64,000 nt of DNA. Origin: Phytopythium helicoides (taxonomy: Eukaryota > Oomycota > Peronosporomycetes > Pythiales > Pythiaceae). Made by a program: the position numbers and the translations under genes. Location of the stretch: positions 496,001 through 560,000 of the forward strand of contig JANFNE010000025.1 in NCBI GenBank assembly GCA_024867545.1, written 5' to 3'. The notes below the pieces were generated by a model. The model had not been told where the DNA came from. It did not search any database and was given only the letters and a program-made list of their open reading frames with translations. Shown here piece by piece: positions 1 through 64,000 of this stretch (position 1 is the first letter of the stretch; each line of letters begins with the position of its first letter).

Positions 1-895
1 GATGGCCCCTGCACGTGTCTGTCGGGCTCGAGGCAGCGGGTCCATTGACGTGTGCCGAGTGCATCGGCCATTCATTCACCCGCCATCCATCCAACGAGCC
101 AACGTCGAAACCTGCTGTGCCAGGACACACACGAGGTCAACCCCAGCTCCTTCTCATCTTGGCGACGATACTCTAGGATCACAGGCTCTGCCGAGCGATC
201 ACGACGTGGGCGAGAGCAATGCCAATGCTATCGGTTGGACTCTGGCATGTTTTAGTCCTTTCAAAGAGAATATCGTCAGTTCACCGCGTAATGTTGACTG
301 GCCATCGCGAACCTGTCGTTTGTGGTCTGCAGATCTTGAACGATGGCTTGCCTCACCAGTTCAACAACAGCCCGCAGACTTTGCCGCTGCAGATGCATGC
401 GTTGCCGCCAGCAGCAACGAGCCGTCGGTTGCAGGCAGCGCACAAGCCACCGAGAGTCGCGCAGATAGCTCCGCGAAACCTCTCCAGCGGCATATCCGAT
501 CGCTCCTTCCGCCGCGCCTGCTGGCGCTCCGGGAGTTTTGACTGCGTGTTTGTATACCACCGCCCGTACAGTACAAACGGCGTCTGTGGCGATGGAGCGT
601 GCGCCAGAGCAGCTGTCGACGCGCCAGCGGCTAGCAGGATGGAGCCGGCATCTTATCCGGACAACCTTTTGCTTTTAGTATGTGTCAGGATGTCGTCCGG
701 ATAACCCACCTCGCGGCAGCTGGCGCGCAGGAACCAAGTGACGGTAGAAGCGCCCGAGCAGCTCTGACTCTCTTTGACTGGCGCTGACTATGCCGCGGGC
801 CAGCAGCGGCCACCTCCGCGGCCGACGGCAGGCAGCGCGGCGCTCATTTCCGAACTCGCCGACCGCAGGGCTCAGCCGGCGGCATCGAAGCGAAG
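1..895. other. 5' flank without a supported gene
   Basis: No convincing gene is seen. Open frames of up to 179 codons exist, but their composition is irregular and they match no family I know. The stretch probably holds the promoter and 5' leader of the mucin-like gene that starts at 896. It includes the inverted repeat listed at 653-704. Confidence 0.5.
653..704. repeat. Imperfect inverted repeat, 13-bp arms
   Basis: TTATCCGGACAAC at 653-665 and GTCGTCCGGATAA at 692-704 are reverse complements with one mismatch, separated by 26 bases. It lies about 190 bp upstream of the mucin-like start codon. It could be a binding site for a dimeric regulator or a hairpin; neither is shown. Confidence 0.6.
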
Positions 896-2879
896 ATGAA
901 GCTCGCCAAGACGCTGATCCTCGCGGCCGCCGTGTGTGCGGCGCATGTGAACGCCTACGACTTCACGAGCGTCCAGGGCGACGCGTCGGGCGAGGGCAAG
1001 GTGACGGCTGCGGGCTCGGACAGCTACGCGGGCAGCGGCAGCGACTGCAGCCAGGAGCTGGACGTGGCCAGCAGCGGCTCGGACTGCAGCCAGGAGTTCT
1101 CGACGGCGGGCAGCGAAAGCGACTGCAGCCAGGAGTTCTCGACGGCGGGCAGTGAGAGCGACTGCAGCCAGGAGTTCTCAACGGCTGGTAGCGAGGTTGG
1201 CAACGAGGCCAGCAGCGCCGGAAGCGACTGCTCGCAGGAGCTCGACACGGCCGGCAGCGACTGCTCCGAGGAGTACGACATTGCTGGAAGTGACTGCTCC
1301 GAGGAGTACGATATTGCGGGCAGCGACTGCTCTGAGGAATACGACATTGCTGGAAGCGACTGCTCTGAGGAGTACGACATCGCCGGCAGCGACTGCAGCG
1401 AGGAGTACGACATCGCCGGCAGCGACGTCGACGACGACAGCGCCACCAAGGGCTCCACCTCCACCTCTACTTCCACAAGCACCAGCACGACCACGTCGTC
1501 GGAAACGGGTAACGAGGCTGACGACAGCTCCACGACCACCGGATCGACTGGATCGACCTCTACCAGCACGTCCACCTCCACGTCCACCTCGACCACCACC
1601 AGCGGATCGTCGGGCAACACCTCATCTGGCAAGTCCTCGTCTGGCAAGTCCTCGTCTGGCAAGTCCTCGTCTGGCAAGTCGTCGACGTCCAACTCGAGCT
1701 CTTCAAAGAACTCGTCGTCCAAGAACTCGTCGTCGAAGAACTCGTCGTCCAAGTCGTCGACCTCCAACGGTTCCTCGACCACCACGACCGACGACGACCA
1801 CCACCACCACTACGTCTAAGACGTCCAAGAACTCGTCGAGCGGCACCAAGGGCTCATCCTCGAGCAAGGGCTCGTCCTCGAACACGTCGAGCAACACGTC
1901 GACCTCGACTTCGACGTCCTCCAACACGTCGGGTAACTCGGGCACGTCGACCTCCAACAACTCGGCGTCCAACACCTCGGGCGGCTCGTCCACCTCCACG
2001 TCGACGTCCAACACCTCGGGCTCGACGACGTCCAACACCTCGGGCTCGACGACGTCTAACACCTCGGGCACCACAGGCACCACGGGTACCTCTGGTGACT
2101 CGGGCGACTCCACGTCGACCACGACGACCACCACCACGTCGACGACCTCGTCGACCACTGGTGCCGAGGAGGACTGCAGCGAGGAGTACGACATCGCTGG
2201 CAGCGACTGCAGCGAGGAGTACGACATCGCCGGCAGCGACTGCTCTGAGGAGTATGACATCGCTGGCAGCGACTGCAGCGAGGAGTACGATATTGCGGGC
2301 AGCGACTGCTCCGAGGAGCTGGACATTGCCAACGAGGGCAGCGACTGCAGCCAGGAGTACGACCTCGCCAACAGCGGCTCGGACTGCAGCCAGGAGTACG
2401 ACCTTGCCAACAGCGGCTCGGACTGCAGCCAGGAGTTCTCCACGGCTGGCAGCGACAGCTCCTGCAGCGACGAGTACGATCTCGCCAGCAGTGAGAGCAC
2501 GACCAGCGAGACCGAGTCGGAGGCGGACACGTCAGAGTCCGAGTCTGGCTCGGGCGGCGCCCTCACGCTCTCGCCCGTTGCGGCTACGGAGTACTCGACG
2601 GGCAGCACCACTGCCACTAGCAGCACCACTGGCAGCACGGTCGGCGCTGAGGCTCTCAGCAACGGCTACTCGGTGCAGGGTGTCACCTACTCGGCCAAGG
2701 AGTCGGACGGCGAGGAGAGCTCGGGCTCGTCGGCCGCCACGGCCGTCCCCATTGTTGCCGCTGTCGTTGCTGCTGCCGTGGTCGGCGTCGCCGCCGTCGT
2801 GTACAAGAAGCGTCGCGCGTCCAAGTCGGACCGCCCGCAGGGTGAGATCTTTACGGTCGACAAGAACTCGGCCCTGTAA
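896..2879 (+). CDS. Mucin-like type I membrane protein with Cys-containing 11-residue repeats
   Basis: Predicted secreted or surface-displayed protein of about 660 residues. It starts with a clear signal peptide (MKLAKTLILAAAVCAAHVNA, cleavage before YDF). Next come tandem units close to GSDCSEEYDIA or GSDCSQEFSTA, then a long Ser/Thr-rich segment with SSGK repeats, then a second block of the Cys units. Near the C-terminus is a hydrophobic helix (about 2740-2802) followed by a basic stop-transfer KKRR and a short cytoplasmic tail ending NSAL. The Ser/Thr stretch is the kind that is heavily O-glycosylated; oomycetes have mucin-like surface proteins of this general design. The reading frame must shift by one base near 1790-1820. 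That may be an indel in the CCA/ACC repeats or a small intron ending at CTAAG about 1820. Function beyond cell-surface coat or adhesion cannot be said. Confidence 0.75.
1040..1431 (+). repeat. First block of 33-bp coding repeats
   Basis: About a dozen in-frame copies of a 33-bp unit encoding DCSEEYDIAGS-like peptides, with an early QEFSTAGSE variant. Each copy carries one Cys and several acidic residues. The block reappears at 2166-2490 after the Ser/Thr linker, so the array was split or duplicated as a block. Confidence 0.85.
2166..2490 (+). repeat. Second block of 33-bp coding repeats
   Basis: Eight to nine further copies of the one-Cys acidic unit: DCSEEYDIAGS, then LANSGS and FSTAGS variants, ending with SSCSDEYDLAS. 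It lies just before the membrane-proximal Ser/Thr region of the same gene. Confidence 0.85.
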
Positions 2880-3224
2880 GCCCGCCAGACATCCATGTGC
2901 CAGCGTCGTGTCGGTGTGCGCGTATCATTAAATCGGCGGGCGAGACGGAGGGGAGCGGGGGCACCGCCCCAGTGAGTGGAGTGAGTGGGCTGTCGTCGTT
3001 GTTTTTTGAGTGCATGTGAGTGAGCGATGTCTCCAATCTCCACGTCAAGGCGCCGGCTATGTATTGCCTGTTGCTCAGTCTCCGCTCTCTCGTTGCCTTT
3101 CAATCGCTCGCCGCGAGCCGCGCATTTGTTTTCTCTTTGGTCGTGAGTAAAGAGACCAGGTTTTCGCCTTCTATGAGTGTCTTCAATAGAAATGCTACGT
3201 CATTTTTCGTATTTCGCCACTGCC
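2880..3224. other. Convergent intergenic region
   Basis: About 345 bp between the ends of two converging genes. It holds 3' untranslated sequence of both; no gene, tRNA or obvious terminator element is seen. Confidence 0.5.
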
Positions 3225-3968
3225 TTACGTCCACGCCAACACCAGTAGCAGCGCCGCGGAGACCATCGCCACCTCGCTCCCTTGCTTGGAAGCATCTGTT
3301 GATCACCATCACGGTGCGAATCCCAGTCAAGAAAAAAGTTGGATCATCACCACAATCCTGTTTGAGATCTCACCGTTTTTGTTGCCACGAGCCCAGATCT
3401 CGACCTCGCGGATGCCGTAGATGACTCGCTCGCCCGTAGAGGAGCTGCTGGAATCATTCCCCGAGCACGAGAATTCGCTCGCGCATGTGTTGGGAGAGTC
3501 AAATGTAAGCTGGAGGTACCGAAAAGCCTTGGCATTGTCCAGTCCATCCGTGATGTTATCCACGCGATCGAAAGCCACTCCTTTGTTTCGGACAACCGTG
3601 ATGGTCGAGAAGATCTCGCCATTGTACGAGATGCGCACGCGGTAGGTTGTAGGGGTGAGAAATCCGTGCCAGCGCACCACAACTCGGGCAGCTCGAGGCA
3701 CTGGCGATGTCAGGTTGACCTGCCAGAAGACGCTCTCCCCATCGTTACCCGCTGCCCACCAGCTTGTCGTATCGGGAAACCCGTCGGCCGCATTCTGGGG
3801 GACAAACGTTGTGTCCAACAACGGATTCGGTGAGAAGTCGTAGTAGCTAGAGGCGATGGCCGCGCCTCCAAGAGCTGCGTTGTACTCTACGCCAGGGAAG
3901 TTGACGCTTGCAGTCACGAGAGGAATAGCAAGCAGCACAACTAGACTTTGCAGGATTTGTCGAGCCAT
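3225..3968 (-). CDS. Secreted discoidin (F5/8 type C)-like protein with GPI-type tail
   Basis: Model: complement of exons 3374..3968 and 3225..3295, with one 78-nt intron (donor GTGAGATC, acceptor CAACAG). The product is 221 residues. It has an N-terminal signal peptide (MARQILQSLVVLLAIPLVTA), then one domain resembling discoidin/F5-8C folds: an N-terminal AADGFPDTTSWWA segment typical of the ligand loop, a central VRVSYNGE-like strand and a closing GIREVEIWAR strand. A pair of Cys residues sits at CASEFSC. The tiny last exon encodes KQGSEVAMVSAALLLVLAWT and then stops, a hydrophobic tail without a basic anchor, as in GPI-attachment signals. Without splicing the frame stops a few codons later, so the tail would be missed. 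The domain family usually binds carbohydrate or lipid; the ligand here is unknown. It is transcribed away from the FAM184-like gene. Confidence 0.7.
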
Positions 3969-4110
3969 GTTGGACTCGTTTCGAGTCGCAAGGGAATCTT
4001 GTGGAGGCAGGCTCCAAGAATAGCAAGGGCATGCAGCAGACTGTCAAGTTCGGACATTGGCTTTTCGTGGTGTGTTGTGACGACCGGAGGGATTGTAAGG
4101 ACTTCCAGCC
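3969..4110. promoter_or_regulatory. Divergent promoter region
   Basis: Only 142 bp separate the start codons of the discoidin-like gene (-) and the FAM184-like gene (+). Both promoters must overlap here. A GACATTGGCTTTTC stretch near 4053 is loosely like oomycete initiator sequences; this is weak. Confidence 0.45.
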
Positions 4111-7100
4111 ATGGACACCTTACCACCGGCAATGGCGGCTGAGCTGCATCTAAAGATGAGCAAGAAAATTGCGCAGCTGACTAAAGTCATCTTCCACCTC
4201 AACACACGAAACGAGGATTTTCAAATTGAGATTGCGCGAACTAGAGCGACGCACGCAGACGAAGCTCAGCGACTTGCGACAGATGCAGCGAGTAAGCTTA
4301 AAGCGCTTCAAGAGGAGCTCAACACTGAGCGCTCAAGGCACCAACAGCTTCAGCTAGCAATAAGGGAAATTGACAAGCAGCGCGATTCAGAAAGGCAGCG
4401 GGCAGACACGTTGCATTGTTGTGTCAAAGAGAGAGAAGCTGCATTTCAAATAGCTGTGCGTGAGCTTGAGAGCCGTGTTGTCGTGGCCCAAGACGCGTTC
4501 GAGCGAAAGCTACATGATCTAAAGCAAGGAGTTGAACAAAATTCAAAGGATAAGGTGACACAGCTGATTGAAAAACACACACATGACATGCAGTGTGCCA
4601 GGCAAGAGTGGGAAGAGGAGTTAGAGGCTGTGAAGAAACAGCACGAACAGCAAACCCAGCAAATGAAGAACCAAGCTGATAGCGATCGAGACAAAGTGAT
4701 GCTTGACCACAAACAAGAAATGCAACAGTTAGCCGAGCAGCTGAAGCGCGAGCAGCACGATTACGAGCAACTGCAGAAGCAGTTTCAATCAAGTCAGCAA
4801 CTAGCGAAGGAACAGGATAAGCACCTAAGGGACTTGGAGCAACAACTGAAGCAACAACTTGAACAACTGCAGGCCAATCAGTCTAACGCGTTCAAAATGG
4901 AGCAGGAGAAAAATGCCAGAACTACAAGCGAGCTGCTGGGCAAAATTGAGGGCCTTCTAGCTGAGAGCGAAACTCTGCGAGCAGCCGAGGCCTCCTTACG
5001 CCGAAATCGTGAACAACTCGAGAATGAAAAGCTAAGGCTTGAGCAAGAGAAGCGCGCACTTGAGCTGACACTTGCTGGTTCCAGAGATGAAGTAGAAAGT
5101 GTTAAGCGAGATGCAAGTGAGAACAACGACAAGCTTCGACAACTATTGTCATTGAGCACCGAAAAAATTGATCAGCTGGCACGAGACCTCGCCGCAGTTA
5201 AAAATGAACTACAGGCACGAGAGCGAGGAATAGACGAAAAGGACAAGCAACTGGAGCATTTACAGGCTGAACTACAACTTCGGGACTCAAAAGCGTCAGA
5301 AACGAGCGTGATATTGCAACAGCAGGTGCGCGAAAAGGAGCGTGAACTCGCGGCGATCAGGGCTGAGCTTATGCGAACAAAAAGTGACGCGACAAATATT
5401 CAGTCATCCTTTGAGAATCAAATTCAAGCCTTGGAGGTAGCTGCAAAGTCCTTGTCAGACCAAACCAAGCAGCGGATCGATGAACTAACTAAGTTACAAG
5501 AAAATATGGGAAGCGAACTCGCCAAGAGGGAGCAGGAGATTGCCAGGTTGAACGAGCAACTAAAGCGAGTTCACGATGAAAGGACCCAAGAAATTCAACG
5601 ACTAGAAAAGGAGTTGAAAACCCTCCAAGAAATGAATGCAAATCTTATGGAACAGTTAAAGAAGGCTAATATTCAGTTGAGACAGCTAGAAGAGAATACT
5701 AGAGAAGCCGTAAAAAGCGCAAACGCCTCTGCGACGCTGAACGCGGCTGCACAGCTCTCAAAACTAAAGGAAGAACATGAAAAGTATCTTCAAAAGCTTG
5801 AGGGGGATTGGAATGTGAAGCAGCAACTATTAGAATCCAAACATGCGCAACTGATTGCCGCTGAGTTGGATCGTGCTAAGCGTGAAGCAAAAGCAGATAC
5901 AGACAAGCAGCTGCACATCCTCAAGCAGCAGTTTAATGCTACCACAGAGAGCAGCAAGCTTGCACAAGAAAAAACAGTGCAGCAATTGCGAAGGGAACAC
6001 GAAGAAGCGTTGCGGAAGGCAGAAGGAGCAGTGACTGCTGGAAATAAGCAATTAGTTGAGCGCGAGGCGATGGCTCAGAAGCAAAGGCAAGAGGAGCTGC
6101 TTCAGTTGACTCAGCGATACGAAAAACAGATTTCAGAAATGGAACAGCAGTGGAGACAGAAGCTTGACGATAAAGAATTGCAACTATGTGCTGATTATGA
6201 AGCTCAACTAACCACCTTGCGTGAGGAATTAGCATTTTCAAAAGAATCCGCTATGCTTCAGTACCAAGAAGCGATCGAAACAGCACGATTGATGAGAGAG
6301 CGCAACTCAATAGCATTTGAGCAGCTTCGAAGTGCTACTGTCGCCTTTGCTCTGCAAGAGCAGACAGATCGATTGACACTTTTCGAGCGGAGTGAACGTG
6401 AGCGACGAGAGATTGACAGTGCTCATCAAGAAGCACTGAAATCACTCGAATCAAGAGTCAAGTCGGAGTCTCAGCGAGTACTCGATCGATTACGAGAAGA
6501 GGCAGCTCACGAGCGTATCGATCTGATCGATAAGCATACAAAGGATCTGGAGGCTCTCCGATCTGCCCACGAGATAAAGCTTCGTGAGCTTCACTCTTCT
6601 CTTGAAGCTGATAAAAATGGAGCGTTGCTGGCAGCTCGAGCCGAATTTGCTCGACAAAAGACAGAGCTAACAGCGGACAAAGATCGTGAACGAACTGAAT
6701 TGGAGAAGAAACTCACGTCTGAGCACGCACGTGAAATCGGTAATATGAACAAAAAGCTTCACGACGAAACAACATCAGTGGTGCTAGCCCAGCGCGAGAT
6801 CTCGAGGCTGAACGGCATGATTGAAGCCAAGGCGCGCGAAATGGCTGATCGGTGTGCAGCACTTGAAGCTGCAGCGAGAGAAGAGATCGAGCGTCTTAAA
6901 GTTGCGGCAAAGCGCGATATGGATAAGCTCCTCGAAGAAAATCTTCGCGAGACAAAGCTGCTCAGCGATGAGTTTGAAGAAACGCGGCGTGTCATGAGTG
7001 ACAAGTGCACAGGTCTAATGCAGTCGGTGCGTGCGTGGGAAGACAAGTACGCGCGGAGAGAGAGTCGCGAGGAGGATGTAGCGCGCATTGCCGAGTTAGC

Positions 7101-7461
7101 TCGCGCTGTTGCCGAGCGAGATGCTCTTGTGAAGCGAACTTTGGATGAGATGGCCTACTTCAAGCGTGAAATGCTCAATCGCGAGGAGACGTACAACAAG
7201 ACGTTTGCTCGCGCGCCAAATGTTGGTGTGCTCAACGTGCTCAAGCCGCATGTGCAGCTGCAGGCACAGATGCAGATGCAGTTGAATGGCAACAATGTAG
7301 CCACCCCTCCGCACACGAAGCGCAAGATGAAGCCGGGAATCGAAGGCCCAGAGCTTCTTCGGCGCCACAGCATCGCAGCAAACGGTAACAGTTCCTCATC
7401 CTCGTCAGCCCGAGGAGGCCTGCCACCTTTGGCCGGCAGTCAAAACCAGGTCAGTCAGTAG
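4111..7461 (+). CDS. FAM184-like coiled-coil protein
   Basis: Intact 1,116-residue, almost wholly coiled-coil protein. Two regions identify it as a FAM184 relative. At the N-terminus is KMSKKIAQLTKVIFHLNTRN, close to the KMSKKIAQLTKVIYALNTKN segment of animal FAM184A. Near the C-terminus (about 975-1045) is a conserved block with KYARRESREEDVARI, an ALVKRTLDEMAYFKREMLNR segment and NKTFARAPNVGVLN. Between them lie long Glu/Lys/Gln heptads; the last 70 residues are low-complexity and Ser-rich. FAM184 has no defined biochemical role; its coiled-coil nature suggests a scaffold, and its distribution hints at centrosome or cilium, which is inference. A start at the second ATG (4132) is also possible. 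No introns or frame breaks are needed, unlike the next gene. Confidence 0.85.
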   Translation: MDTLPPAMAAELHLKMSKKIAQLTKVIFHLNTRNEDFQIEIARTRATHADEAQRLATDAASKLKALQEELNTERSRHQQLQLAIREIDKQRDSERQRADTLHCCVKEREAAFQIAVRELESRVVVAQDAFERKLHDLKQGVEQNSKDKVTQLIEKHTHDMQCARQEWEEELEAVKKQHEQQTQQMKNQADSDRDKVMLDHKQEMQQLAEQLKREQHDYEQLQKQFQSSQQLAKEQDKHLRDLEQQLKQQLEQLQANQSNAFKMEQEKNARTTSELLGKIEGLLAESETLRAAEASLRRNREQLENEKLRLEQEKRALELTLAGSRDEVESVKRDASENNDKLRQLLSLSTEKIDQLARDLAAVKNELQARERGIDEKDKQLEHLQAELQLRDSKASETSVILQQQVREKERELAAIRAELMRTKSDATNIQSSFENQIQALEVAAKSLSDQTKQRIDELTKLQENMGSELAKREQEIARLNEQLKRVHDERTQEIQRLEKELKTLQEMNANLMEQLKKANIQLRQLEENTREAVKSANASATLNAAAQLSKLKEEHEKYLQKLEGDWNVKQQLLESKHAQLIAAELDRAKREAKADTDKQLHILKQQFNATTESSKLAQEKTVQQLRREHEEALRKAEGAVTAGNKQLVEREAMAQKQRQEELLQLTQRYEKQISEMEQQWRQKLDDKELQLCADYEAQLTTLREELAFSKESAMLQYQEAIETARLMRERNSIAFEQLRSATVAFALQEQTDRLTLFERSERERREIDSAHQEALKSLESRVKSESQRVLDRLREEAAHERIDLIDKHTKDLEALRSAHEIKLRELHSSLEADKNGALLAARAEFARQKTELTADKDRERTELEKKLTSEHAREIGNMNKKLHDETTSVVLAQREISRLNGMIEAKAREMADRCAALEAAAREEIERLKVAAKRDMDKLLEENLRETKLLSDEFEETRRVMSDKCTGLMQSVRAWEDKYARRESREEDVARIAELARAVAERDALVKRTLDEMAYFKREMLNREETYNKTFARAPNVGVLNVLKPHVQLQAQMQMQLNGNNVATPPHTKRKMKPGIEGPELLRRHSIAANGNSSSSSSARGGLPPLAGSQNQVSQ

Positions 7462-7520
7462 TTCTCAGTGCTTAGCAATCCCATCGCAGCGTAAATCGGT
7501 AATGCAACACGTGACAAAGG

Positions 7521-9155
7521 ATGGATGCGCAATTGCTTGACCACGTTGAAGTTGTCAACTGAATCATTAGGTTCGCATACCGAACTTTACGAGCAGCTAC
7601 GACACCTTGGCAAAGTGCGAAAGATTGATCCATCGAGGAAGGAGATGGCGGCCGACATGGAGCTCCAGCGCGTGCGTTTCTCGGGCCTCCAGGGCCTCTG
7701 CCAGCGCTTCAATGGGGAAAACACGGTACTTAACAGCTGCTGTGTGGTGCTGGGCGCGCAGATCGCGCAGCTGGCGGACGCCAAGGAGAAGACGAGCGCG
7801 TACAAGGTCCGAGCGCTGCGTCGGCGGTTTGCAGGAGGATCGGGGCTCACGCGGGCGGTTTCTGCTGCAGGAGCTCATCGACAGGAGCCTCGGCGACCAG
7901 CAGGCGCTCGAGGCCGTCGTCTCGCACTGTAATGCTGCTCCAGGCGCGAGGTTTTGTCGATGAGGAGAGGGTGCTGACGGGGTTTTCTCGCGCACAGTGC
8001 TGGACGAGAGCGTGCAGCTCGTTATTTCGCGCGCGGTACGGGGCTCGTGGGCTCTAGAGCGTTGGAAGCGAGTCTACTTGACAAGGCTGCTGATTTTTTG
8101 CTGACAGGTCATGACGCACCTGGCGACAGGTGATCGGAGGCGTGGACCCAGATGAGCACCCGTGGAAGATGGCGTTCCTAGGGGTTCTGCCTGTCCAAGC
8201 TCAAGCCACGAATCCTCTCGTTCGAGGAGCCTGACGTGCTCTTCCGCGAGGCGCTAGGCCACCATGTACATGGAGGAGGAGGAGTACATTGAGGCGGCCA
8301 AGGCGCTCGCGGCTATCAACCTGGAGAGCTCAGCGCGGCAGTACTCGGACGGTGAAAAGGCCGAGAAGTATGTCAAGATCGCCGAGCTGTACCTCAGGAG
8401 GATGAGACGGTTGATGCCGAGAACTTCATCAATCGCGCCTCGCGCTGCATTCATAATGTGGATGACTGGGCGCTCAAGCTGCGCTACCAGGTCTCCTACG
8501 CGCGCATTCTAGATGCCAAGCGCAAGTTCCTGGACGCTGCGCTGCGTTACTACGAGTTCTCGCAGTCCAAGCCCGACGAAGTGGATCCCGATGACCTGCT
8601 TGCGTTGTTGGACAAGGCAGTCACGTGCGCTATCTTGGCATCAGCTGGTCCTCAGCGCTCACGCCTGCTCGGCACTCTTTACAAGGACGAACGCGTCAAG
8701 AACAGCGAGCACGTGGCGATTCTTGAGAAGATGTACATGGAGCAGCTGATTCGTCGTCCGGAGCTCGTGCAGTTCGACAAGAGTCTACTCGCGCACCAAA
8801 AGGCGGTGCTCGCTAACGGCTTTACTGTACTCGAGCAGTCTTTCCTCGAGCACAACTTGTTGGCTGCAAGCCGCGTGTACAGCACCATTTCGCTCGAAGA
8901 GCTGGGCAAGCTGCTTGAAATTGACGCGGCTAGCGCGGAGCGTGTGGCCGCAACAATGATTGGCGAGGAGCGACTCAAGGGGCTCGATTGATCAATACGC
9001 AGGGCATGCTGGAGTTTGACAATGCTGATGACGACGTGCTCGCTGCATTCGATGCGCGCATTAGCTCCATCTGCTTCAACGTGAACCAGTGTGCCGAACA
9101 AATCGAGGCCCAGTACCCCGAGCTTGTGGTACCGCCTGCTGGTGCAAAGGCGTAG
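7521..9155 (+). CDS. CSN4: COP9 signalosome complex subunit 4
   Basis: Subunit of the COP9 signalosome, which removes NEDD8 from cullins. The C-terminal half matches CSN4 well: a YARILDAKRKFLDAALRYYE segment, then AILASAGPQRSRLLGTLYKD, the PCI-domain helices SKSLLAHQKAV-like and LEQSFLEHNLLAASRVYS, and ISLEELGKLLEID. Upstream pieces also fit: VQLVISRA/VMTHLAT, KLKPRILSFEEPDVLF and EEEEYIEAAKALAAINLE. Two introns look sound: 7929-7997 and 8036-8107, both GT..AG. The reading frame breaks at several further places (near 7820, 8128, 8185, 8262, 8411 and 8985). The 8411 break restores LYL-EEDETVDAENFINRAS, and the 8985 break leads into INTQGMLEFDNADDD, both expected in CSN4. The start is uncertain: ATG at 7521 leads to a stop after 12 codons unless a base is corrected. 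Sequence error is likelier than decay, because conservation continues to the end. Confidence 0.8.
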
Positions 9156-9337
9156 AGCTTTCACAGTCAATGAATGGAGAGGTGCTACCTGAGTCTCAGT
9201 AATGGATGCGGCTATCATCTCATCAGCGTTTTCCAATGTGAGGTCTTGTTCATCCTCATTGTAGCAGCCTCGATCAAGTTTCTTTTCCCGCTCGTTATCG
9301 GTACTCATGATCCTAACTGCGCGCTAGCAGACGCTGC
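9156..9337. other. Convergent intergenic region
   Basis: About 180 bp between the stop codons of CSN4 (+) and ALG9 (-). It must hold both 3' ends; no other feature is seen. Confidence 0.5.
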
Positions 9338-11138
9338 TTAATTGCCTTCTACCGCTACGCGCTGGTAAACAGCATAGCGCGTGTATTTGACCTTGCTTGG
9401 GGTCATTCCCGGGATGTAAAAGGATCGATAGGGTGACGCTGAAGCCTCGGCATCCAGGAACCACTCAAAGTGGACTCGCTTCCACTCAGGCAGCTCCCAG
9501 AACTTCGTTTCGTGCTGGTTGTCGAGGTCCAGGTCGACTACGAAGTCGCAGCCACTCAGCGGAATGTATCGGCTCATCTCTTCCTGATTCAGGTCGTTCA
9601 TGTCGGTAGGAATGATAGAAGTCCCGTTTTCATGCTGCTCAAATTGCTTGGGCAGCTGACCACCAAAGGAAGACTTGACGAACTGCACTTGAGTCTCTTT
9701 TGATGGAATGAAAAAGCTGGTCGGGAATCGATACCATTCCTTGAGTAGACAAAGGTTCGTCGGTCCAGGTCCACTTTTAGGAAGAATATACTCTTGAAGA
9801 TGCTGGTACACACGCAGTGGAGCACCAAAGTTGATCACATTGCTGGCGACGCGAGACGGTCGAAAGCAGCACGTAGACGCCGATGGCTCCAACCACTACG
9901 ATGTTGGTCACCGCTTTCTTGAGACCGCTTCCACCCCCGTTCGCTGCAACGCTCGCCAATCGAGTGTACGCGACCACAAGTTGCTGGAGCTGGTAGACGA
10001 CAGCACTGAGCGTCACAGCTGCAGCGAGACACAGCAGCGAATACACAGGTGACAAGAACCGCTCTTCCTTGTGCGGCTGGGAGAACATGATGAGCATCCA
10101 AATGTACAGTGGCAAAAGGTACGCAGCGCGAAGAAGCTTGGGCGTCTTGTAGTGACTCGGAAGAGCAAAGGCCGCCGCGATGATGCCAGGCACCGCCATG
10201 ATAGCCACGATGTTGAAGTTGAGCGCCAAGTTGAGCGCGTAAAAACTCCACGGCTCGGTGCCGTACAGGGTCGAGTCTTTGTCGCTGCTCAGCACGTTGT
10301 ACTGGACGATGTTCCACGCAGGCAGGACGAGGCGCCTGTAGTAATGCCAGTTGACTGCCAACTCGAGCGCCAGCACAAGTCCTCCAATGACAACGCCCGC
10401 GCCAATGCTCAGAATGACTCCTCGCGACGCCAGCATGTCGACTGCGAACGGTACAAACAGCACTCCGACGTACGGCCACCCCCAAAGCACCGCAACAATC
10501 CCCCAGAAGAGCGCGAGCACGTGCTTGCGGTCCATCCAGGCACTGGTGAAGAGCATCACAAGGTACATGGTGAAGGAGCTGGGCAGCAGCGCCGTGCTGG
10601 CGTGGAACATCCCGGCATTGAACACGAGCATCCACAGCAGGTATCTCGCCGCGCGACGGCCAAACACCGCGATGCTGGAGCGGTAAAAGCTCGCCTCCGA
10701 GTACGCGCAGGCAATGCCAAGCGCGCCTCGCAGCGCGTAGAAGAGCGCGAGCTTGGCGTTGGCTCCCCCCGCGGCGCCAAAGATGCCCATCTCGATCCCC
10801 CAGGACGCCGCCGACGTCACCAGCGCGTGCAGCCGCAGGTAAAGGTACGAGCGCAGCGCGTACACGGGCGAGTACTCCCACGTCTGGAAGCCGAAGCCGA
10901 AGAGCAGGTAGTGCAGCGGCTCCCAGTAGTTGTACGTCTCGTCACAGTCGGCGATCGGGTTGAGCAGCGCCGACGCGAGCCGAGGGACCACGAGCAGCGA
11001 CACGGCCGTCTCGAGCGTCGGCGCCCACAGCCGCCGCTCCTCGGCCGCCGCTGTGTCGCCCTGCGTCACCGCCATGCTCCTCCTCGGCGCCGCTGCAGGC
11101 GCCGCCGCCGCCGCCTTCTTCCTGCCGCCGCCCGCCAT
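9338..11138 (-). CDS. ALG9: ALG9-type alpha-1,2-mannosyltransferase
   Basis: GT22-family enzyme of the endoplasmic reticulum. ALG9 adds alpha-1,2-mannoses from dolichol-P-mannose to the lipid-linked oligosaccharide for N-glycosylation. The sequence has the family signature PIADCDETYNYWEPLHYLLF, then QTWEYSPVYALRSYLYLRLH, about ten membrane helices, and HKEERFLSPVYSLL. The lumenal C-terminal part (KEWYRFPTSFFIP, GQLPKQFEQ, IPTDMNDLNQEEMSRYI) is specific for ALG9 rather than ALG12, PIGB or SMP3. I chose the ATG at 11138 because the upstream in-frame stretch is not protein-like and MAGGGRKK begins the Ala-rich cytosolic leader. The frame breaks once near 9850, between LLSTVSR and VASNVINFGAPLRVYQHLQE; the two halves are plainly one protein. 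It runs convergently to CSN4. Confidence 0.88.
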
Positions 11139-12236
11139 GGATGCCACGTGGAAAGGATGCACTGAGTTTATGTCTGGAAGCGACAATACATTGGGCAAAA
11201 AAGTCACTTCAACGTCGAATGACCACCACTTCAACACCTTCGAAGCTTGCAGGAGGTCCGAGAGGCTCCTTGCTAATGCCGCCCGGCAGCTCTCAACGCC
11301 CTGCCGGTCTTGCCTGAGTCGTGAATTTGCAAGATGAAGTCCTAGCGGCCTCATTTCCCGGCTCACTTCGACCCAGGGCCTCGCTCCTATGCCTCCAGAC
11401 ACTTCCAAGCTCGCTGGCGCGCTGGTCCCGAGGCCTGCCTAGCCTGCAAGCTCGCCGATCCCCTTCTTCAGCAACCTCGATCTTCGTGCCGACGGCATCA
11501 AATTGCCTTGCAATGTCCAACCATTCAACCATCCAAGCAGAGGGATTTGTGCCGGAGGCAAGGCCAGTCTACGAGGAGCTCTGAGACTCGGGGCAGGAAC
11601 GGCGGTGGAAGCAGTCGACAGGACTTTGGCCGGGGCGCTAGCTTGCGAAGGAAGGGACCGAAGGCGCCGCGGACGTCTTCAACTGCGCTCTATTCAAGCG
11701 GGTCGGGTGACTACATGCCAGCCACACAAGTGAGCCAAGCCATCGGGGACATGCCCGACATCGCGAGGTGTCGAGAGGTCCTCTGGGTCTTCCCGGAGGG
11801 CCTTACCATCAGTCCGAATGTTTTTCAACACTAGCCTGCTCACACGGTATCCAGCCCGATATTCTAGGTGTGCCAGGTGGTAGGCGCGCTCGCGTAAGCG
11901 AGCGTGGTTGTATTCTTGTCAATGACACCATTGATGGTGAGGTCATCCGTTGTTGCGAACGAAAGTCGACTCGCTCGCGCAGTAGGACGTCAAGCTAGCA
12001 AGATTGCGACGACTGAGCGTATCGTCTAAATGCGAGCCCAGGAGTTTCGTCGGCTGCTTTTGGACCTGGTGAGTGTGATCGAATTAGCAGCTCGGCCGAC
12101 CGCTGAGCTTGTAGACGGAGCAGCAACGCCCCATCAACTGCTTGCGAGAGGCCGAAGCCGCTGTGAATGCCTGGGAAAAGCAGTGCGATTGCATAAGACA
12201 CTCGACACGGACAGGCTGGAGGCTTGAGCGGCACAC
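11139..12236. other. Region between ALG9 and the cyclase, coding content unclear
   Basis: About 1.1 kb upstream of two diverging genes. It contains a possible short gene (11512-11834) and another short protein-like stretch near 11905-12028, but no frame is open throughout. It may be the 5' part of the cyclase gene, a small decayed gene, or non-coding. Confidence 0.4.
11512..11834 (+). CDS. Possible short hypothetical protein
   Basis: From ATG 11512 the product begins MSNHSTIQAEGFVPEARPVY. After a one-base frame change near 11580 it continues with NGGGSSRQDFGRGASLRRKG, SSGSGDYMPATQVSQAIGDM and REVLWVFPEGLTISPNVF. The codon pattern looks protein-like after the shift, but I recognise no family. 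It may be an upstream exon of the cyclase gene that follows on the same strand. Confidence 0.25.
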
Positions 12237-15200
12237 ATGTCGGCCAAGATCCACGTCAAGGACCCACCGACGCCTGCCGATGGTAGCGGCAAGGCGAGTG
12301 CGTCCGTCTTCCCGAGCGAAATGGTGAGCAATGGGTCGTTGGGCACTATTGCAGCCGTCCCACTGCGCCGCAACAGCATGCTGCAGGTGAGGAGGTCGTC
12401 CAGCATCTCGTCCACCATCATGATGGGCATAGAAAAGAGCACGGTGGTGCCGACGAGAGCACCTCCACGGACAGGTACTCGGACAGCTAGCGTCTTGGGA
12501 TCGACTGTAAACTCGATGAATGTCGGCCGATCCAGATGAGAAGAGGTCCCGAGAAAGCACCGTATCTCGAGTTTCGGCAGTGAACGAATTCAACCTTTTC
12601 CTCAAGATCATGGACGACGTCGCAATTCACACATTCACACTCTACTTTGTTAACGTTCGGTCCTCTGCTGTCATTGAGAAGATGGAACACTCGTTTGCCA
12701 AGTACTACGCCAACTCGCAGCACCGATTATATTTGCGAGGCTTACTCACACTCATCGGTTCATGGTATCTACGTTTGTTTACGACTACCAAGTGCTCTAC
12801 AGCGGCACCAGCTTTTCTAGTGGAATATCTTCTTCGACTAGTTCCAATCAAGAATACGTTGGGGGATCACAACTGCCCACGTTCTACCTCGTGCTTGTCA
12901 TCAAACTTACAGTAGGTGCTTCCGGTGCTACTCCTCACGTACTTTCGCTCACGCAAGCGGCCGTACGCTGAAAACTATCGGCTCACATGGTTGAGTATTA
13001 CAATCACGGCCGCTTACCCGGTTGTATACAACAAGATAACAAACGACTATGGCGTCTCCTGGGTATGCTTGGTCATTATGTACGTGTATTCCTGTTCACC
13101 GATTCGCTTCTTCCCGTGCTCGGCCTTTTGCCTGCTCTACCTGCTCGTGTACGTCGTTGTGATGCTATCTTACGTCCCTGAAGGGGGAACAACACGGAGC
13201 AATATCGCAAACGAAACGCTGTATGCCTGCCTCTTCTTTTTGCTGATCTTGTTACCAAGTCAATCACGCGAGTTCGCCATTCGCGTCAGCTACATGAGCG
13301 AGCTGATGGTTCTGCTTCAGCAAGAGCAGCTTAAATTGGAAGAAACACGCTCTAAGGCACTCTTAAACAGTATGCTACCGGAATCGATTGTTGTACAGCT
13401 TCAGTGCGGGCGAGAACTAATAGCAGACGAGTACGCACAAGCGACGGTACTTTTTGCGGAGGTTTGTGACTTTGACTACATTTCGTCTAAACTGAAGCCG
13501 CAGCAAGTTGTCGAGCTGCTCAATATCCTGTTTTTCAAGTTTGACAAGCTAGTAGATGTTCACCACGTGCACAAAGTCGAGACCATTGGCGCTGTATATA
13601 TGGTTGTTGGAGGCTGCCCAGATCCCATCGCTAACCACGCCGAACTTGTAGCCAATTTGGCGCTGGACATGATTCGGTGCATGCCAGAGGTTGGCGCCAA
13701 AATTGCACGCAGATCATGGGGAGCATTGGTTACAGACCTCAACATTCGCATCGGCATTAACACGGGTGGACTCATGGCAGGAGTTGTTGGTATTCGAAAT
13801 CCACGTTTCAAGCTTTTCGGTGATACAGTCAACGTCGCATCTCGCATGGAGACAACTAATCTTCCTGGACAAATCCAAATCACAGAAGCCACACACAACA
13901 TTATTTACGATAAGTTTTGCACTACTTTACGTGGTAGAGTGTTCGTTAAAGGGCGAGGTGAGATGAACACTTACTTCTTGAGAGGTAAAGATGCCTTCGT
14001 CGTGCCACCGCCGCCGCCAACTTCCGGGACGAAAGATATGGGGCCAAGTCATTCAAGTATTCAACGACCGGTGATAGTTGCCGGAGCGACAGGTAGTGGC
14101 CCTACACGGAGAACAAGTAGGGCACCAGTTGGTGTGCAATCGATCCCAGAGGTGTCGACCGCATCAAACTTAGCGCCAATTACTGTTCCACCCGTTCAAC
14201 CACAATCGATGCCAATTCGAAAGAAAAGTGGAGCAACAAACAGCTTAGCCGGGACTGCGGCTGCCGCTGGCGCTGCTCGACGTATGAGCAACGCTCGCAA
14301 TCTGAGGCGGCAGAATACACAGGCATTGAATACAGCAGCCATGCGGCAAACCACACTTGCCAATATCCTCTCACTCCCAATGAACGGATCGGGGAGCGCA
14401 AACAAAGAAGGGTCTCTGTCTGGTGCAACTGGGTTGGTGCCAGACACATTTGTTTCCCATCGACGTGGACTACGACTATGCTGAAAGGCGACAGCCTGCG
14501 GCAACTGACAACTCGGCGCTCTATATTTCGCGAGAACATATTTGACATTGTCGAAGATGCTGATGCGAGTCAAGAGCACGAAGGTGTGGGTGGCAATAGT
14601 TCCATCAATACAACAATCATGAAGCTACCAAAGGGCTTGACACGACGCGATATGTTCTTTCGAGTCCACACTAACACTCGTAGGATGCCAGGCGAAGTCA
14701 CTGATGAAGCGGACGCGTTTGAGGAGAGTTATATTAGCAACAATCGAGCGCGATGGCTGCGCTTCGCTCGGATGTCGATCACGTTCTTCCTTATCCTCAA
14801 GCCCTTCATGACGCTTTATCAAACAATGCGGCTTACCAACAACCGACTATTTCCTGAGAGCCAGCTCATCTTCATCGTCAATTTCTGCATCATGTACCCG
14901 ATCTCCGTGGCCTACCTGCTTCTAACCTTCTCGCCCGATTTTCGCACGTATGAGCAGATCGCATCAGTGACAGTAGTTCTCACCATGGGCGTCGTGCTGT
15001 GCGCTGAAAGTGTCGCGGCTAACTCTCTTGGCCACGCATACATGAGTGTGCTTGCCTTGTATCAATGCTACTTTGCCAACATCTCGTTTTTGCTGCGAGT
15101 GGTCAACGGGTTCGCTATCCTCGGGCTGTACATCGTAGCTAATCTGTGGGTAGCTCCCGACATTACCGATTCAAATCACCCCGAGCCACTGCGTGTGGGT

Positions 15201-15977
15201 CGCAACGCACTCTATATCTTCCTATTTTTTGCGGGTCAAGCTTGGGTGGTTTTCCATTCCGAGTTCAAACAGCGCATCAATCACTTCCGTGATATCACGC
15301 TTAACTCGCAGAAGCAGAAGCTTGTGGAGGAAGAAGGACGCATCACCAAATTGCTGCTCAACCTATTGCCAGAAACGATTGTGCACAAGCTTAAAGAAGA
15401 TCCCGAGACCACGATAGCTGACTTCTTTGACAACGTGACTGTATTGTTCACTGACATGGTCAACTTCACGGCGTACTCATCCAAGGTATCTGCCATGGAG
15501 CTCGTGCAGTTCCTGAACGACATGTACACGCGATTCGATACAATTGCCGAGAAAGAGGATCTGTACAAGGTCGAAATCATTGGCGATGCGTATTTTGTCG
15601 TCGGCGGGTGTCCCGTTGTGACGCATACCAACGCACTGGCGGTTGTGACAGCAGCCACCGACATGTTCGCAGCACTCCCTCTGCTTCGGCGTAATTGCGG
15701 AGTTCCAGACCTGAACATTCGCATTGGCATCCACTCTGGACCAGTACTAGCAGGTGTCGTGGGTAGCAAAGACCCTCGGTATCACTTGTTTGGCGAGACC
15801 GTGACCATTGCGCACTTCCTCGAGAGCTCTGGCGTGCCCGGCCGCATCCACATCAGCGAGAACACATGGGCGAGCATGAACAAGGAGACGCCTGGCCACG
15901 GCTTCCGCGTCGAGTACCACACGCTGCTGTCCATCAACGGCATCCCCAAGAAGTTCCGCACGTACTTTGTCATGTAG
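12237..15977 (+). CDS. Two-module transmembrane class III nucleotide cyclase
   Basis: Makes a cyclic nucleotide at the membrane. Layout, about 1,245 residues: basic Ser-rich N-terminus, about six membrane helices (12740-13275), cyclase domain C1 (about 13430-13975), a Pro/Ser linker, about six more helices (14745-15270), and cyclase domain C2 (about 15420-15970). This is the 6TM-C1-6TM-C2 plan of animal adenylyl cyclases. C2 keeps both metal aspartates (VLFTDMVNF and VEIIGDAYF). It lacks the transition-state Asn and Arg (GETVTIAHFLES) and the phosphate Lys. C1 is the reverse: its metal positions are Glu (VLFAEVCDF) and Ala (VETIGAVYM), but it keeps Asn and Arg (GDTVNVASRME) and Lys (VFVKGRGEM). 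One complete active site can therefore form at the interface. The C1 purine-contact positions are Glu (VETIG, guanine-like) and Lys (PRFKLFG), so ATP versus GTP use is open. Frame corrections are needed near 12525, 12758, 12914 and 14478. The complementary halves argue for one polypeptide. Confidence 0.85.
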
Positions 15978-16219
15978 AATGTCCACCTCAACCAGGTCAA
16001 GCAAAACAAAAAAACAAACCAAACCAAAGATTCCGAACAAGTACCCTCCTATACCTAATCGATATGTCCATCTATAAACGTCACTATCTCGCACCAAACG
16101 CTGACTATAAACAAGTAAATGCGACTCATTCATCCGACCAAAACCGCCCCACGTGGCGCTGTTTGGCCCCCTGTCCAAAATCCACATCCTTCCAGGCGAG
16201 AAAGGCCCGAGCAGCTACG
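15978..16219. other. Intergenic region upstream of coatomer epsilon
   Basis: About 240 bp, A-rich near 16005-16025 and 16105-16115. It holds the cyclase 3' end and the promoter of the next gene. Confidence 0.5.
16123..16143 (+). promoter_or_regulatory. Possible initiator element (CTCATTCATCC..CAAAA)
   Basis: ACTCATTCATCCGACCAAAA lies about 80-95 bp before the coatomer epsilon start. It resembles the TCATTYY-type initiator with a following A/T-rich flank described for oomycete genes. Match is by eye only. Confidence 0.4.
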
Positions 16220-17094
16220 ATGGAGCCCGACGAACTGTTCACGCTCAAGAGCCAGCTGTGGGTGGGCAACTTCCAGAACGCCATCAGCGAGGGCGGCATG
16301 CTCAACCACCTGGGCGAGGCGCTGCGCCACGAGCGCGACGCGTACGTGTACCGCGCGCACCTGGCGCTGGGCAACGCGGCGCTCGTGCTGCAGGCGATCC
16401 CGGACGTCGGCGCGCCCGATCGCGCTGAGCGCCGTCAAGCTCTGGGCCGCGTACCTGGCGCAGCAGGTGGACAGCGAGATGGTGCAGCTCACGCTCAACG
16501 AGTGGCTGGCCGACCCCACGAGCGGCGAGAACGCGCAGCTGCTGCTGGTCGCCGGCCAGATCTTCGCGCGCGAGGGCAAGCTCTCGGACGCGCTGTCGGC
16601 GCTCACGCGCGGCGGGTCGCTCGAGCACATGCTCTACATCGTGCACCTGTACCTGCAGATGGACCGCATCGACCTCGCGCAGAAGCAGGTCGCAGAGATG
16701 AAGCGCATCGAGGAGGACTCGACGCTCACGCAGCTCGCGCAGGCCTGGACGCTCGCGCTGCAAGGGAGGAGACAAGGCCGACGAGGCCACGCTGCACTTC
16801 CAGGAGCTCGCAGACCGCTTCGGCGCCACGCCGCAGCTGCTCAACGGCTCGGCTGTTGCCTTCATGGCGCTCAAGAACTTTGTGGAGGCCGAGCGCCTGC
16901 TGCTGGAGGCCGTGCAGAAGGACCCCACGAACGAGGACACGCTCATCAACCTCGTCGCCGTCAGCGCGCACCTGGGCAAGCCCAGCCAGCAGTACCTCGT
17001 GCAGCTGCAGCAGGTCGCGCCGCACAGCAAGTGGCTCGAGAACTACATTGCACTGGACCAGACCTTCTCGCAGGTGGCCGCCACCTTTGCGTGA
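16220..17094 (+). CDS. COPE: Coatomer subunit epsilon
   Basis: Epsilon subunit of the COPI coat, which carries retrograde vesicles from Golgi to ER; epsilon is a TPR-like solenoid that binds alpha-COP. The N-terminus MEPDELFTLKSQLWVGNFQN is typical. Further matches are VKLWAAYLAQQ, LLLVAGQIFAREGKLSDALS, LYLQMDRIDLAQKQVAEMKR, EEDSTLTQLAQAW, LHFQELADRFGATPQLLNGS and LINLVAVSAHLGKP, in family order. Length after repair is about 290 residues, normal for the family. Two frame corrections are needed: near 16410 (between QAIPDVGA and ALSAVKLWA) and near 16765, where removing one G of AAGGGAGG restores LALQGGDKADEATLHFQE. Confidence 0.9.
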
Positions 17095-17271
17095 GCGCGC
17101 GCGCGCGCCGCGAGCGTCGGCTGCTCGACAGCAGACGGCGATCTTTCATGGAATAAACGTACAGGAACCCCCAACTGCCGCTGTGTCGTCCATCTAGACA
17201 GCCTCTGTGTATTTCCATTCCGTCCCCTCTTTTGCAGGGGGTGACACTCCATGGGGCTGATTGCGGCGAGC

Positions 17272-17949
17272 TTAGCGCGAGAGCTCCTTGTTCATGAACT
17301 TTCGCTTGGCGAACAGCATCCACCACTTGCTGCGCGTGCCGTCGGCGAACACTTGGTCCACGAGGCGGAACGCGATGGCCTCCCGCAGCTGCTTGAAGTA
17401 CCCGCGGATCGTCTCTAGACGCAGCAACAAAGCACAAGCAGCAGCAGCTTAGGTTGTCACGCCAAGCCGGACGGATATCCTCGTCACACGGCAGCGAGCG
17501 CACCGGCTTCGCTGGCGCCCGAGGGCGCGCGCACGAGTCCTCCCAGCGGGAAGTTCATGTCTCCCGGGATGGCGAACGAGTCGACGGCGGTCTGCTGCAG
17601 GATGCGCGTGGCTGCACACGCATCGTCCGTGAGTGAGTGCTCCACTCAACCCCTCCACGTTCGTCAAAAGCGCACCGTCGGCCTTGGAGGTGCAGCGGTC
17701 GAGCTTCTTGAGGCAGAGGTGCACGAAGAGCGTGCCGTAGATGAGCACGCGGTCGGCGTTTCCCTTGATCTCGAAGTTGGTGAAGAGCACATTGGCGCGG
17801 AAGAGCGAGATGATCTCGTCCACAATGTCCTCCTGGTCCTCGGGCGCGGGCGGCGCGGGCCCACGCGAGCGCGTCTTGATGGGCAAAATGGCGCAGCCGC
17901 ACACCTCCTTGACCTGCGAGTCGTTGAAGCTCGAGTGGTAGGCGGGCAT
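17272..17949 (-). CDS. ARPC3: ARP2/3 complex subunit 3 (p21-ARC)
   Basis: Subunit of the actin-nucleating ARP2/3 complex. Exon 1 (17676-17949) encodes MPAYHSSFNDSQVKEVCGCA, then PAPEDQEDIVDEIISLFRAN and ADRVLIYGTLFVHLCLKKL, all diagnostic. Exon 2 (17490-17611) gives ATRILQQTAVDSFAIPGDMN and FPLGGLVRAPSG. Exon 3 (17272 to about 17412) gives TIRGYFKQLREAIAFRLVDQ and SKWWMLFAKRKFMNKELSR, then stops. Introns are 17612-17675 and about 17413-17489; the acceptor of the second is chosen to keep frame (TAGAG/ACG). The spliced protein is 178 residues, the same as the human protein, with no indels needed. Confidence 0.92.
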
Positions 17950-18287
17950 GGCGGCGTTTAGCGCTAGCGTTCGCGTTAGCGTTCGCGTGGGCGGCTTCTT
18001 CCTCGCTTCTTCAGTGTGGGCTCGCTCCTTTTTGTTGTCGCCTCGGGGATGACGGTGAATCCAAGGGTTGCGCGAAGGTGGGCCGACGGCCGGGGGTTGA
18101 ACTTGGGCCGCTCATCCCCTCCGAATACGGCCCCCCCTCGCTCGAAATCCTCCGGTCCCACTTATGGTATCTCGCAGGTGAAATGCGCTGGAACCCTCGA
18201 AATGCAGCTCCACGTTTGACAAGGTATCAAATGCGGCAGGTCGCGAAAGTGCGGCCGCTTCCGGCCAGTTCCTCCCTCGCGCCCGCC
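17950..18287. promoter_or_regulatory. Divergent intergenic region
   Basis: About 340 bp between the ARPC3 (-) and CENP-B-like (+) start codons. A short direct repeat GCGTTCGCGTTAGCGTTCGCG is centred near 17975, about 25 bp upstream of ARPC3. No other element is clear. Confidence 0.5.
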
Positions 18288-19210
18288 ATGAACATGAACC
18301 TCATGATGGCGGCCGGCGCGCTGCCCGTTCCCGACGCCGCTGGCGCCGCCCATGGCGCTCGCGCCGCCGCTCATGCACGTGCTGCCTGTCTCCTCGGCGC
18401 TGCAGGCTCCAGTGCTGCTGCCGGCGGGCGACGAGGAGCAGGACGAGGACGACGAGCTGGAGCTCGAGGACGGCGGCCGGCCGCGGCCGCAAGTCGCGCG
18501 CGCAGCCGCCGCGGCTGTTCCTGTCCAAGCTGCAGCAGCTGCGCATGTGCGAGCAGCTGGCGCTGCACCCCATGAAGCGCGCGGAGCTCGCGGCCTGGGC
18601 GCAGCGAGAGTTCGACCTGCCCAAGGCGCCCACGCTGCCCACCGTCACGCGCGTGCTGCAGTCCTACGCCGACCTCAAGGCGCTGCCGCCCGAGGAGCTG
18701 CTCAAGCCGGCCCCCAACGCAGGCAAGCGCCGCTACAAGCGCAGAGCGCGCGCGCCCACCAAGTACCCGGAGCGCACGCGCCTCACCAAGGCGCAGCAGC
18801 TGCAGATGTGCGAGTACAGAGAGGCGCACCCAAACATGAAGCACCCGCAGCTCGCCGCGTGGGCGCAGAGGGAGTTCAAGTTGCTCAAGGAGCCCACGCG
18901 CTCGACGGTCTCCAAGATTGTGCGCCGCCACGAGGAGCTGCGCACGCTCTCGTCCGCCGACCTGGAGCGCCGCTCGGCGCGCACGCAGGGCGTCGGACAG
19001 CTCGAGGAGCACGTGCTCGCCTTCGTGGCGCTGCAAAAGTCGCTCAAGCAGCCGCTCTCGGGTAGCGCCATCCTCGCGGCCGCAGAGCAGTACGCTGACC
19101 TGCTGGAGCTCCCCGCCGACAAGCGCCCGTCGCTCACAAAGTCGTGGCTCTACAAGTTCCAGACGCGCCACGGACTCTCGCTGCGCAAAGGGTTCAAAAA
19201 GGCCAAGTGA
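18288..19210 (+). CDS. CENP-B-like DNA-binding protein with three helix-turn-helix segments
   Basis: Likely sequence-specific nuclear DNA-binding protein, about 305 residues. After a low-complexity acidic N-terminus it has two tandem CENP-B/psq-type HTH segments: FLSKLQQLRMCEQL...LAAWAQREFDLPKAPTLPTV, and LTKAQQLQMCEYREAHPN...LAAWAQREFKL.. STVSKIV. A third, CENPB/Tc5-type HTH follows (LEEHVLAFVALQKSLKQPLS, then LTKSWLYKFQTRHGLSLRKG). It ends a few residues later, so the DDE transposase domain of pogo/Tigger elements is absent. This suggests a domesticated transposase-derived regulator. Two frame corrections are needed near 18350 and 18480 to join MNMNLMMAAGALPVPD and MALAPPLMHVLP to the HTH frame; the region from 18530 on is intact. 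Confidence 0.7.
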
Positions 19211-21719
19211 GCGCACCGCACGCACACGTCATGAAGAGGAGGAGATTGAGTATGAAGATGGCCGTGTTGTCGTGGGTATTGACTCGTAGTATAAGAGCAT
19301 TCGCGTGTGGTCGAGCGCTCCGTCCGCCTTTAAGCATCAATCGTGTTTGAATATGTCAGCAGCTCGACGTCACAGCGAGGCAGCCATGAGCCTGCTACTA
19401 AACGAGTTGATGATACACCTGCAACGTTCGTGCAGCATAATTTTGGGAACGGGCAAATGCGCAGTTGGACGCGAGCAGCTCGATAGCCCAATGCTTGCAT
19501 GATACCGCGAGTAAAGCAGCTGTTTCAAATCGAGGTGATTGGCACTTCAACTTCATTGTCACCACCTGCTCGTTGAAACCCTCGCGGTGAAAAGCATGTC
19601 GAGCCAACGAGGCATCACCTGCAGCCAGCACCTCGACTCGCAGCATTTGCTGCTCCATGGCGGACGCACTGGGAGCTCGTCGCCGCCCTGGATTGCGTCC
19701 AGAGCAAAGCGATTTTTCGGCTCGTGCAAATCTATTTCACACCGCCTTCGATGAAGGAAAGTCGCTCACGCGAGCCGTGCTGATGGCCTGATGCCGGAAA
19801 GCTGCTTCTGCTCGGTGAGTTCACTGTGGCGTGGCTCCGACCTCCACGGAGACTGCAGCCACGACTGCTGGACGCCTGAGTTTCGCTGCAGCTGCAGAGG
19901 ACCGGTCGGCGACTTGGCGCCGTGAACTTTGGGACCCATGACTCTTCGCGGAAGCTGTCAAGCGTGGGTGAGCACAGCTGCAAGAACTCAGGTCTAGTTT
20001 TGACTGCCGACTGGGTGGCATTGCGCCTCGAGAGTCGACGCCAACGCAAATCGCGTAGCAATCGCCTGCAGACCAGACTTCGTCGAAAAAGGCTGCTTTG
20101 GTGCTCGACCGACGGCGTGGTACTTCAGCGTTTTCGGCGCTTAGGCATTCGCAGCTGATAACCACGCGCTTCACTTGGAGTTGCTCGCCCTTTACAGGTC
20201 CGAGGCTGAAAAAATGACGCCAGCTACTTCATTCTCGCGCTGCTGAGTGCAGCGAGCTAATGAAGTGAACGCCTCAGCGTCTGCGCAACGGTGTAGGACA
20301 GGCTTCGGACGCCAGTCATCCTCTGTGCCACACTATCCGAAGGAGTACACCCATGAGTGAGTGAGTGCCTGGTGTCCACTGGATAGTCCTGTATATGCAC
20401 AGAACGCACGACCGGCGATGCACGAGGTGGCGTGTGTGCAAGCCAGCTTCCCGCTCGACTCGAGTCTGTGTCAAAGCGCACACTGGATTCCATCCTACCT
20501 ACACCTCGAACAGCCACGCTCCGCCACCTTTCGACAGCAGCGTTGCGTGCGGCATGGGCTCAGCTCCGGTTCGGACGACTGCTCGCCATGTCGGCCGCGT
20601 CAGCGCAAAAGCTCCGCAAGGATACGGGTGTCAGCCCCTGGCCCCAGACCCTCTATGCAGCAAGCTCGTGACAGCCGGCGCCACGCCAGCAAACTCCGTG
20701 CGGAAAGCGTCGGGGCCGACAGCAACCGATCCTTGACACCAGGACGACGCCATGACGTCTTGGACAGCGACTTGACCGCGCGTGTGTGATCGTTGCCCCG
20801 CTTCCGCAGGTGGGACTTGGTATGTATCAATCAATCCTAGCTCGCCCTTCTTTGGCTGGCTCGGCAAGGCGATGATGAAATCGAAATTCTCCGAGCAACA
20901 AATTCGAGTCTGTGGGCAGATCGTGGCTCGCGCCTCCTCACCGCCGTTCAGAGCGTTCCATTCATGTCACTCGCCACCACCATTGCCTCGCCAGCGCCAA
21001 CGCCAGATGCATGGGTGCGCGAGTGCAAGGCACCAGCAAAGACACGAACGGCCTGGCTTCGCTTCGCCTTCGGTGATCTTGACAATTGTATGAAATTATC
21101 GGATCCGCTGGCGCGCTGACCACAGTGCGTGGATCTTCTTTTGGCCCAATCACAGGCGTCCACTATGAGCATTGGACCAATCAGAACAGGTTCCGTCGAG
21201 GTGTCGCGCGTCACGGCGGACTGACCAGAAAGAGCGGGGGCTCCCGATGGCGTGGCGCACACGAAAATCAGTCGCGGCGTGGCATACTTTCTTCAAGACT
21301 CCAAAACTCCAGAGGAGTCGGTTACACCGGACGGGCCCATCGGTGCCTTTATGACTTGACAGCGGGTCTCTCGTACCTATCAACTACTTGTGTTCACTAT
21401 GGTGACTGGACTGTGGCCGCCACAGTGGGTCGTCCGCACTGAAACCAGGCAAAAAAGCCGCCGCCGAGATGGCAGAGGGGTCTCGGCACCGGCCACATAC
21501 TGGAGCCAAGTGCGGCCGGACGCCTGCGAGGAAACCACCACCACCATGGCGTCGCGCTCGCGGCGCGCTCGCGGGCGCTGCGGATCCACTTTGGCTTTGT
21601 CCGCGTCGCGCGCAGCTCGTCCGCCGCTCGTCCACGTCCGCAGCGACCCGTAGCGCTCGACCGTCCGCCCCGCCTCGATCTTCCCTCGTCCTCCTTCCAG
21701 GAGCAACAGTAGCTGCTGC
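19211..21719. other. 2.5-kb region without a supported gene
   Basis: No open frame here looks like a conserved protein, and no tRNA or rRNA signature was found by eye. Short frames (for example 20361-20789 +, 21380-22363 -) have irregular composition. The last 500 bp probably hold the ankyrin gene promoter; two CCAAT-like sites occur near 21148 and 21176. Confidence 0.5.
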
Positions 21720-23679
21720 ATGGCGGTCGTCCGCGCCTGGGGCTCGTCGTCCCACTCTTCGCCCGGGCTCTCGCCAGCCACAACCCGCGGACGCCGGGGC
21801 CGCACGGCGTCGAGCGAGCAGCTCCCGTCGCGTCCGCAGTTGAAAAAGTTCCGGACCATGAAGGCCCTCGGTCCGTCCGCGCCTCCTCCGGCCGCGCCTC
21901 GGCCGCTGTCCCCGACGCTGCGCGACCTCGAGGCCGCCACGAGCGTGCTGCGCCCCGGCCAGCGCGTCGCGCTCTCGAGGCAGCGCGCGCGCGTGGCCTT
22001 CGGCGCGCAGGTCATCGAGCTCTCGCCCACGTTCCACACGGACCCGGCCGCGCGGCCGGCGCTGCGACTGGACTCGCCCTCGGACGACGCGGCCGCGCCC
22101 GTCCACACGAGCTTCGTGTCCACGGCGGCGCTGCTGAGCGCGGCCGAGGCGTCGGCCGCCTCGGCGTCTGCGTCCGCGTCCGTGTCCACCGCCAGCCCGT
22201 CCGCGTCATCGTCCGCAGGCGTCCGCGCGGCCAAGGCGGCCAAGAAGGTGTCGTTCGACAAGGCGTCCGCAGCCTGCTCGTGCGTCGCCCTCAACGTGGA
22301 CCCGGCCGACATGGCGTCCCCAGTGCACGCGGCCTGCGCGCGCGGCGACCTGCTCGTCCTCAAGCACCTGCTGCGCTTCTACGTCGGCGCAGAGGCCGTG
22401 GACCTCGTCAACTCGGTCTGCGCCTCGTGCGGACGCGCGCCGCTCGACGTGGCCGTGGCCGCAGGACACACGCGCGTCGTGCAGCTGCTGCTCAAGCGCC
22501 GCGCAGACGCCAACGGCAGCGGCGCCGTCCACGCGGCCGACGCGCGCTCGCGCACCAGCAGCCTGCGCCACTACCGAGCCGACTCGCCAGTGGCCGTGGC
22601 CAGCCGCATGCAGGCGATGGACGTGTTATCGCTGCTGCTAGACGCAGGGGGCCGCGCTGGACGCCGGCGCGCTCATCGAGGCTGCGGGGGCCGGACACTC
22701 GCAGGTCGTGCGGACGCTCGTGGCCGCCGCGGACGACCGCGCCAAGAAGGCGGCCAAGAAGCCGCTGTTCAAGCGCGCCGACCAGCCAGCGCCGACGCAG
22801 GTCGGATTTTCGGCCGCCACGGTCCAACGGGCCAGCTCGGCCGCCGTCGCCAACCACCACGCAGCCATGCTCTCGATCCTGCTTGGGGACGGCAAGTCGG
22901 CGGCTTCCAAGGCCACGGTGGCCTCCTGCGCCTTCGACGCCGTCGCTCTGCCGGATGCGAGGCTGCTCCGCGCTCTTGCCAAGCAGTTTGGAGCCCCGGT
23001 GCTCGTGGACGCCCGGTCGGCCGGTGGACGAGGAACGCTGCTGCACGAGGCCGTCAAGAGCGAGTCCGCTCGCTGTGTTAAGCTGCTGCTCACCGTCGGT
23101 CTTGACGCACGCGCCAAGGACGCCAGTGGCATCACCCCACTGTACCTCGCAGCCGCTCGCGGTCTTACGGAAGTCGTCCGCCTGCTGCTGCTCCAGGAGG
23201 CGTCTACAGCCATGTGCACACCCATGGGCCCCAAAGGCGAGACGCCGCTGCACATTGCTGCTCAGGAGGGCCACGCTGACTGCGTCGCGCTGCTTGTGGA
23301 CGAGGGACACGCCGATGTGGACGCTGCCACGGCTGACGGATGCACGGCGTTGCACCTCGCCTCCCAGCGAGGCAACTCGGACGTCGTCCGCCTGCTGCTT
23401 GCACGCGGCGCCGATGTTCACGCCGAGACAGCGGACGGCGCTACGGCTCTCGTCAAGGCCAGCCGCATGAGCCAGCTGCAGACCGTCAAGCTGCTTGTCG
23501 AGTGGTCAGCCCACTCAGACACCTCCACAGTCAGCAGCAGCGCCGGCAGCTGCACTCGCGGCGGAAGTATCGATGGCAAAAACATCGCACCCGAGCGTGA
23601 CAGCAGCATCTTCATCGCCAAGTCCAACACACACACGTCACTTGGCAAGTGGATCCGCTCGGTACTCAAGAGCAACTAG
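21720..23679 (+). CDS. Ankyrin-repeat protein
   Basis: About 650 residues. The N-terminal 180 residues are Ala/Ser/Pro-rich and probably disordered. Ankyrin repeats follow in two groups: about 22300-22510 (SPVHAACARGDLLVLKHLLR, then APLDVAVAAGHTRVVQLLLK), and 23025-23500 (TLLHEAVKSESARCVKLLL, ITPLYLAAARGLTEVVRLLL, ETPLHIAAQEGHADCVALLV, TALHLASQRGNSDVVRLLLA). The C-terminal tail is Ser-rich and ends WIRSVLKSN. Partner and role are unknown; ankyrins are generic protein-binding scaffolds. One frame break lies in a run of five G at 22647-22651; with four G the protein reads LLLDAGAALDAGALIEAAGA, which is clearly right. The start could also be ATG 21858 (MKALGPS). Confidence 0.82.
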
Positions 23680-23949
23680 GCAAGCCGCTCACCTCCCCCC
23701 ATCACGTGCGAGAGAAGCACAACGCCACCTATCATCCCCCTACAGTCCTATTTAGCTTAGCTCGGTTTTGTCTAGCGATTGTAACATACACACGAAACGT
23801 GTTCTACTTGAAGTGCTCCAAAGTTGTGTACCCATCGCGGTAAACCAAGCGCCGCTGACGCCGCTGAAACCGCTGGACCACGAAACCCGCTCGCCTCGGC
23901 GCAACTGCTTTGCAGTCCTGCAGCTCTCACCACGAGAAGGCTCATTGCC
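23680..23949. promoter_or_regulatory. Intergenic region upstream of kinesin-2
   Basis: 270 bp between the ankyrin stop and the kinesin start. GGCTCATTGCCATGG at 23938-23952 places a TCATT initiator-like motif right at the start codon, so the leader may be very short or the match is chance. Confidence 0.35.
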
Positions 23950-26590
23950 ATGGCGTCTGCTTCTAGATCTTCAGGCGAGGCCGTGCGAGTTTGCGTGCGT
24001 ATTCGCCCGCTCAACTCCAAGGAGAAACAGGATGGACGCCAGCTAGTCGTGTTCGCAGGATACAGCTCGCGGCGAGATCTCGCTGGCCAACCCCGAAGCG
24101 GACGATCGCGAGCCGCCAAAGAAGTTTACATTTGACGCTGCTATCCCACCCGAAGCCTCGCAGGGCGATGTGTACGCGCGAGCAGCTTTCGACATTGTTG
24201 AATCGGTTGTCAAGGGCTTCAACGGCACCATTTTTGCGTACGGGCAAACAGGAGCCGGCAAGTCCCACACGATGGAGGGCTACGCCGACGTGCCAGAGGA
24301 GCGCGGCATTATCCCGTCCAGCTTTCGACATCTCTTTGAGAGGATCGCAGCCGAAGGCGACAAGAACTCGCGCTTTATGGTCTTTGCGTCCTATCTCGAA
24401 ATCTATAATGAAGAGATCCGTGATCTTCTAGCCAACGATCCCAAGAACAAACTGGAGCTCAAGGAGACGGCAGACGCAGGTGTATTTGTCAAGGACCTGA
24501 CTGCGCGCCAAGTCACGGGGGAGGCAGAGATGGACGCGGTGCTACAGCAGGGCAAAAAGAATCGGTCCGTCGGAGCGACTCTAATGAACCAGACGTCATC
24601 ACGCTCGCACTCTATGTTTTGCATCACCGTTGAGGCATGCTCGACAACTAATGGCCCGAGCAAGGATGGGAAAGAGCACATTAGTGTTGGGAAGCTCAAC
24701 CTCGTCGACTTGGCTGGTAGTGAGCGACAAGCTAAGACAGGAGCCACAGGTGATCGTATGAAAGAAGCTACCAAAATCAACCTGAGTCTGTCAGCGCTCG
24801 GCAATGTCATCTCGGCGCTTGTCGACGGCAAGTCTCAGCACATCCCATACCGTGACTCCAAACTCACTCGGCTTTTGCAAGATTCACTTGGTGGTAACGC
24901 CAAGACTGTCATGATTGCAAACTGCGGACCAGCCGACTACAACTACAATGAGACGCTGAGCACGCTTCGATATGCCAATCGCGCCAAGAACATCAAGAAC
25001 AAACCCAAAATTAATGAAGATCCGAAAGACGCCAAGATTCGCGAGTACCAGGACAAGATCCGTGAATTGCGCGAGGCACTAGCTGCTCAGGAGGAGAGAG
25101 TTAATGGTGGGGGTCTAGGTGGAGGAGGATTTGTCGGTGGCCCAGGAGGAAGTGGCGGGGCGGGAACAACCCTTGGACCTGTCATTCCAGCAGAGCCGAA
25201 AATCAGTCGAGCGTATTGTTGAGAAGACTGTCGTCAAGCGTGAAGGTGTGAGTGAAGAGGTGCTTCGTGCCTTGGAAGAGGACGCGCGGCGTGAGAAGCT
25301 AGCGCTCAAACAACGTGCTCAAGCAGAGATGAAGGCACTGCTCGCTGAACAATCCCGTACAGAAGAGGAGCGTCTTGCTCTCGAAAAGGAGCTAGAAGAG
25401 CGCGAGCGACAGAAACAATTGCTCGCCAAGCAGAAACTCGATATGGTTGCGCAGCTCGCCGAGCTCGAAAAACAGTTTATTGCTGGAGGTCAGGGTGCAA
25501 TTGATGAAGCCGCGCATCAAGAACGTGAGCTACGCGAGGCACAGCGGAAGATTGAAGCACAGAAGCGCCAAGAAATGATGCTAGCTCGAGAGCTTGCCGA
25601 AAAGGAGGATTCGAACGTGCTCCTCGAGGAACAGCACGCCAGCCTTCAAGAAGAAGTCGATGATAAGACGCGTAAGCTCAAGAAACTGTGGGCAAAACAC
25701 AAGGCAGCTATAACAGAGATCGAGGATTTGACACAAGAGTTCCAGGCAGAGAAGGAAGATGTCCTAGATACACTCCGCGCACTCACACGCCAACTCAAAC
25801 TCAAACACGCACTTTTGCGCCACTTTGTTCCACCTGAAGAGGCCGCAGCGATCGAGAAGCGAGCTACGTACGATCCCGAGACAGATGAGTGGCGCCTAGG
25901 ACCCGGTCCGAGCAGTGCAGCAAGCAGTGGCTTGACAGCCATGCTGCGACCCAAGAGGCCGGTGTCGAGGCGAGGCGCCAGAAGGATTGAGAGCGAGTTT
26001 GCACGGCGAAGTCGACTTGTAGATCCTGGAAACCCCCGTTGGAGGCGCGACAATGTCGTGCAGCTTGATATGGAGATGCCAGAGCGCCGCACGAAGGACT
26101 TTGAGCCGAGCGGTGGCTATGGAGGTGGTTACGGCTCATCTGGCGGTGGGGTTCCCCTCGCAATGAACTTTTGGCTGGACCGGGTGGGGATCTCGATGAG
26201 AACCTAGAGCTCGTGTTTGAGAATGAGGTGGATAAGGCGACTAGTGCAGTCGACAGTCCCAACGTGAATTCCATCCCAAGCCGCAAAAAGGACAAGGAAG
26301 CCAGCGGTGGAACCTCGAGCAATAGCTCAGAGACGAGGGATCCAGAGCGGGCGCCATCCTCGAGTGAAAAGAAGAGTCGAAAGAGTTCTTCATCGTCAAC
26401 ATCTCATAGCAGCTCCTCGGCGCCATCAACTGCGTCTACATCTTCAAATTCTTCATCTTCGTCGACTAAGCGTCCTCCTACTGCCAGGTTTGTTGATGAA
26501 AGCGAGCGAGAACATTGTTCCATGTGGCTAATGCTTGTCGTGATTGTGACTTGTAGCCGCCGCCGCCGAGAAACCCCTGTGGAAGAGTAG
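23950..26590 (+). CDS. Kinesin-2 type motor subunit (KIF3/FLA10-like)
   Basis: Plus-end microtubule motor; heterotrimeric kinesin-2 drives anterograde intraflagellar transport. The motor domain (residues about 10-345) starts [15 protein letters not shown]. It has the P-loop [16 protein letters not shown], switch [12 protein letters not shown] and switch [19 protein letters not shown], and then [20 protein letters not shown] and [20 protein letters not shown] helices. The neck is [20 protein letters not shown], typical of kinesin-2. A long coiled coil follows (25250-25820). The conserved kinesin-2 segment comes next: [20 protein letters not shown], then [12 protein letters not shown]. The tail is Gly- and Ser-rich. 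An intron at 26488-26556 (69 nt, GTTTGT..TTGTAG) near the end keeps frame either way. Frame corrections are needed near 24057 (to reach [13 protein letters not shown]), at an A run 25199-25202 ([13 protein letters not shown]) and at TTTT 26169-26172. It fits a flagellated zoospore stage. Confidence 0.9.
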
Positions 26591-26776
26591 CTAAACCATC
26601 TTGCCGCTCTGCTAGCAGTAGGATATGAGGCAGTGATATTGGTGGCCGAACGGCGAACTGCTGGCGGCTACTAATTTGAAGTGAATGTAGCTTTTGCACG
26701 GGAACTAAAAGAAATGGTGACTAGAAACAATTTGATTCAGCTACTACCTTCACGCTGCTCCCATCAGCCCTTCCAC

Positions 26777-27169
26777 TCAGACACCTCCCCCATTAACAAA
26801 GTTCTCGAGCGCAACGCGTTCCTCAACCGACCTGAGCGCGTAGCCGCGCAGGTAGGGGACGACGACGATGCAGTTCCTCTGGTACTTGAGCGGGCATTCC
26901 TCTTCTCGATAGAATGGTAGAAGTTGAGAAGATCAATCGCTGCAATCTCGCAGCTGGAGATCCCGGCGACGACTAGACAGTATCGCGTGCCCATGCCAAA
27001 GACCTTGCCGTCGTGATTGAGGTCGTGGACCATGGTGTCGCATCCATTGCGCACGCACCTCCATTTTGAACATGCGGTTTTCCAGCTCAGCATCCGGCAT
27101 GAAGGATTCACCAGAACGATCAGATGAAAGTCCAACATTCAGGCGAATCTTATTGCGGTATGGCCTCAC
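26777..27169 (-). CDS. Unrecognised small protein, frame-broken
   Basis: Three frames join into one plausible polypeptide. The first contains MPDAELENRMFKMEVRAQW. The second, after a shift near 27050, is CDTMVHDLNHDGKVFGMGTR followed by YCLVVAGISSCEIAAIDLLN. The third, after a shift near 26905, is ECPLKYQRNCIVVVPYLRGY, then ALRSVEERVALENFVNGGGV and a stop. I do not recognise the family. The N-terminus is uncertain, because the frame stays open upstream of 27169 for some codons. It lies about 150 bp downstream of the multi-pass membrane protein on the same strand and may be its own gene or an unrelated 3' exon. Alternative: a decayed gene. Confidence 0.4.
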
Positions 27170-27319
27170 GGCTGAGTGCTTTGGTTTGGTGAAACTTGGA
27201 CCATAATATATATGAACTCGAACTCTTTCCTCATATCCTCTCCATCAAAGAGTTCTGTATCTGCCCAGACGACTATGATATCAAAACCTCAAAGCTTCGC
27301 TTTATTTGATTCTATTTGC

Positions 27320-29518
27320 TCAGCAACTTACGTCACACGCCGAAATGTGCCACCGCGGAACACGCGCGAATCTAGGATCATCCACACGCCAAATCTCAGG
27401 ATACTCGCTTTCTACTCGTTTCCCTTCAAACCCGTTCTTCGTGCTATCGCTGCACACGTGCCATACATGGACACGTTGGTTCCGCGGTGGTGCAATCAAA
27501 ACAATTCTTTCCCAGTCTTCGAACTTGATCAGGAACTTGTCGCCAAAGACGACATACCCTAACCGTATGAGTTCATACCCGTTCATAAACCCTCGATGTC
27601 TGGATTTGCTGTCTGCATCGGATATTAAATCGGACCGCGGACTTGGTGCTACGACTCGTCGAAGTTTAGGTAGACTTCGAAAGGTGCCAGGAAACATACT
27701 GATGCTGGTGAGTCCTCCAGTGTGAGCAGCTCGGATCGCAAGCGCCTTCTCAACTCCACTGAAAGTTTTGTTTTGATCGCGATCAACGCACGGCAGTCGC
27801 TTCGAAAGCACGAACAGCAGCAGACTTGATCCCAGTACAACCAACTTGAAGACGAAGATCTCGACCACATTTCCATTGATGCGGAGTGCCAGATCCGACG
27901 AAAAGTAATCGATCAATCGAATTCTCGATGCTTCGTCCGAAGTCACGACGGTCGATATTCTACCATCCACTCCACGGAGCAAGCCTGACACAGCCAAGCT
28001 GTATCGAAAGTAGTGCAGGAGACACAACACAATAATGCTTGGTGCGAACAACACATCGCTCATTCGTCGTCTGAGTACCATGGCGAGCGTATTGAGCAAA
28101 CTATAGTACACCAGCATGATCTCTACAATCGCAGGGTAGATAGCAAACCACGAGTCTGCAATAGCCGATTGTTGGCCTTCGAACTCACATCCGACTGTCC
28201 AAAACATGTCAATTAATCGATTCAGATGAGGAAGCACAGTGAGTGGCAACATGTTGAAACTTTTGGCATTTGCGATGCAGCTGATGCTTCCGCTGTGCCA
28301 ACCACTACTGTGACGAAAGAAGCTACAATGGAGTGCCAGCATGCTGAACATCCATCGTGCCAAAAGCAGGGCAACTGTGGCATTTGAGAGAAGCGTTTCC
28401 CAATCGTAAAGACACCGAACCGTACGGATAAACGTAGCTTCGAATAGGAATATTCCATAGTGTGACCCATTTGCTGCAGCAACTGATATCAATTTCTTTC
28501 CTGCCGTTGATGTGTATGCCTTGCTTCCCCAGTACAACTGCATTGGAGAAACAAGCAGACAAACGTCTGTGTTATAACAATCATCTTCCTTCCCCGTTCG
28601 CATGTCGAATTGACGATGCATCATGTGATACACATCATCATCGAAGGAGCTCACCACATCCGAGTACCAGCGCATACCAGTCGGATCCTCATACCATCCA
28701 TTGCGCCACTCACCAGTTCTCCCAACGTTGAGCCAATCGATCGTTCGATCATGTCGAACACTCTGATTCACACCTCGAAATCGAGGGATGGATAATTGAT
28801 CGCTCATATACGCTTCTTCCAGTCGGAAGATGCACGCGTCGCCATCCCACGTCGGCATGGCTTCTCGAGCCGACGGCGCGTTATCCCAGTATGGCATGAT
28901 GACGAGTGGCAATGAATCCGGAATTTCATACAAATCATTGCTATCTGCGCTGGGAAGGATGCGCATCATGTCTGTAGTGATGTTTGTGTATCCAAGTTTT
29001 GTGCAGGCATCAATGATGTTGTGGATAGTATCCGCGATGAGGGAGCATGCTCGATAGTACGTCTCGATAGCCTGCTCGTTCAGGACAAGCGGTGTGGCAG
29101 CTGGATCCCTGGCCACCAGTCTGTATCCGGTTTTGGCTGTACCAGTAGAATCAACGAGCTTTGTCTTGTTGGCAGCAAAAAGCGCACTGACCTGCCAGGG
29201 TTCGTAAACGTCGGTGGAGTCAGGCTTACGAGCACAAACAATAACTCGATCGTCGTAGGGTATATCGTTTTCACCGATCACTTGCTTTGGACCTTTGGTC
29301 GGGCTCCACCCATACGTCATATGCGTGCTTTTTGTTGTAGAATCCCATACAACGGAGAGGAACTGAGCGAATACCATCGACAAAATGAACAAGAACGTAG
29401 TCCAGTGATAGCATGCCGCGAGAAATTGTAGCTTGGATGGTCTTCGGCTCACTGCAGAGGGCGAACTCCCCGCACATCGGGGTCCGCTCTCGTCAGTTTG
29501 TGGAAGAGCAGAAGCCAT
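27320..29518 (-). CDS. Multi-pass membrane protein of an oomycete-type family
   Basis: Intact frame, 732 residues from ATG 29518 (MASALPQTDES); the frame stays open to 29626, but the extra 36 residues look like leader sequence. One helix near the N-terminus (FLFILSMVFAQFLSVVW) is followed by a large, probably extracytoplasmic domain of about 320 residues with several Cys and N-x-S/T sites. Four to six helices come next (TVALLLARWMFSMLALHCSF, IVEIMLVYYSLLNTLAMVL, SIIVLCLLHYFRYSLAVS and IFVFKLVVLGSSLLLFVL). The C-terminal domain has the motif ELIRLGYVVFGDKFLIKFED. I recall similar uncharacterised proteins in Phytophthora and Pythium genomes, where they form large families; no function is known. 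Confidence 0.75.
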   Translation of the reverse strand: MASALPQTDESGPRCAGSSPSAVSRRPSKLQFLAACYHWTTFLFILSMVFAQFLSVVWDSTTKSTHMTYGWSPTKGPKQVIGENDIPYDDRVIVCARKPDSTDVYEPWQVSALFAANKTKLVDSTGTAKTGYRLVARDPAATPLVLNEQAIETYYRACSLIADTIHNIIDACTKLGYTNITTDMMRILPSADSNDLYEIPDSLPLVIMPYWDNAPSAREAMPTWDGDACIFRLEEAYMSDQLSIPRFRGVNQSVRHDRTIDWLNVGRTGEWRNGWYEDPTGMRWYSDVVSSFDDDVYHMMHRQFDMRTGKEDDCYNTDVCLLVSPMQLYWGSKAYTSTAGKKLISVAAANGSHYGIFLFEATFIRTVRCLYDWETLLSNATVALLLARWMFSMLALHCSFFRHSSGWHSGSISCIANAKSFNMLPLTVLPHLNRLIDMFWTVGCEFEGQQSAIADSWFAIYPAIVEIMLVYYSLLNTLAMVLRRRMSDVLFAPSIIVLCLLHYFRYSLAVSGLLRGVDGRISTVVTSDEASRIRLIDYFSSDLALRINGNVVEIFVFKLVVLGSSLLLFVLSKRLPCVDRDQNKTFSGVEKALAIRAAHTGGLTSISMFPGTFRSLPKLRRVVAPSPRSDLISDADSKSRHRGFMNGYELIRLGYVVFGDKFLIKFEDWERIVLIAPPRNQRVHVWHVCSDSTKNGFEGKRVESEYPEIWRVDDPRFARVPRWHISACDVSC

Positions 29519-30731
29519 GTTGAAAAGCACACTAGGATGAAGCTGCAAGCAAACTAGATGGCATAGGAAAGCGTCTCCTTCGCGAGCCATTTTTAACCCG
29601 CCACAACACGCTTTCGCAAATATCACTACCGGTGATGTGGCTTCGCCTATTTATGAGTCATTCGCTTCAATGCTTCCTCCCAGAAGTTCAAAAGACTGTT
29701 GGGATAGATGGCCACCTTTCCACAGCGACAAATCGAGCTCAAGCTCATTCCTCATGGCTCCTCAATGACCGTACCACCTCTACTGACAGTCGGTCGGCGA
29801 CAGTGTATCCGTCTCAGAATCGATCACTGTAACGTCGGGGGGACACCAGTTGTCAATGACTTTTGATTGCGGCTTGCATTCGATAGCCTTCGTCGCAAGT
29901 CTCCTACTGACGGGACATCACTGAATGAAAATCAATGGCGAACTGCTGGCAGCGATCAAGTTGAAGTGACCTGCACTGGAACATAAAAAGAAAAAAGCTG
30001 CCGTGTGGAAAAAAAAAAAGTTGAATTTCAACCAGCAAGCAGGAGGTTCACAGCCAACCGTGCCACGGTCCCTCGGACGCCTGCACAATGACCGTACACG
30101 TACCACCTCGACCAAAAATGAATCCATCCATCTCGGTCACGCGCCGAATGGTGATTCGCGCGCGGCAAACCGTTGTCCAGAGTATCCGTACATGTCTCAT
30201 GGCGTCAACAGTATGGTCGTATTGGTGTACAGGTACCGGAACGCAAACCTGCCATCCTCAATACAAGGATTTTAATCGTCACAACAATTAAACAAAGAGG
30301 TTACCGTGTGTCGCAGCATCTCGTCATGCGTGCTGACGTCACTTTCCTCTTTTTCCTTTCGCATCTTTTATCCAGTCTATCATCTCTCGCAGGCTCCAAA
30401 TCCAGCCCTCGGCCTTCCCACGCTTTCCCGACCCACCGCACCCCTTTAACCATTTCACCCCACAAAACTACTCTCTCTCAACACCACCAGAGTATCCAAA
30501 TACACCTCCTATAACACATACAAACTCGCGCAGACCCTCTAAGGAAAAAAAAAGAAAAGTCACCGTAGTCGCCACGCTCATTGTCGTATCGAGCGCCAGT
30601 CTGCGCTTCCTGCCTGCCTCGCTCGTCCCTCTCGGCCTCGCTCGCCCCTCTCGGCCTCCGCCTCACTCGTCACTTGGCCTCACTCGTCTCACTCGACTCC
30701 TTTCCTCGTCTCACTCGAGCGCTCGCCGGCC
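29519..30731. other. Intergenic region, 1.2 kb, pyrimidine-rich toward its end
   Basis: No gene supported. Two parts resemble each other (29757-29790 and 30080-30120 share CAATGACCGTA and ACCACCTC words). From about 30340 to 30725 the top strand is C/T-rich with repeated CTCACTCG and CTCGGCCTC words, a likely promoter and leader of the first LRAT-domain gene. Confidence 0.5.
29937..29990 (+). repeat. Short dispersed repeat, copy 2 (copy 1 at 26651-26706)
   Basis: GGCGAACTGCTGGCAGC followed by a TTGAAGTGA word matches 26652-26684 at most positions over 33 bases. Both copies are followed by a GCAC..GGAAC..AAAAGAAA tail. Copy 1 lies just after the kinesin-2 gene, copy 2 in the gap before the LRAT genes. 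It may be a remnant of a mobile element. Confidence 0.45.
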
Positions 30732-31938
30732 ATGGGCGGCGTGTACACGCGCGTGGTGAGCATGGCGTCGCTGCGTCCAGGCGACCACATCTGCATCTGG
30801 GACTACTCGCGCTGGCCGATTTCGTACCAGCACCACGGGATCGTCTGGGCCTCGGGCGCCTCGCCAGCCGACATTCGCGTCTGCCACGTGTGGAGCCCAC
30901 TTGACGGCTTCCAGGAGGCGCAGGCAGACTCGTGCTTCCGCATCTCGACGCTCGAGGAGTTCCTCTCGGAGCGCAGCCCGCAGCACCTGCGGCTCGTCGA
31001 GTACCACACGTCGGGGCTGCGCGAGGTGCTCTCGAGGTGGGGGGAAGTCCACCTGACCAAGGCCGACCTGCCAGAGGTCGTGCTGTCCAGGTGCAAGTTC
31101 CTGCTCGGGCTCGGGCAGAGGAGACTTCAACATCTTCACGCAGAACTGCGAGCACGCAGCGCACTGGTGCATGACGGGCGAGCAGTGGTGCAAACAGACG
31201 CTCACCAAGGTCAAGACCCGCGTGCCGTTCGAGAACAGACTCGCCAAGGACGACGTCGACGCGCTCGAGCGTGAGATCGTAGAGATCAAGAAGGTGTCGC
31301 AGTCGTTCGTCGACAGCGTGCTCAAGCTGCACGGCACCAGCGTCTTCCTCCGCGTCAAGGGCAACCAGTACGTGCGCGTCTTTGGCGACGGGCTCCACGG
31401 CGATGGGTCGCGCGTCGGCATCGTTCCCGGCGACGACCCGCGCCGCACGGCCTTCCGCCTCGAGTGCTTCTCGAACGGGTACAACTGCGTCAAGGTCCGC
31501 TTCTTCCACGAGGAGTCGGGCACCTACATGTTTAGCCGCTCGACCTTCTCGTGCTTCCGCAACTTACAGATGAAGCGGCCGCTCTTGGCTCGCGGAAAGT
31601 CGGGGCTCACATGGGAGTACTCGTCGCTCGGCAACCTCAAGAGCATGAACCAACACCGTCGATACATCGGCGTGCGCGACGACGGGCTGCTCGTTGATGT
31701 GAGCATGCGGGGAGACGCTGCTCGCGTTGAGTTTGTCACGTGTGACGACATTCAGCGCGATGAAGTCAACCCTCCTGACATCAATCAGGTCACGCGCGCC
31801 TACAACCATTCCAAGGTTGTCAAGAACACCGAGTCGCGCAGTTTGCGGGATTTTGAGATGGCCGGGCTCGTCAAGGCCTCTCCGACCGCGAGAATGAGCT
31901 CGAGCACGATTACTCCCGTCAATGCGTCGGGGGCGTAG
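30732..31938 (+). CDS. LRAT-domain protein, tandem copy A
   Basis: About 400 residues. The N-terminal half is an LRAT/NlpC-P60-like papain-fold domain: RPGDHICIWDYSRWPISYQH starts it, the HHGIVWAS motif carries the catalytic His, and NCEHAAHWC (31147-31173) carries the likely nucleophilic Cys. LRAT/H-rev107 relatives move acyl groups between phospholipids and amines or act as phospholipases. The C-terminal half (about 31330-31740) is a conserved domain I cannot name, rich in paired strands (VFLRVKGNQYVRVFGDG, FHEESGTYMFSRSTFSCFRN, MNQHRRYIGVRDDGLLVDVS); a beta-trefoil-like fold is a guess. One frame correction near 31115 joins FLLGLG to RGDFNIFTQNCEH. Copy B follows 557 bp downstream. No signal peptide or membrane helix is seen, so it is probably cytosolic. 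Confidence 0.8.
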
Positions 31939-32495
31939 GGGGTCCCGATCCACCTTGTTTATTCCCCCTTCCTCCCTGGAAGAGGATTTCAGTTATGAGC
32001 ACGCGACGGCAAGAGGCGGGTGAAGCCTACCGGATGAGCTTTCAAGGCCATGTGACGCTCACACTTGGACGAGTTTTGCTGCATTAGTCGCCGTCGTCGA
32101 GGTGCTGAGCGGCAATGGGATATGAAAGCTATGGGGAGGTGCCTCTTTCTTCCTCCCTATCTACGTGTTCCTCCGCGTGCACGGCTCCATGTAGGGCCCA
32201 GTATTCCTAGAAAAGCATCCATCAATCGCAGGTAATGCTGTGAATGCGAGCTGTCGAATTACTAACACCACACGCCTTCCCATCACTTCATCCGTTGCCA
32301 TGCAGTCCACTGCTCATCATGAAAATAGCCCATTGCTTCATCCTCCGAAACGGACATGGGACTTGTGAACGAGTTGGCAAGTCTATCACGCTCACAACAG
32401 CACCGCTTTTTTTCTCGAGCCTTTCCTGTCCCATTTCCGCCACACTCAGTCGTTCGACTGTTGGGCAAGAAGCAGTGAAGCAAGAAGCAGCAACC
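31939..32495. other. Spacer between the tandem LRAT-domain genes
   Basis: 557 bp without a gene. It must hold the 3' end of copy A and the promoter of copy B. It does not look like a duplicate of the copy A promoter, so the duplication seems confined to the coding part or is old. Confidence 0.5.
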
Positions 32496-33671
32496 ATGGG
32501 CGGCGTGTACACGCGCGTGGCCAGCATGGCTTCCTTGCGTCCAGGCGACCACATCTGCATCTGGGACTACTCTCGCTGGCCGCTTTCGTACCAGCACCAC
32601 GGGATTGTCTGGGCCTCGGGGAACTCCGTCGACGATATCAAAGTCTGCCACGTCTGGAGTCCCCCTCGAGAACTACCACGACGCGCAAGCCTGACTCGTG
32701 CTTCCGCATCTCGACGCTGCGTGAGTTTCTCTACAAGCGGAGTATCAAGAACTTGCGGCTCGTTGAGTATCACACGTCCGGCATGCGTGACATGCTGGCC
32801 AAGTGGGGCGAGGTGCACCGCGGCAAGTCGGACCTCCCAGAGGTGGTGCTCGCCCGCTGCAAGTTCCTGCTCGGGCTCGGTCGCGGGGACTTCAACATCG
32901 TGACACAGAACTGCGAACACGCGGCACACTGGTGCAAGACGGGTCACCAGTTTTCCAAGCAGGTCATGACCAAAGGTGCGCGGCCGCGTGCCGTTCGAGA
33001 AGCGGCTTGCCAAGGAAGACGTCGACGCTCTTGAGAAAGAGATCGAAGGCATCAAAGCCATCTCGAGATCGGTCGTCGACAGCGTGCTGCGCCTGGGAGG
33101 CACCAAGGTGTACCTGCGCGTGATGGGGAACCGGTACGTTCGCATCCTGCCTGACGGAGTGCACGTGGGCACTGCGACGCAGTACGACGACGCCGACCCT
33201 GTCGAGCGCACCGAGTTCCGGCTCGAGTGCTACACCAAGGGCTACAACTGCATCAAGGTGAGCTTCTTCCACGAGGCCTCGGGGCGGTACATGTTCAGTC
33301 GGTCGACGCTCTCGTGCTTCCGCGATTTGCGGATGAAGCGCGCCAACTGTCTACGCGGGACGAGCGGGCTCAAGTGGGAGTACTCGTCGACGGGCCACTT
33401 GAACAGCATGAACCAGCACCGGCGGTACATTGGCGTGCGCGACGACGGCGTGCTAGTGGACGTGAGCTCTCGCTGCGACGCCGCGTACTTTGAGTTCGTC
33501 CCGGTCGAGAGCAGGAGCGACGAGTCCGGCCGGCGCGTGTACGTGCCTCCCGACATCACCAAGACGGCGCGCGTGTACAACCACGAGAAGCGCATCGAGG
33601 AGACGCAGTCGCGCAGCATGTGCGAGTTCGAGGAGGAGCTGCGCGGCGCTCAGCAGACGGCGTCCTTATGA
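32496..33671 (+). CDS. LRAT-domain protein, tandem copy B
   Basis: Close paralogue of the preceding gene, with the same start (MGGVYTRVASMASLRPGDHI), the HHGIVWAS His motif, NCEHAAHWC, and the same unnamed C-terminal domain (KVYLRVMGNRYVRILPDGVH, FHEASGRYMFSRSTLSCFRD, MNQHRRYIGVRDDGVLVDVS). Three single-base frame corrections are needed. Removing one C of the run 32661-32665 gives HVWSPLENYHDAQA. A change near 32690 reaches DSCFRISTLREF. Removing one A of 32972-32974 gives KVRGRVPFEKRLAKEDVDAL. Because all the catalytic residues and the C-terminal domain survive, I read this as a working gene with sequence errors rather than a dead copy. The lipin-like gene follows 490 bp downstream on the same strand. 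Confidence 0.78.
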
Positions 33672-34161
33672 CCTCAATGCTCGTTTTCCCCTGTGCTTCA
33701 TATCATCACCCGCCTCACCACCGGACCGCAGCCGCCCCAAGCAGCGCCTTGCGCGCCTGCAGCTGGCGCTGGCGCCGCGTCTAGGCCGCTCCTTGCCCCC
33801 CATGATTCGTCCCAGCGCGGCGGATCTTCAACCGCTTCCCCATCTTCGCGCTTGATGCGGTGACAGGTTGAAGGCGTCGGCGTCTGCGACACCTCATTCG
33901 CCAAAATGCCGCATTCGCGCCTCCCATTGGCCAAAACCCCGCAGTCGCCGCTTCTTCTCGCCCGGAACGAGCGCGCACCATGCCGCCGCCGCTCGCCACT
34001 TCGCTACTCGCCGCCTCGGGATCTCCAGGCGCCGCCGGTGGCTAACGAAGAGCGTGAGAAGGCGCTCAAGGCTCCAGCAGAGGCGACAGGCGCGGAAATA
34101 GCCGCGCGACTGGCCGCCGCGTGACGAAAAGCGGCGCGCAGTCGGCGAAAGGGCGGAGGTC
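33672..34161. promoter_or_regulatory. Promoter and leader of the lipin-like gene
   Basis: 490 bp, GC-rich. CCTCATTCGCCAAAATGCC at 33890-33908 has a TCATT initiator-like core followed by CAAAAT, close to the bipartite initiator described for oomycete promoters, about 255 bp before the start codon. The same words recur at 33910-33935 (GCATTCGC..CCATTGGCCAAAA). Confidence 0.4.
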
Positions 34162-36596
34162 ATGAACGTCATCTACTCGGTCAAGGACTACGTCAACTCG
34201 GTGCTGGACCTGCACCAGGGCGCCGACTCGGGCGCCATCGACGTGGTCGCCGTGCAGCAGGACGACGGCGCGCTGCGCTGCTCGCCCTTCCACGTGCACT
34301 TTGGCAAGCTCAAGGTGGGTTCGTGGGAGGAAGAGCGAGGCGGAGCGGAGAGAGAGAGAGAGTCTGAGGGAAAGATGACGAACACACGCAGCTCAAGGGC
34401 GGACGCGTGGACAAGCAGGTCGCGCTCGAGGTCAATGGCGAGCGCGTGCCCGGCGTGCGCATGAAGGTGCCGTGAATTGCCCCCATTTTTTCCCAATGTG
34501 TGTAGAGGTGCTCATCGTGTCGCCATATCTTGATGAACAGCTGGGAGCCGCGGGCGAGGCGTTCTTCATGGCTGAAGTGCAGGAGTTCGTGGAGGAAGAG
34601 GAATACCGCACATCTCCACTTGTGAGTCCAGTCCAGCACACAACCAAGGAGGTCGACGTGGAAGAGTTGGCACCATTAGATGTGGACACTCAAGGACATC
34701 GTTTAGAGCCTGCCTCATCACCCACTGCTCCCAAGGCAGAGCTTGCGCCAGGAACCGGCGACGACAGTGAGGTGCCTCAGCCTGAATGGCACGACACTTA
34801 CAGGTGTGTTAGAAGTAAACGGCACCGTTCTTTAGATGGCTGTATTCACGGCATTTGCTTCTGTCAGGCTTGAGCGTACATCATCTACTCACCTTGAAGA
34901 TGAAGGAGACCGACTGGCTTGGGGATGGGGATCGCTTCCCCACATGCGCTCGACTTCCATGAACGACGACGCCGACATCACTGACCACGAACAGCCAGAG
35001 GCTGACCTTATGCTACCAACAGATCACGAGGACCATGCGCACCAGGACGAAGCTGACGAGTACGACCGACCAACAATGGTGAAGAGTGAGTCTGTATACT
35101 TTGACGCTGTCGAGTCGGACGGAATGAACAGTGGCATTTTCGGCGCTGCTAGTTTTGGCGACTTTCCCTCCAACGGATCACTGATTGACCTGGACCCTGC
35201 CTTTGAGTCAAATGTGCCATACATTTCTCTGTGTGGACATTTGCTGGGCACGGCGTCGTCCTTCGAAGAGAAGCTGTCAATCTTTGCAGCGCACGTGGTT
35301 TCTTTCGAGTCGTTCCGAGTAGACCCGACTGCGATCCTGGCGAGTCCAAACCTCATTGTGCTGATTAATGGACAACTTTCCGCGCTCACACTTGACGTCC
35401 AAGCCCATTTGCTTTCAAGAATACTCTTCCCGTACTCGCCTCCACTTCCTGTGCACACTAGCAAGATTTCTCGCGCATCGTCAAGCGCAGCTTTCGACTC
35501 TCCAAATAAATGGAGTCCCGCCAAGTCAGACGAGCCTCAACATGCTCCTGTGGCGACGGAGCACGTAGTGGATCGCATGCGCACTAACTCCTTCGGACGC
35601 TCCGTGTCGTCAACGGCTATCCCATCTCTTGAACGCGTGGACGAGGTCAGTAGTGAGGGTGGGGCCTCTACACAAGACACTGGCAGCTATACAAATGAGC
35701 CTTACTTCAAGAAAAGTCTGCATCCGTCCCAAGAAGATCTGCAGCGCATGAACCTTCGCCCTGGCGTGAATGAGCTATCATTTGTGGTTACGTCACACAT
35801 CGATCAGACAGTCGTGGCACGTGTAGATGCCAAACTTTATCTGTGGTCTGCTTCGGCGAAAGTTGTGATTGCCCAAGTTGACGGTGCAGTTTCCCGTACA
35901 ACGACTGGCGGGATGTTCAAGCGGCGAGACACTTCCAGTCCTCTGCATGAAGGTGCTCAAGAGTTCTACTCGAAGCTGGAGGAGAATGGCTATCATATTG
36001 TCTACTTGACATGCCACGGCTTATCTCAAGCCGAGTGGATTCGCTCACTGTTACAAACGCAACCATCGAGCTCTGCTCAAAAAGCAAATGAGCCCGACTC
36101 AAGTTTCTCGTTGCCCCATGGCCCAGTGCTGCTATCACCCGATCGGCTGCTTGAAACGTCCAGCAACGAGGCTATCGACGCGCAAGAGTTCAAGGCTGCA
36201 GCATTGGCAGCAATTCGCTCGCTTTTCCCGTCGGACGTCAACGCCTTCTACGCTGCGTTCGGCAAGACGCAAGGCGACGCAGATTTGTTCACGCGCGCTG
36301 GAGTATTCCCTGGCAAGGTGTTTGTTGTGGACGAGATCTCTGGTCGGCTTCGACACCGATCGCTGCTGGGGTTTCACGAGTCATACGAGAGCCTCGTCGT
36401 CCTCGCTGACACCATGTTCCCGCCGATTCTTTCCCCGCTTGCAGCACTTCATCACCCCGCACCTGCCAACACCCGACCCTCACGAGCTCAGGCGCTCGTG
36501 TCCGAGACCATCGCCGCTCAGGCTCGAGCCCGCAGCCTGACGGACGACGCGTACAACGACGTGAACTTCTGGAGGATCAAGCCTGGCACTGTCTAA
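34162..36596 (+). CDS. Lipin-family protein with altered catalytic motif
   Basis: Four exons (34162-34314, 34392-34466, 34541-34803, 34868-36596), all GT..AG introns of 64-77 nt, giving 739 residues without any frame repair. The N-terminal lipin domain is clear: MNVIYSVKDYVNSVLDLHQG, GAIDVVAVQQDDGALRCSPF, FHVHFGKLK across intron 1, and AAGEAFFMAEV after intron 2. A lipin WGWGSLP motif, a middle ISLCGHLL segment and the C-terminal LNS2/HAD domain follow (MNLRPGVNELSFVVTSHID, LYLWSASAKVVIAQVDGAVS, ENGYHIVYLTCHG, LPHGPVLLSPDRLL, NAFYAAFGKTQGD). Lipins convert phosphatidate to diacylglycerol with a DxDGT motif. Here residues 500-504 read QVDGA: the nucleophilic Asp is Gln and the Thr is Ala, so phosphatase activity is probably lost. 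It may keep a regulatory or scaffold role. Confidence 0.9.
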
Positions 36597-36985
36597 CCGG
36601 CCAGTTGTCAAGCCAGTGGTCAATCAAACATCAACAACTATCGATGACACACCAACTTCAACGCGGTCAAGTTGAAAAGTAAAGCACGCAATAATAGCCA
36701 ATCATTTGTTGTATTATCTCTATTCGTCATTTGATTCGCTGAAAACGAAAAGTTGCCAGGAGTTTCAAGGGCACTCCAGCCCAGCAAACCGACATGCGCG
36801 ATGGCTGGGCGGAAGGGACGCGCCGAGCGCGAAACCGCGAGCCCCCAGCGCCTCGAGCGCCTCTCAATTGACTTCCAGGCGCTTCTCCTTCGTCTGTGCA
36901 TGCTGCCAGAGCCGTCCGCGGCCTCCTGAAGCTCTGTGGCGGCTGAGATCCGAGCTCCCGAGCCTTTCTACCGACTGAAAGAGTT
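36597..36985. promoter_or_regulatory. Promoter region of the giant IQ/repeat gene
   Basis: About 390 bp between the lipin-like stop and the first exon of the giant gene. An A/T-rich stretch lies at 36655-36740. No defined element is seen. Confidence 0.4.
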
Positions 36986-39900
36986 ATGCGCCGCCGACTT
37001 GTGAAGGAGAAGCCCTCGGGCGTAGAACGCCTGCCAGAAGTTGTGCATCCAGCTCCCGCAGTAGACGAGCGGCCCATGTCGCCCAGTGCGCCGCCCACGA
37101 CGCTGCCCAAGCCACTGTTCTCTACTGCCGCACTCAACAACAACTCGGAGAACAAGCGGTGCGTTACGGCTGGACTCGTGCTGCTTGAATTCGTGTGCTG
37201 ACAAATGGAAGGGTGTGCGTAGCGTGCTCGACATTCGCGACAAGAAGAAACTGAGGTGCATTTGGCTTGCACCCGACGAAGGTGTGTTATTGAAATTTCG
37301 AGTATCCAGGTTTGCGCGCTCTTCTAATCAGTTGGACAGGTGACCAGCAGATCGTGCGTCCCCCACCGCTTGACAGTATGCAATACGCCAACCTTGCGGT
37401 ACGATCTGCGCTGATGAAATCACAGTGACCTTTTTTTTCCTGACAATTGCTCAATTGCACAATGGTACCTACTAGTCATCGCGATTTGGGCAAAGCGGGA
37501 TGGCTAAGATCCAACGCACTGACGCTCTTGCGGCGCAACTGGAGAAGGCATGCCGCTATATGGACGCCGTTCACACATACGAGCAGTCGACCAAGATGTT
37601 GGTGCGAATTTCCGCGAACATGTTACAATGCAATTTCTTCCTCTAACCCGCTGCATAGCTGAGGTGTATTCAGAAACTTGGGGAGTCACATGACGTTGGT
37701 TCTGATGAGATCAAATGGCTGCGTATCGACTACGAGATTCGATGTGTTCAGCTCGTTGCATTGTGCCTTTGCGGGGCTCGTAAATCGGAAGCCATCGCAG
37801 ATAACACCCCTTTCCTAGTACGTCTGGAAGAGCTTTGTTTTGTTTCCTTGTTTGTTTTTCGTATTGAACTAAGCATGTAATTCTGGATGCCTTGGCATTC
37901 TAGCTACTTAAAAAAGGAGAGGATCTAACCTCTCGTGACGGCTTAGACTACTGCAAGAAAGCGATTCAAAGGGCTGCCGTCTACCAACACCTAGCCAATT
38001 ACTACAAGAAGCAGAAGAAATATCAAGCAGCACTCCAGGCAGCGGATAAATCTGTACATATTAACGAAAAGTTGTCCCCGCGGGATCGATTTCCGATGGC
38101 GTACTTTCTCAAGGCCTGCCTCCACGGTCTTTTGAATGATCCAAGTAACGCTGGGCTTATGTATACGCAATGCCTAGCACTAGCAGAATCCCAACAAACT
38201 TCTCGTTCTGGCAGTGCAACAGCGTCTTCTGACCCTCAAGCTCAAGAAGTGTTTTTCACCCTAAAAGCAGCAGCTCTGCACAATATGGCGGTCGAGTGGG
38301 CTAATCTGCATATGCCGGATCAAACTCGCGATGCGCTCGCAAGTGCCATGGAGATTGGCGTCCACAAACTGCCGCAGTCACATCCTATTGTCGTAAGAAT
38401 TTTAGAAACGTACAAGGTGATGCGGCAGAACTTTTTGTTTCGACGGAACTCTCTTGAAGGAGGAGATGGAGCAAGTAATGGTTCAGTCCACGACTTTCGT
38501 GAAGACTCGCCAGCAACGCGGAGATCAGCGGCGCCTACACCACCACGAGGGGTTTCTCCACGTCCTCGTAATCAGTTAGTGTCACCTCGTAATGCTCGAG
38601 CTTCCACCGTCGAAAGCGTAAACAGGAGAGAAGCAGATTACACTCCTACAAGACCACCAACGAGACCGTCAGATGCGGCTCAATCAGTTCCTCGCGTATC
38701 CCCTCGAGCAAGAAGCGCGACGAAGCGACCAACAACGACGCCAGAGGGTCCCGTGGGGTTGTCAGGACAGCCACTTCCCCCCGGAGCGACGCGAACGTCA
38801 CTGATTGTGGCTACCCCGAAGGATACGTATTCGCATGCGCTCGGTGCAAGGTATAACCCCCATAAAAGCTACGTTCGAGCTGAAGCCAGAGTCTTTGTAG
38901 TTCGAACAAAAGCGGCGACAAAAATTCAGGTGAGCGGTATTCAGATTGCCTTCTTTGGAATGAGATCCTGACTGATGTGTTTGGATAATGTGAATTCCTG
39001 CAGTGCTTCTGCCGCCGAGCGCTAGCTCGACACCGAGTTAAAATTTTACGAAATAATGCTGCGACCGCGATCCAAAGCCTGATGCGTATGCACATTGCTA
39101 AGCTCCGATATCACGTGCAAGTTGAGCAGATCAAGTGTATTCAAGGACTATGGCGTGGTGCACTTGTTCGATCTAGGCAGAAAGAGCGGATATTTGCAAC
39201 AGTGGCAATACAAGCCGCATGGAGAGCAAAAAGTGTAAGGGACAAGATCGAGCGCGAAAAAATGCAAGTCACCATGCTCCAAGCCCTGTATCGAGGGTTA
39301 GCCGCTCGTAAAAATATTGCAGAGAAGATGGAAGCAGCTAAGGTAATACAAGCCCACACGCGCAGGCATCTAGAAGAAATCAACTACAGGAAAATGATGC
39401 ATGCTGCTGAGACTCTCAACCGTGCCTTTCGTGGCATGTACGCACGCCACATCGTGCACCCGAAGGCTCTCGCCGACGCCAGAGTTCGTGAAGACGAGCT
39501 TTTTCTGCGCGAACAAGAGTTACTTTTGGCTACCACTGAAGTGGTAGCCTCATTGATTGATGCTGTCGAAGTCATTGAGGCAGAAAGAAACAGATTGACG
39601 CACCTTGCAGCAACTACTACTGCCGCCGCTAGTGAGATTGTGGCTGACAATCGAAGTGATGAAGTCCAAAGTAGCGAAACTAAAGATGCAAGTTATGAGG
39701 CCGAAGACGAGCACACTAAGCATGGATCAGAAAAAAATGTATCTGACAACACTGAAGCAACAGAATCGATGACAGATGGCAGCCTCCACGATAATCAAAA
39801 GTCTGCGATAGATGGTCAAAATCACGTAGCCGAGAGCAACCCACCGACAATCGCGGTAGCACCACGAGAACGCGTGCGAGCACTCCAAGATGACGTATTA

Positions 39901-42900
39901 CTAACAAAAAGCGATTCCAACCGCCTCATTTTGTCTGCTATACTGGCTGGGACGATTGCAAAACAAATCGATGCTGTTCTCAACGACGTCATCGACTCGT
40001 CATGCGATCCGAACGCAAGCTATAACTTACCTATTCAAAACACAATCACATTTCAACCAGCCCAAGCCCAAACAATCCTCGAGACCCCCACATCAACGAA
40101 ACAAATAAGTACTTGCTCCACTGGCTCCCCGACGTCAATATCACAACCAACATCAAGTCAATCAATCAACGCTAAGGAAGTCGATCAGGCGAAGGATCCG
40201 GTCGTGGACGCCGAGCCTGTGGTGTTCGAGGACGTGTCTACCGCTGTTGCTGCGCTGGTGTCGGGTGTGGAGGAGGTGTCGTTCGCTGCCGCTCCAGTCG
40301 AGTGCGAGTCATCTGTGCCGGTGGAGGTCGAGGAGGCGAAGGATCCGGTCGTGGACGCCGCGCCTGTGGTGTTCGAGGACGTGTCTACTGCTGTTGCTGC
40401 GCTGGTGTCGGGTGTGGAGGAGGTGTCGTTCGCTGCCGCTCCAGTCGAGTGCGAGTCATCTGTGCCGGTGGAGGTCGAGGAGGCGAAGGATCCGGTCGTG
40501 GACGCCGAGCCTGTGGTGCTCGAGGACGTGTCTACCGCTGTTGCTGCGCTGGTGTCGGGTGTGGAGGAGGTGTCGTTCGCTGCCGCTCCAGTCGAGTGCG
40601 AGTCATCTGTGCCGGTGGAGGTCGAGGAGGCGAAGGATCCGGTCGTGGACGCCGAGTCTGCGGTGTTCGACGACGTGTCTGCGACTTTGGTTGATCTTAT
40701 TGGAAGTGTTGCTAGCTGCGGACTACTTGATGAGGCTACGCACGAGCATATTACATCGTATCAAACGGCATCTGCTTCTGCTTTAAATGATGTCTTTGAC
40801 GATATCGCCGAAGAATTGCTATCAAGCGAAAAAGGAAACCAGTTTTCGATGTTCGAGGACGTGTCTACCGCTGTTGCTGCGCTGGTGTCGGGTGTGGAGG
40901 AGGTGTCGTTCGCTGCCGCTCCAGTCGAGTGCGAGTCATCTGTGCCGGTGGAGGTCGAGGAGGCGAAGGATTCGGTCGTGGACGCCGAGCTTGTGGTGTT
41001 CGACGACGTGTCTGCGACTTTGGTTGATCTTATTGGAAGTGTTGCTAGCTGCGGACTACTTGATGAGGCTACGCACGAGCATATTACATCGTATCAAACG
41101 GCATCTGCTTCTGCTTTAAATGATGTCTTTGACGATATCGCCGAAGAATTGCTATCAAGCGAAAAAGGAAACCAGTTTTCGATGTTCGAGGACGTGTCTA
41201 CCGCTGTTGCTGCGCTGGTGTCGGGTGTGGAGGAGGTGTCGTTCGCTGCCGCTCCAGTCGAGTGCGAGTCATCTGTGCCGGTGGAGGTCGAGGAGGCGAA
41301 GGATCCGGTCGTGGACGCCGAGCCTGTGGTGTTCGAGGACGTGTCTACCGCTGTTGCTGCGCTGGTGTCGGGTGTGGAGGAGGTGTCGTTCGCTGCCGCT
41401 CCAGTCGAGTGCGAGTCATCTGTGCCGGTGGAGGTCGAGGAGGCGAAGGATCCGGTCGTGGACGCCGAGCCCGTGGTGTTCGAGGACGTGTCTACCGCTG
41501 TTGCTGCGCTGGTGTCGGGTGTGGAGGAGGTGTCGTTCGCTGCCGCTCCAGTCGAGTGCGAGTCATCTGTGCCGGTGGAGGTCGAGGAGGCGAAGGATCC
41601 GGTCGTGGACGCCGAGCCTGTGGTGTTCGAGGACGTGTCTACCGCTGTTGCTGCGCTGGTGTCGGGTGTGGAGGAGGTGTCGTTCGCTGCCGCTCCAGTC
41701 GAGTGCGAGTCATCTGTGCCGGTGGAGGTCGAGGAGGCGAAGGATCCGGTCGTGGACGCCGAGCCCGTGGTGTTCGAGGACGTGTCTACCGCTGTTGCTG
41801 CGCTGGTGTCGGGTGTGGAGGAGGTGTCGTTCGCTGCCGCTCCAGTCGAGTGCGAGTCATCTGTGCCGGTGGAGGTCGAGGAGGCGAAGGATCCGGTCGT
41901 GGACGCCGAGCCTGTGGTGTTCGAGGACGTGTCTACCGCTGTTGCTGCGCTGGTGTCGGGTGTGGAGGAGGTGTCGTTCGCTGCCGCTCCAGTCGAGTGC
42001 GAGTCATCTGTGCCGGTGGAGGTCGAGGAGGCGAAGGATCCGGTCGTGGACGCCGAGCCTGTGGTGTTCGAGGACGTGTCTACCGCTGTTGCTGCGCTGG
42101 TGTCGGGTGTGGAGGAGGTGTCGTTCGCTGCCGCTCCAGTCGAGTGCGAGTCATCTGTGCCGGTGGAGGTCGAGGAGGCGAAGGATCCGGTCGTGGACGC
42201 CGAGCCTGTGGTGTTCGAGGACGTGTCTACCGCTGTTGCTGCGCTGGTGTCGGGTGTGGAGGAGGTGTCGTTCGCTGCCGCTCCAGTCGAGTGCGAGTCA
42301 TCTGTGCCGGTGGAGGTCGAGGAGGCGAAGGATCCGGTCGTGGACGCCGAGCCTGTGGTGTTCGAGGACGTGTCTACCGCTGTTGCTGCGCTGGTGTCGG
42401 GTGTGGAGGAGGTGTCGTTCGCTGCCGCTCCAGTCGAGTGCGAGTCATCTGTGCCGGTGGAAGTCGAGGAGGCGAAGGATCCGGTCGTGGACGCCGAGCC
42501 TGTGGTGTTCGAGGACGTGTCTACCGCTGTTGCTGCGCTGGTGTCGGGTGTGGAGGAGGTGTCGTTCGCTGCCGCTCCAGTCGAGTGCGAGTCATCTGTG
42601 CCGGTGGAGGTCGAGGAGGCGAAGGATTCGGTCGTGGACGCCGAGCCTGTGGTGTTCGAGGACGTGTCTACCGCTGTTGCTGCGCTGGTGTCGGGTGTGG
42701 AGGAGGTGTCGTTCGCTGCCGCTCCAGTCGAGTGCGAGTCATCTGTGCCGGTGGAGGTCGAGGAGGCGAAGGATTCGGTCGTGGACGCCGAGTCTGCGGT
42801 GTTCGACGACGTGTCTGCGACTTTGGTTGATCTTATTGGAAGTGTTGCTAGCTGCGGACTACTTGATGAGGCTACGCACGAGCATATTACATCGTATCAA

Positions 42901-45900
42901 ACGGCATCTGCTTCTGCTTTAAATGATGTCTTTGACGATATCGCCGAAGAATTGCTATCAAGCGAAAAAGGAAACCAGTTTTCGATGTTCGAGGACGTGT
43001 CTACCGCTGTTGCTGCGCTGGTGTCGGGTGTGGAGGAGGTGTCGTTCGCTGCCGCTCCAGTCGAGTGCGAGTCATCTGTGCCGGTGGAGGTCGAGGAGGC
43101 GAAGGATCCGGTCGTGGACGCCGAGCCTGTGGTGTTCGAGGACGTGTCTACCGCTGTTGCTGCGCTGGTGTCGGGTGTGGAGGAGGTGTCGTTCGCTGCC
43201 GCTCCAGTCGAGTGCGAGTCATCTGTGCCGGTGGAGGTCGAGGAGGCGAAGGATCCGGTCGTGGACGCCGAGCCTGTGGTGTTCGAGGACGTGTCTACCG
43301 CTGTTGCTGCGCTGGTGTCGGGTGTGGAGGAGGTGTCGTTCGCTGCCGCTCCAGTCGAGTGCGAGTCATCTGTGCCGGTGGAGGTCGAGGAGGCGAAGGA
43401 TTCGGTCGTGGACGCCGAGCCTGTGGTGTTCGAGGACGTGTCTACCGCTGTTGCTGCGCTGGTGTCGGGTGTGGAGGAGGTGTCGTTCGCTGCCGCTCCA
43501 GTCGAGTGCGAGTCATCTGTGCCGGTGGAGGTCGAGGAGGCGAAGGATCCGGTCGTGGACGCCGAGCCTGTGGTGTTCGAGGACGTGTCTACCGCTGTTG
43601 CTGCGCTGGTGTCGGGTGTGGAGGAGGTGTCGTTCGCTGCCGCTCCAGTCGAGTGCGAGTCATCTGTGCCGGTGGAGGTCGAGGAGGCGAAGGATCCGGT
43701 CGTGGACGCCGAGCCTGTGGTGTTCGAGGACGTGTCTACCGCTGTTGCTGCGCTGGTGTCGGGTGTGGAGGAGGTGTCGTTCGCTGCCGCTCCAGTCGAG
43801 TGCGAGTCATCTGTGCCGGTGGAGGTCGAGGAGGCGAAGGATCCGGTCGTGGACGCCGCGCCTGTGGTGTTCGAGGACGTGTCTACTGCTGTTGCTGCGC
43901 TGGTGTCGGGTGTGGAGGAGGTGTCGTTCGCTGCCGCTCCAGTCGAGTGCGAGTCATCTGTGCCGGTGGAGGTCGAGGAGGCGAAGGATCCGGTCGTGGA
44001 CGCCGAGCCTGCGGTGTTCGAGGACGTGTCTACCGCTGTTGCTGCGCTGGTGTCGGGTGTGGAGGAGGTGTCGTTCGCTGCCGCTCCAGTCGAGTGCGAG
44101 TCATCTGTGCCGGTGGAGGTCGAGGAGGCGAAGGATTCGGTCGTGGACGCCGAGTCTGCGGTGTTCGACGACGTGTCTGCGACTTTGGTTGATCTTATTG
44201 GAAGTGTTGCTAGCTGCGGACTACTTGATGAGGCTACGCACGAGCATATTACATCGTATCAAACGGCATCTGCTTCTGCTTTAAATGATGTCTTTGACGA
44301 TATCGCCGAAGAATTGCTATCAAGCGAAAAAGGAAACCAGTTTTCGATGTTCGAGGACGTGTCTACCGCTGTTGCTGCGCTGGTGTCGGGTGTGGAGGAG
44401 GTGTCGTTCGCTGCCGCTCCAGTCGAGTGCGAGTCATCTGTGCCGGTGGAGGTCGAGGAGGCGAAGGATTCGGTCGTGGACGCCGAGTCTGCGGTGTTCG
44501 ACGACGTGTCTGCGACTTTGGTTGATCTTATTGGAAGTGTTGCTAGCTGCGGACTACTTGATGAGGCTACGCACGAGCATATTACATCGTATCAAACGGC
44601 ATCTGCTTCTGCTTTAAATGATGTCTTTGACGATATCGCCGAAGAATTGCTATCAAGCGAAAAAGGAAACCAGTTTTCGATGTTCGAGGACGTGTCTACC
44701 GCTGTTGCTGCGCTGGTGTCGGGTGTGGAGGAGGTGTCGTTCGCTGCCGCTCCAGTCGAGTGCGAGTCATCTGTGCCGGTGGAGGTCGAGGAGGCGAAGG
44801 ATTCGGTCGTGGACGCCGAGTCTGCGGTGTTCGACGACGTGTCTGCGACTTTGGTTGATCTTATTGGAAGTGTTGCTAGCTGCGGACTACTTGATGAGGC
44901 TACGCACGAGCATATTACATCGTATCAAACGGCATCTGCTTCTGCTTTAAATGATGTCTTTGACGATATCGCCGAAGAATTGCTATCAAGCGAAAAAGGA
45001 AACCAGTTTTCGATGTTCGAGGACGTGTCTACCGCTGTTGCTGCGCTGGTGTCGGGTGTGGAGGAGGTGTCGTTCGCTGCCGCTCCAGTCGAGTGCGAGT
45101 CATCTGTGCCGGTGGAGGTCGAGGAGGCGAAGGATCCGGTCGTGGACGCCGAGCCTGTGGTGTTCGAGGACGTGTCTACCGCTGTTGCTGCGCTGGTGTC
45201 GGGTGTGGAGGAGGTGTCGTTCGCTGCCGCTCCAGTCGAGTGCGAGTCATCTGTGCCGGTGGAGGTCGAGGAGGCGAAGGATTCGGTCGTGGACGCCGAG
45301 TCTGCGGTGTTCGACGACGTGTCTGCGACTTTGGTTGATCTTATTGGAAGTGTTGCTAGCTGCGGACTACTTGATGAGGCTACGCACGAGCATATTACAT
45401 CGTATCAAACGGCATCTGCTTCTGCTTTAAATGATGTCTTTGACGATATCGCCGAAGAATTGCTATCAAGCGAAAAAGGAAACCAGTTTTCGATGTTCGA
45501 GGACGTGTCTACCGCTGTTGCTGCGCTGGTGTCGGGTGTGGAGGAGGTGTCGTTCGCTGCCGCTCCAGTCGAGTGCGAGTCATCTGTGCCGGTGGAGGTC
45601 GAGGAGGCGAAGGATCCGGTCGTGGACGCCGAGCCTGTGGTGTTCGAGGACGTGTCTACCGCTGTTGCTGCGCTGGTGTCGGGTGTGGAGGAGGTGTCGT
45701 TCGCTGCCGCTCCAGTCGAGTGCGAGTCATCTGTGCCGGTGGAGGTCGAGGAGGCGAAGGATCCGGTCGTGGACGCCGAGCCTGTGGTGTTCGAGGACGT
45801 GTCTACCGCTGTTGCTGCGCTGGTGTCGGGTGTGGAGGAGGTGTCGTTCGCTGCCGCTCCAGTCGAGTGCGAGTCATCTGTGCCGGTGGAGGTCGAGGAG

Positions 45901-48900
45901 GCGAAGGATTCGGTCGTGGACGCCGAGTCTGCGGTGTTCGACGACGTGTCTGCGACTTTGGTTGATCTTATTGGAAGTGTTGCTAGCTGCGGACTACTTG
46001 ATGAGGCTACGCACGAGCATATTACATCGTATCAAACGGCATCTGCTTCTGCTTTAAATGATGTCTTTGACGATATCGCCGAAGAATTGCTATCAAGCGA
46101 AAAAGGAAACCAGTTTTCGATGTTCGAGGACGTGTCTACCGCTGTTGCTGCGCTGGTGTCGGGTGTGGAGGAGGTGTCGTTCGCTGCCGCTCCAGTCGAG
46201 TGCGAGTCATCTGTGCCGGTGGAGGTCGAGGAGGCGAAGGATCCGGTCGTGGACGCCGAGCCTGTGGTGTTCGAGGACGTGTCTACCGCTGTTGCTGCGC
46301 TGGTGTCGGGTGTGGAGGAGGTGTCGTTCGCTGCCGCTCCAGTCGAGTGCGAGTCATCTGTGCCGGTGGAGGTCGAGGAGGCGAAGGATCCGGTCGTGGA
46401 CGCCGAGCCTGTGGTGTTCGAGGACGTGTCTACCGCTGTTGCTGCGCTGGTGTCGGGTGTGGAGGAGGTGTCGTTCGCTGCCGCTCCAGTCGAGTGCGAG
46501 TCATCTGTGCCGGTGGAGGTCGAGGAGGCGAAGGATCCGGTCGTGGACGCCGAGCCTGTGGTGTTCGAGGACGTGTCTACCGCTGTTGCTGCGCTGGTGT
46601 CGGGTGTGGAGGAGGTGTCGTTCGCTGCCGCTCCAGTCGAGTGCGAGTCATCTGTGCCGGTGGAGGTCGAGGAGGCGAAGGATCCGGTCGTGGACGCCGA
46701 GCCTGTGGTGTTCGAGGACGTGTCTACCGCTGTTGCTGCGCTGGTGTCGGGTGTGGAGGAGGTGTCGTTCGCTGCCGCTCCAGTCGAGTGCGAGTCATCT
46801 GTGCCGGTGGAGGTCGAGGAGGCGAAGGATCCGGTCGTGGACGCCGAGCCTGTGGTGTTCGAGGACGTGTCTACCGCTGTTGCTGCGCTGGTGTCGGGTG
46901 TGGAGGAGGTGTCGTTCGCTGCCGCTCCAGTCGAGTGCGAGTCATCTGTGCCGGTGGAAGTCGAGGAGGCGAAGGATCCGGTCGTGGACGCCGAGCCTGT
47001 GGTGTTCGAGGACGTGTCTACCGCTGTTGCTGCGCTGGTGTCGGGTGTGGAGGAGGTGTCGTTCGCTGCCGCTCCAGTCGAGTGCGAGTCATCTGTGCCG
47101 GTGGAGGTCGAGGAGGCGAAGGATCCGGTCGTGGACGCCGAGCCTGTGGTGTTCGAGGACGTGTCTACCGCTGTTGCTGCGCTGGTGTCGGGTGTGGAGG
47201 AGGTGTCGTTCGCTGCCGCTCCAGTCGAGTGCGAGTCATCTGTGCCGGTGGAGGTCGAGGAGGCGAAGGATCCGGTCGTGGACGCCGAGCCTGTGGTGTT
47301 CGAGGACGTGTCTACCGCTGTTGCTGCGCTGGTGTCGGGTGTGGAGGAGGTGTCGTTCGCTGCCGCTCCAGTCGAGTGCGAGTCATCTGTGCCGGTGGAG
47401 GTCGAGGAGGCGAAGGATCCGGTCGTGGACGCCGAGCCTGTGGTGTTCGAGGACGTGTCTACCGCTGTTGCTGCGCTGGTGTCGGGTGTGGAGGAGGTGT
47501 CGTTCGCTGCCGCTCCAGTCGAGTGCGAGTCATCTGTGCCGGTGGAAGTCGAGGAGGCGAAGGATCCGGTCGTGGACGCCGAGCCTGTGGTGTTCGAGGA
47601 CGTGTCTACCGCTGTTGCTGCGCTGGTGTCGGGTGTGGAGGAGGTGTCGTTCGCTGCCGCTCCAGTCGAGTGCGAGTCATCTGTGCCGGTGGAGGTCGAG
47701 GAGGCGAAGGATCCGGTCGTGGACGCCGAGCCTGTGGTGTTCGAGGACGTGTCTACCGCTGTTGCTGCGCTGGTGTCGGGTGTGGAGGAGGTGTCGTTCG
47801 CTGCCGCTCCAGTCGAGTGCGAGTCATCTGTGCCGGTGGAGGTCGAGGAGGCGAAGGATCCGGTCGTGGACGCCGAGCCTGTGGTGTTCGAGGACGTGTC
47901 TACCGCTGTTGCTGCGCTGGTGTCGGGTGTGGAGGAGGTGTCGTTCGCTGCCGCTCCAGTCGAGTGCGAGTCATCTGTGCCGGTGGAGGTCGAGGAGGCG
48001 AAGGATCCGGTCGTGGACGCCGAGCCTGTGGTGTTCGAGGACGTGTCTACCGCTGTTGCTGCGCTGGTGTCGGGTGTGGAGGAGGTGTCGTTCGCTGCCG
48101 CTCCAGTCGAGTGCGAGTCATCTGTGCCGGTGGAGGTCGAGGAGGCGAAGGATCCGGTCGTGGACGCCGAGCCTGTGGTGTTCGAGGACGTGTCTACCGC
48201 TGTTGCTGCGCTGGTGTCGGGTGTGGAGGAGGTGTCGTTCGCTGCCGCTCCAGTCGAGTGCGAGTCATCTGTGCCGGTGGAAGTCGAGGAGGCGAAGGAT
48301 CCGGTCGTGGACGCCGAGCCTGTGGTGTTCGAGGACGTGTCTACCGCTGTTGCTGCGCTGGTGTCGGGTGTGGAGGAGGTGTCGTTCGCTGCCGCTCCAG
48401 TCGAGTGCGAGTCATCTGTGCCGGTGGAGGTCGAGGAGGCGAAGGATTCGGTCGTGGACGCCGAGCCTGTGGTGTTCGAGGACGTGTCTACCGCTGTTGC
48501 TGCGCTGGTGTCGGGTGTGGAGGAGGTGTCGTTCGCTGCCGCTCCAGTCGAGTGCGAGTCATCTGTGCCGGTGGAGGTCGAGGAGGCGAAGGATTCGGTC
48601 GTGGACGCCGAGCCTGTGGTGTTCGAGGACGTGTCTACCGCTGTTGCTGCGCTGGTGTCGGGTGTGGAGGAGGTGTCGTTCGCTGCCGCTCCAGTCGAGT
48701 GCGAGTCATCTGTGCCGGTGGAAGTCGAGGAGGCGAAGGATTCGGTCGTGGACGCCGAGCCTGTGGTGTTCGAGGACGTGTCTACCGCTGTTGCTGCGCT
48801 GGTGTCGGGTGTGGAGGAGGTGTCGTTCGCTGCCGCTCCAGTCGAGTGCGAGTCATCTGTGCCGGTGGAGGTCGAGGAGGCGAAGGATCCGGTCGTGGAC

Positions 48901-51900
48901 GCCGAGCCTGTGGTGTTCGAGGACGTGTCTACCGCTGTTGCTGCGCTGGTGTCGGGTGTGGAGGAGGTGTCGTTCGCTGCCGCTCCAGTCGAGTGCGAGT
49001 CATCTGTGCCGGTGGAGGTCGAGGAGGCGAAGGATCCGGTCGTGGACGCCGAGCCTGTGGTGTTCGAGGACGTGTCTACCGCTGTTGCTGCGCTGGTGTC
49101 GGGTGTGGAGGAGGTGTCGTTCGCTGCCGCTCCAGTCGAGTGCGAGTCATCTGTGCCGGTGGAGGTCGAGGAGGCGAAGGATCCGGTCGTGGACGCCGAG
49201 CCTGTGGTGTTCGAGGACGTGTCTACCGCTGTTGCTGCGCTGGTGTCGGGTGTGGAGGAGGTGTCGTTCGCTGCCGCTCCAGTCGAGTGCGAGTCATCTG
49301 TGCCGGTGGAGGTCGAGGAGGCGAAGGATCCGGTCGTGGACGCCGAGCCTGTGGTGTTCGAGGACGTGTCTACCGCTGTTGCTGCGCTGGTGTCGGGTGT
49401 GGAGGAGGTGTCGTTCGCTGCCGCTCCAGTCGAGTGCGAGTCATCTGTGCCGGTGGAAGTCGAGGAGGCGAAGGATCCGGTCGTGGACGCCGAGCCTGTG
49501 GTGTTCGAGGACGTGTCTACCGCTGTTGCTGCGCTGGTGTCGGGTGTGGAGGAGGTGTCGTTCGCTGCCGCTCCAGTCGAGTGCGAGTCATCTGTGCCGG
49601 TGGAGGTCGAGGAGGCGAAGGATCCGGTCGTGGACGCCGAGCCTGTGGTGTTCGAGGACGTGTCTACCGCTGTTGCTGCGCTGGTGTCGGGTGTGGAGGA
49701 GGTGTCGTTCGCTGCCGCTCCAGTCGAGTGCGAGTCATCTGTGCCGGTGGAGGTCGAGGAGGCGAAGGATCCGGTCGTGGACGCCGAGCCTGTGGTGTTC
49801 GAGGACGTGTCTACCGCTGTTGCTGCGCTGGTGTCGGGTGTGGAGGAGGTGTCGTTCGCTGCCGCTCCAGTCGAGTGCGAGTCATCTGTGCCGGTGGAGG
49901 TCGAGGAGGCGAAGGATCCGGTCGTGGACGCCGAGCCTGTGGTGTTCGAGGACGTGTCTACCGCTGTTGCTGCGCTGGTGTCGGGTGTGGAGGAGGTGTC
50001 GTTCGCTGCCGCTCCAGTCGAGTGCGAGTCATCTGTGCCGGTGGAAGTCGAGGAGGCGAAGGATCCGGTCGTGGACGCCGAGCCTGTGGTGTTCGAGGAC
50101 GTGTCTACCGCTGTTGCTGCGCTGGTGTCGGGTGTGGAGGAGGTGTCGTTCGCTGCCGCTCCAGTCGAGTGCGAGTCATCTGTGCCGGTGGAGGTCGAGG
50201 AGGCGAAGGATCCGGTCGTGGACGCCGAGCCTGTGGTGTTCGAGGACGTGTCTACCGCTGTTGCTGCGCTGGTGTCGGGTGTGGAGGAGGTGTCGTTCGC
50301 TGCCGCTCCAGTCGAGTGCGAGTCATCTGTGCCGGTGGAGGTCGAGGAGGCGAAGGATCCGGTCGTGGACGCCGAGCCTGTGGTGTTCGAGGACGTGTCT
50401 ACCGCTGTTGCTGCGCTGGTGTCGGGTGTGGAGGAGGTGTCGTTCGCTGCCGCTCCAGTCGAGTGCGAGTCATCTGTGCCGGTGGAGGTCGAGGAGGCGA
50501 AGGATCCGGTCGTGGACGCCGAGCCTGTGGTGTTCGAGGACGTGTCTACCGCTGTTGCTGCGCTGGTGTCGGGTGTGGAGGAGGTGTCGTTCGCTGCCGC
50601 TCCAGTCGAGTGCGAGTCATCTGTGCCGGTGGAAGTCGAGGAGGCGAAGGATCCGGTCGTGGACGCCGAGCCTGTGGTGTTCGAGGACGTGTCTACCGCT
50701 GTTGCTGCGCTGGTGTCGGGTGTGGAGGAGGTGTCGTTCGCTGCCGCTCCAGTCGAGTGCGAGTCATCTGTGCCGGTGGAGGTCGAGGAGGCGAAGGATT
50801 CGGTCGTGGACGCCGAGCCTGTGGTGTTCGAGGACGTGTCTACCGCTGTTGCTGCGCTGGTGTCGGGTGTGGAGGAGGTGTCGTTCGCTGCCGCTCCAGT
50901 CGAGTGCGAGTCATCTGTGCCGGTGGAGGTCGAGGAGGCGAAGGATTCGGTCGTGGACGCCGAGCCTGTGGTGTTCGAGGACGTGTCTACCGCTGTTGCT
51001 GCGCTGGTGTCGGGTGTGGAGGAGGTGTCGTTCGCTGCCGCTCCAGTCGAGTGCGAGTCATCTGTGCCGGTGGAAGTCGAGGAGGCGAAGGATTCGGTCG
51101 TGGACGCCGAGCCTGTGGTGTTCGAGGACGTGTCTACCGCTGTTGCTGCGCTGGTGTCGGGTGTGGAGGAGGTGTCGTTCGCTGCCGCTCCAGTCGAGTG
51201 CGAGTCATCTGTGCCGGTGGAGGTCGAGGAGGCGAAGGATCCGGTCGTGGACGCCGAGCCTGTGGTGTTCGAGGACGTGTCTACCGCTGTTGCTGCGCTG
51301 GTGTCGGGTGTGGAGGAGGTGTCGTTCGCTGCCGCTCCAGTCGAGTGCGAGTCATCTGTGCCGGTGGAGGTCGAGGAGGCGAAGGATCCGGTCGTGGACG
51401 CCGAGCCTGTGGTGTTCGAGGACGTGTCTACCGCTGTTGCTGCGCTGGTGTCGGGTGTGGAGGAGGTGTCGTTCGCTGCCGCTCCAGTCGAGTGCGAGTC
51501 ATCTGTGCCGGTGGAAGTCGAGGAGGCGAAGGATCCGGTCGTGGACGCCGAGCCTGTGGTGTTCGAGGACGTGTCTACCGCTGTTGCTGCGCTGGTGTCG
51601 GGTGTGGAGGAGGTGTCGTTCGCTGCCGCTCCAGTCGAGTGCGAGTCATCTGTGCCGGTGGAGGTCGAGGAGGCGAAGGATCCGGTCGTGGACGCCGAGC
51701 CTGTGGTGTTCGAGGACGTGTCTACCGCTGTTGCTGCGCTGGTGTCGGGTGTGGAGGAGGTGTCGTTCGCTGCCGCTCCAGTCGAGTGCGAGTCATCTGT
51801 GCCGGTGGAGGTCGAGGAGGCGAAGGATCCGGTCGTGGACGCCGAGCCTGTGGTGTTCGAGGACGTGTCTACCGCTGTTGCTGCGCTGGTGTCGGGTGTG

Positions 51901-54900
51901 GAGGAGGTGTCGTTCGCTGCCGCTCCAGTCGAGTGCGAGTCATCTGTGCCGGTGGAGGTCGAGGAGGCGAAGGATCCGGTCGTGGACGCCGAGCCTGTGG
52001 TGTTCGAGGACGTGTCTACCGCTGTTGCTGCGCTGGTGTCGGGTGTGGAGGAGGTGTCGTTCGCTGCCGCTCCAGTCGAGTGCGAGTCATCTGTGCCGGT
52101 GGAGGTCGAGGAGGCGAAGGATCCGGTCGTGGACGCCGAGCCTGTGGTGTTCGAGGACGTGTCTACCGCTGTTGCTGCGCTGGTGTCGGGTGTGGAGGAG
52201 GTGTCGTTCGCTGCCGCTCCAGTCGAGTGCGAGTCATCTGTGCCGGTGGAGGTCGAGGAGGCGAAGGATTCGGTCGTGGACGCCGAGCCTGTGGTGTTCG
52301 AGGACGTGTCTACCGCTGTTGCTGCGCTGGTGTCGGGTGTGGAGGAGGTGTCGTTCGCTGCCGCTCCAGTCGAGTGCGAGTCATCTGTGCCGGTGGAGGT
52401 CGAGGAGGCGAAGGATCCGGTCGTGGACGCCGAGCCTGTGGTGTTCGAGGACGTGTCTACCGCTGTTGCTGCGCTGGTGTCGGGTGTGGAGGAGGTGTCG
52501 TTCGCTGCCGCTCCAGTCGAGTGCGAGTCATCTGTGCCGGTGGAGGTCGAGGAGGCGAAGGATCCGGTCGTGGACGCCGAGCCTGTGGTGTTCGAGGACG
52601 TGTCTACCGCTGTTGCTGCGCTGGTGTCGGGTGTGGAGGAGGTGTCGTTCGCTGCCGCTCCAGTCGAGTGCGAGTCATCTGTGCCGGTGGAGGTCGAGGA
52701 GGCGAAGGATCCGGTCGTGGACGCCGAGCCTGTGGTGTTCGAGGACGTGTCTACCGCTGTTGCTGCGCTGGTGTCGGGTGTGGAGGAGGTGTCGTTCGCT
52801 GCCGCTCCAGTCGAGTGCGAGTCATCTGTGCCGGTGGAGGTCGAGGAGGCGAAGGATCCGGTCGTGGACGCCGAGCCTGTGGTGTTCGAGCACGTGTCTA
52901 CCGCTGTTGCTGCGCTGGTGTCGGGTGTGGAGGAGGTGTCGTTCGCTGCCGCTCCAGTCGAGTGCGAGTCATCTGTGCCGGTGGAGGTCGAGGAGGCGAA
53001 GGATTCGGTCGTGGACGCCGAGCCTGTGGTGTTCGAGGACGTGTCTACCGCTGTTGCTGCGCTGGTGTCGGGTGTGGAGGAGGTGTCGTTCGCTGCCGCT
53101 CCAGTCGAGTGCGAGTCATCTGTGCCGGTGGAGGTCGAGGAGGCGAAGGATCCGGTCGTGGACGCCGAGCCTGTGGTGTTCGAGGACGTGTCTACCGCTG
53201 TTGCTGCGCTGGTGTCGGGTGTGGAGGAGGTGTCGTTCGCTGCCGCTCCAGTCGAGTGCGAGTCATCTGTGCCGGTGGAGGTCGAGGAGGCGAAGGATCC
53301 GGTCGTGGACGCCGAGCCTGTGGTGTTCGAGCACGTGTCTACCGCTGTTGCTGCGCTGGTGTCGGGTGTGGAGGAGGTGTCGTTCGCTGCCGCTCCAGTC
53401 GAGTGCGAGTCATCTGTGCCGGTGGAGGTCGAGGAGGCGAAGGATTCGGTCGTGGACGCCGAGCCTGTGGTGTTCGAGGACGTGTCTACCGCTGTTGCTG
53501 CGCTGGTGTCGGGTGTGGAGGAGGTGTCGTTCGCTGCCGCTCCAGTCGAGTGCGAGTCATCTGTGCCGGTGGAGGTCGAGGAGGCGAAGGATTCGGTCGT
53601 GGACGCCGAGCCTGTGGTGTTCGAGGACGTGTCTACCGCTGTTGCTGCGCTGGTGTCGGGTGTGGAGGAGGTGTCGTTCGCTGCCGCTCCAGTCGAGTGC
53701 GAGTCATCTGTGCCGGTGGAGGTCGAGGAGGCGAAGGATTCGGTCGTGGACGCCGAGCCTGTGGTGTTCGAGGACGTGTCTACTGCTGTTGCTGCGCTGG
53801 TGTCGGGTGTGGAGGAGGTGTCGTTCGCTGCCGCTCCAGTCGAGTGCGAGTCATCTGTGCCGGTGGAAGTCGAGGAGGCGAAGGATTCGGTCGTGGACGC
53901 CGAGCCTGTGGTGTTCGAGGACGTGTCTACCGCTGTTGCTGCGCTGGTGTCGGGTGTGGAGGAGGTGTCGTTCGCTGCCGCTCCAGTCGAGTGCGAGTCA
54001 TCTGTGCCGGTGGAGGTCGAGGAGGCGAAGGATCCGGTCGTGGACGCCGAGCCTGTGGTGTTCGAGGACGTGTCTACCGCTGTTGCTGCGCTGGTGTCGG
54101 GTGTGGAGGAGGTGTCGTTCGCTGCCGCTCCAGTCGAGTGCGAGTCATCTGTGCCGGTGGAGGTCGAGGAGGCGAAGGATCCGGTCGTGGACGCCGAGCC
54201 TGTGGTGTTCGAGGACGTGTCTACCGCTGTTGCTGCGCTGGTGTCGGGTGTGGAGGAGGTGTCGTTCGCTGCCGCTCCAGTCGAGTGCGAGTCATCTGTG
54301 CCGGTGGAGGTCGAGGAGGCGAAGGATTCGGTCGTGGACGCCGAGCCTGTGGTGTTCGAGGACGTGTCTACCGCTGTTGCTGCGCTGGTGTCGGGTGTGG
54401 AGGAGGTGTCGTTCGCTGCCGCTCCAGTCGAGTGCGAGTCATCTGTGCCGGTGGAGGTCGAGGAGGCGAAGGATTCGGTCGTGGACGCCGAGCCTGTGGT
54501 GTTCGAGGACGTGTCTACTGCTGTTGCTGCGCTGGTGTCGGGTGTGGAGGAGGTGTCGTTCGCTGCCGCTCCAGTCGAGTGCGAGTCATCTGTGCCGGTG
54601 GAGGTCGAGGAGGCGAAGGATTCGGTCGTGGACGCCGAGCCTGTGGTGTTCGAGGACGTGTCTACCGCTGTTGCTGCGCTGGTGTCGGGTGTGGAGGAGG
54701 TGTCGTTCGCTGCCGCTCCAGTCGAGTGCGAGTCATCTGTGCCGGTGGAGGTCGAGGAGGCGAAGGATTCGGTCGTGGACGCCGAGCCTGTGGTGTTCGA
54801 GGACGTGTCTACCGCTGTTGCTGCGCTGGTGTCGGGTGTGGAGGAGGTGTCGTTCGCTGCCGCTCCAGTCGAGTGCGAGTCATCTGTGCCGGTGGAGGTC

Positions 54901-57900
54901 GAGGAGGCGAAGGATCCGGTCGTGGACGCCGAGCCTGTGGTGTTCGAGCACGTGTCTACCGCTGTTGCTGCGCTGGTGTCGGGTGTGGAGGAGGTGTCGT
55001 TCGCTGCCGCTCCAGTCGAGTGCGAGTCATCTGTGCCGGTGGAGGTCGAGGAGGCGAAGGATTCGGTCGTGGACGCCGAGCCTGTGGTGTTCGAGGACGT
55101 GTCTACCGCTGTTGCTGCGCTGGTGTCGGGTGTGGAGGAGGTGTCGTTCGCTGCCGCTCCAGTCGAGTGCGAGTCATCTGTGCCGGTGGAGGTCGAGGAG
55201 GCGAAGGATTCGGTCGTGGACGCCGAGCCTGTGGTGTTCGAGGACGTGTCTACTGCTGTTGCTGCGCTGGTGTCGGGTGTGGAGGAGGTGTCGTTCGCTG
55301 CCGCTCCAGTCGAGTGCGAGTCATCTGTGCCGGTGGAGGTCGAGGAGGCGAAGGATTCGGTCGTGGACGCCGAGCCTGTGGTGTTCGAGCACGTGTCTAC
55401 CGCTGTTGCTGCGCTGGTGTCGGGTGTGGAGGAGGTGTCGTTCGCTGCCGCTCCAGTCGAGTGCGAGTCATCTGTGCCGGTGGAGGTCGAGGAGGCGAAG
55501 GATTCGGTCGTGGACGCCGAGCCTGTGGTGTTCGAGCACGTGTCTACCGCTGTTGCTGCGCTGGTGTCGGGTGTGGAGGAGGTGTCGTTCGCTGCCGCTC
55601 CAGTCGAGTGCGAGTCATCTGTGCCGGTGGAGGTCGAGGAGGCGAAGGATCCGGTCGTGGACGCCGAGCCTGTGGTGTTCGAGCACGTGTCTACCGCTGT
55701 TGCTGCGCTGGTGTCGGGTGTGGAGGAGGTGTCGTTCGCTGCCGCTCCAGTCGAGTGCGAGTCATCTGTGCCGGTGGAGGTCGAGGAGGCGAAGGATTCG
55801 GTCGTGGACGCCGAGCCTGTGGTGTTCGAGCACGTGTCTACCGCTGTTGCTGCGCTGGTGTCGGGTGTGGAGGAGGTGTCGTTCGCTGCCGCTCCAGTCG
55901 AGTGCGAGTCATCTGTGCCGGTGGAGGTCGAGGAGGCGAAGGATTCGGTCGTGGACGCCGAGCCTGTGGTGTTCGAGGACGTGTCTACCGCTGTTGCTGC
56001 GCTGGTGTCGGGTGTGGAGGAGGTGTCGTTCGCTGCCGCTCCAGTCGAGTGCGAGTCATCTGTGCCGGTGGAGGTCGAGGAGGCGAAGGATTCGGTCGTG
56101 GACGCCGAGCCTGTGGTGTTCGAGGACGTGTCTACTGCTGTTGCTGCGCTGGTGTCGGGTGTGGAGGAGGTGTCGTTCGCTGCCGCTCCAGTCGAGTGCG
56201 AGTCATCTGTGCCGGTGGAGGTCGAGGAGGCGAAGGATTCGGTCGTGGACGCCGAGCCTGTGGTGTTCGAGGACGTGTCTACCGCTGTTGCTGCGCTGGT
56301 GTCGGGTGTGGAGGAGGTGTCGTTCGCTGCCGCTCCAGTCGAGTGCGAGTCATCTGTGCCGGTGGAGGTCGAGGAGGCGAAGGATTCGGTCGTGGACGCC
56401 GAGCCTGTGGTGTTCGAGGACGTGTCTACCGCTGTTGCTGCGCTGGTGTCGGGTGTGGAGGAGGTGTCGTTCGCTGCCGCTCCAGTCGAGTGCGAGTCAT
56501 CTGTGCCGGTGGAGGTCGAGGAGGCGAAGGATTCGGTCGTGGACGCCGAGCCTGTGGTGTTCGAGGACGTGTCTACCGCTGTTGCTGCGCTGGTGTCGGG
56601 TGTGGAGGAGGTGTCGTTCGCTGCCGCTCCAGTCGAGTGCGAGTCATCTGTGCCGGTGGAGGTCGAGGAGGCGAAGGATTCGGTCGTGGACGCCGAGCCT
56701 GTGGTGTTCGAGGACGTGTCTACCGCTGTTGCTGCGCTGGTGTCGGGTGTGGAGGAGGTGTCGTTCGCTGCCGCTCCAGTCGAGTGCGAGTCATCTGTGC
56801 CGGTGGAGGTCGAGGAGGCGAAGGATCCGGTCGTGGACGCCGAGCCTGTGGTGTTCGAGGACGTGTCTACTGCTGTTGCTGCGCTGGTGTCGGGTGTGGA
56901 GGAGGTGTCGTTCGCTGCCGCTCCAGTCGAGTGCGAGTCATCTGTGCCGGTGGAGGTCGAGGAGGCGAAGGATTCGGTCGTGGACGCCGAGCCTGTGGTG
57001 TTCGAGGACGTGTCTACCGCTGTTGCTGCGCTGGTGTCGGGTGTGGAGGAGGTGTCGTTCGCTGCCGCTCCAGTCGAGTGCGAGTCATCTGTGCCGGTGG
57101 AGGTCGAGGAGGCGAAGGATTCGGTCGTGGACGCCGAGCCTGTGGTGTTCGAGGACGTGTCTACCGCTGTTGCTGCGCTGGTGTCGGGTGTGGAGGAGGT
57201 GTCGTTCGCTGCCGCTCCAGTCGAGTGCGAGTCATCTGTGCCGGTGGAGGTCGAGGAGGCGAAGGATTCGGTCGTGGACGCCGAGCCTGTGGTGTTCGAG
57301 GACGTGTCTACCGCTGTTGCTGCGCTGGTGTCGGGTGTGGAGGAGGTGTCGTTCGCTGCCGCTCCAGTCGAGTGCGAGTCATCTGTGCCGGTGGAGGTCG
57401 AGGAGGCGAAGGATTCGGTCGTGGACGCCGAGCCTGTGGTGTTCGAGGACGTGTCTACCGCTGTTGCTGCGCTGGTGTCGGGTGTGGAGGAGGTGTCGTT
57501 CGCTGCCGCTCCAGTCGAGTGCGAGTCATCTGTGCCGGTGGAGGTCGAGGAGGCGAAGGATTCGGTCGTGGACGCCGAGCCTGTGGTGTTCGAGGACGTG
57601 TCTACCGCTGTTGCTGCGCTGGTGTCGGGTGTGGAGGAGGTGTCGTTCGCTGCCGCTCCAGTCGAGTGCGAGTCATCTGTGCCGGTGGAGGTCGAGGAGG
57701 CGAAGGATCCGGTCGTGGACGCCGAGCCTGTGGTGTTCGAGGACGTGTCTACCGCTGTTGCTGCGCTGGTGTCGGGTGTGGAGGAGGTGTCGTTCGCTGC
57801 CGCTCCAGTCGAGTGCGAGTCATCTGTGCCGGTGGAGGTCGAGGAGGCGAAGGATCCGGTCGTGGACGCCGAGCCTGTGGTGTTCGAGGACGTGTCTACC

Positions 57901-58908
57901 GCTGTTGCTGCGCTGGTGTCGGGTGTGGAGGAGGTGTCGTTCGCTGCCGCTCCAGTCGAGTGCGAGTCATCTGTGCCGGTGGAGGTCGAGGAGGCGAAGG
58001 ATCCGGTCGTGGACGCCGAGCCTGTGGTGTTCGAGGACGTGTCTACCGCTGTTGCTGCGCTGGTGTCGGGTGTGGAGGAGGTGTCGTTCGCTGCCGCTCC
58101 AGTCGAGTGCGAGTCATCTGTGCCGGTGGAGGTCGAGGAGGCGAAGGATCCGGTCGTGGACGCCGAGCCTGTGGTGTTCGAGGACGTGTCTACCGCTGTT
58201 GCTGCGCTGGTGTCGGGTGTGGAGGAGGTGTCGTTCGCTGCCGCTCCAGTCGAGTGCGAGTCATCTGTGCCGGTGGAGGTCGAGGAGGCGAAGGATTCGG
58301 TCGTGGACGCCGAGCCTGCGGTGTTCGAGGACGTTTTGCTTGGTGTGGACGGAGTTGTTGACAGCGGTGGTGGTGGGGAAGTTAACCATTTGGCCAGCAG
58401 AAGTGGATATTTTTCAAGTGAGGCTGGTGAATGTTGTCATCAAGTTGGCCGCGCATCGGCTATTCTCGCTTTACCTGAGCCTGTAGGGTTCGAGGTTGCT
58501 TTTGCGACTCCAGTCGGTATTAATTTGGTGTCTTCGGAAGCTGATGGCTGTGCAGTAGGTGGAGCTTCATCTAGTATTATCAGGCTCGGAGCGCCAGTTG
58601 GGTTTGACGGTTTATATCCCATCGGTGGAGGTGATGCAGTTTTAGACGGTGAAGAAACTGGGGACCTGAGTGCGTCTTCATCATCGTCATCACTGGTAGC
58701 GAGCGTGAGCCAATTTCGCTTGCTAATGGCAACTGAGCCCAGCATCCCTATAGATGACAGTTACGTTGAAGCGTTAATCGGAGAGTGCACTGGAGATCTA
58801 GAAGATCTTGACGACGCGTTGTCCGAGGTCTTTGATGTGATTCACGGCGCCGACGAATCTCCAAGATCGAGTCCACGGCGTTCACCCTCTCATTCGCCTC
58901 GACGTTAA
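36986..58908 (+). CDS. Giant IQ-motif protein with 113-unit tandem repeat (about 7,168 residues)
   Basis: Model with seven exons: 36986-37158, 37223-37281, 37340-37398, 37476-37601, 37659-37817, 37904-38929, 39004-58908. All introns are GT..AG, 57-86 nt, and frame is kept without repair; the first two exons are least certain. The N-terminal part is helical with TPR-like segments (ALAAQLEKACRYMDAVHTYE, HLANYYKKQKKYQAALQAAD). A basic Pro/Ser/Arg linker follows, then about seven IQ motifs around 38905-39460 (for example ATKIQCFCRRALARHR, CIQGLWRGALVRSRQ, AIQAAWRAKSV), which bind calmodulin or myosin-type light chains. An acidic linker leads to the array (40189-58335). The unique C-terminal 190 residues are Gly/Ser-rich and end in an SPRRSPSHSPRR-like basic tail. 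Each 49-residue unit has 12 acidic residues, one Lys and one Cys, so the array is strongly negative. A long, charged cytoskeletal or flagellar spacer is my best guess; no known homologue. Confidence 0.8.
40666..46122 (+). repeat. Eight 186-bp type-B modules inside the array
   Basis: Modules at 40666-40851, 40999-41184, 42802-42987, 44164-44349, 44497-44682, 44830-45015, 45310-45495 and 45937-46122. Each encodes FDDVSATLVDLIGSVASCGL, DEATHEHITSYQTASASALN and DVFDDIAEELLSSEKGNQFSM, 62 residues. Spacing is always 186 bp plus a multiple of 147 bp (1, 11, 8, 1, 1, 2 and 3 A-units between successive modules). Base use is more A/T-rich than the A units. They occur only in the first third of the array. 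By position and DDVSATL/EDVSTAV similarity, B probably shares ancestry with A. Confidence 0.95.
48280..51078 (+). repeat. Higher-order duplication in the array, 16 units (2,352 bp)
   Basis: The GAAGTC variant at 48280 and 48721 recurs at 50632 and 51073, both 2,352 bp (16 x 147) later. The run of three successive Ser (TCG) units between them also recurs at the same offset (about 48447-48741 and 50799-51093). This marks a block copied as a unit, as expected from unequal crossing-over or a slipped sister exchange. Confidence 0.75.
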
Positions 58909-59385
58909 ACAGAGGATAACTGAATGTAGTATGCGAAGTAATGTAGGAAGTTATACAGTATCGGATTTTCAAAGAATGTGTTATCACAGCAAACTTCGTT
59001 TGAATCTCCATTGGCACGGACGGAAAACTCGAACCGTGCGCGATCAACCAACCTGGGTTTTGTTGCTGCAATGGAGAATAGAGGTTGTTTGTGTTTCTGT
59101 TGATTTTCTGTATCGCGTATGCTGATTATTTGATGCAAAGCAACTTTTTCTTGGCGAGACTTCACGGCTCAGAATTTTCTCATGCACTTTGACTTGCGAG
59201 ATCGAGGCGGTACGACACCACAACTGTAGATGTCCTGCGCTCGGTTCACAAGTGCCGTTCTATTGCTTCGTGCCAAATCATTGTTTGCTACGAATGTCAG
59301 CAAGAATGATGGAAAGCTTAGTTCGAGGTAATGCACGTGTATTTAGTCAGCTACAGGGAGGGAGAAGGAAATCGCTAGAGTACGG
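58909..59385. other. Convergent intergenic region
   Basis: 477 bp between the giant gene (+) and the CDC6 fusion (-). It is more A/T-rich than the coding flanks. No gene is seen. Confidence 0.5.
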
Positions 59386-62300
59386 TTAGATAAGCCGCGC
59401 AAAGTACGCGTCGCTACGGAAACCCTGCAGCAGCTCGCTGGCGCTGTACAAGGGCTTAACGAGCTGCTTCTTCAGTTCCGCGGGGGCCACCAAGCTCTCC
59501 GCGCTCAAAATGTCCAGCGAGCTACGGAACTCGCGCGGGGACAACGGATGCAACACACCCGCAGAGTCACAGACGTCGCAGTAACTGGCATACAACTCAT
59601 CTACGCCCAAGAGCTGTCCATGGGCAGCGGCAAGCCGTGTCGATGCGAATAAAATCATTTGCAGGTTGCGCGGTAGTGACTGCACGATGTGTGAACTCTT
59701 TGACTCAAGAGCGTGCTTGATGAGGCGAAGCATGTCGGTAAGTGGCAGTGGGCGACGAGAAGTCGGATTCTCCACGTTTTCCTTGTCTGCGTCGCCAAAG
59801 CCTCCTGTCTTGTGCTGCAGTAGTCGCCGGCAAGTGTCGAGGGCTAGGCGAATATCGCCAGTCGTTGAGGCAATCTTGCGCGCCAGGAACGATAGGCCAT
59901 GTGCGTTGAGCAGTTTCGATGCCTCCTGCTTGCCGCCAAGGCGATCGATAAGGATATGCTCGATCGTCTCGTGAGTGTACGCCTTGAAAACAAGCACACG
60001 CGGTCGACAGTCAGGAAGTCGTGCCTTCAGTAGTGGTAAATGCCGCTCAGTGAAGTCCACTTGGTTCGCAATGCCGATGAGCACGAATGCATTTGTGGGG
60101 CGATGTGCGAGCTCAAACAGCCTACACAGGTAACTTTCAACGCCGTTGCGGTTGAGCAGGGTATCCATCTCGTCGAGCACCAGCACACTAAAGCAGCTAA
60201 AGTTAGCGGCATAAACCTTCATCAAGCGAAGCATAACACAATACTTACAGTGTCGTATGGCGCTTGGACTTGTTGGTCGTGCTGGTGGCTGTCTCCACAG
60301 CTGCAAACGCGTCTTCTGCGTTGGAAAATGATTGGTTGGTCACAGCCTCTGCCAACTCGCAGAACAACGCTTCTGTGTTCTTGAGAGACATGGCGTTCAC
60401 ATGCAATCTGACGATTCTTGCATTGGCGCCGTGGAAGCATTCCTAATGGTAGCAAAACAGTTAGGCTCAAGATTGCTCGAAAAATAATCGCAAAAACGGC
60501 ACAAACCTTGTGAAGGTCGTCAATCTCGCCCTCCGTAGACTTTAGGAGAGCTGTCTTGCCGCAGCCAGGAGCTCCCGAGATGTACAAGCTTGCACCGCGA
60601 CGCTGAATGAAACACTGGCGGAAGAATCCGCGAATTTCAGCAAATTCACTCTCGCGGTACCGGAGCTTTTGTGGCGTGTAAGACGCAGTCAGTCGCTTGA
60701 TAGCCAGTGACACTGGATCCTCATCTTTCTTGGCCAGAGAGGACGCAGAGTGCTCACTGAGCTTCGGCTTCTTGACATTGCTTGGAGAAGGAGTGAAGAC
60801 ATTGGCCAGGTTGCGCGGCTTCGCTGACAGACCAACAGCCGAATGGTCTGTCTCTTTGGCCCCGGCAGCATCTGGCGAAATAGAGTCGTCTGGTTCCGTG
60901 ATAAAACTTGGAGTAATATCAACCAGCACTCTCGACTTGGCGACTGGAGTTTGCAGCTCGGCGCCCGGCTTCACCTTCTTCGCCGTGTTGTTGTTCTCGA
61001 GTCTATTACCCCCGTTTTCCACACTCTTTCGCTTCTGACCACGTTCCTGGGTTGCTTGAGAAGGTGCATCCACGTCGTCGTCCTCAGATGATTCATCTTC
61101 AGCCGCAATTTGACGGGCCACACGCTCCCAGATCCCGCTTGTTTTCAAGTAGTCGATGAGCAGATCCTTCGTAACAAAGTAATCGACCATGCTCTCACCC
61201 TCAGAAACGTCGCTGCAGTGAGGCTTAAAGTAGTCGTACTCAAACTTGCCTGGCTTGTAATGCCAACCTTCTTCGCTCAGAACCCTCCACACATCGCCAA
61301 ACTTGACCTCAGGGACAGAGCTGGAGGTTCGTTGGCGCTTTCGGCTGCTAGTGCTCACGACGCTACGCTTGGGGGCGGAAGACGGCTTCTTCTTTGGTTT
61401 CGTTGAAGCTTTGTTTGCACTGTTATTGAGAGCCTTCGATTGGGCCTTGCTGGAATCTTTAGTCTGGACTTGCTTTTTGGCATTTTTCTTACCGATTGGC
61501 TCGTCGTCTTCATCGTCGCTACTGTCATCATGAAGCCCGTACTTGCACTCGTGATCGTAGAGGTAGGCATCGTAGATCTCTTCCCTGAGTCCAGTTTTGC
61601 TAAGATACATCTCGAGAGCGTCCTGGTCAAGGAAGTAGTCTTCGTTCAGCGAGAGCTCTGAGTCGCGCTTACCCTTGCAATGCGGCCGGTAGTATGTGTA
61701 CCCAAAAGTGCTTGATTTCCAGAACCACCCGCGCTGCTTGATCTCAGCCTCGATCATGCCTAACCTGAGTGTAAACGGAGGAATTTGCTTTTGAACTGGA
61801 TTTGGTTTGTGGATAGTCTTTGGCGGCTGCGGTGGCTTCTCAGGAGAAAGCGATAGGGATACAGCTCGCTTTGCCTTAGGGTTCGACGAGCTACGCACTC
61901 TGCTCGGCTTCGGCTTTGACAGCTTGGAAACCACAACCTCGGACACTTCTTCTTCCTCCACAACATCTTCATCGCTGTCACTCCCCTCAGTGCTGTTAGC
62001 AGTTTCAGGTTCCTCCTGAGAGCTGTCCACGTTCATGTCTTCCTCTTCCTCGCTTTCGTCGAGAAGTTCAGTTGCATCGCTTTTGGCACCCTCGTCGTCG
62101 GCATCATCAGTAGAATTAGCACCAAACCCAGATGCGGCAAGGAACTTGGCGACAGCCTGTTCCTTTGTTGTAAACATGGTGACATTTGGAGCCCACTTGT
62201 CGAACGGAGTGTCGGGCATGATAAACCAAGTCTCGTCTCCATTCGACATGGTCTGCCAACCGCTTTGGAGAGCGAGGGGCCATGCAAACTCGACAAGGTC

Positions 62301-63208
62301 CTCTTGGTTCGAGACGTCACCGTTCCTTGTGTCCTTGATCCACTGCTTCAAATACCGAGCGCAAGCCTTCTCGAGTGTGTCGAAGATGTTAACGTTGGGC
62401 CGGAAGTCTAAGAAAGACACATCAGGCATCTTGAACAGTTCCTGCCCGTCACCCTGCCTGAGTGTCTCCCATCCGCTTGCCACCATCATTTCCCAGCACT
62501 TCGACGACAGGCCCTCAATCTTGTTGAGGGCAGCAATTGCATCCGTGGCGACTTGGTTCGAGGGCTCAGCAGCATTCTTCTTTGGCGAGCTCTTGCGCTG
62601 CTTCGCGACCTTGTGCGTCTTGTGTGTCGAAGAGGGGCGTGTCTCCTGCAGAGATTCATCGAGCGCGTTCTTCCTCTTGCCAAGATTGCTGGCCGCGTCC
62701 TGCAGCTTTTTGACAAAGAACTCGGTCGCCTGCAAAAGCGCCACACGCAGCGTTAGCTCCACCGTCGCTGCTCGGAATTCTGCTCGCCTGTATCATTTAC
62801 CTCCCCGTCCGTGGTGGCCTTGGCGGTGAGTTCTTCGGCCTCGGCGCAGGCGCGCTGGTAGACCGCGTGCATCTCGGTGCGCACAATCTCTTCCTCGGAG
62901 ACGCCGAGCTCTCGGCAGAGCGGGCCGAACTCGTGGCGGTCGGCGAAGTCCGCGGCCAGCAGGTCGTCCTCGTGCGCGACGCAGAACTGCAGGTTGGGCG
63001 CGACGCCCGGCGCGCGCACGCGGGCGGCGCGCGGTCCGACGCCCAGGAAGTGCACGACGCGGTCCTCAACGTCCAGCGCGGGCTTGGCGTCGCGCAGGCT
63101 GGCGACGCTGTGCATGTGGGCGGCGGCCGCCGAGTAGTCGGCGTACACGCAGGCGGGCCAGGGCACCTGCATGGCGCGCAGCTTGACCCAGCGCACTCGC
63201 GGCGCCAT
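59386..63208 (-). CDS. CDC6: PWWP-GW-module-CDC6 fusion: replication licensing ATPase
   Basis: Four exons (62801-63208, 60507-62729, 60249-60442, 59386-60187), introns 60-71 nt, 1,208 residues, no frame repair. CDC6 with ORC loads the MCM helicase at origins. The AAA+ part is CDC6-like: RESEFAEIRGFF, Walker A SGAPGCGKTALL (about 855-862), HVNAMSLKNTEAL, Walker B LVLVLDEMDTLL, sensor-1 FVLIGIANQVDFTE, arginine/sensor-2 GDIRLALDTCRRL, then a winged-helix segment. The first exon encodes a PWWP-type chromatin reader (RVRWVKLRAMQVPWPACVYA). Between lie four copies of a module of about 55 residues (near 213, 285, 461 and 613); the last two read GWFWKSSTFGYTYYRPHC and GWHYKPGKFEYDYFKPHC. Acidic linkers and TP/SP sites before the ATPase (VFTPSPSNVKKPK) suggest CDK control. 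Splicing at GAG/GTAAAT and TTTGCAG/GCG joins the PWWP exon in frame. Confidence 0.85.
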
Positions 63209-63833
63209 GGTCGACGGCTCGTGGGGACGCGCGGGGCCGGCGAGCGCGTGGGCGATCTGTCTCTTCTCGGACTGGCGGACTTGGTCCTCGGCGGGAGGGA
63301 AACCCGATAGGAGTTTTTGGCGCGCGATGACCATCACTCCGGAGATTTGAAGTGTTGTTATGGGGATTGTATGTTTATTTACGTGGCTGGATTTGGGAAT
63401 TTTGAGGGAGGATTTTGGTTTAGTTTGGGCGATATGGGACAATTTAGAGGTAGGTTTCTAGGTGGGAAGCTGTTTGGGTGGATATGACATTGTTAATTTA
63501 GGATTGTACGTTTTTACTGATACAAATGGACATGGAGGACAGCTGTATGTCCAGGTCCTGGATCTCCTTGAGCGCGGGAAAATTGAGTTGATCGGCGCGA
63601 GCGTTCGGATCTCCAAGGATCCGATCGACGCGCCGTTATCAACTCGATCAGCGCGATCGGATCTCGATAGGACTCTCCGCATACAATCGCCAAGTGAGAG
63701 ATTTTTGGCGCGAGGTCAGACGGCGACGACACCTTCGCCTCGAGTATTTATACACCAGGTGGCAACGCGCGAGCCTGGCGGCTTGAAGCACATCGAGACC
63801 GCAGCTCACGGGCCACAGACCGAAGCGGGCGAC
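63209..63833. promoter_or_regulatory. Divergent intergenic region
   Basis: 625 bp between the CDC6 fusion (-) and the partial gene at the right edge (+). TATTTATA at 63745-63752 lies about 82 bp before the rightward start codon and is a good TATA-like element. A GATC/CGATCGG-rich cluster with a CGGATC..GATCCG hairpin lies at 63589-63670. The stretch 63340-63520 is T/G-rich on the top strand. Confidence 0.5.
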
Positions 63834-64000
63834 ATGCAGGACGTGGACGTGGTGCTGGGGCTGCCGAGCGCGCGAGAGCCAGCGTTCGCGGCCGGCTCCG
63901 TGGCCGCCAAGGCCGCCAACGAGAGCGTGGACAGTGACGCGACGGCCGACGCCGACACGCAGGACGAGGACGACGACGTGGGCGTGGAGGCCACGCAGGT
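63834..64000 (+). CDS. Partial gene, acidic N-terminus
   Basis: From ATG 63834 the frame stays open to the window edge (55 codons): MQDVDVVLGLPSAREPAFAA, an Ala-rich segment, then DSDATADADTQDEDDDVGVE. It is acidic and probably disordered. A TATA-like box lies 82 bp upstream. No family can be assigned from this fragment. Confidence 0.5.
   Translation, partial: MQDVDVVLGLPSAREPAFAAGSVAAKAANESVDSDATADADTQDEDDDVGVEATQ

Follow-up and report, generated by a model that had tools for sequence, protein, structure and literature searches.

A predicted giant oomycete protein with a TPR-like head, IQ motifs and an array of 121 acidic repeat units

ALMS1, the Alstrom syndrome protein, is giant and has a domain in which a 47-residue unit is repeated in tandem, and a 6.1-kb exon makes up 49% of its coding sequence; according to the accessible part of the source, its repeats are Ser- and Pro-rich and have little potential for secondary structure (PMC6327082). 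The gene described here, found in a window of 64,000 nucleotides (the whole stretch of DNA that was analysed), resembles ALMS1, by analogy only, in its giant product, its tandem repeats of similar unit size and its one large exon, and differs from it in the composition of the repeats. We know of no IQ neck in ALMS1. Pfam presumably includes an ALMS model, and no match to the ALMS motif was found in the last 303 aa of the product at E values up to 1; the only match there, to PM2_P3, had an E value of 0.056 and was below its cut-off.

Myosin V and other IQ-neck proteins carry IQ motifs in a row about 23 residues apart, as does this product; here, in contrast, the motifs are combined with a TPR-like head and a giant acidic array, and no motor domain is listed by Pfam. 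Interactors of docking domains are said to occur predominantly in cilia and flagella, according to the accessible part of one source (PMC12203939). Like AKAPs and other such interactors, for example, radial-spoke protein 3, the array has, as a putative docking site, an amphipathic helix in which hydrophobic positions are paired, and partner domains are encoded in the same genome. Unlike them, it holds about 113 copies of the helix in one chain, for which docking is predicted on weak motif statistics. Titin PEVK segments are spacers rich in Pro, Glu and Val that act as extended tethers. The spacer of the array is likewise rich in these residues, and the idea of an extended tether may apply to it, whereas its unit is strongly acidic, has one Lys and alternates spacer with helix.

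Giant spore proteins of oomycetes, such as the Lpv proteins, have a repeat structure. The Phytophthora large-peripheral-vesicle protein PnLpv exceeds 400 kDa and is, in the accessible part of the source, a glycoprotein stored in vesicles (PMC3869178). It is similar to the product described here as a giant oomycete protein; in contrast, the latter has IQ motifs and, by eye, no signal-like N-terminus, which makes a secreted spore-coat protein unlikely. No such gene was found in the titles or abstract openings of the open-licence literature among the matches listed, and the terms "IQ motif", "tetratricopeptide" and "AKAP" were absent from the main text of PMC3471859 as far as that text was accessible.

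Gene model, TPR-like head and IQ neck

The gene was rebuilt as seven exons on the + strand (36986-58908). Spliced together, they form one continuous frame of 21,507 nt with a single terminal stop, which encodes 7,168 aa with a predicted mass of 739 kDa and a pI of 4.05. All six introns are of the GT-AG type and 57-86 bp long, and the start codon is the first ATG downstream of an in-frame stop. Exon 1 (36986-37158), which begins with this ATG, encodes aa 1-57, in which no hydrophobic, signal-like stretch was seen on inspection by eye. Exons 2 (37223-37281) and 3 (37340-37398) have GT-AG borders and are in frame, and the donor at 37281/37282 keeps the frame open. The helical head begins in exon 4 (37476-37601) and continues in exon 5 (37659-37817). 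Exon 6 (37904-38929, aa 193-534) encodes TPR-like helices and then a Pro/Arg/Ser-rich stretch, and it ends within IQ motif 1. Exon 7 (39004-58908) is 19,905 bp long, contains no stop from end to end and lies entirely within the stop-free stretch 38989-58908. It encodes the remainder of IQ motif 1, IQ motifs 2-7, pre-array helices, the array and the C-tail. The order after the IQ part is an acidic stretch, a partial unit, 121 units and a tail of 194 aa (58324-58908, + strand), which contains an amphipathic stretch towards its end and has an Arg/Ser/Pro terminus.

A single gene for about 7,168 residues, with upstream exons joined in frame to an open last exon of 19.9 kb, had been proposed in an earlier sequence-only reading of this DNA and was recovered when the model was rebuilt. 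That the IQ part and the array belong to one gene, as this reading also held, is well supported: both are located in the uninterrupted exon 7, and IQ motif 1 spans the exon 6/7 junction.

The helical N-terminus of that reading corresponds to a region at residues about 100-385 that reads as TPR-like, though below the Pfam cut-offs. Five TPR models of Pfam overlap at aa 217-247, each under its cut-off, and the best of them, TPR_10, matched aa 216-250 with an E value of 2e-4 and 21.7 bits against a cut-off of 27.5. A single-sequence structure model of exon 6 contained seven helices at low confidence (pLDDT 44), and a PDB search with the head alone returned one match, a designed TPR (E 0.34). When aa 1-939 were scanned with Pfam at E values up to 1, matches to IQ, to the five TPR models and, weakly, to nsP3_ZBD were obtained, and no motor domain was found.

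Seven IQ-type motifs (38924-39447, + strand) follow each other at a spacing of 23-24 residues, the first being split by the intron at 38930-39003. The earlier count of about seven agrees with this: six motifs, starting at aa 533, 557, 580, 603, 626 and 672, were found with a loose pattern and five with a stricter one, and the remaining motif, the sixth in the row (aa 649), is imperfect and was recognised by eye only. The Pfam IQ model (PF00612) matched with an E value of 2.4e-13 (49 bits against a cut-off of 20.3), and two stretches passed individually. At IQ motif 1, this model matched 21 of 21 positions over aa 527-547, and the exon 6/7 border is at residue 534/535. Since this motif exists only after splicing, it is the strongest sign that the splicing is real. 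All three matches to solved structures at E values up to 0.1 were myosin V, and the best was the IQ region of myosin-Va (E 8.3e-5). Judged from their sequence, the IQ motifs probably bind calmodulin-type proteins.

The genome searched comprised 49.06 Mb in 100 contigs, with the window at C19:496001-560000, and the gene is apparently single-copy in it. A 22-base word of the unit occurred 98 times genome-wide, always within this array. Queries with exon 6 and the C-tail gave only self-matches in the genome in a search that scores only the best candidates, which limits the strength of this negative result. With the IQ-plus-array query, 116 matches were obtained at E values up to 0.001, 113 of them in this gene; the three matches elsewhere were weak (E 4e-5 to 6e-4) and mainly covered the IQ part. 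Viral contigs scanned with the IQ part yielded four pattern matches and no relatives. Elicitins are a mark of oomycetes, and 64 elicitin matches were found in the genome versus none in 14 control genomes. In addition, there were three matches to radial-spoke protein 3, two of them strong. Therefore, the host is most likely a flagellated oomycete.

Make-up, reading frame and variation of the array

The array (40225-58323, + strand; aa 942-6974) consists of 121 units without indels, namely, 113 units of 147 bp (49 aa) and eight units of 186 bp (62 aa). It is opened by a partial unit of 17 residues (40174-40224, + strand) that comprises spacer only. The 62-aa units, all on the + strand, are located at 40666-40851, 40999-41184, 42802-42987, 44164-44349, 44497-44682, 44830-45015, 45310-45495 and 45937-46122. 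They are interspersed among 49-aa units, confined to the first third of the array (40666-46122), and none lies downstream of the eighth. The 113 units reported in the sequence-only reading are those of 49 aa, but the eight interspersed 62-aa units had been overlooked. Each of the 120 unit spacings that were measured is divisible by three. The consensus 49-aa unit is rich in Val, Glu and Pro and has one Cys, one Lys and a net charge of -11, the value given previously; for the whole array, a net charge of -1,322 was computed, in agreement with the earlier estimate of beyond -1,200. The number of Cys residues, previously put at about 113, is one per consensus 49-aa unit but 121 in the array as a whole.

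By charge and hydropathy, neither the unit nor the spacer was predicted to be disordered. A structure model of a few array units had very low confidence (pLDDT 40), and no ordered assembly was visible in it. The 49-aa unit matched the pre-array region in a way that none of 1,000 shuffles equalled, which is explained by the partial unit opening the array. Weak similarities were found between the 62-aa unit and the pre-array region (P 0.016), between the 49-aa and 62-aa units (P 0.037) and between the halves of the 62-aa unit (P 0.039). A common origin of the C-tail and the units was unsupported (P 0.35 for the 49-aa and 0.46 for the 62-aa unit), as was one of the pre-array region and the tail (P 0.88). 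The Pfam matches of the array to PM2_P3 (31.4 bits, cut-off 27) and MatC_N (24.9 bits, cut-off 23) were rejected because they are whole-protein sums over many biased copies and no single stretch passes; the weaker matches to Vta1_C, Neogenin_C, At5g52880_ARM and DUF4762 were also read as sums over biased unit copies.

Stops were absent from all three + frames and from one - frame over a stretch of twenty 49-aa units, and at least four open frames were found in 7.97% of 20,000 shuffled units. With no stops in four of the six frames of the 147-bp unit, an open array is in itself weak evidence of coding. The codon-usage score, trained on four ORFs of the window (3,338 codons), was +0.151 for the gene frame over the 20-unit stretch and -0.419, -0.366, 0.010, -0.107 and -0.048 for the other five. 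The 389 codons preceding the array contain no stop in the gene frame versus 11-26 in the other frames. Similarly, the 191 tail codons contain none versus 5-16 (about 10 on average) in the other five, and the codon score of the tail in the gene frame was 0.005, with three of the five other frames scoring higher, largely owing to the first 300 nt of the tail. The gene frame is supported by codon usage together with stop-free unique sequence flanking the array on both sides; translation of the whole array is predicted. An antisense ORF of 4,134 aa (46032-58436) and two other long forward ORFs had worse codon scores and were rejected as by-products of the stop-poor unit.

Among the 113 copies of the 147-bp unit, 10 variable sites and 16 haplotypes were found, and there was no indel. 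The distinct variants comprise seven nonsynonymous and three synonymous ones; therefore, there is no sign of purifying selection within the array. Adjacent units were identical in 44 pairs, versus 29.5 ± 3.7 after shuffling, and one block of nine units is present twice (the longest block in 300 shuffles had a mean of 3.9 and a maximum of 9). The likeness of neighbours and the duplicated block are in line with unequal exchange. Eight of the 10 variable sites are concentrated in the 36 nt that surround the junction between units (P 0.005, or 0.16 if the four sites at 139-143 are taken as one event). GC3 of the 147-bp unit was 0.755 versus an expectation from local codon usage of 0.530 ± 0.071, and it was 0.39 in the 62-aa unit, 0.44 before the array and 0.38 after it. 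GC-biased gene conversion would account for the high value in the 147-bp unit.

Candidate docking partners and rival explanations

In the 49-aa unit, a heptad core is complete at all six a/d positions over a single stretch of 18 residues, as was the case in 4.2% of 20,000 shuffled units, and the 62-aa unit carries a related helix (P 0.037). The hydrophobic moment of the unit helix, 0.41, is unexceptional since 8.6% of 3,000 shuffles were equally high. The unit also fits the paired-hydrophobic pattern of kinase-anchoring and other docking helices. The AKAP-type docking-helix pattern is permissive in its usual form; it occurred in 50% of the shuffled units and 20 times in nine other ORFs of the window. 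Because half of the shuffled units match, this pattern provides no evidence. A tightened version, which was chosen post hoc with the unit already in view, was found in the unit (1.75% of shuffles) and in the end of the unique C-tail (3.45% of shuffles), and it occurred once in the 5,748 aa of the nine other ORFs. For the non-redundant protein, this post hoc pattern gave two matches versus 0.15 expected (Poisson P 0.011). Domains that could serve as partners are encoded in the genome: two RIIa matches exceeded the cut-off, the second marginally (22.5 versus 22.4 bits), as did four DPY-30 matches. A docking-domain protein of the RIIa/DPY-30 class may be a partner of the array helices, as weak sequence statistics suggest. 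Calmodulin is an unlikely ligand for acidic helices, and it was rejected as a partner because the array helices are acidic.

Our tentative preference, held at somewhat less than even probability, is for a real oomycete gene encoding a giant cytosolic multivalent scaffold or tether with a TPR-like head and an IQ neck. This preference is based on the heptad core, the statistics of the tightened pattern and the presence of partner domains in the genome, as well as on the intact spliced frame, the codon usage and stop-free flanks that favour it, the lack of a paralogue in the searches and the clustering of unit types. It is weakened by the uninformative permissive pattern, the post hoc choice of the tightened one, the unexceptional hydrophobic moment, the variant ratio of seven to three, the low-confidence structure models, the prediction of no disorder and the codon score of the tail. 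The head would serve as an anchor on a target. Calmodulin-type light chains would bind to the seven IQ motifs in a row and give a stiff, Ca2+-responsive neck. The array would display about 113 copies of the amphipathic helix FEDVSTAVAALVSGVEEV, mostly at 49-residue intervals, on a spacer that is acidic and contains much Pro, Glu and Val. Each helix would most likely dock a small helical partner, the best guess being a protein with an RIIa/DPY-30-class docking and dimerization domain. A single, extended molecule could bind a large number of partners along its length, and this might take place in the flagellar apparatus or close to it; a role of the protein in the flagellum or the cytoskeleton is not supported so far. 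Growth of the array would have come about through unequal exchange, involving one unit or a small block at a time.

The main rival, which we regard as possible though on balance unlikely, takes the array for a plain, extended spacer of acidic character, acting as an entropic spring or a low-affinity Ca2+ buffer, in which length and charge count, the helix is irrelevant and the number of units drifts freely through unequal exchange. The charge (-11 per consensus unit, -1,322 in total) and the Val/Glu/Pro-rich composition with one Lys agree with a plain spacer, as does the neutral appearance of the within-unit variation. The clustering of unit types and the nine-unit block present twice fit the frequent exchange that drift would involve, with at least one of 300 shuffles also reaching nine. 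However, a pure spacer would not be expected to repeat a complete heptad core (4.2% of shuffles) or to show a helix of related kind in the units of 62 aa (P 0.037), and the confinement of eight of 10 variable sites to the 36-nt junction stretch would spare the helix (P 0.005; 0.16 with sites 139-143 pooled). If, instead, the helices self-associated or bound tubulin-type partners, a filament or rootlet-like fibre could result. A complete a/d core of about three heptads would suit such a fibre, but at 18 residues the core is short and has Pro-rich spacer on both sides, and the few-unit structure model (pLDDT 40) shows no ordered assembly; we consider the fibre very improbable.

It is also conceivable, though clearly doubtful, that the cell makes only a shorter TPR-IQ protein, some 900-1,100 residues long, and that the expanded array is rarely or never translated in full owing to alternative splicing, early termination or an allele specific to this strain. 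Openness in four of six frames requires no selection, near-identical copies imply a recent expansion, and GC3 of the unit (0.755) departs from that of its surroundings (0.38-0.44). On the other hand, codon usage across the array scores far higher in the gene frame than in any other, the 191 tail codons remain stop-free in the same frame while the other five average about 10 stops, and every one of the 120 measured unit spacings preserves the frame.

Implications for oomycete scaffolds

The gene can be classed with the giant repeat scaffolds, an already-known kind. It combines a head and an IQ neck familiar from known scaffolds with over 100 acidic units of helix plus spacer in a near-perfect array. 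A more specific version of the multivalent scaffold, which we think improbable, is a calmodulin-regulated docking rail in which a single polypeptide offers over 100 docking helices to dimers of the RIIa/DPY-30 type. If this were true, an oomycete scaffold could reach micrometre scale when extended, and unequal exchange within the one 19.9-kb exon would determine its valency and could alter it quickly. Mass spectrometry offers a ready means of detecting the repeat peptide. If translated in full, the product (739 kDa) would be very large for an oomycete protein, and it would offer a natural case for studying how cells use, tolerate and maintain extreme multivalency within a single polypeptide, together with the pace at which arrays of this kind diverge from strain to strain.

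Base composition and the antisense frame over the array

Across the array of tandem units, the GC skew ranged from +0.21 to +0.31 and the AT skew from -0.18 to -0.34 (40001-58000, 2-kb windows). The GC skew of the array unit was +0.29, compared with the +0.25 ± 0.05 expected from amino-acid content and local codon usage, and was thus already predicted by these two factors. An antisense ORF of 4,134 aa (46032-58436, minus strand), which mirrors the array, was considered as a gene and rejected. Because the 147-bp unit contains no stops in four of the six frames, this ORF was regarded as a by-product of the array.

Other genes and frames in the window

The neighbours of the giant gene (4099-36593 and 59389-62792) were assigned by Pfam. 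On the plus strand, they were a FAM184-like gene (4099-7458), a gene with an adenylate/guanylate cyclase catalytic domain (14121-15974), a kinesin motor gene (24047-25219) and a lipin-type LNS2 gene (34836-36593). On the minus strand, an Alg9-type mannosyltransferase gene (9780-11438), a Cdc6/ORC-like gene with a score just at the cut-off (59389-60339) and a frame with only a weak AAA_16 match, below the cut-off (60225-62792), were found. An ORF of 624 aa at 1005-2879 (plus strand) was rich in short tandem repeats (1028-2436; periods mainly 15, 24, 33 and 39 bp), and no Pfam family matched it at E ≤ 0.001.

Elicitin genes and a candidate docking partner elsewhere in the genome

Parallel sets of elicitin genes were located near a radial-spoke-3 gene on each of two contigs (C23:295-316 kb and C68:1472-1500 kb). 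This arrangement may reflect segmental duplication, or two haplotypes that were left uncollapsed. On a third contig, four tandem elicitin matches lay inside a single 647-aa frame (C83:69778-71181).

The better match to RIIa, a docking/dimerization domain suggested as a partner of the array helices, was placed in a frame at 1444-1842 (plus strand) of its surrounding sequence, L020. EF-hand-like sequence, as judged by eye, came next. The product of this frame is a possible candidate for a small docking partner.
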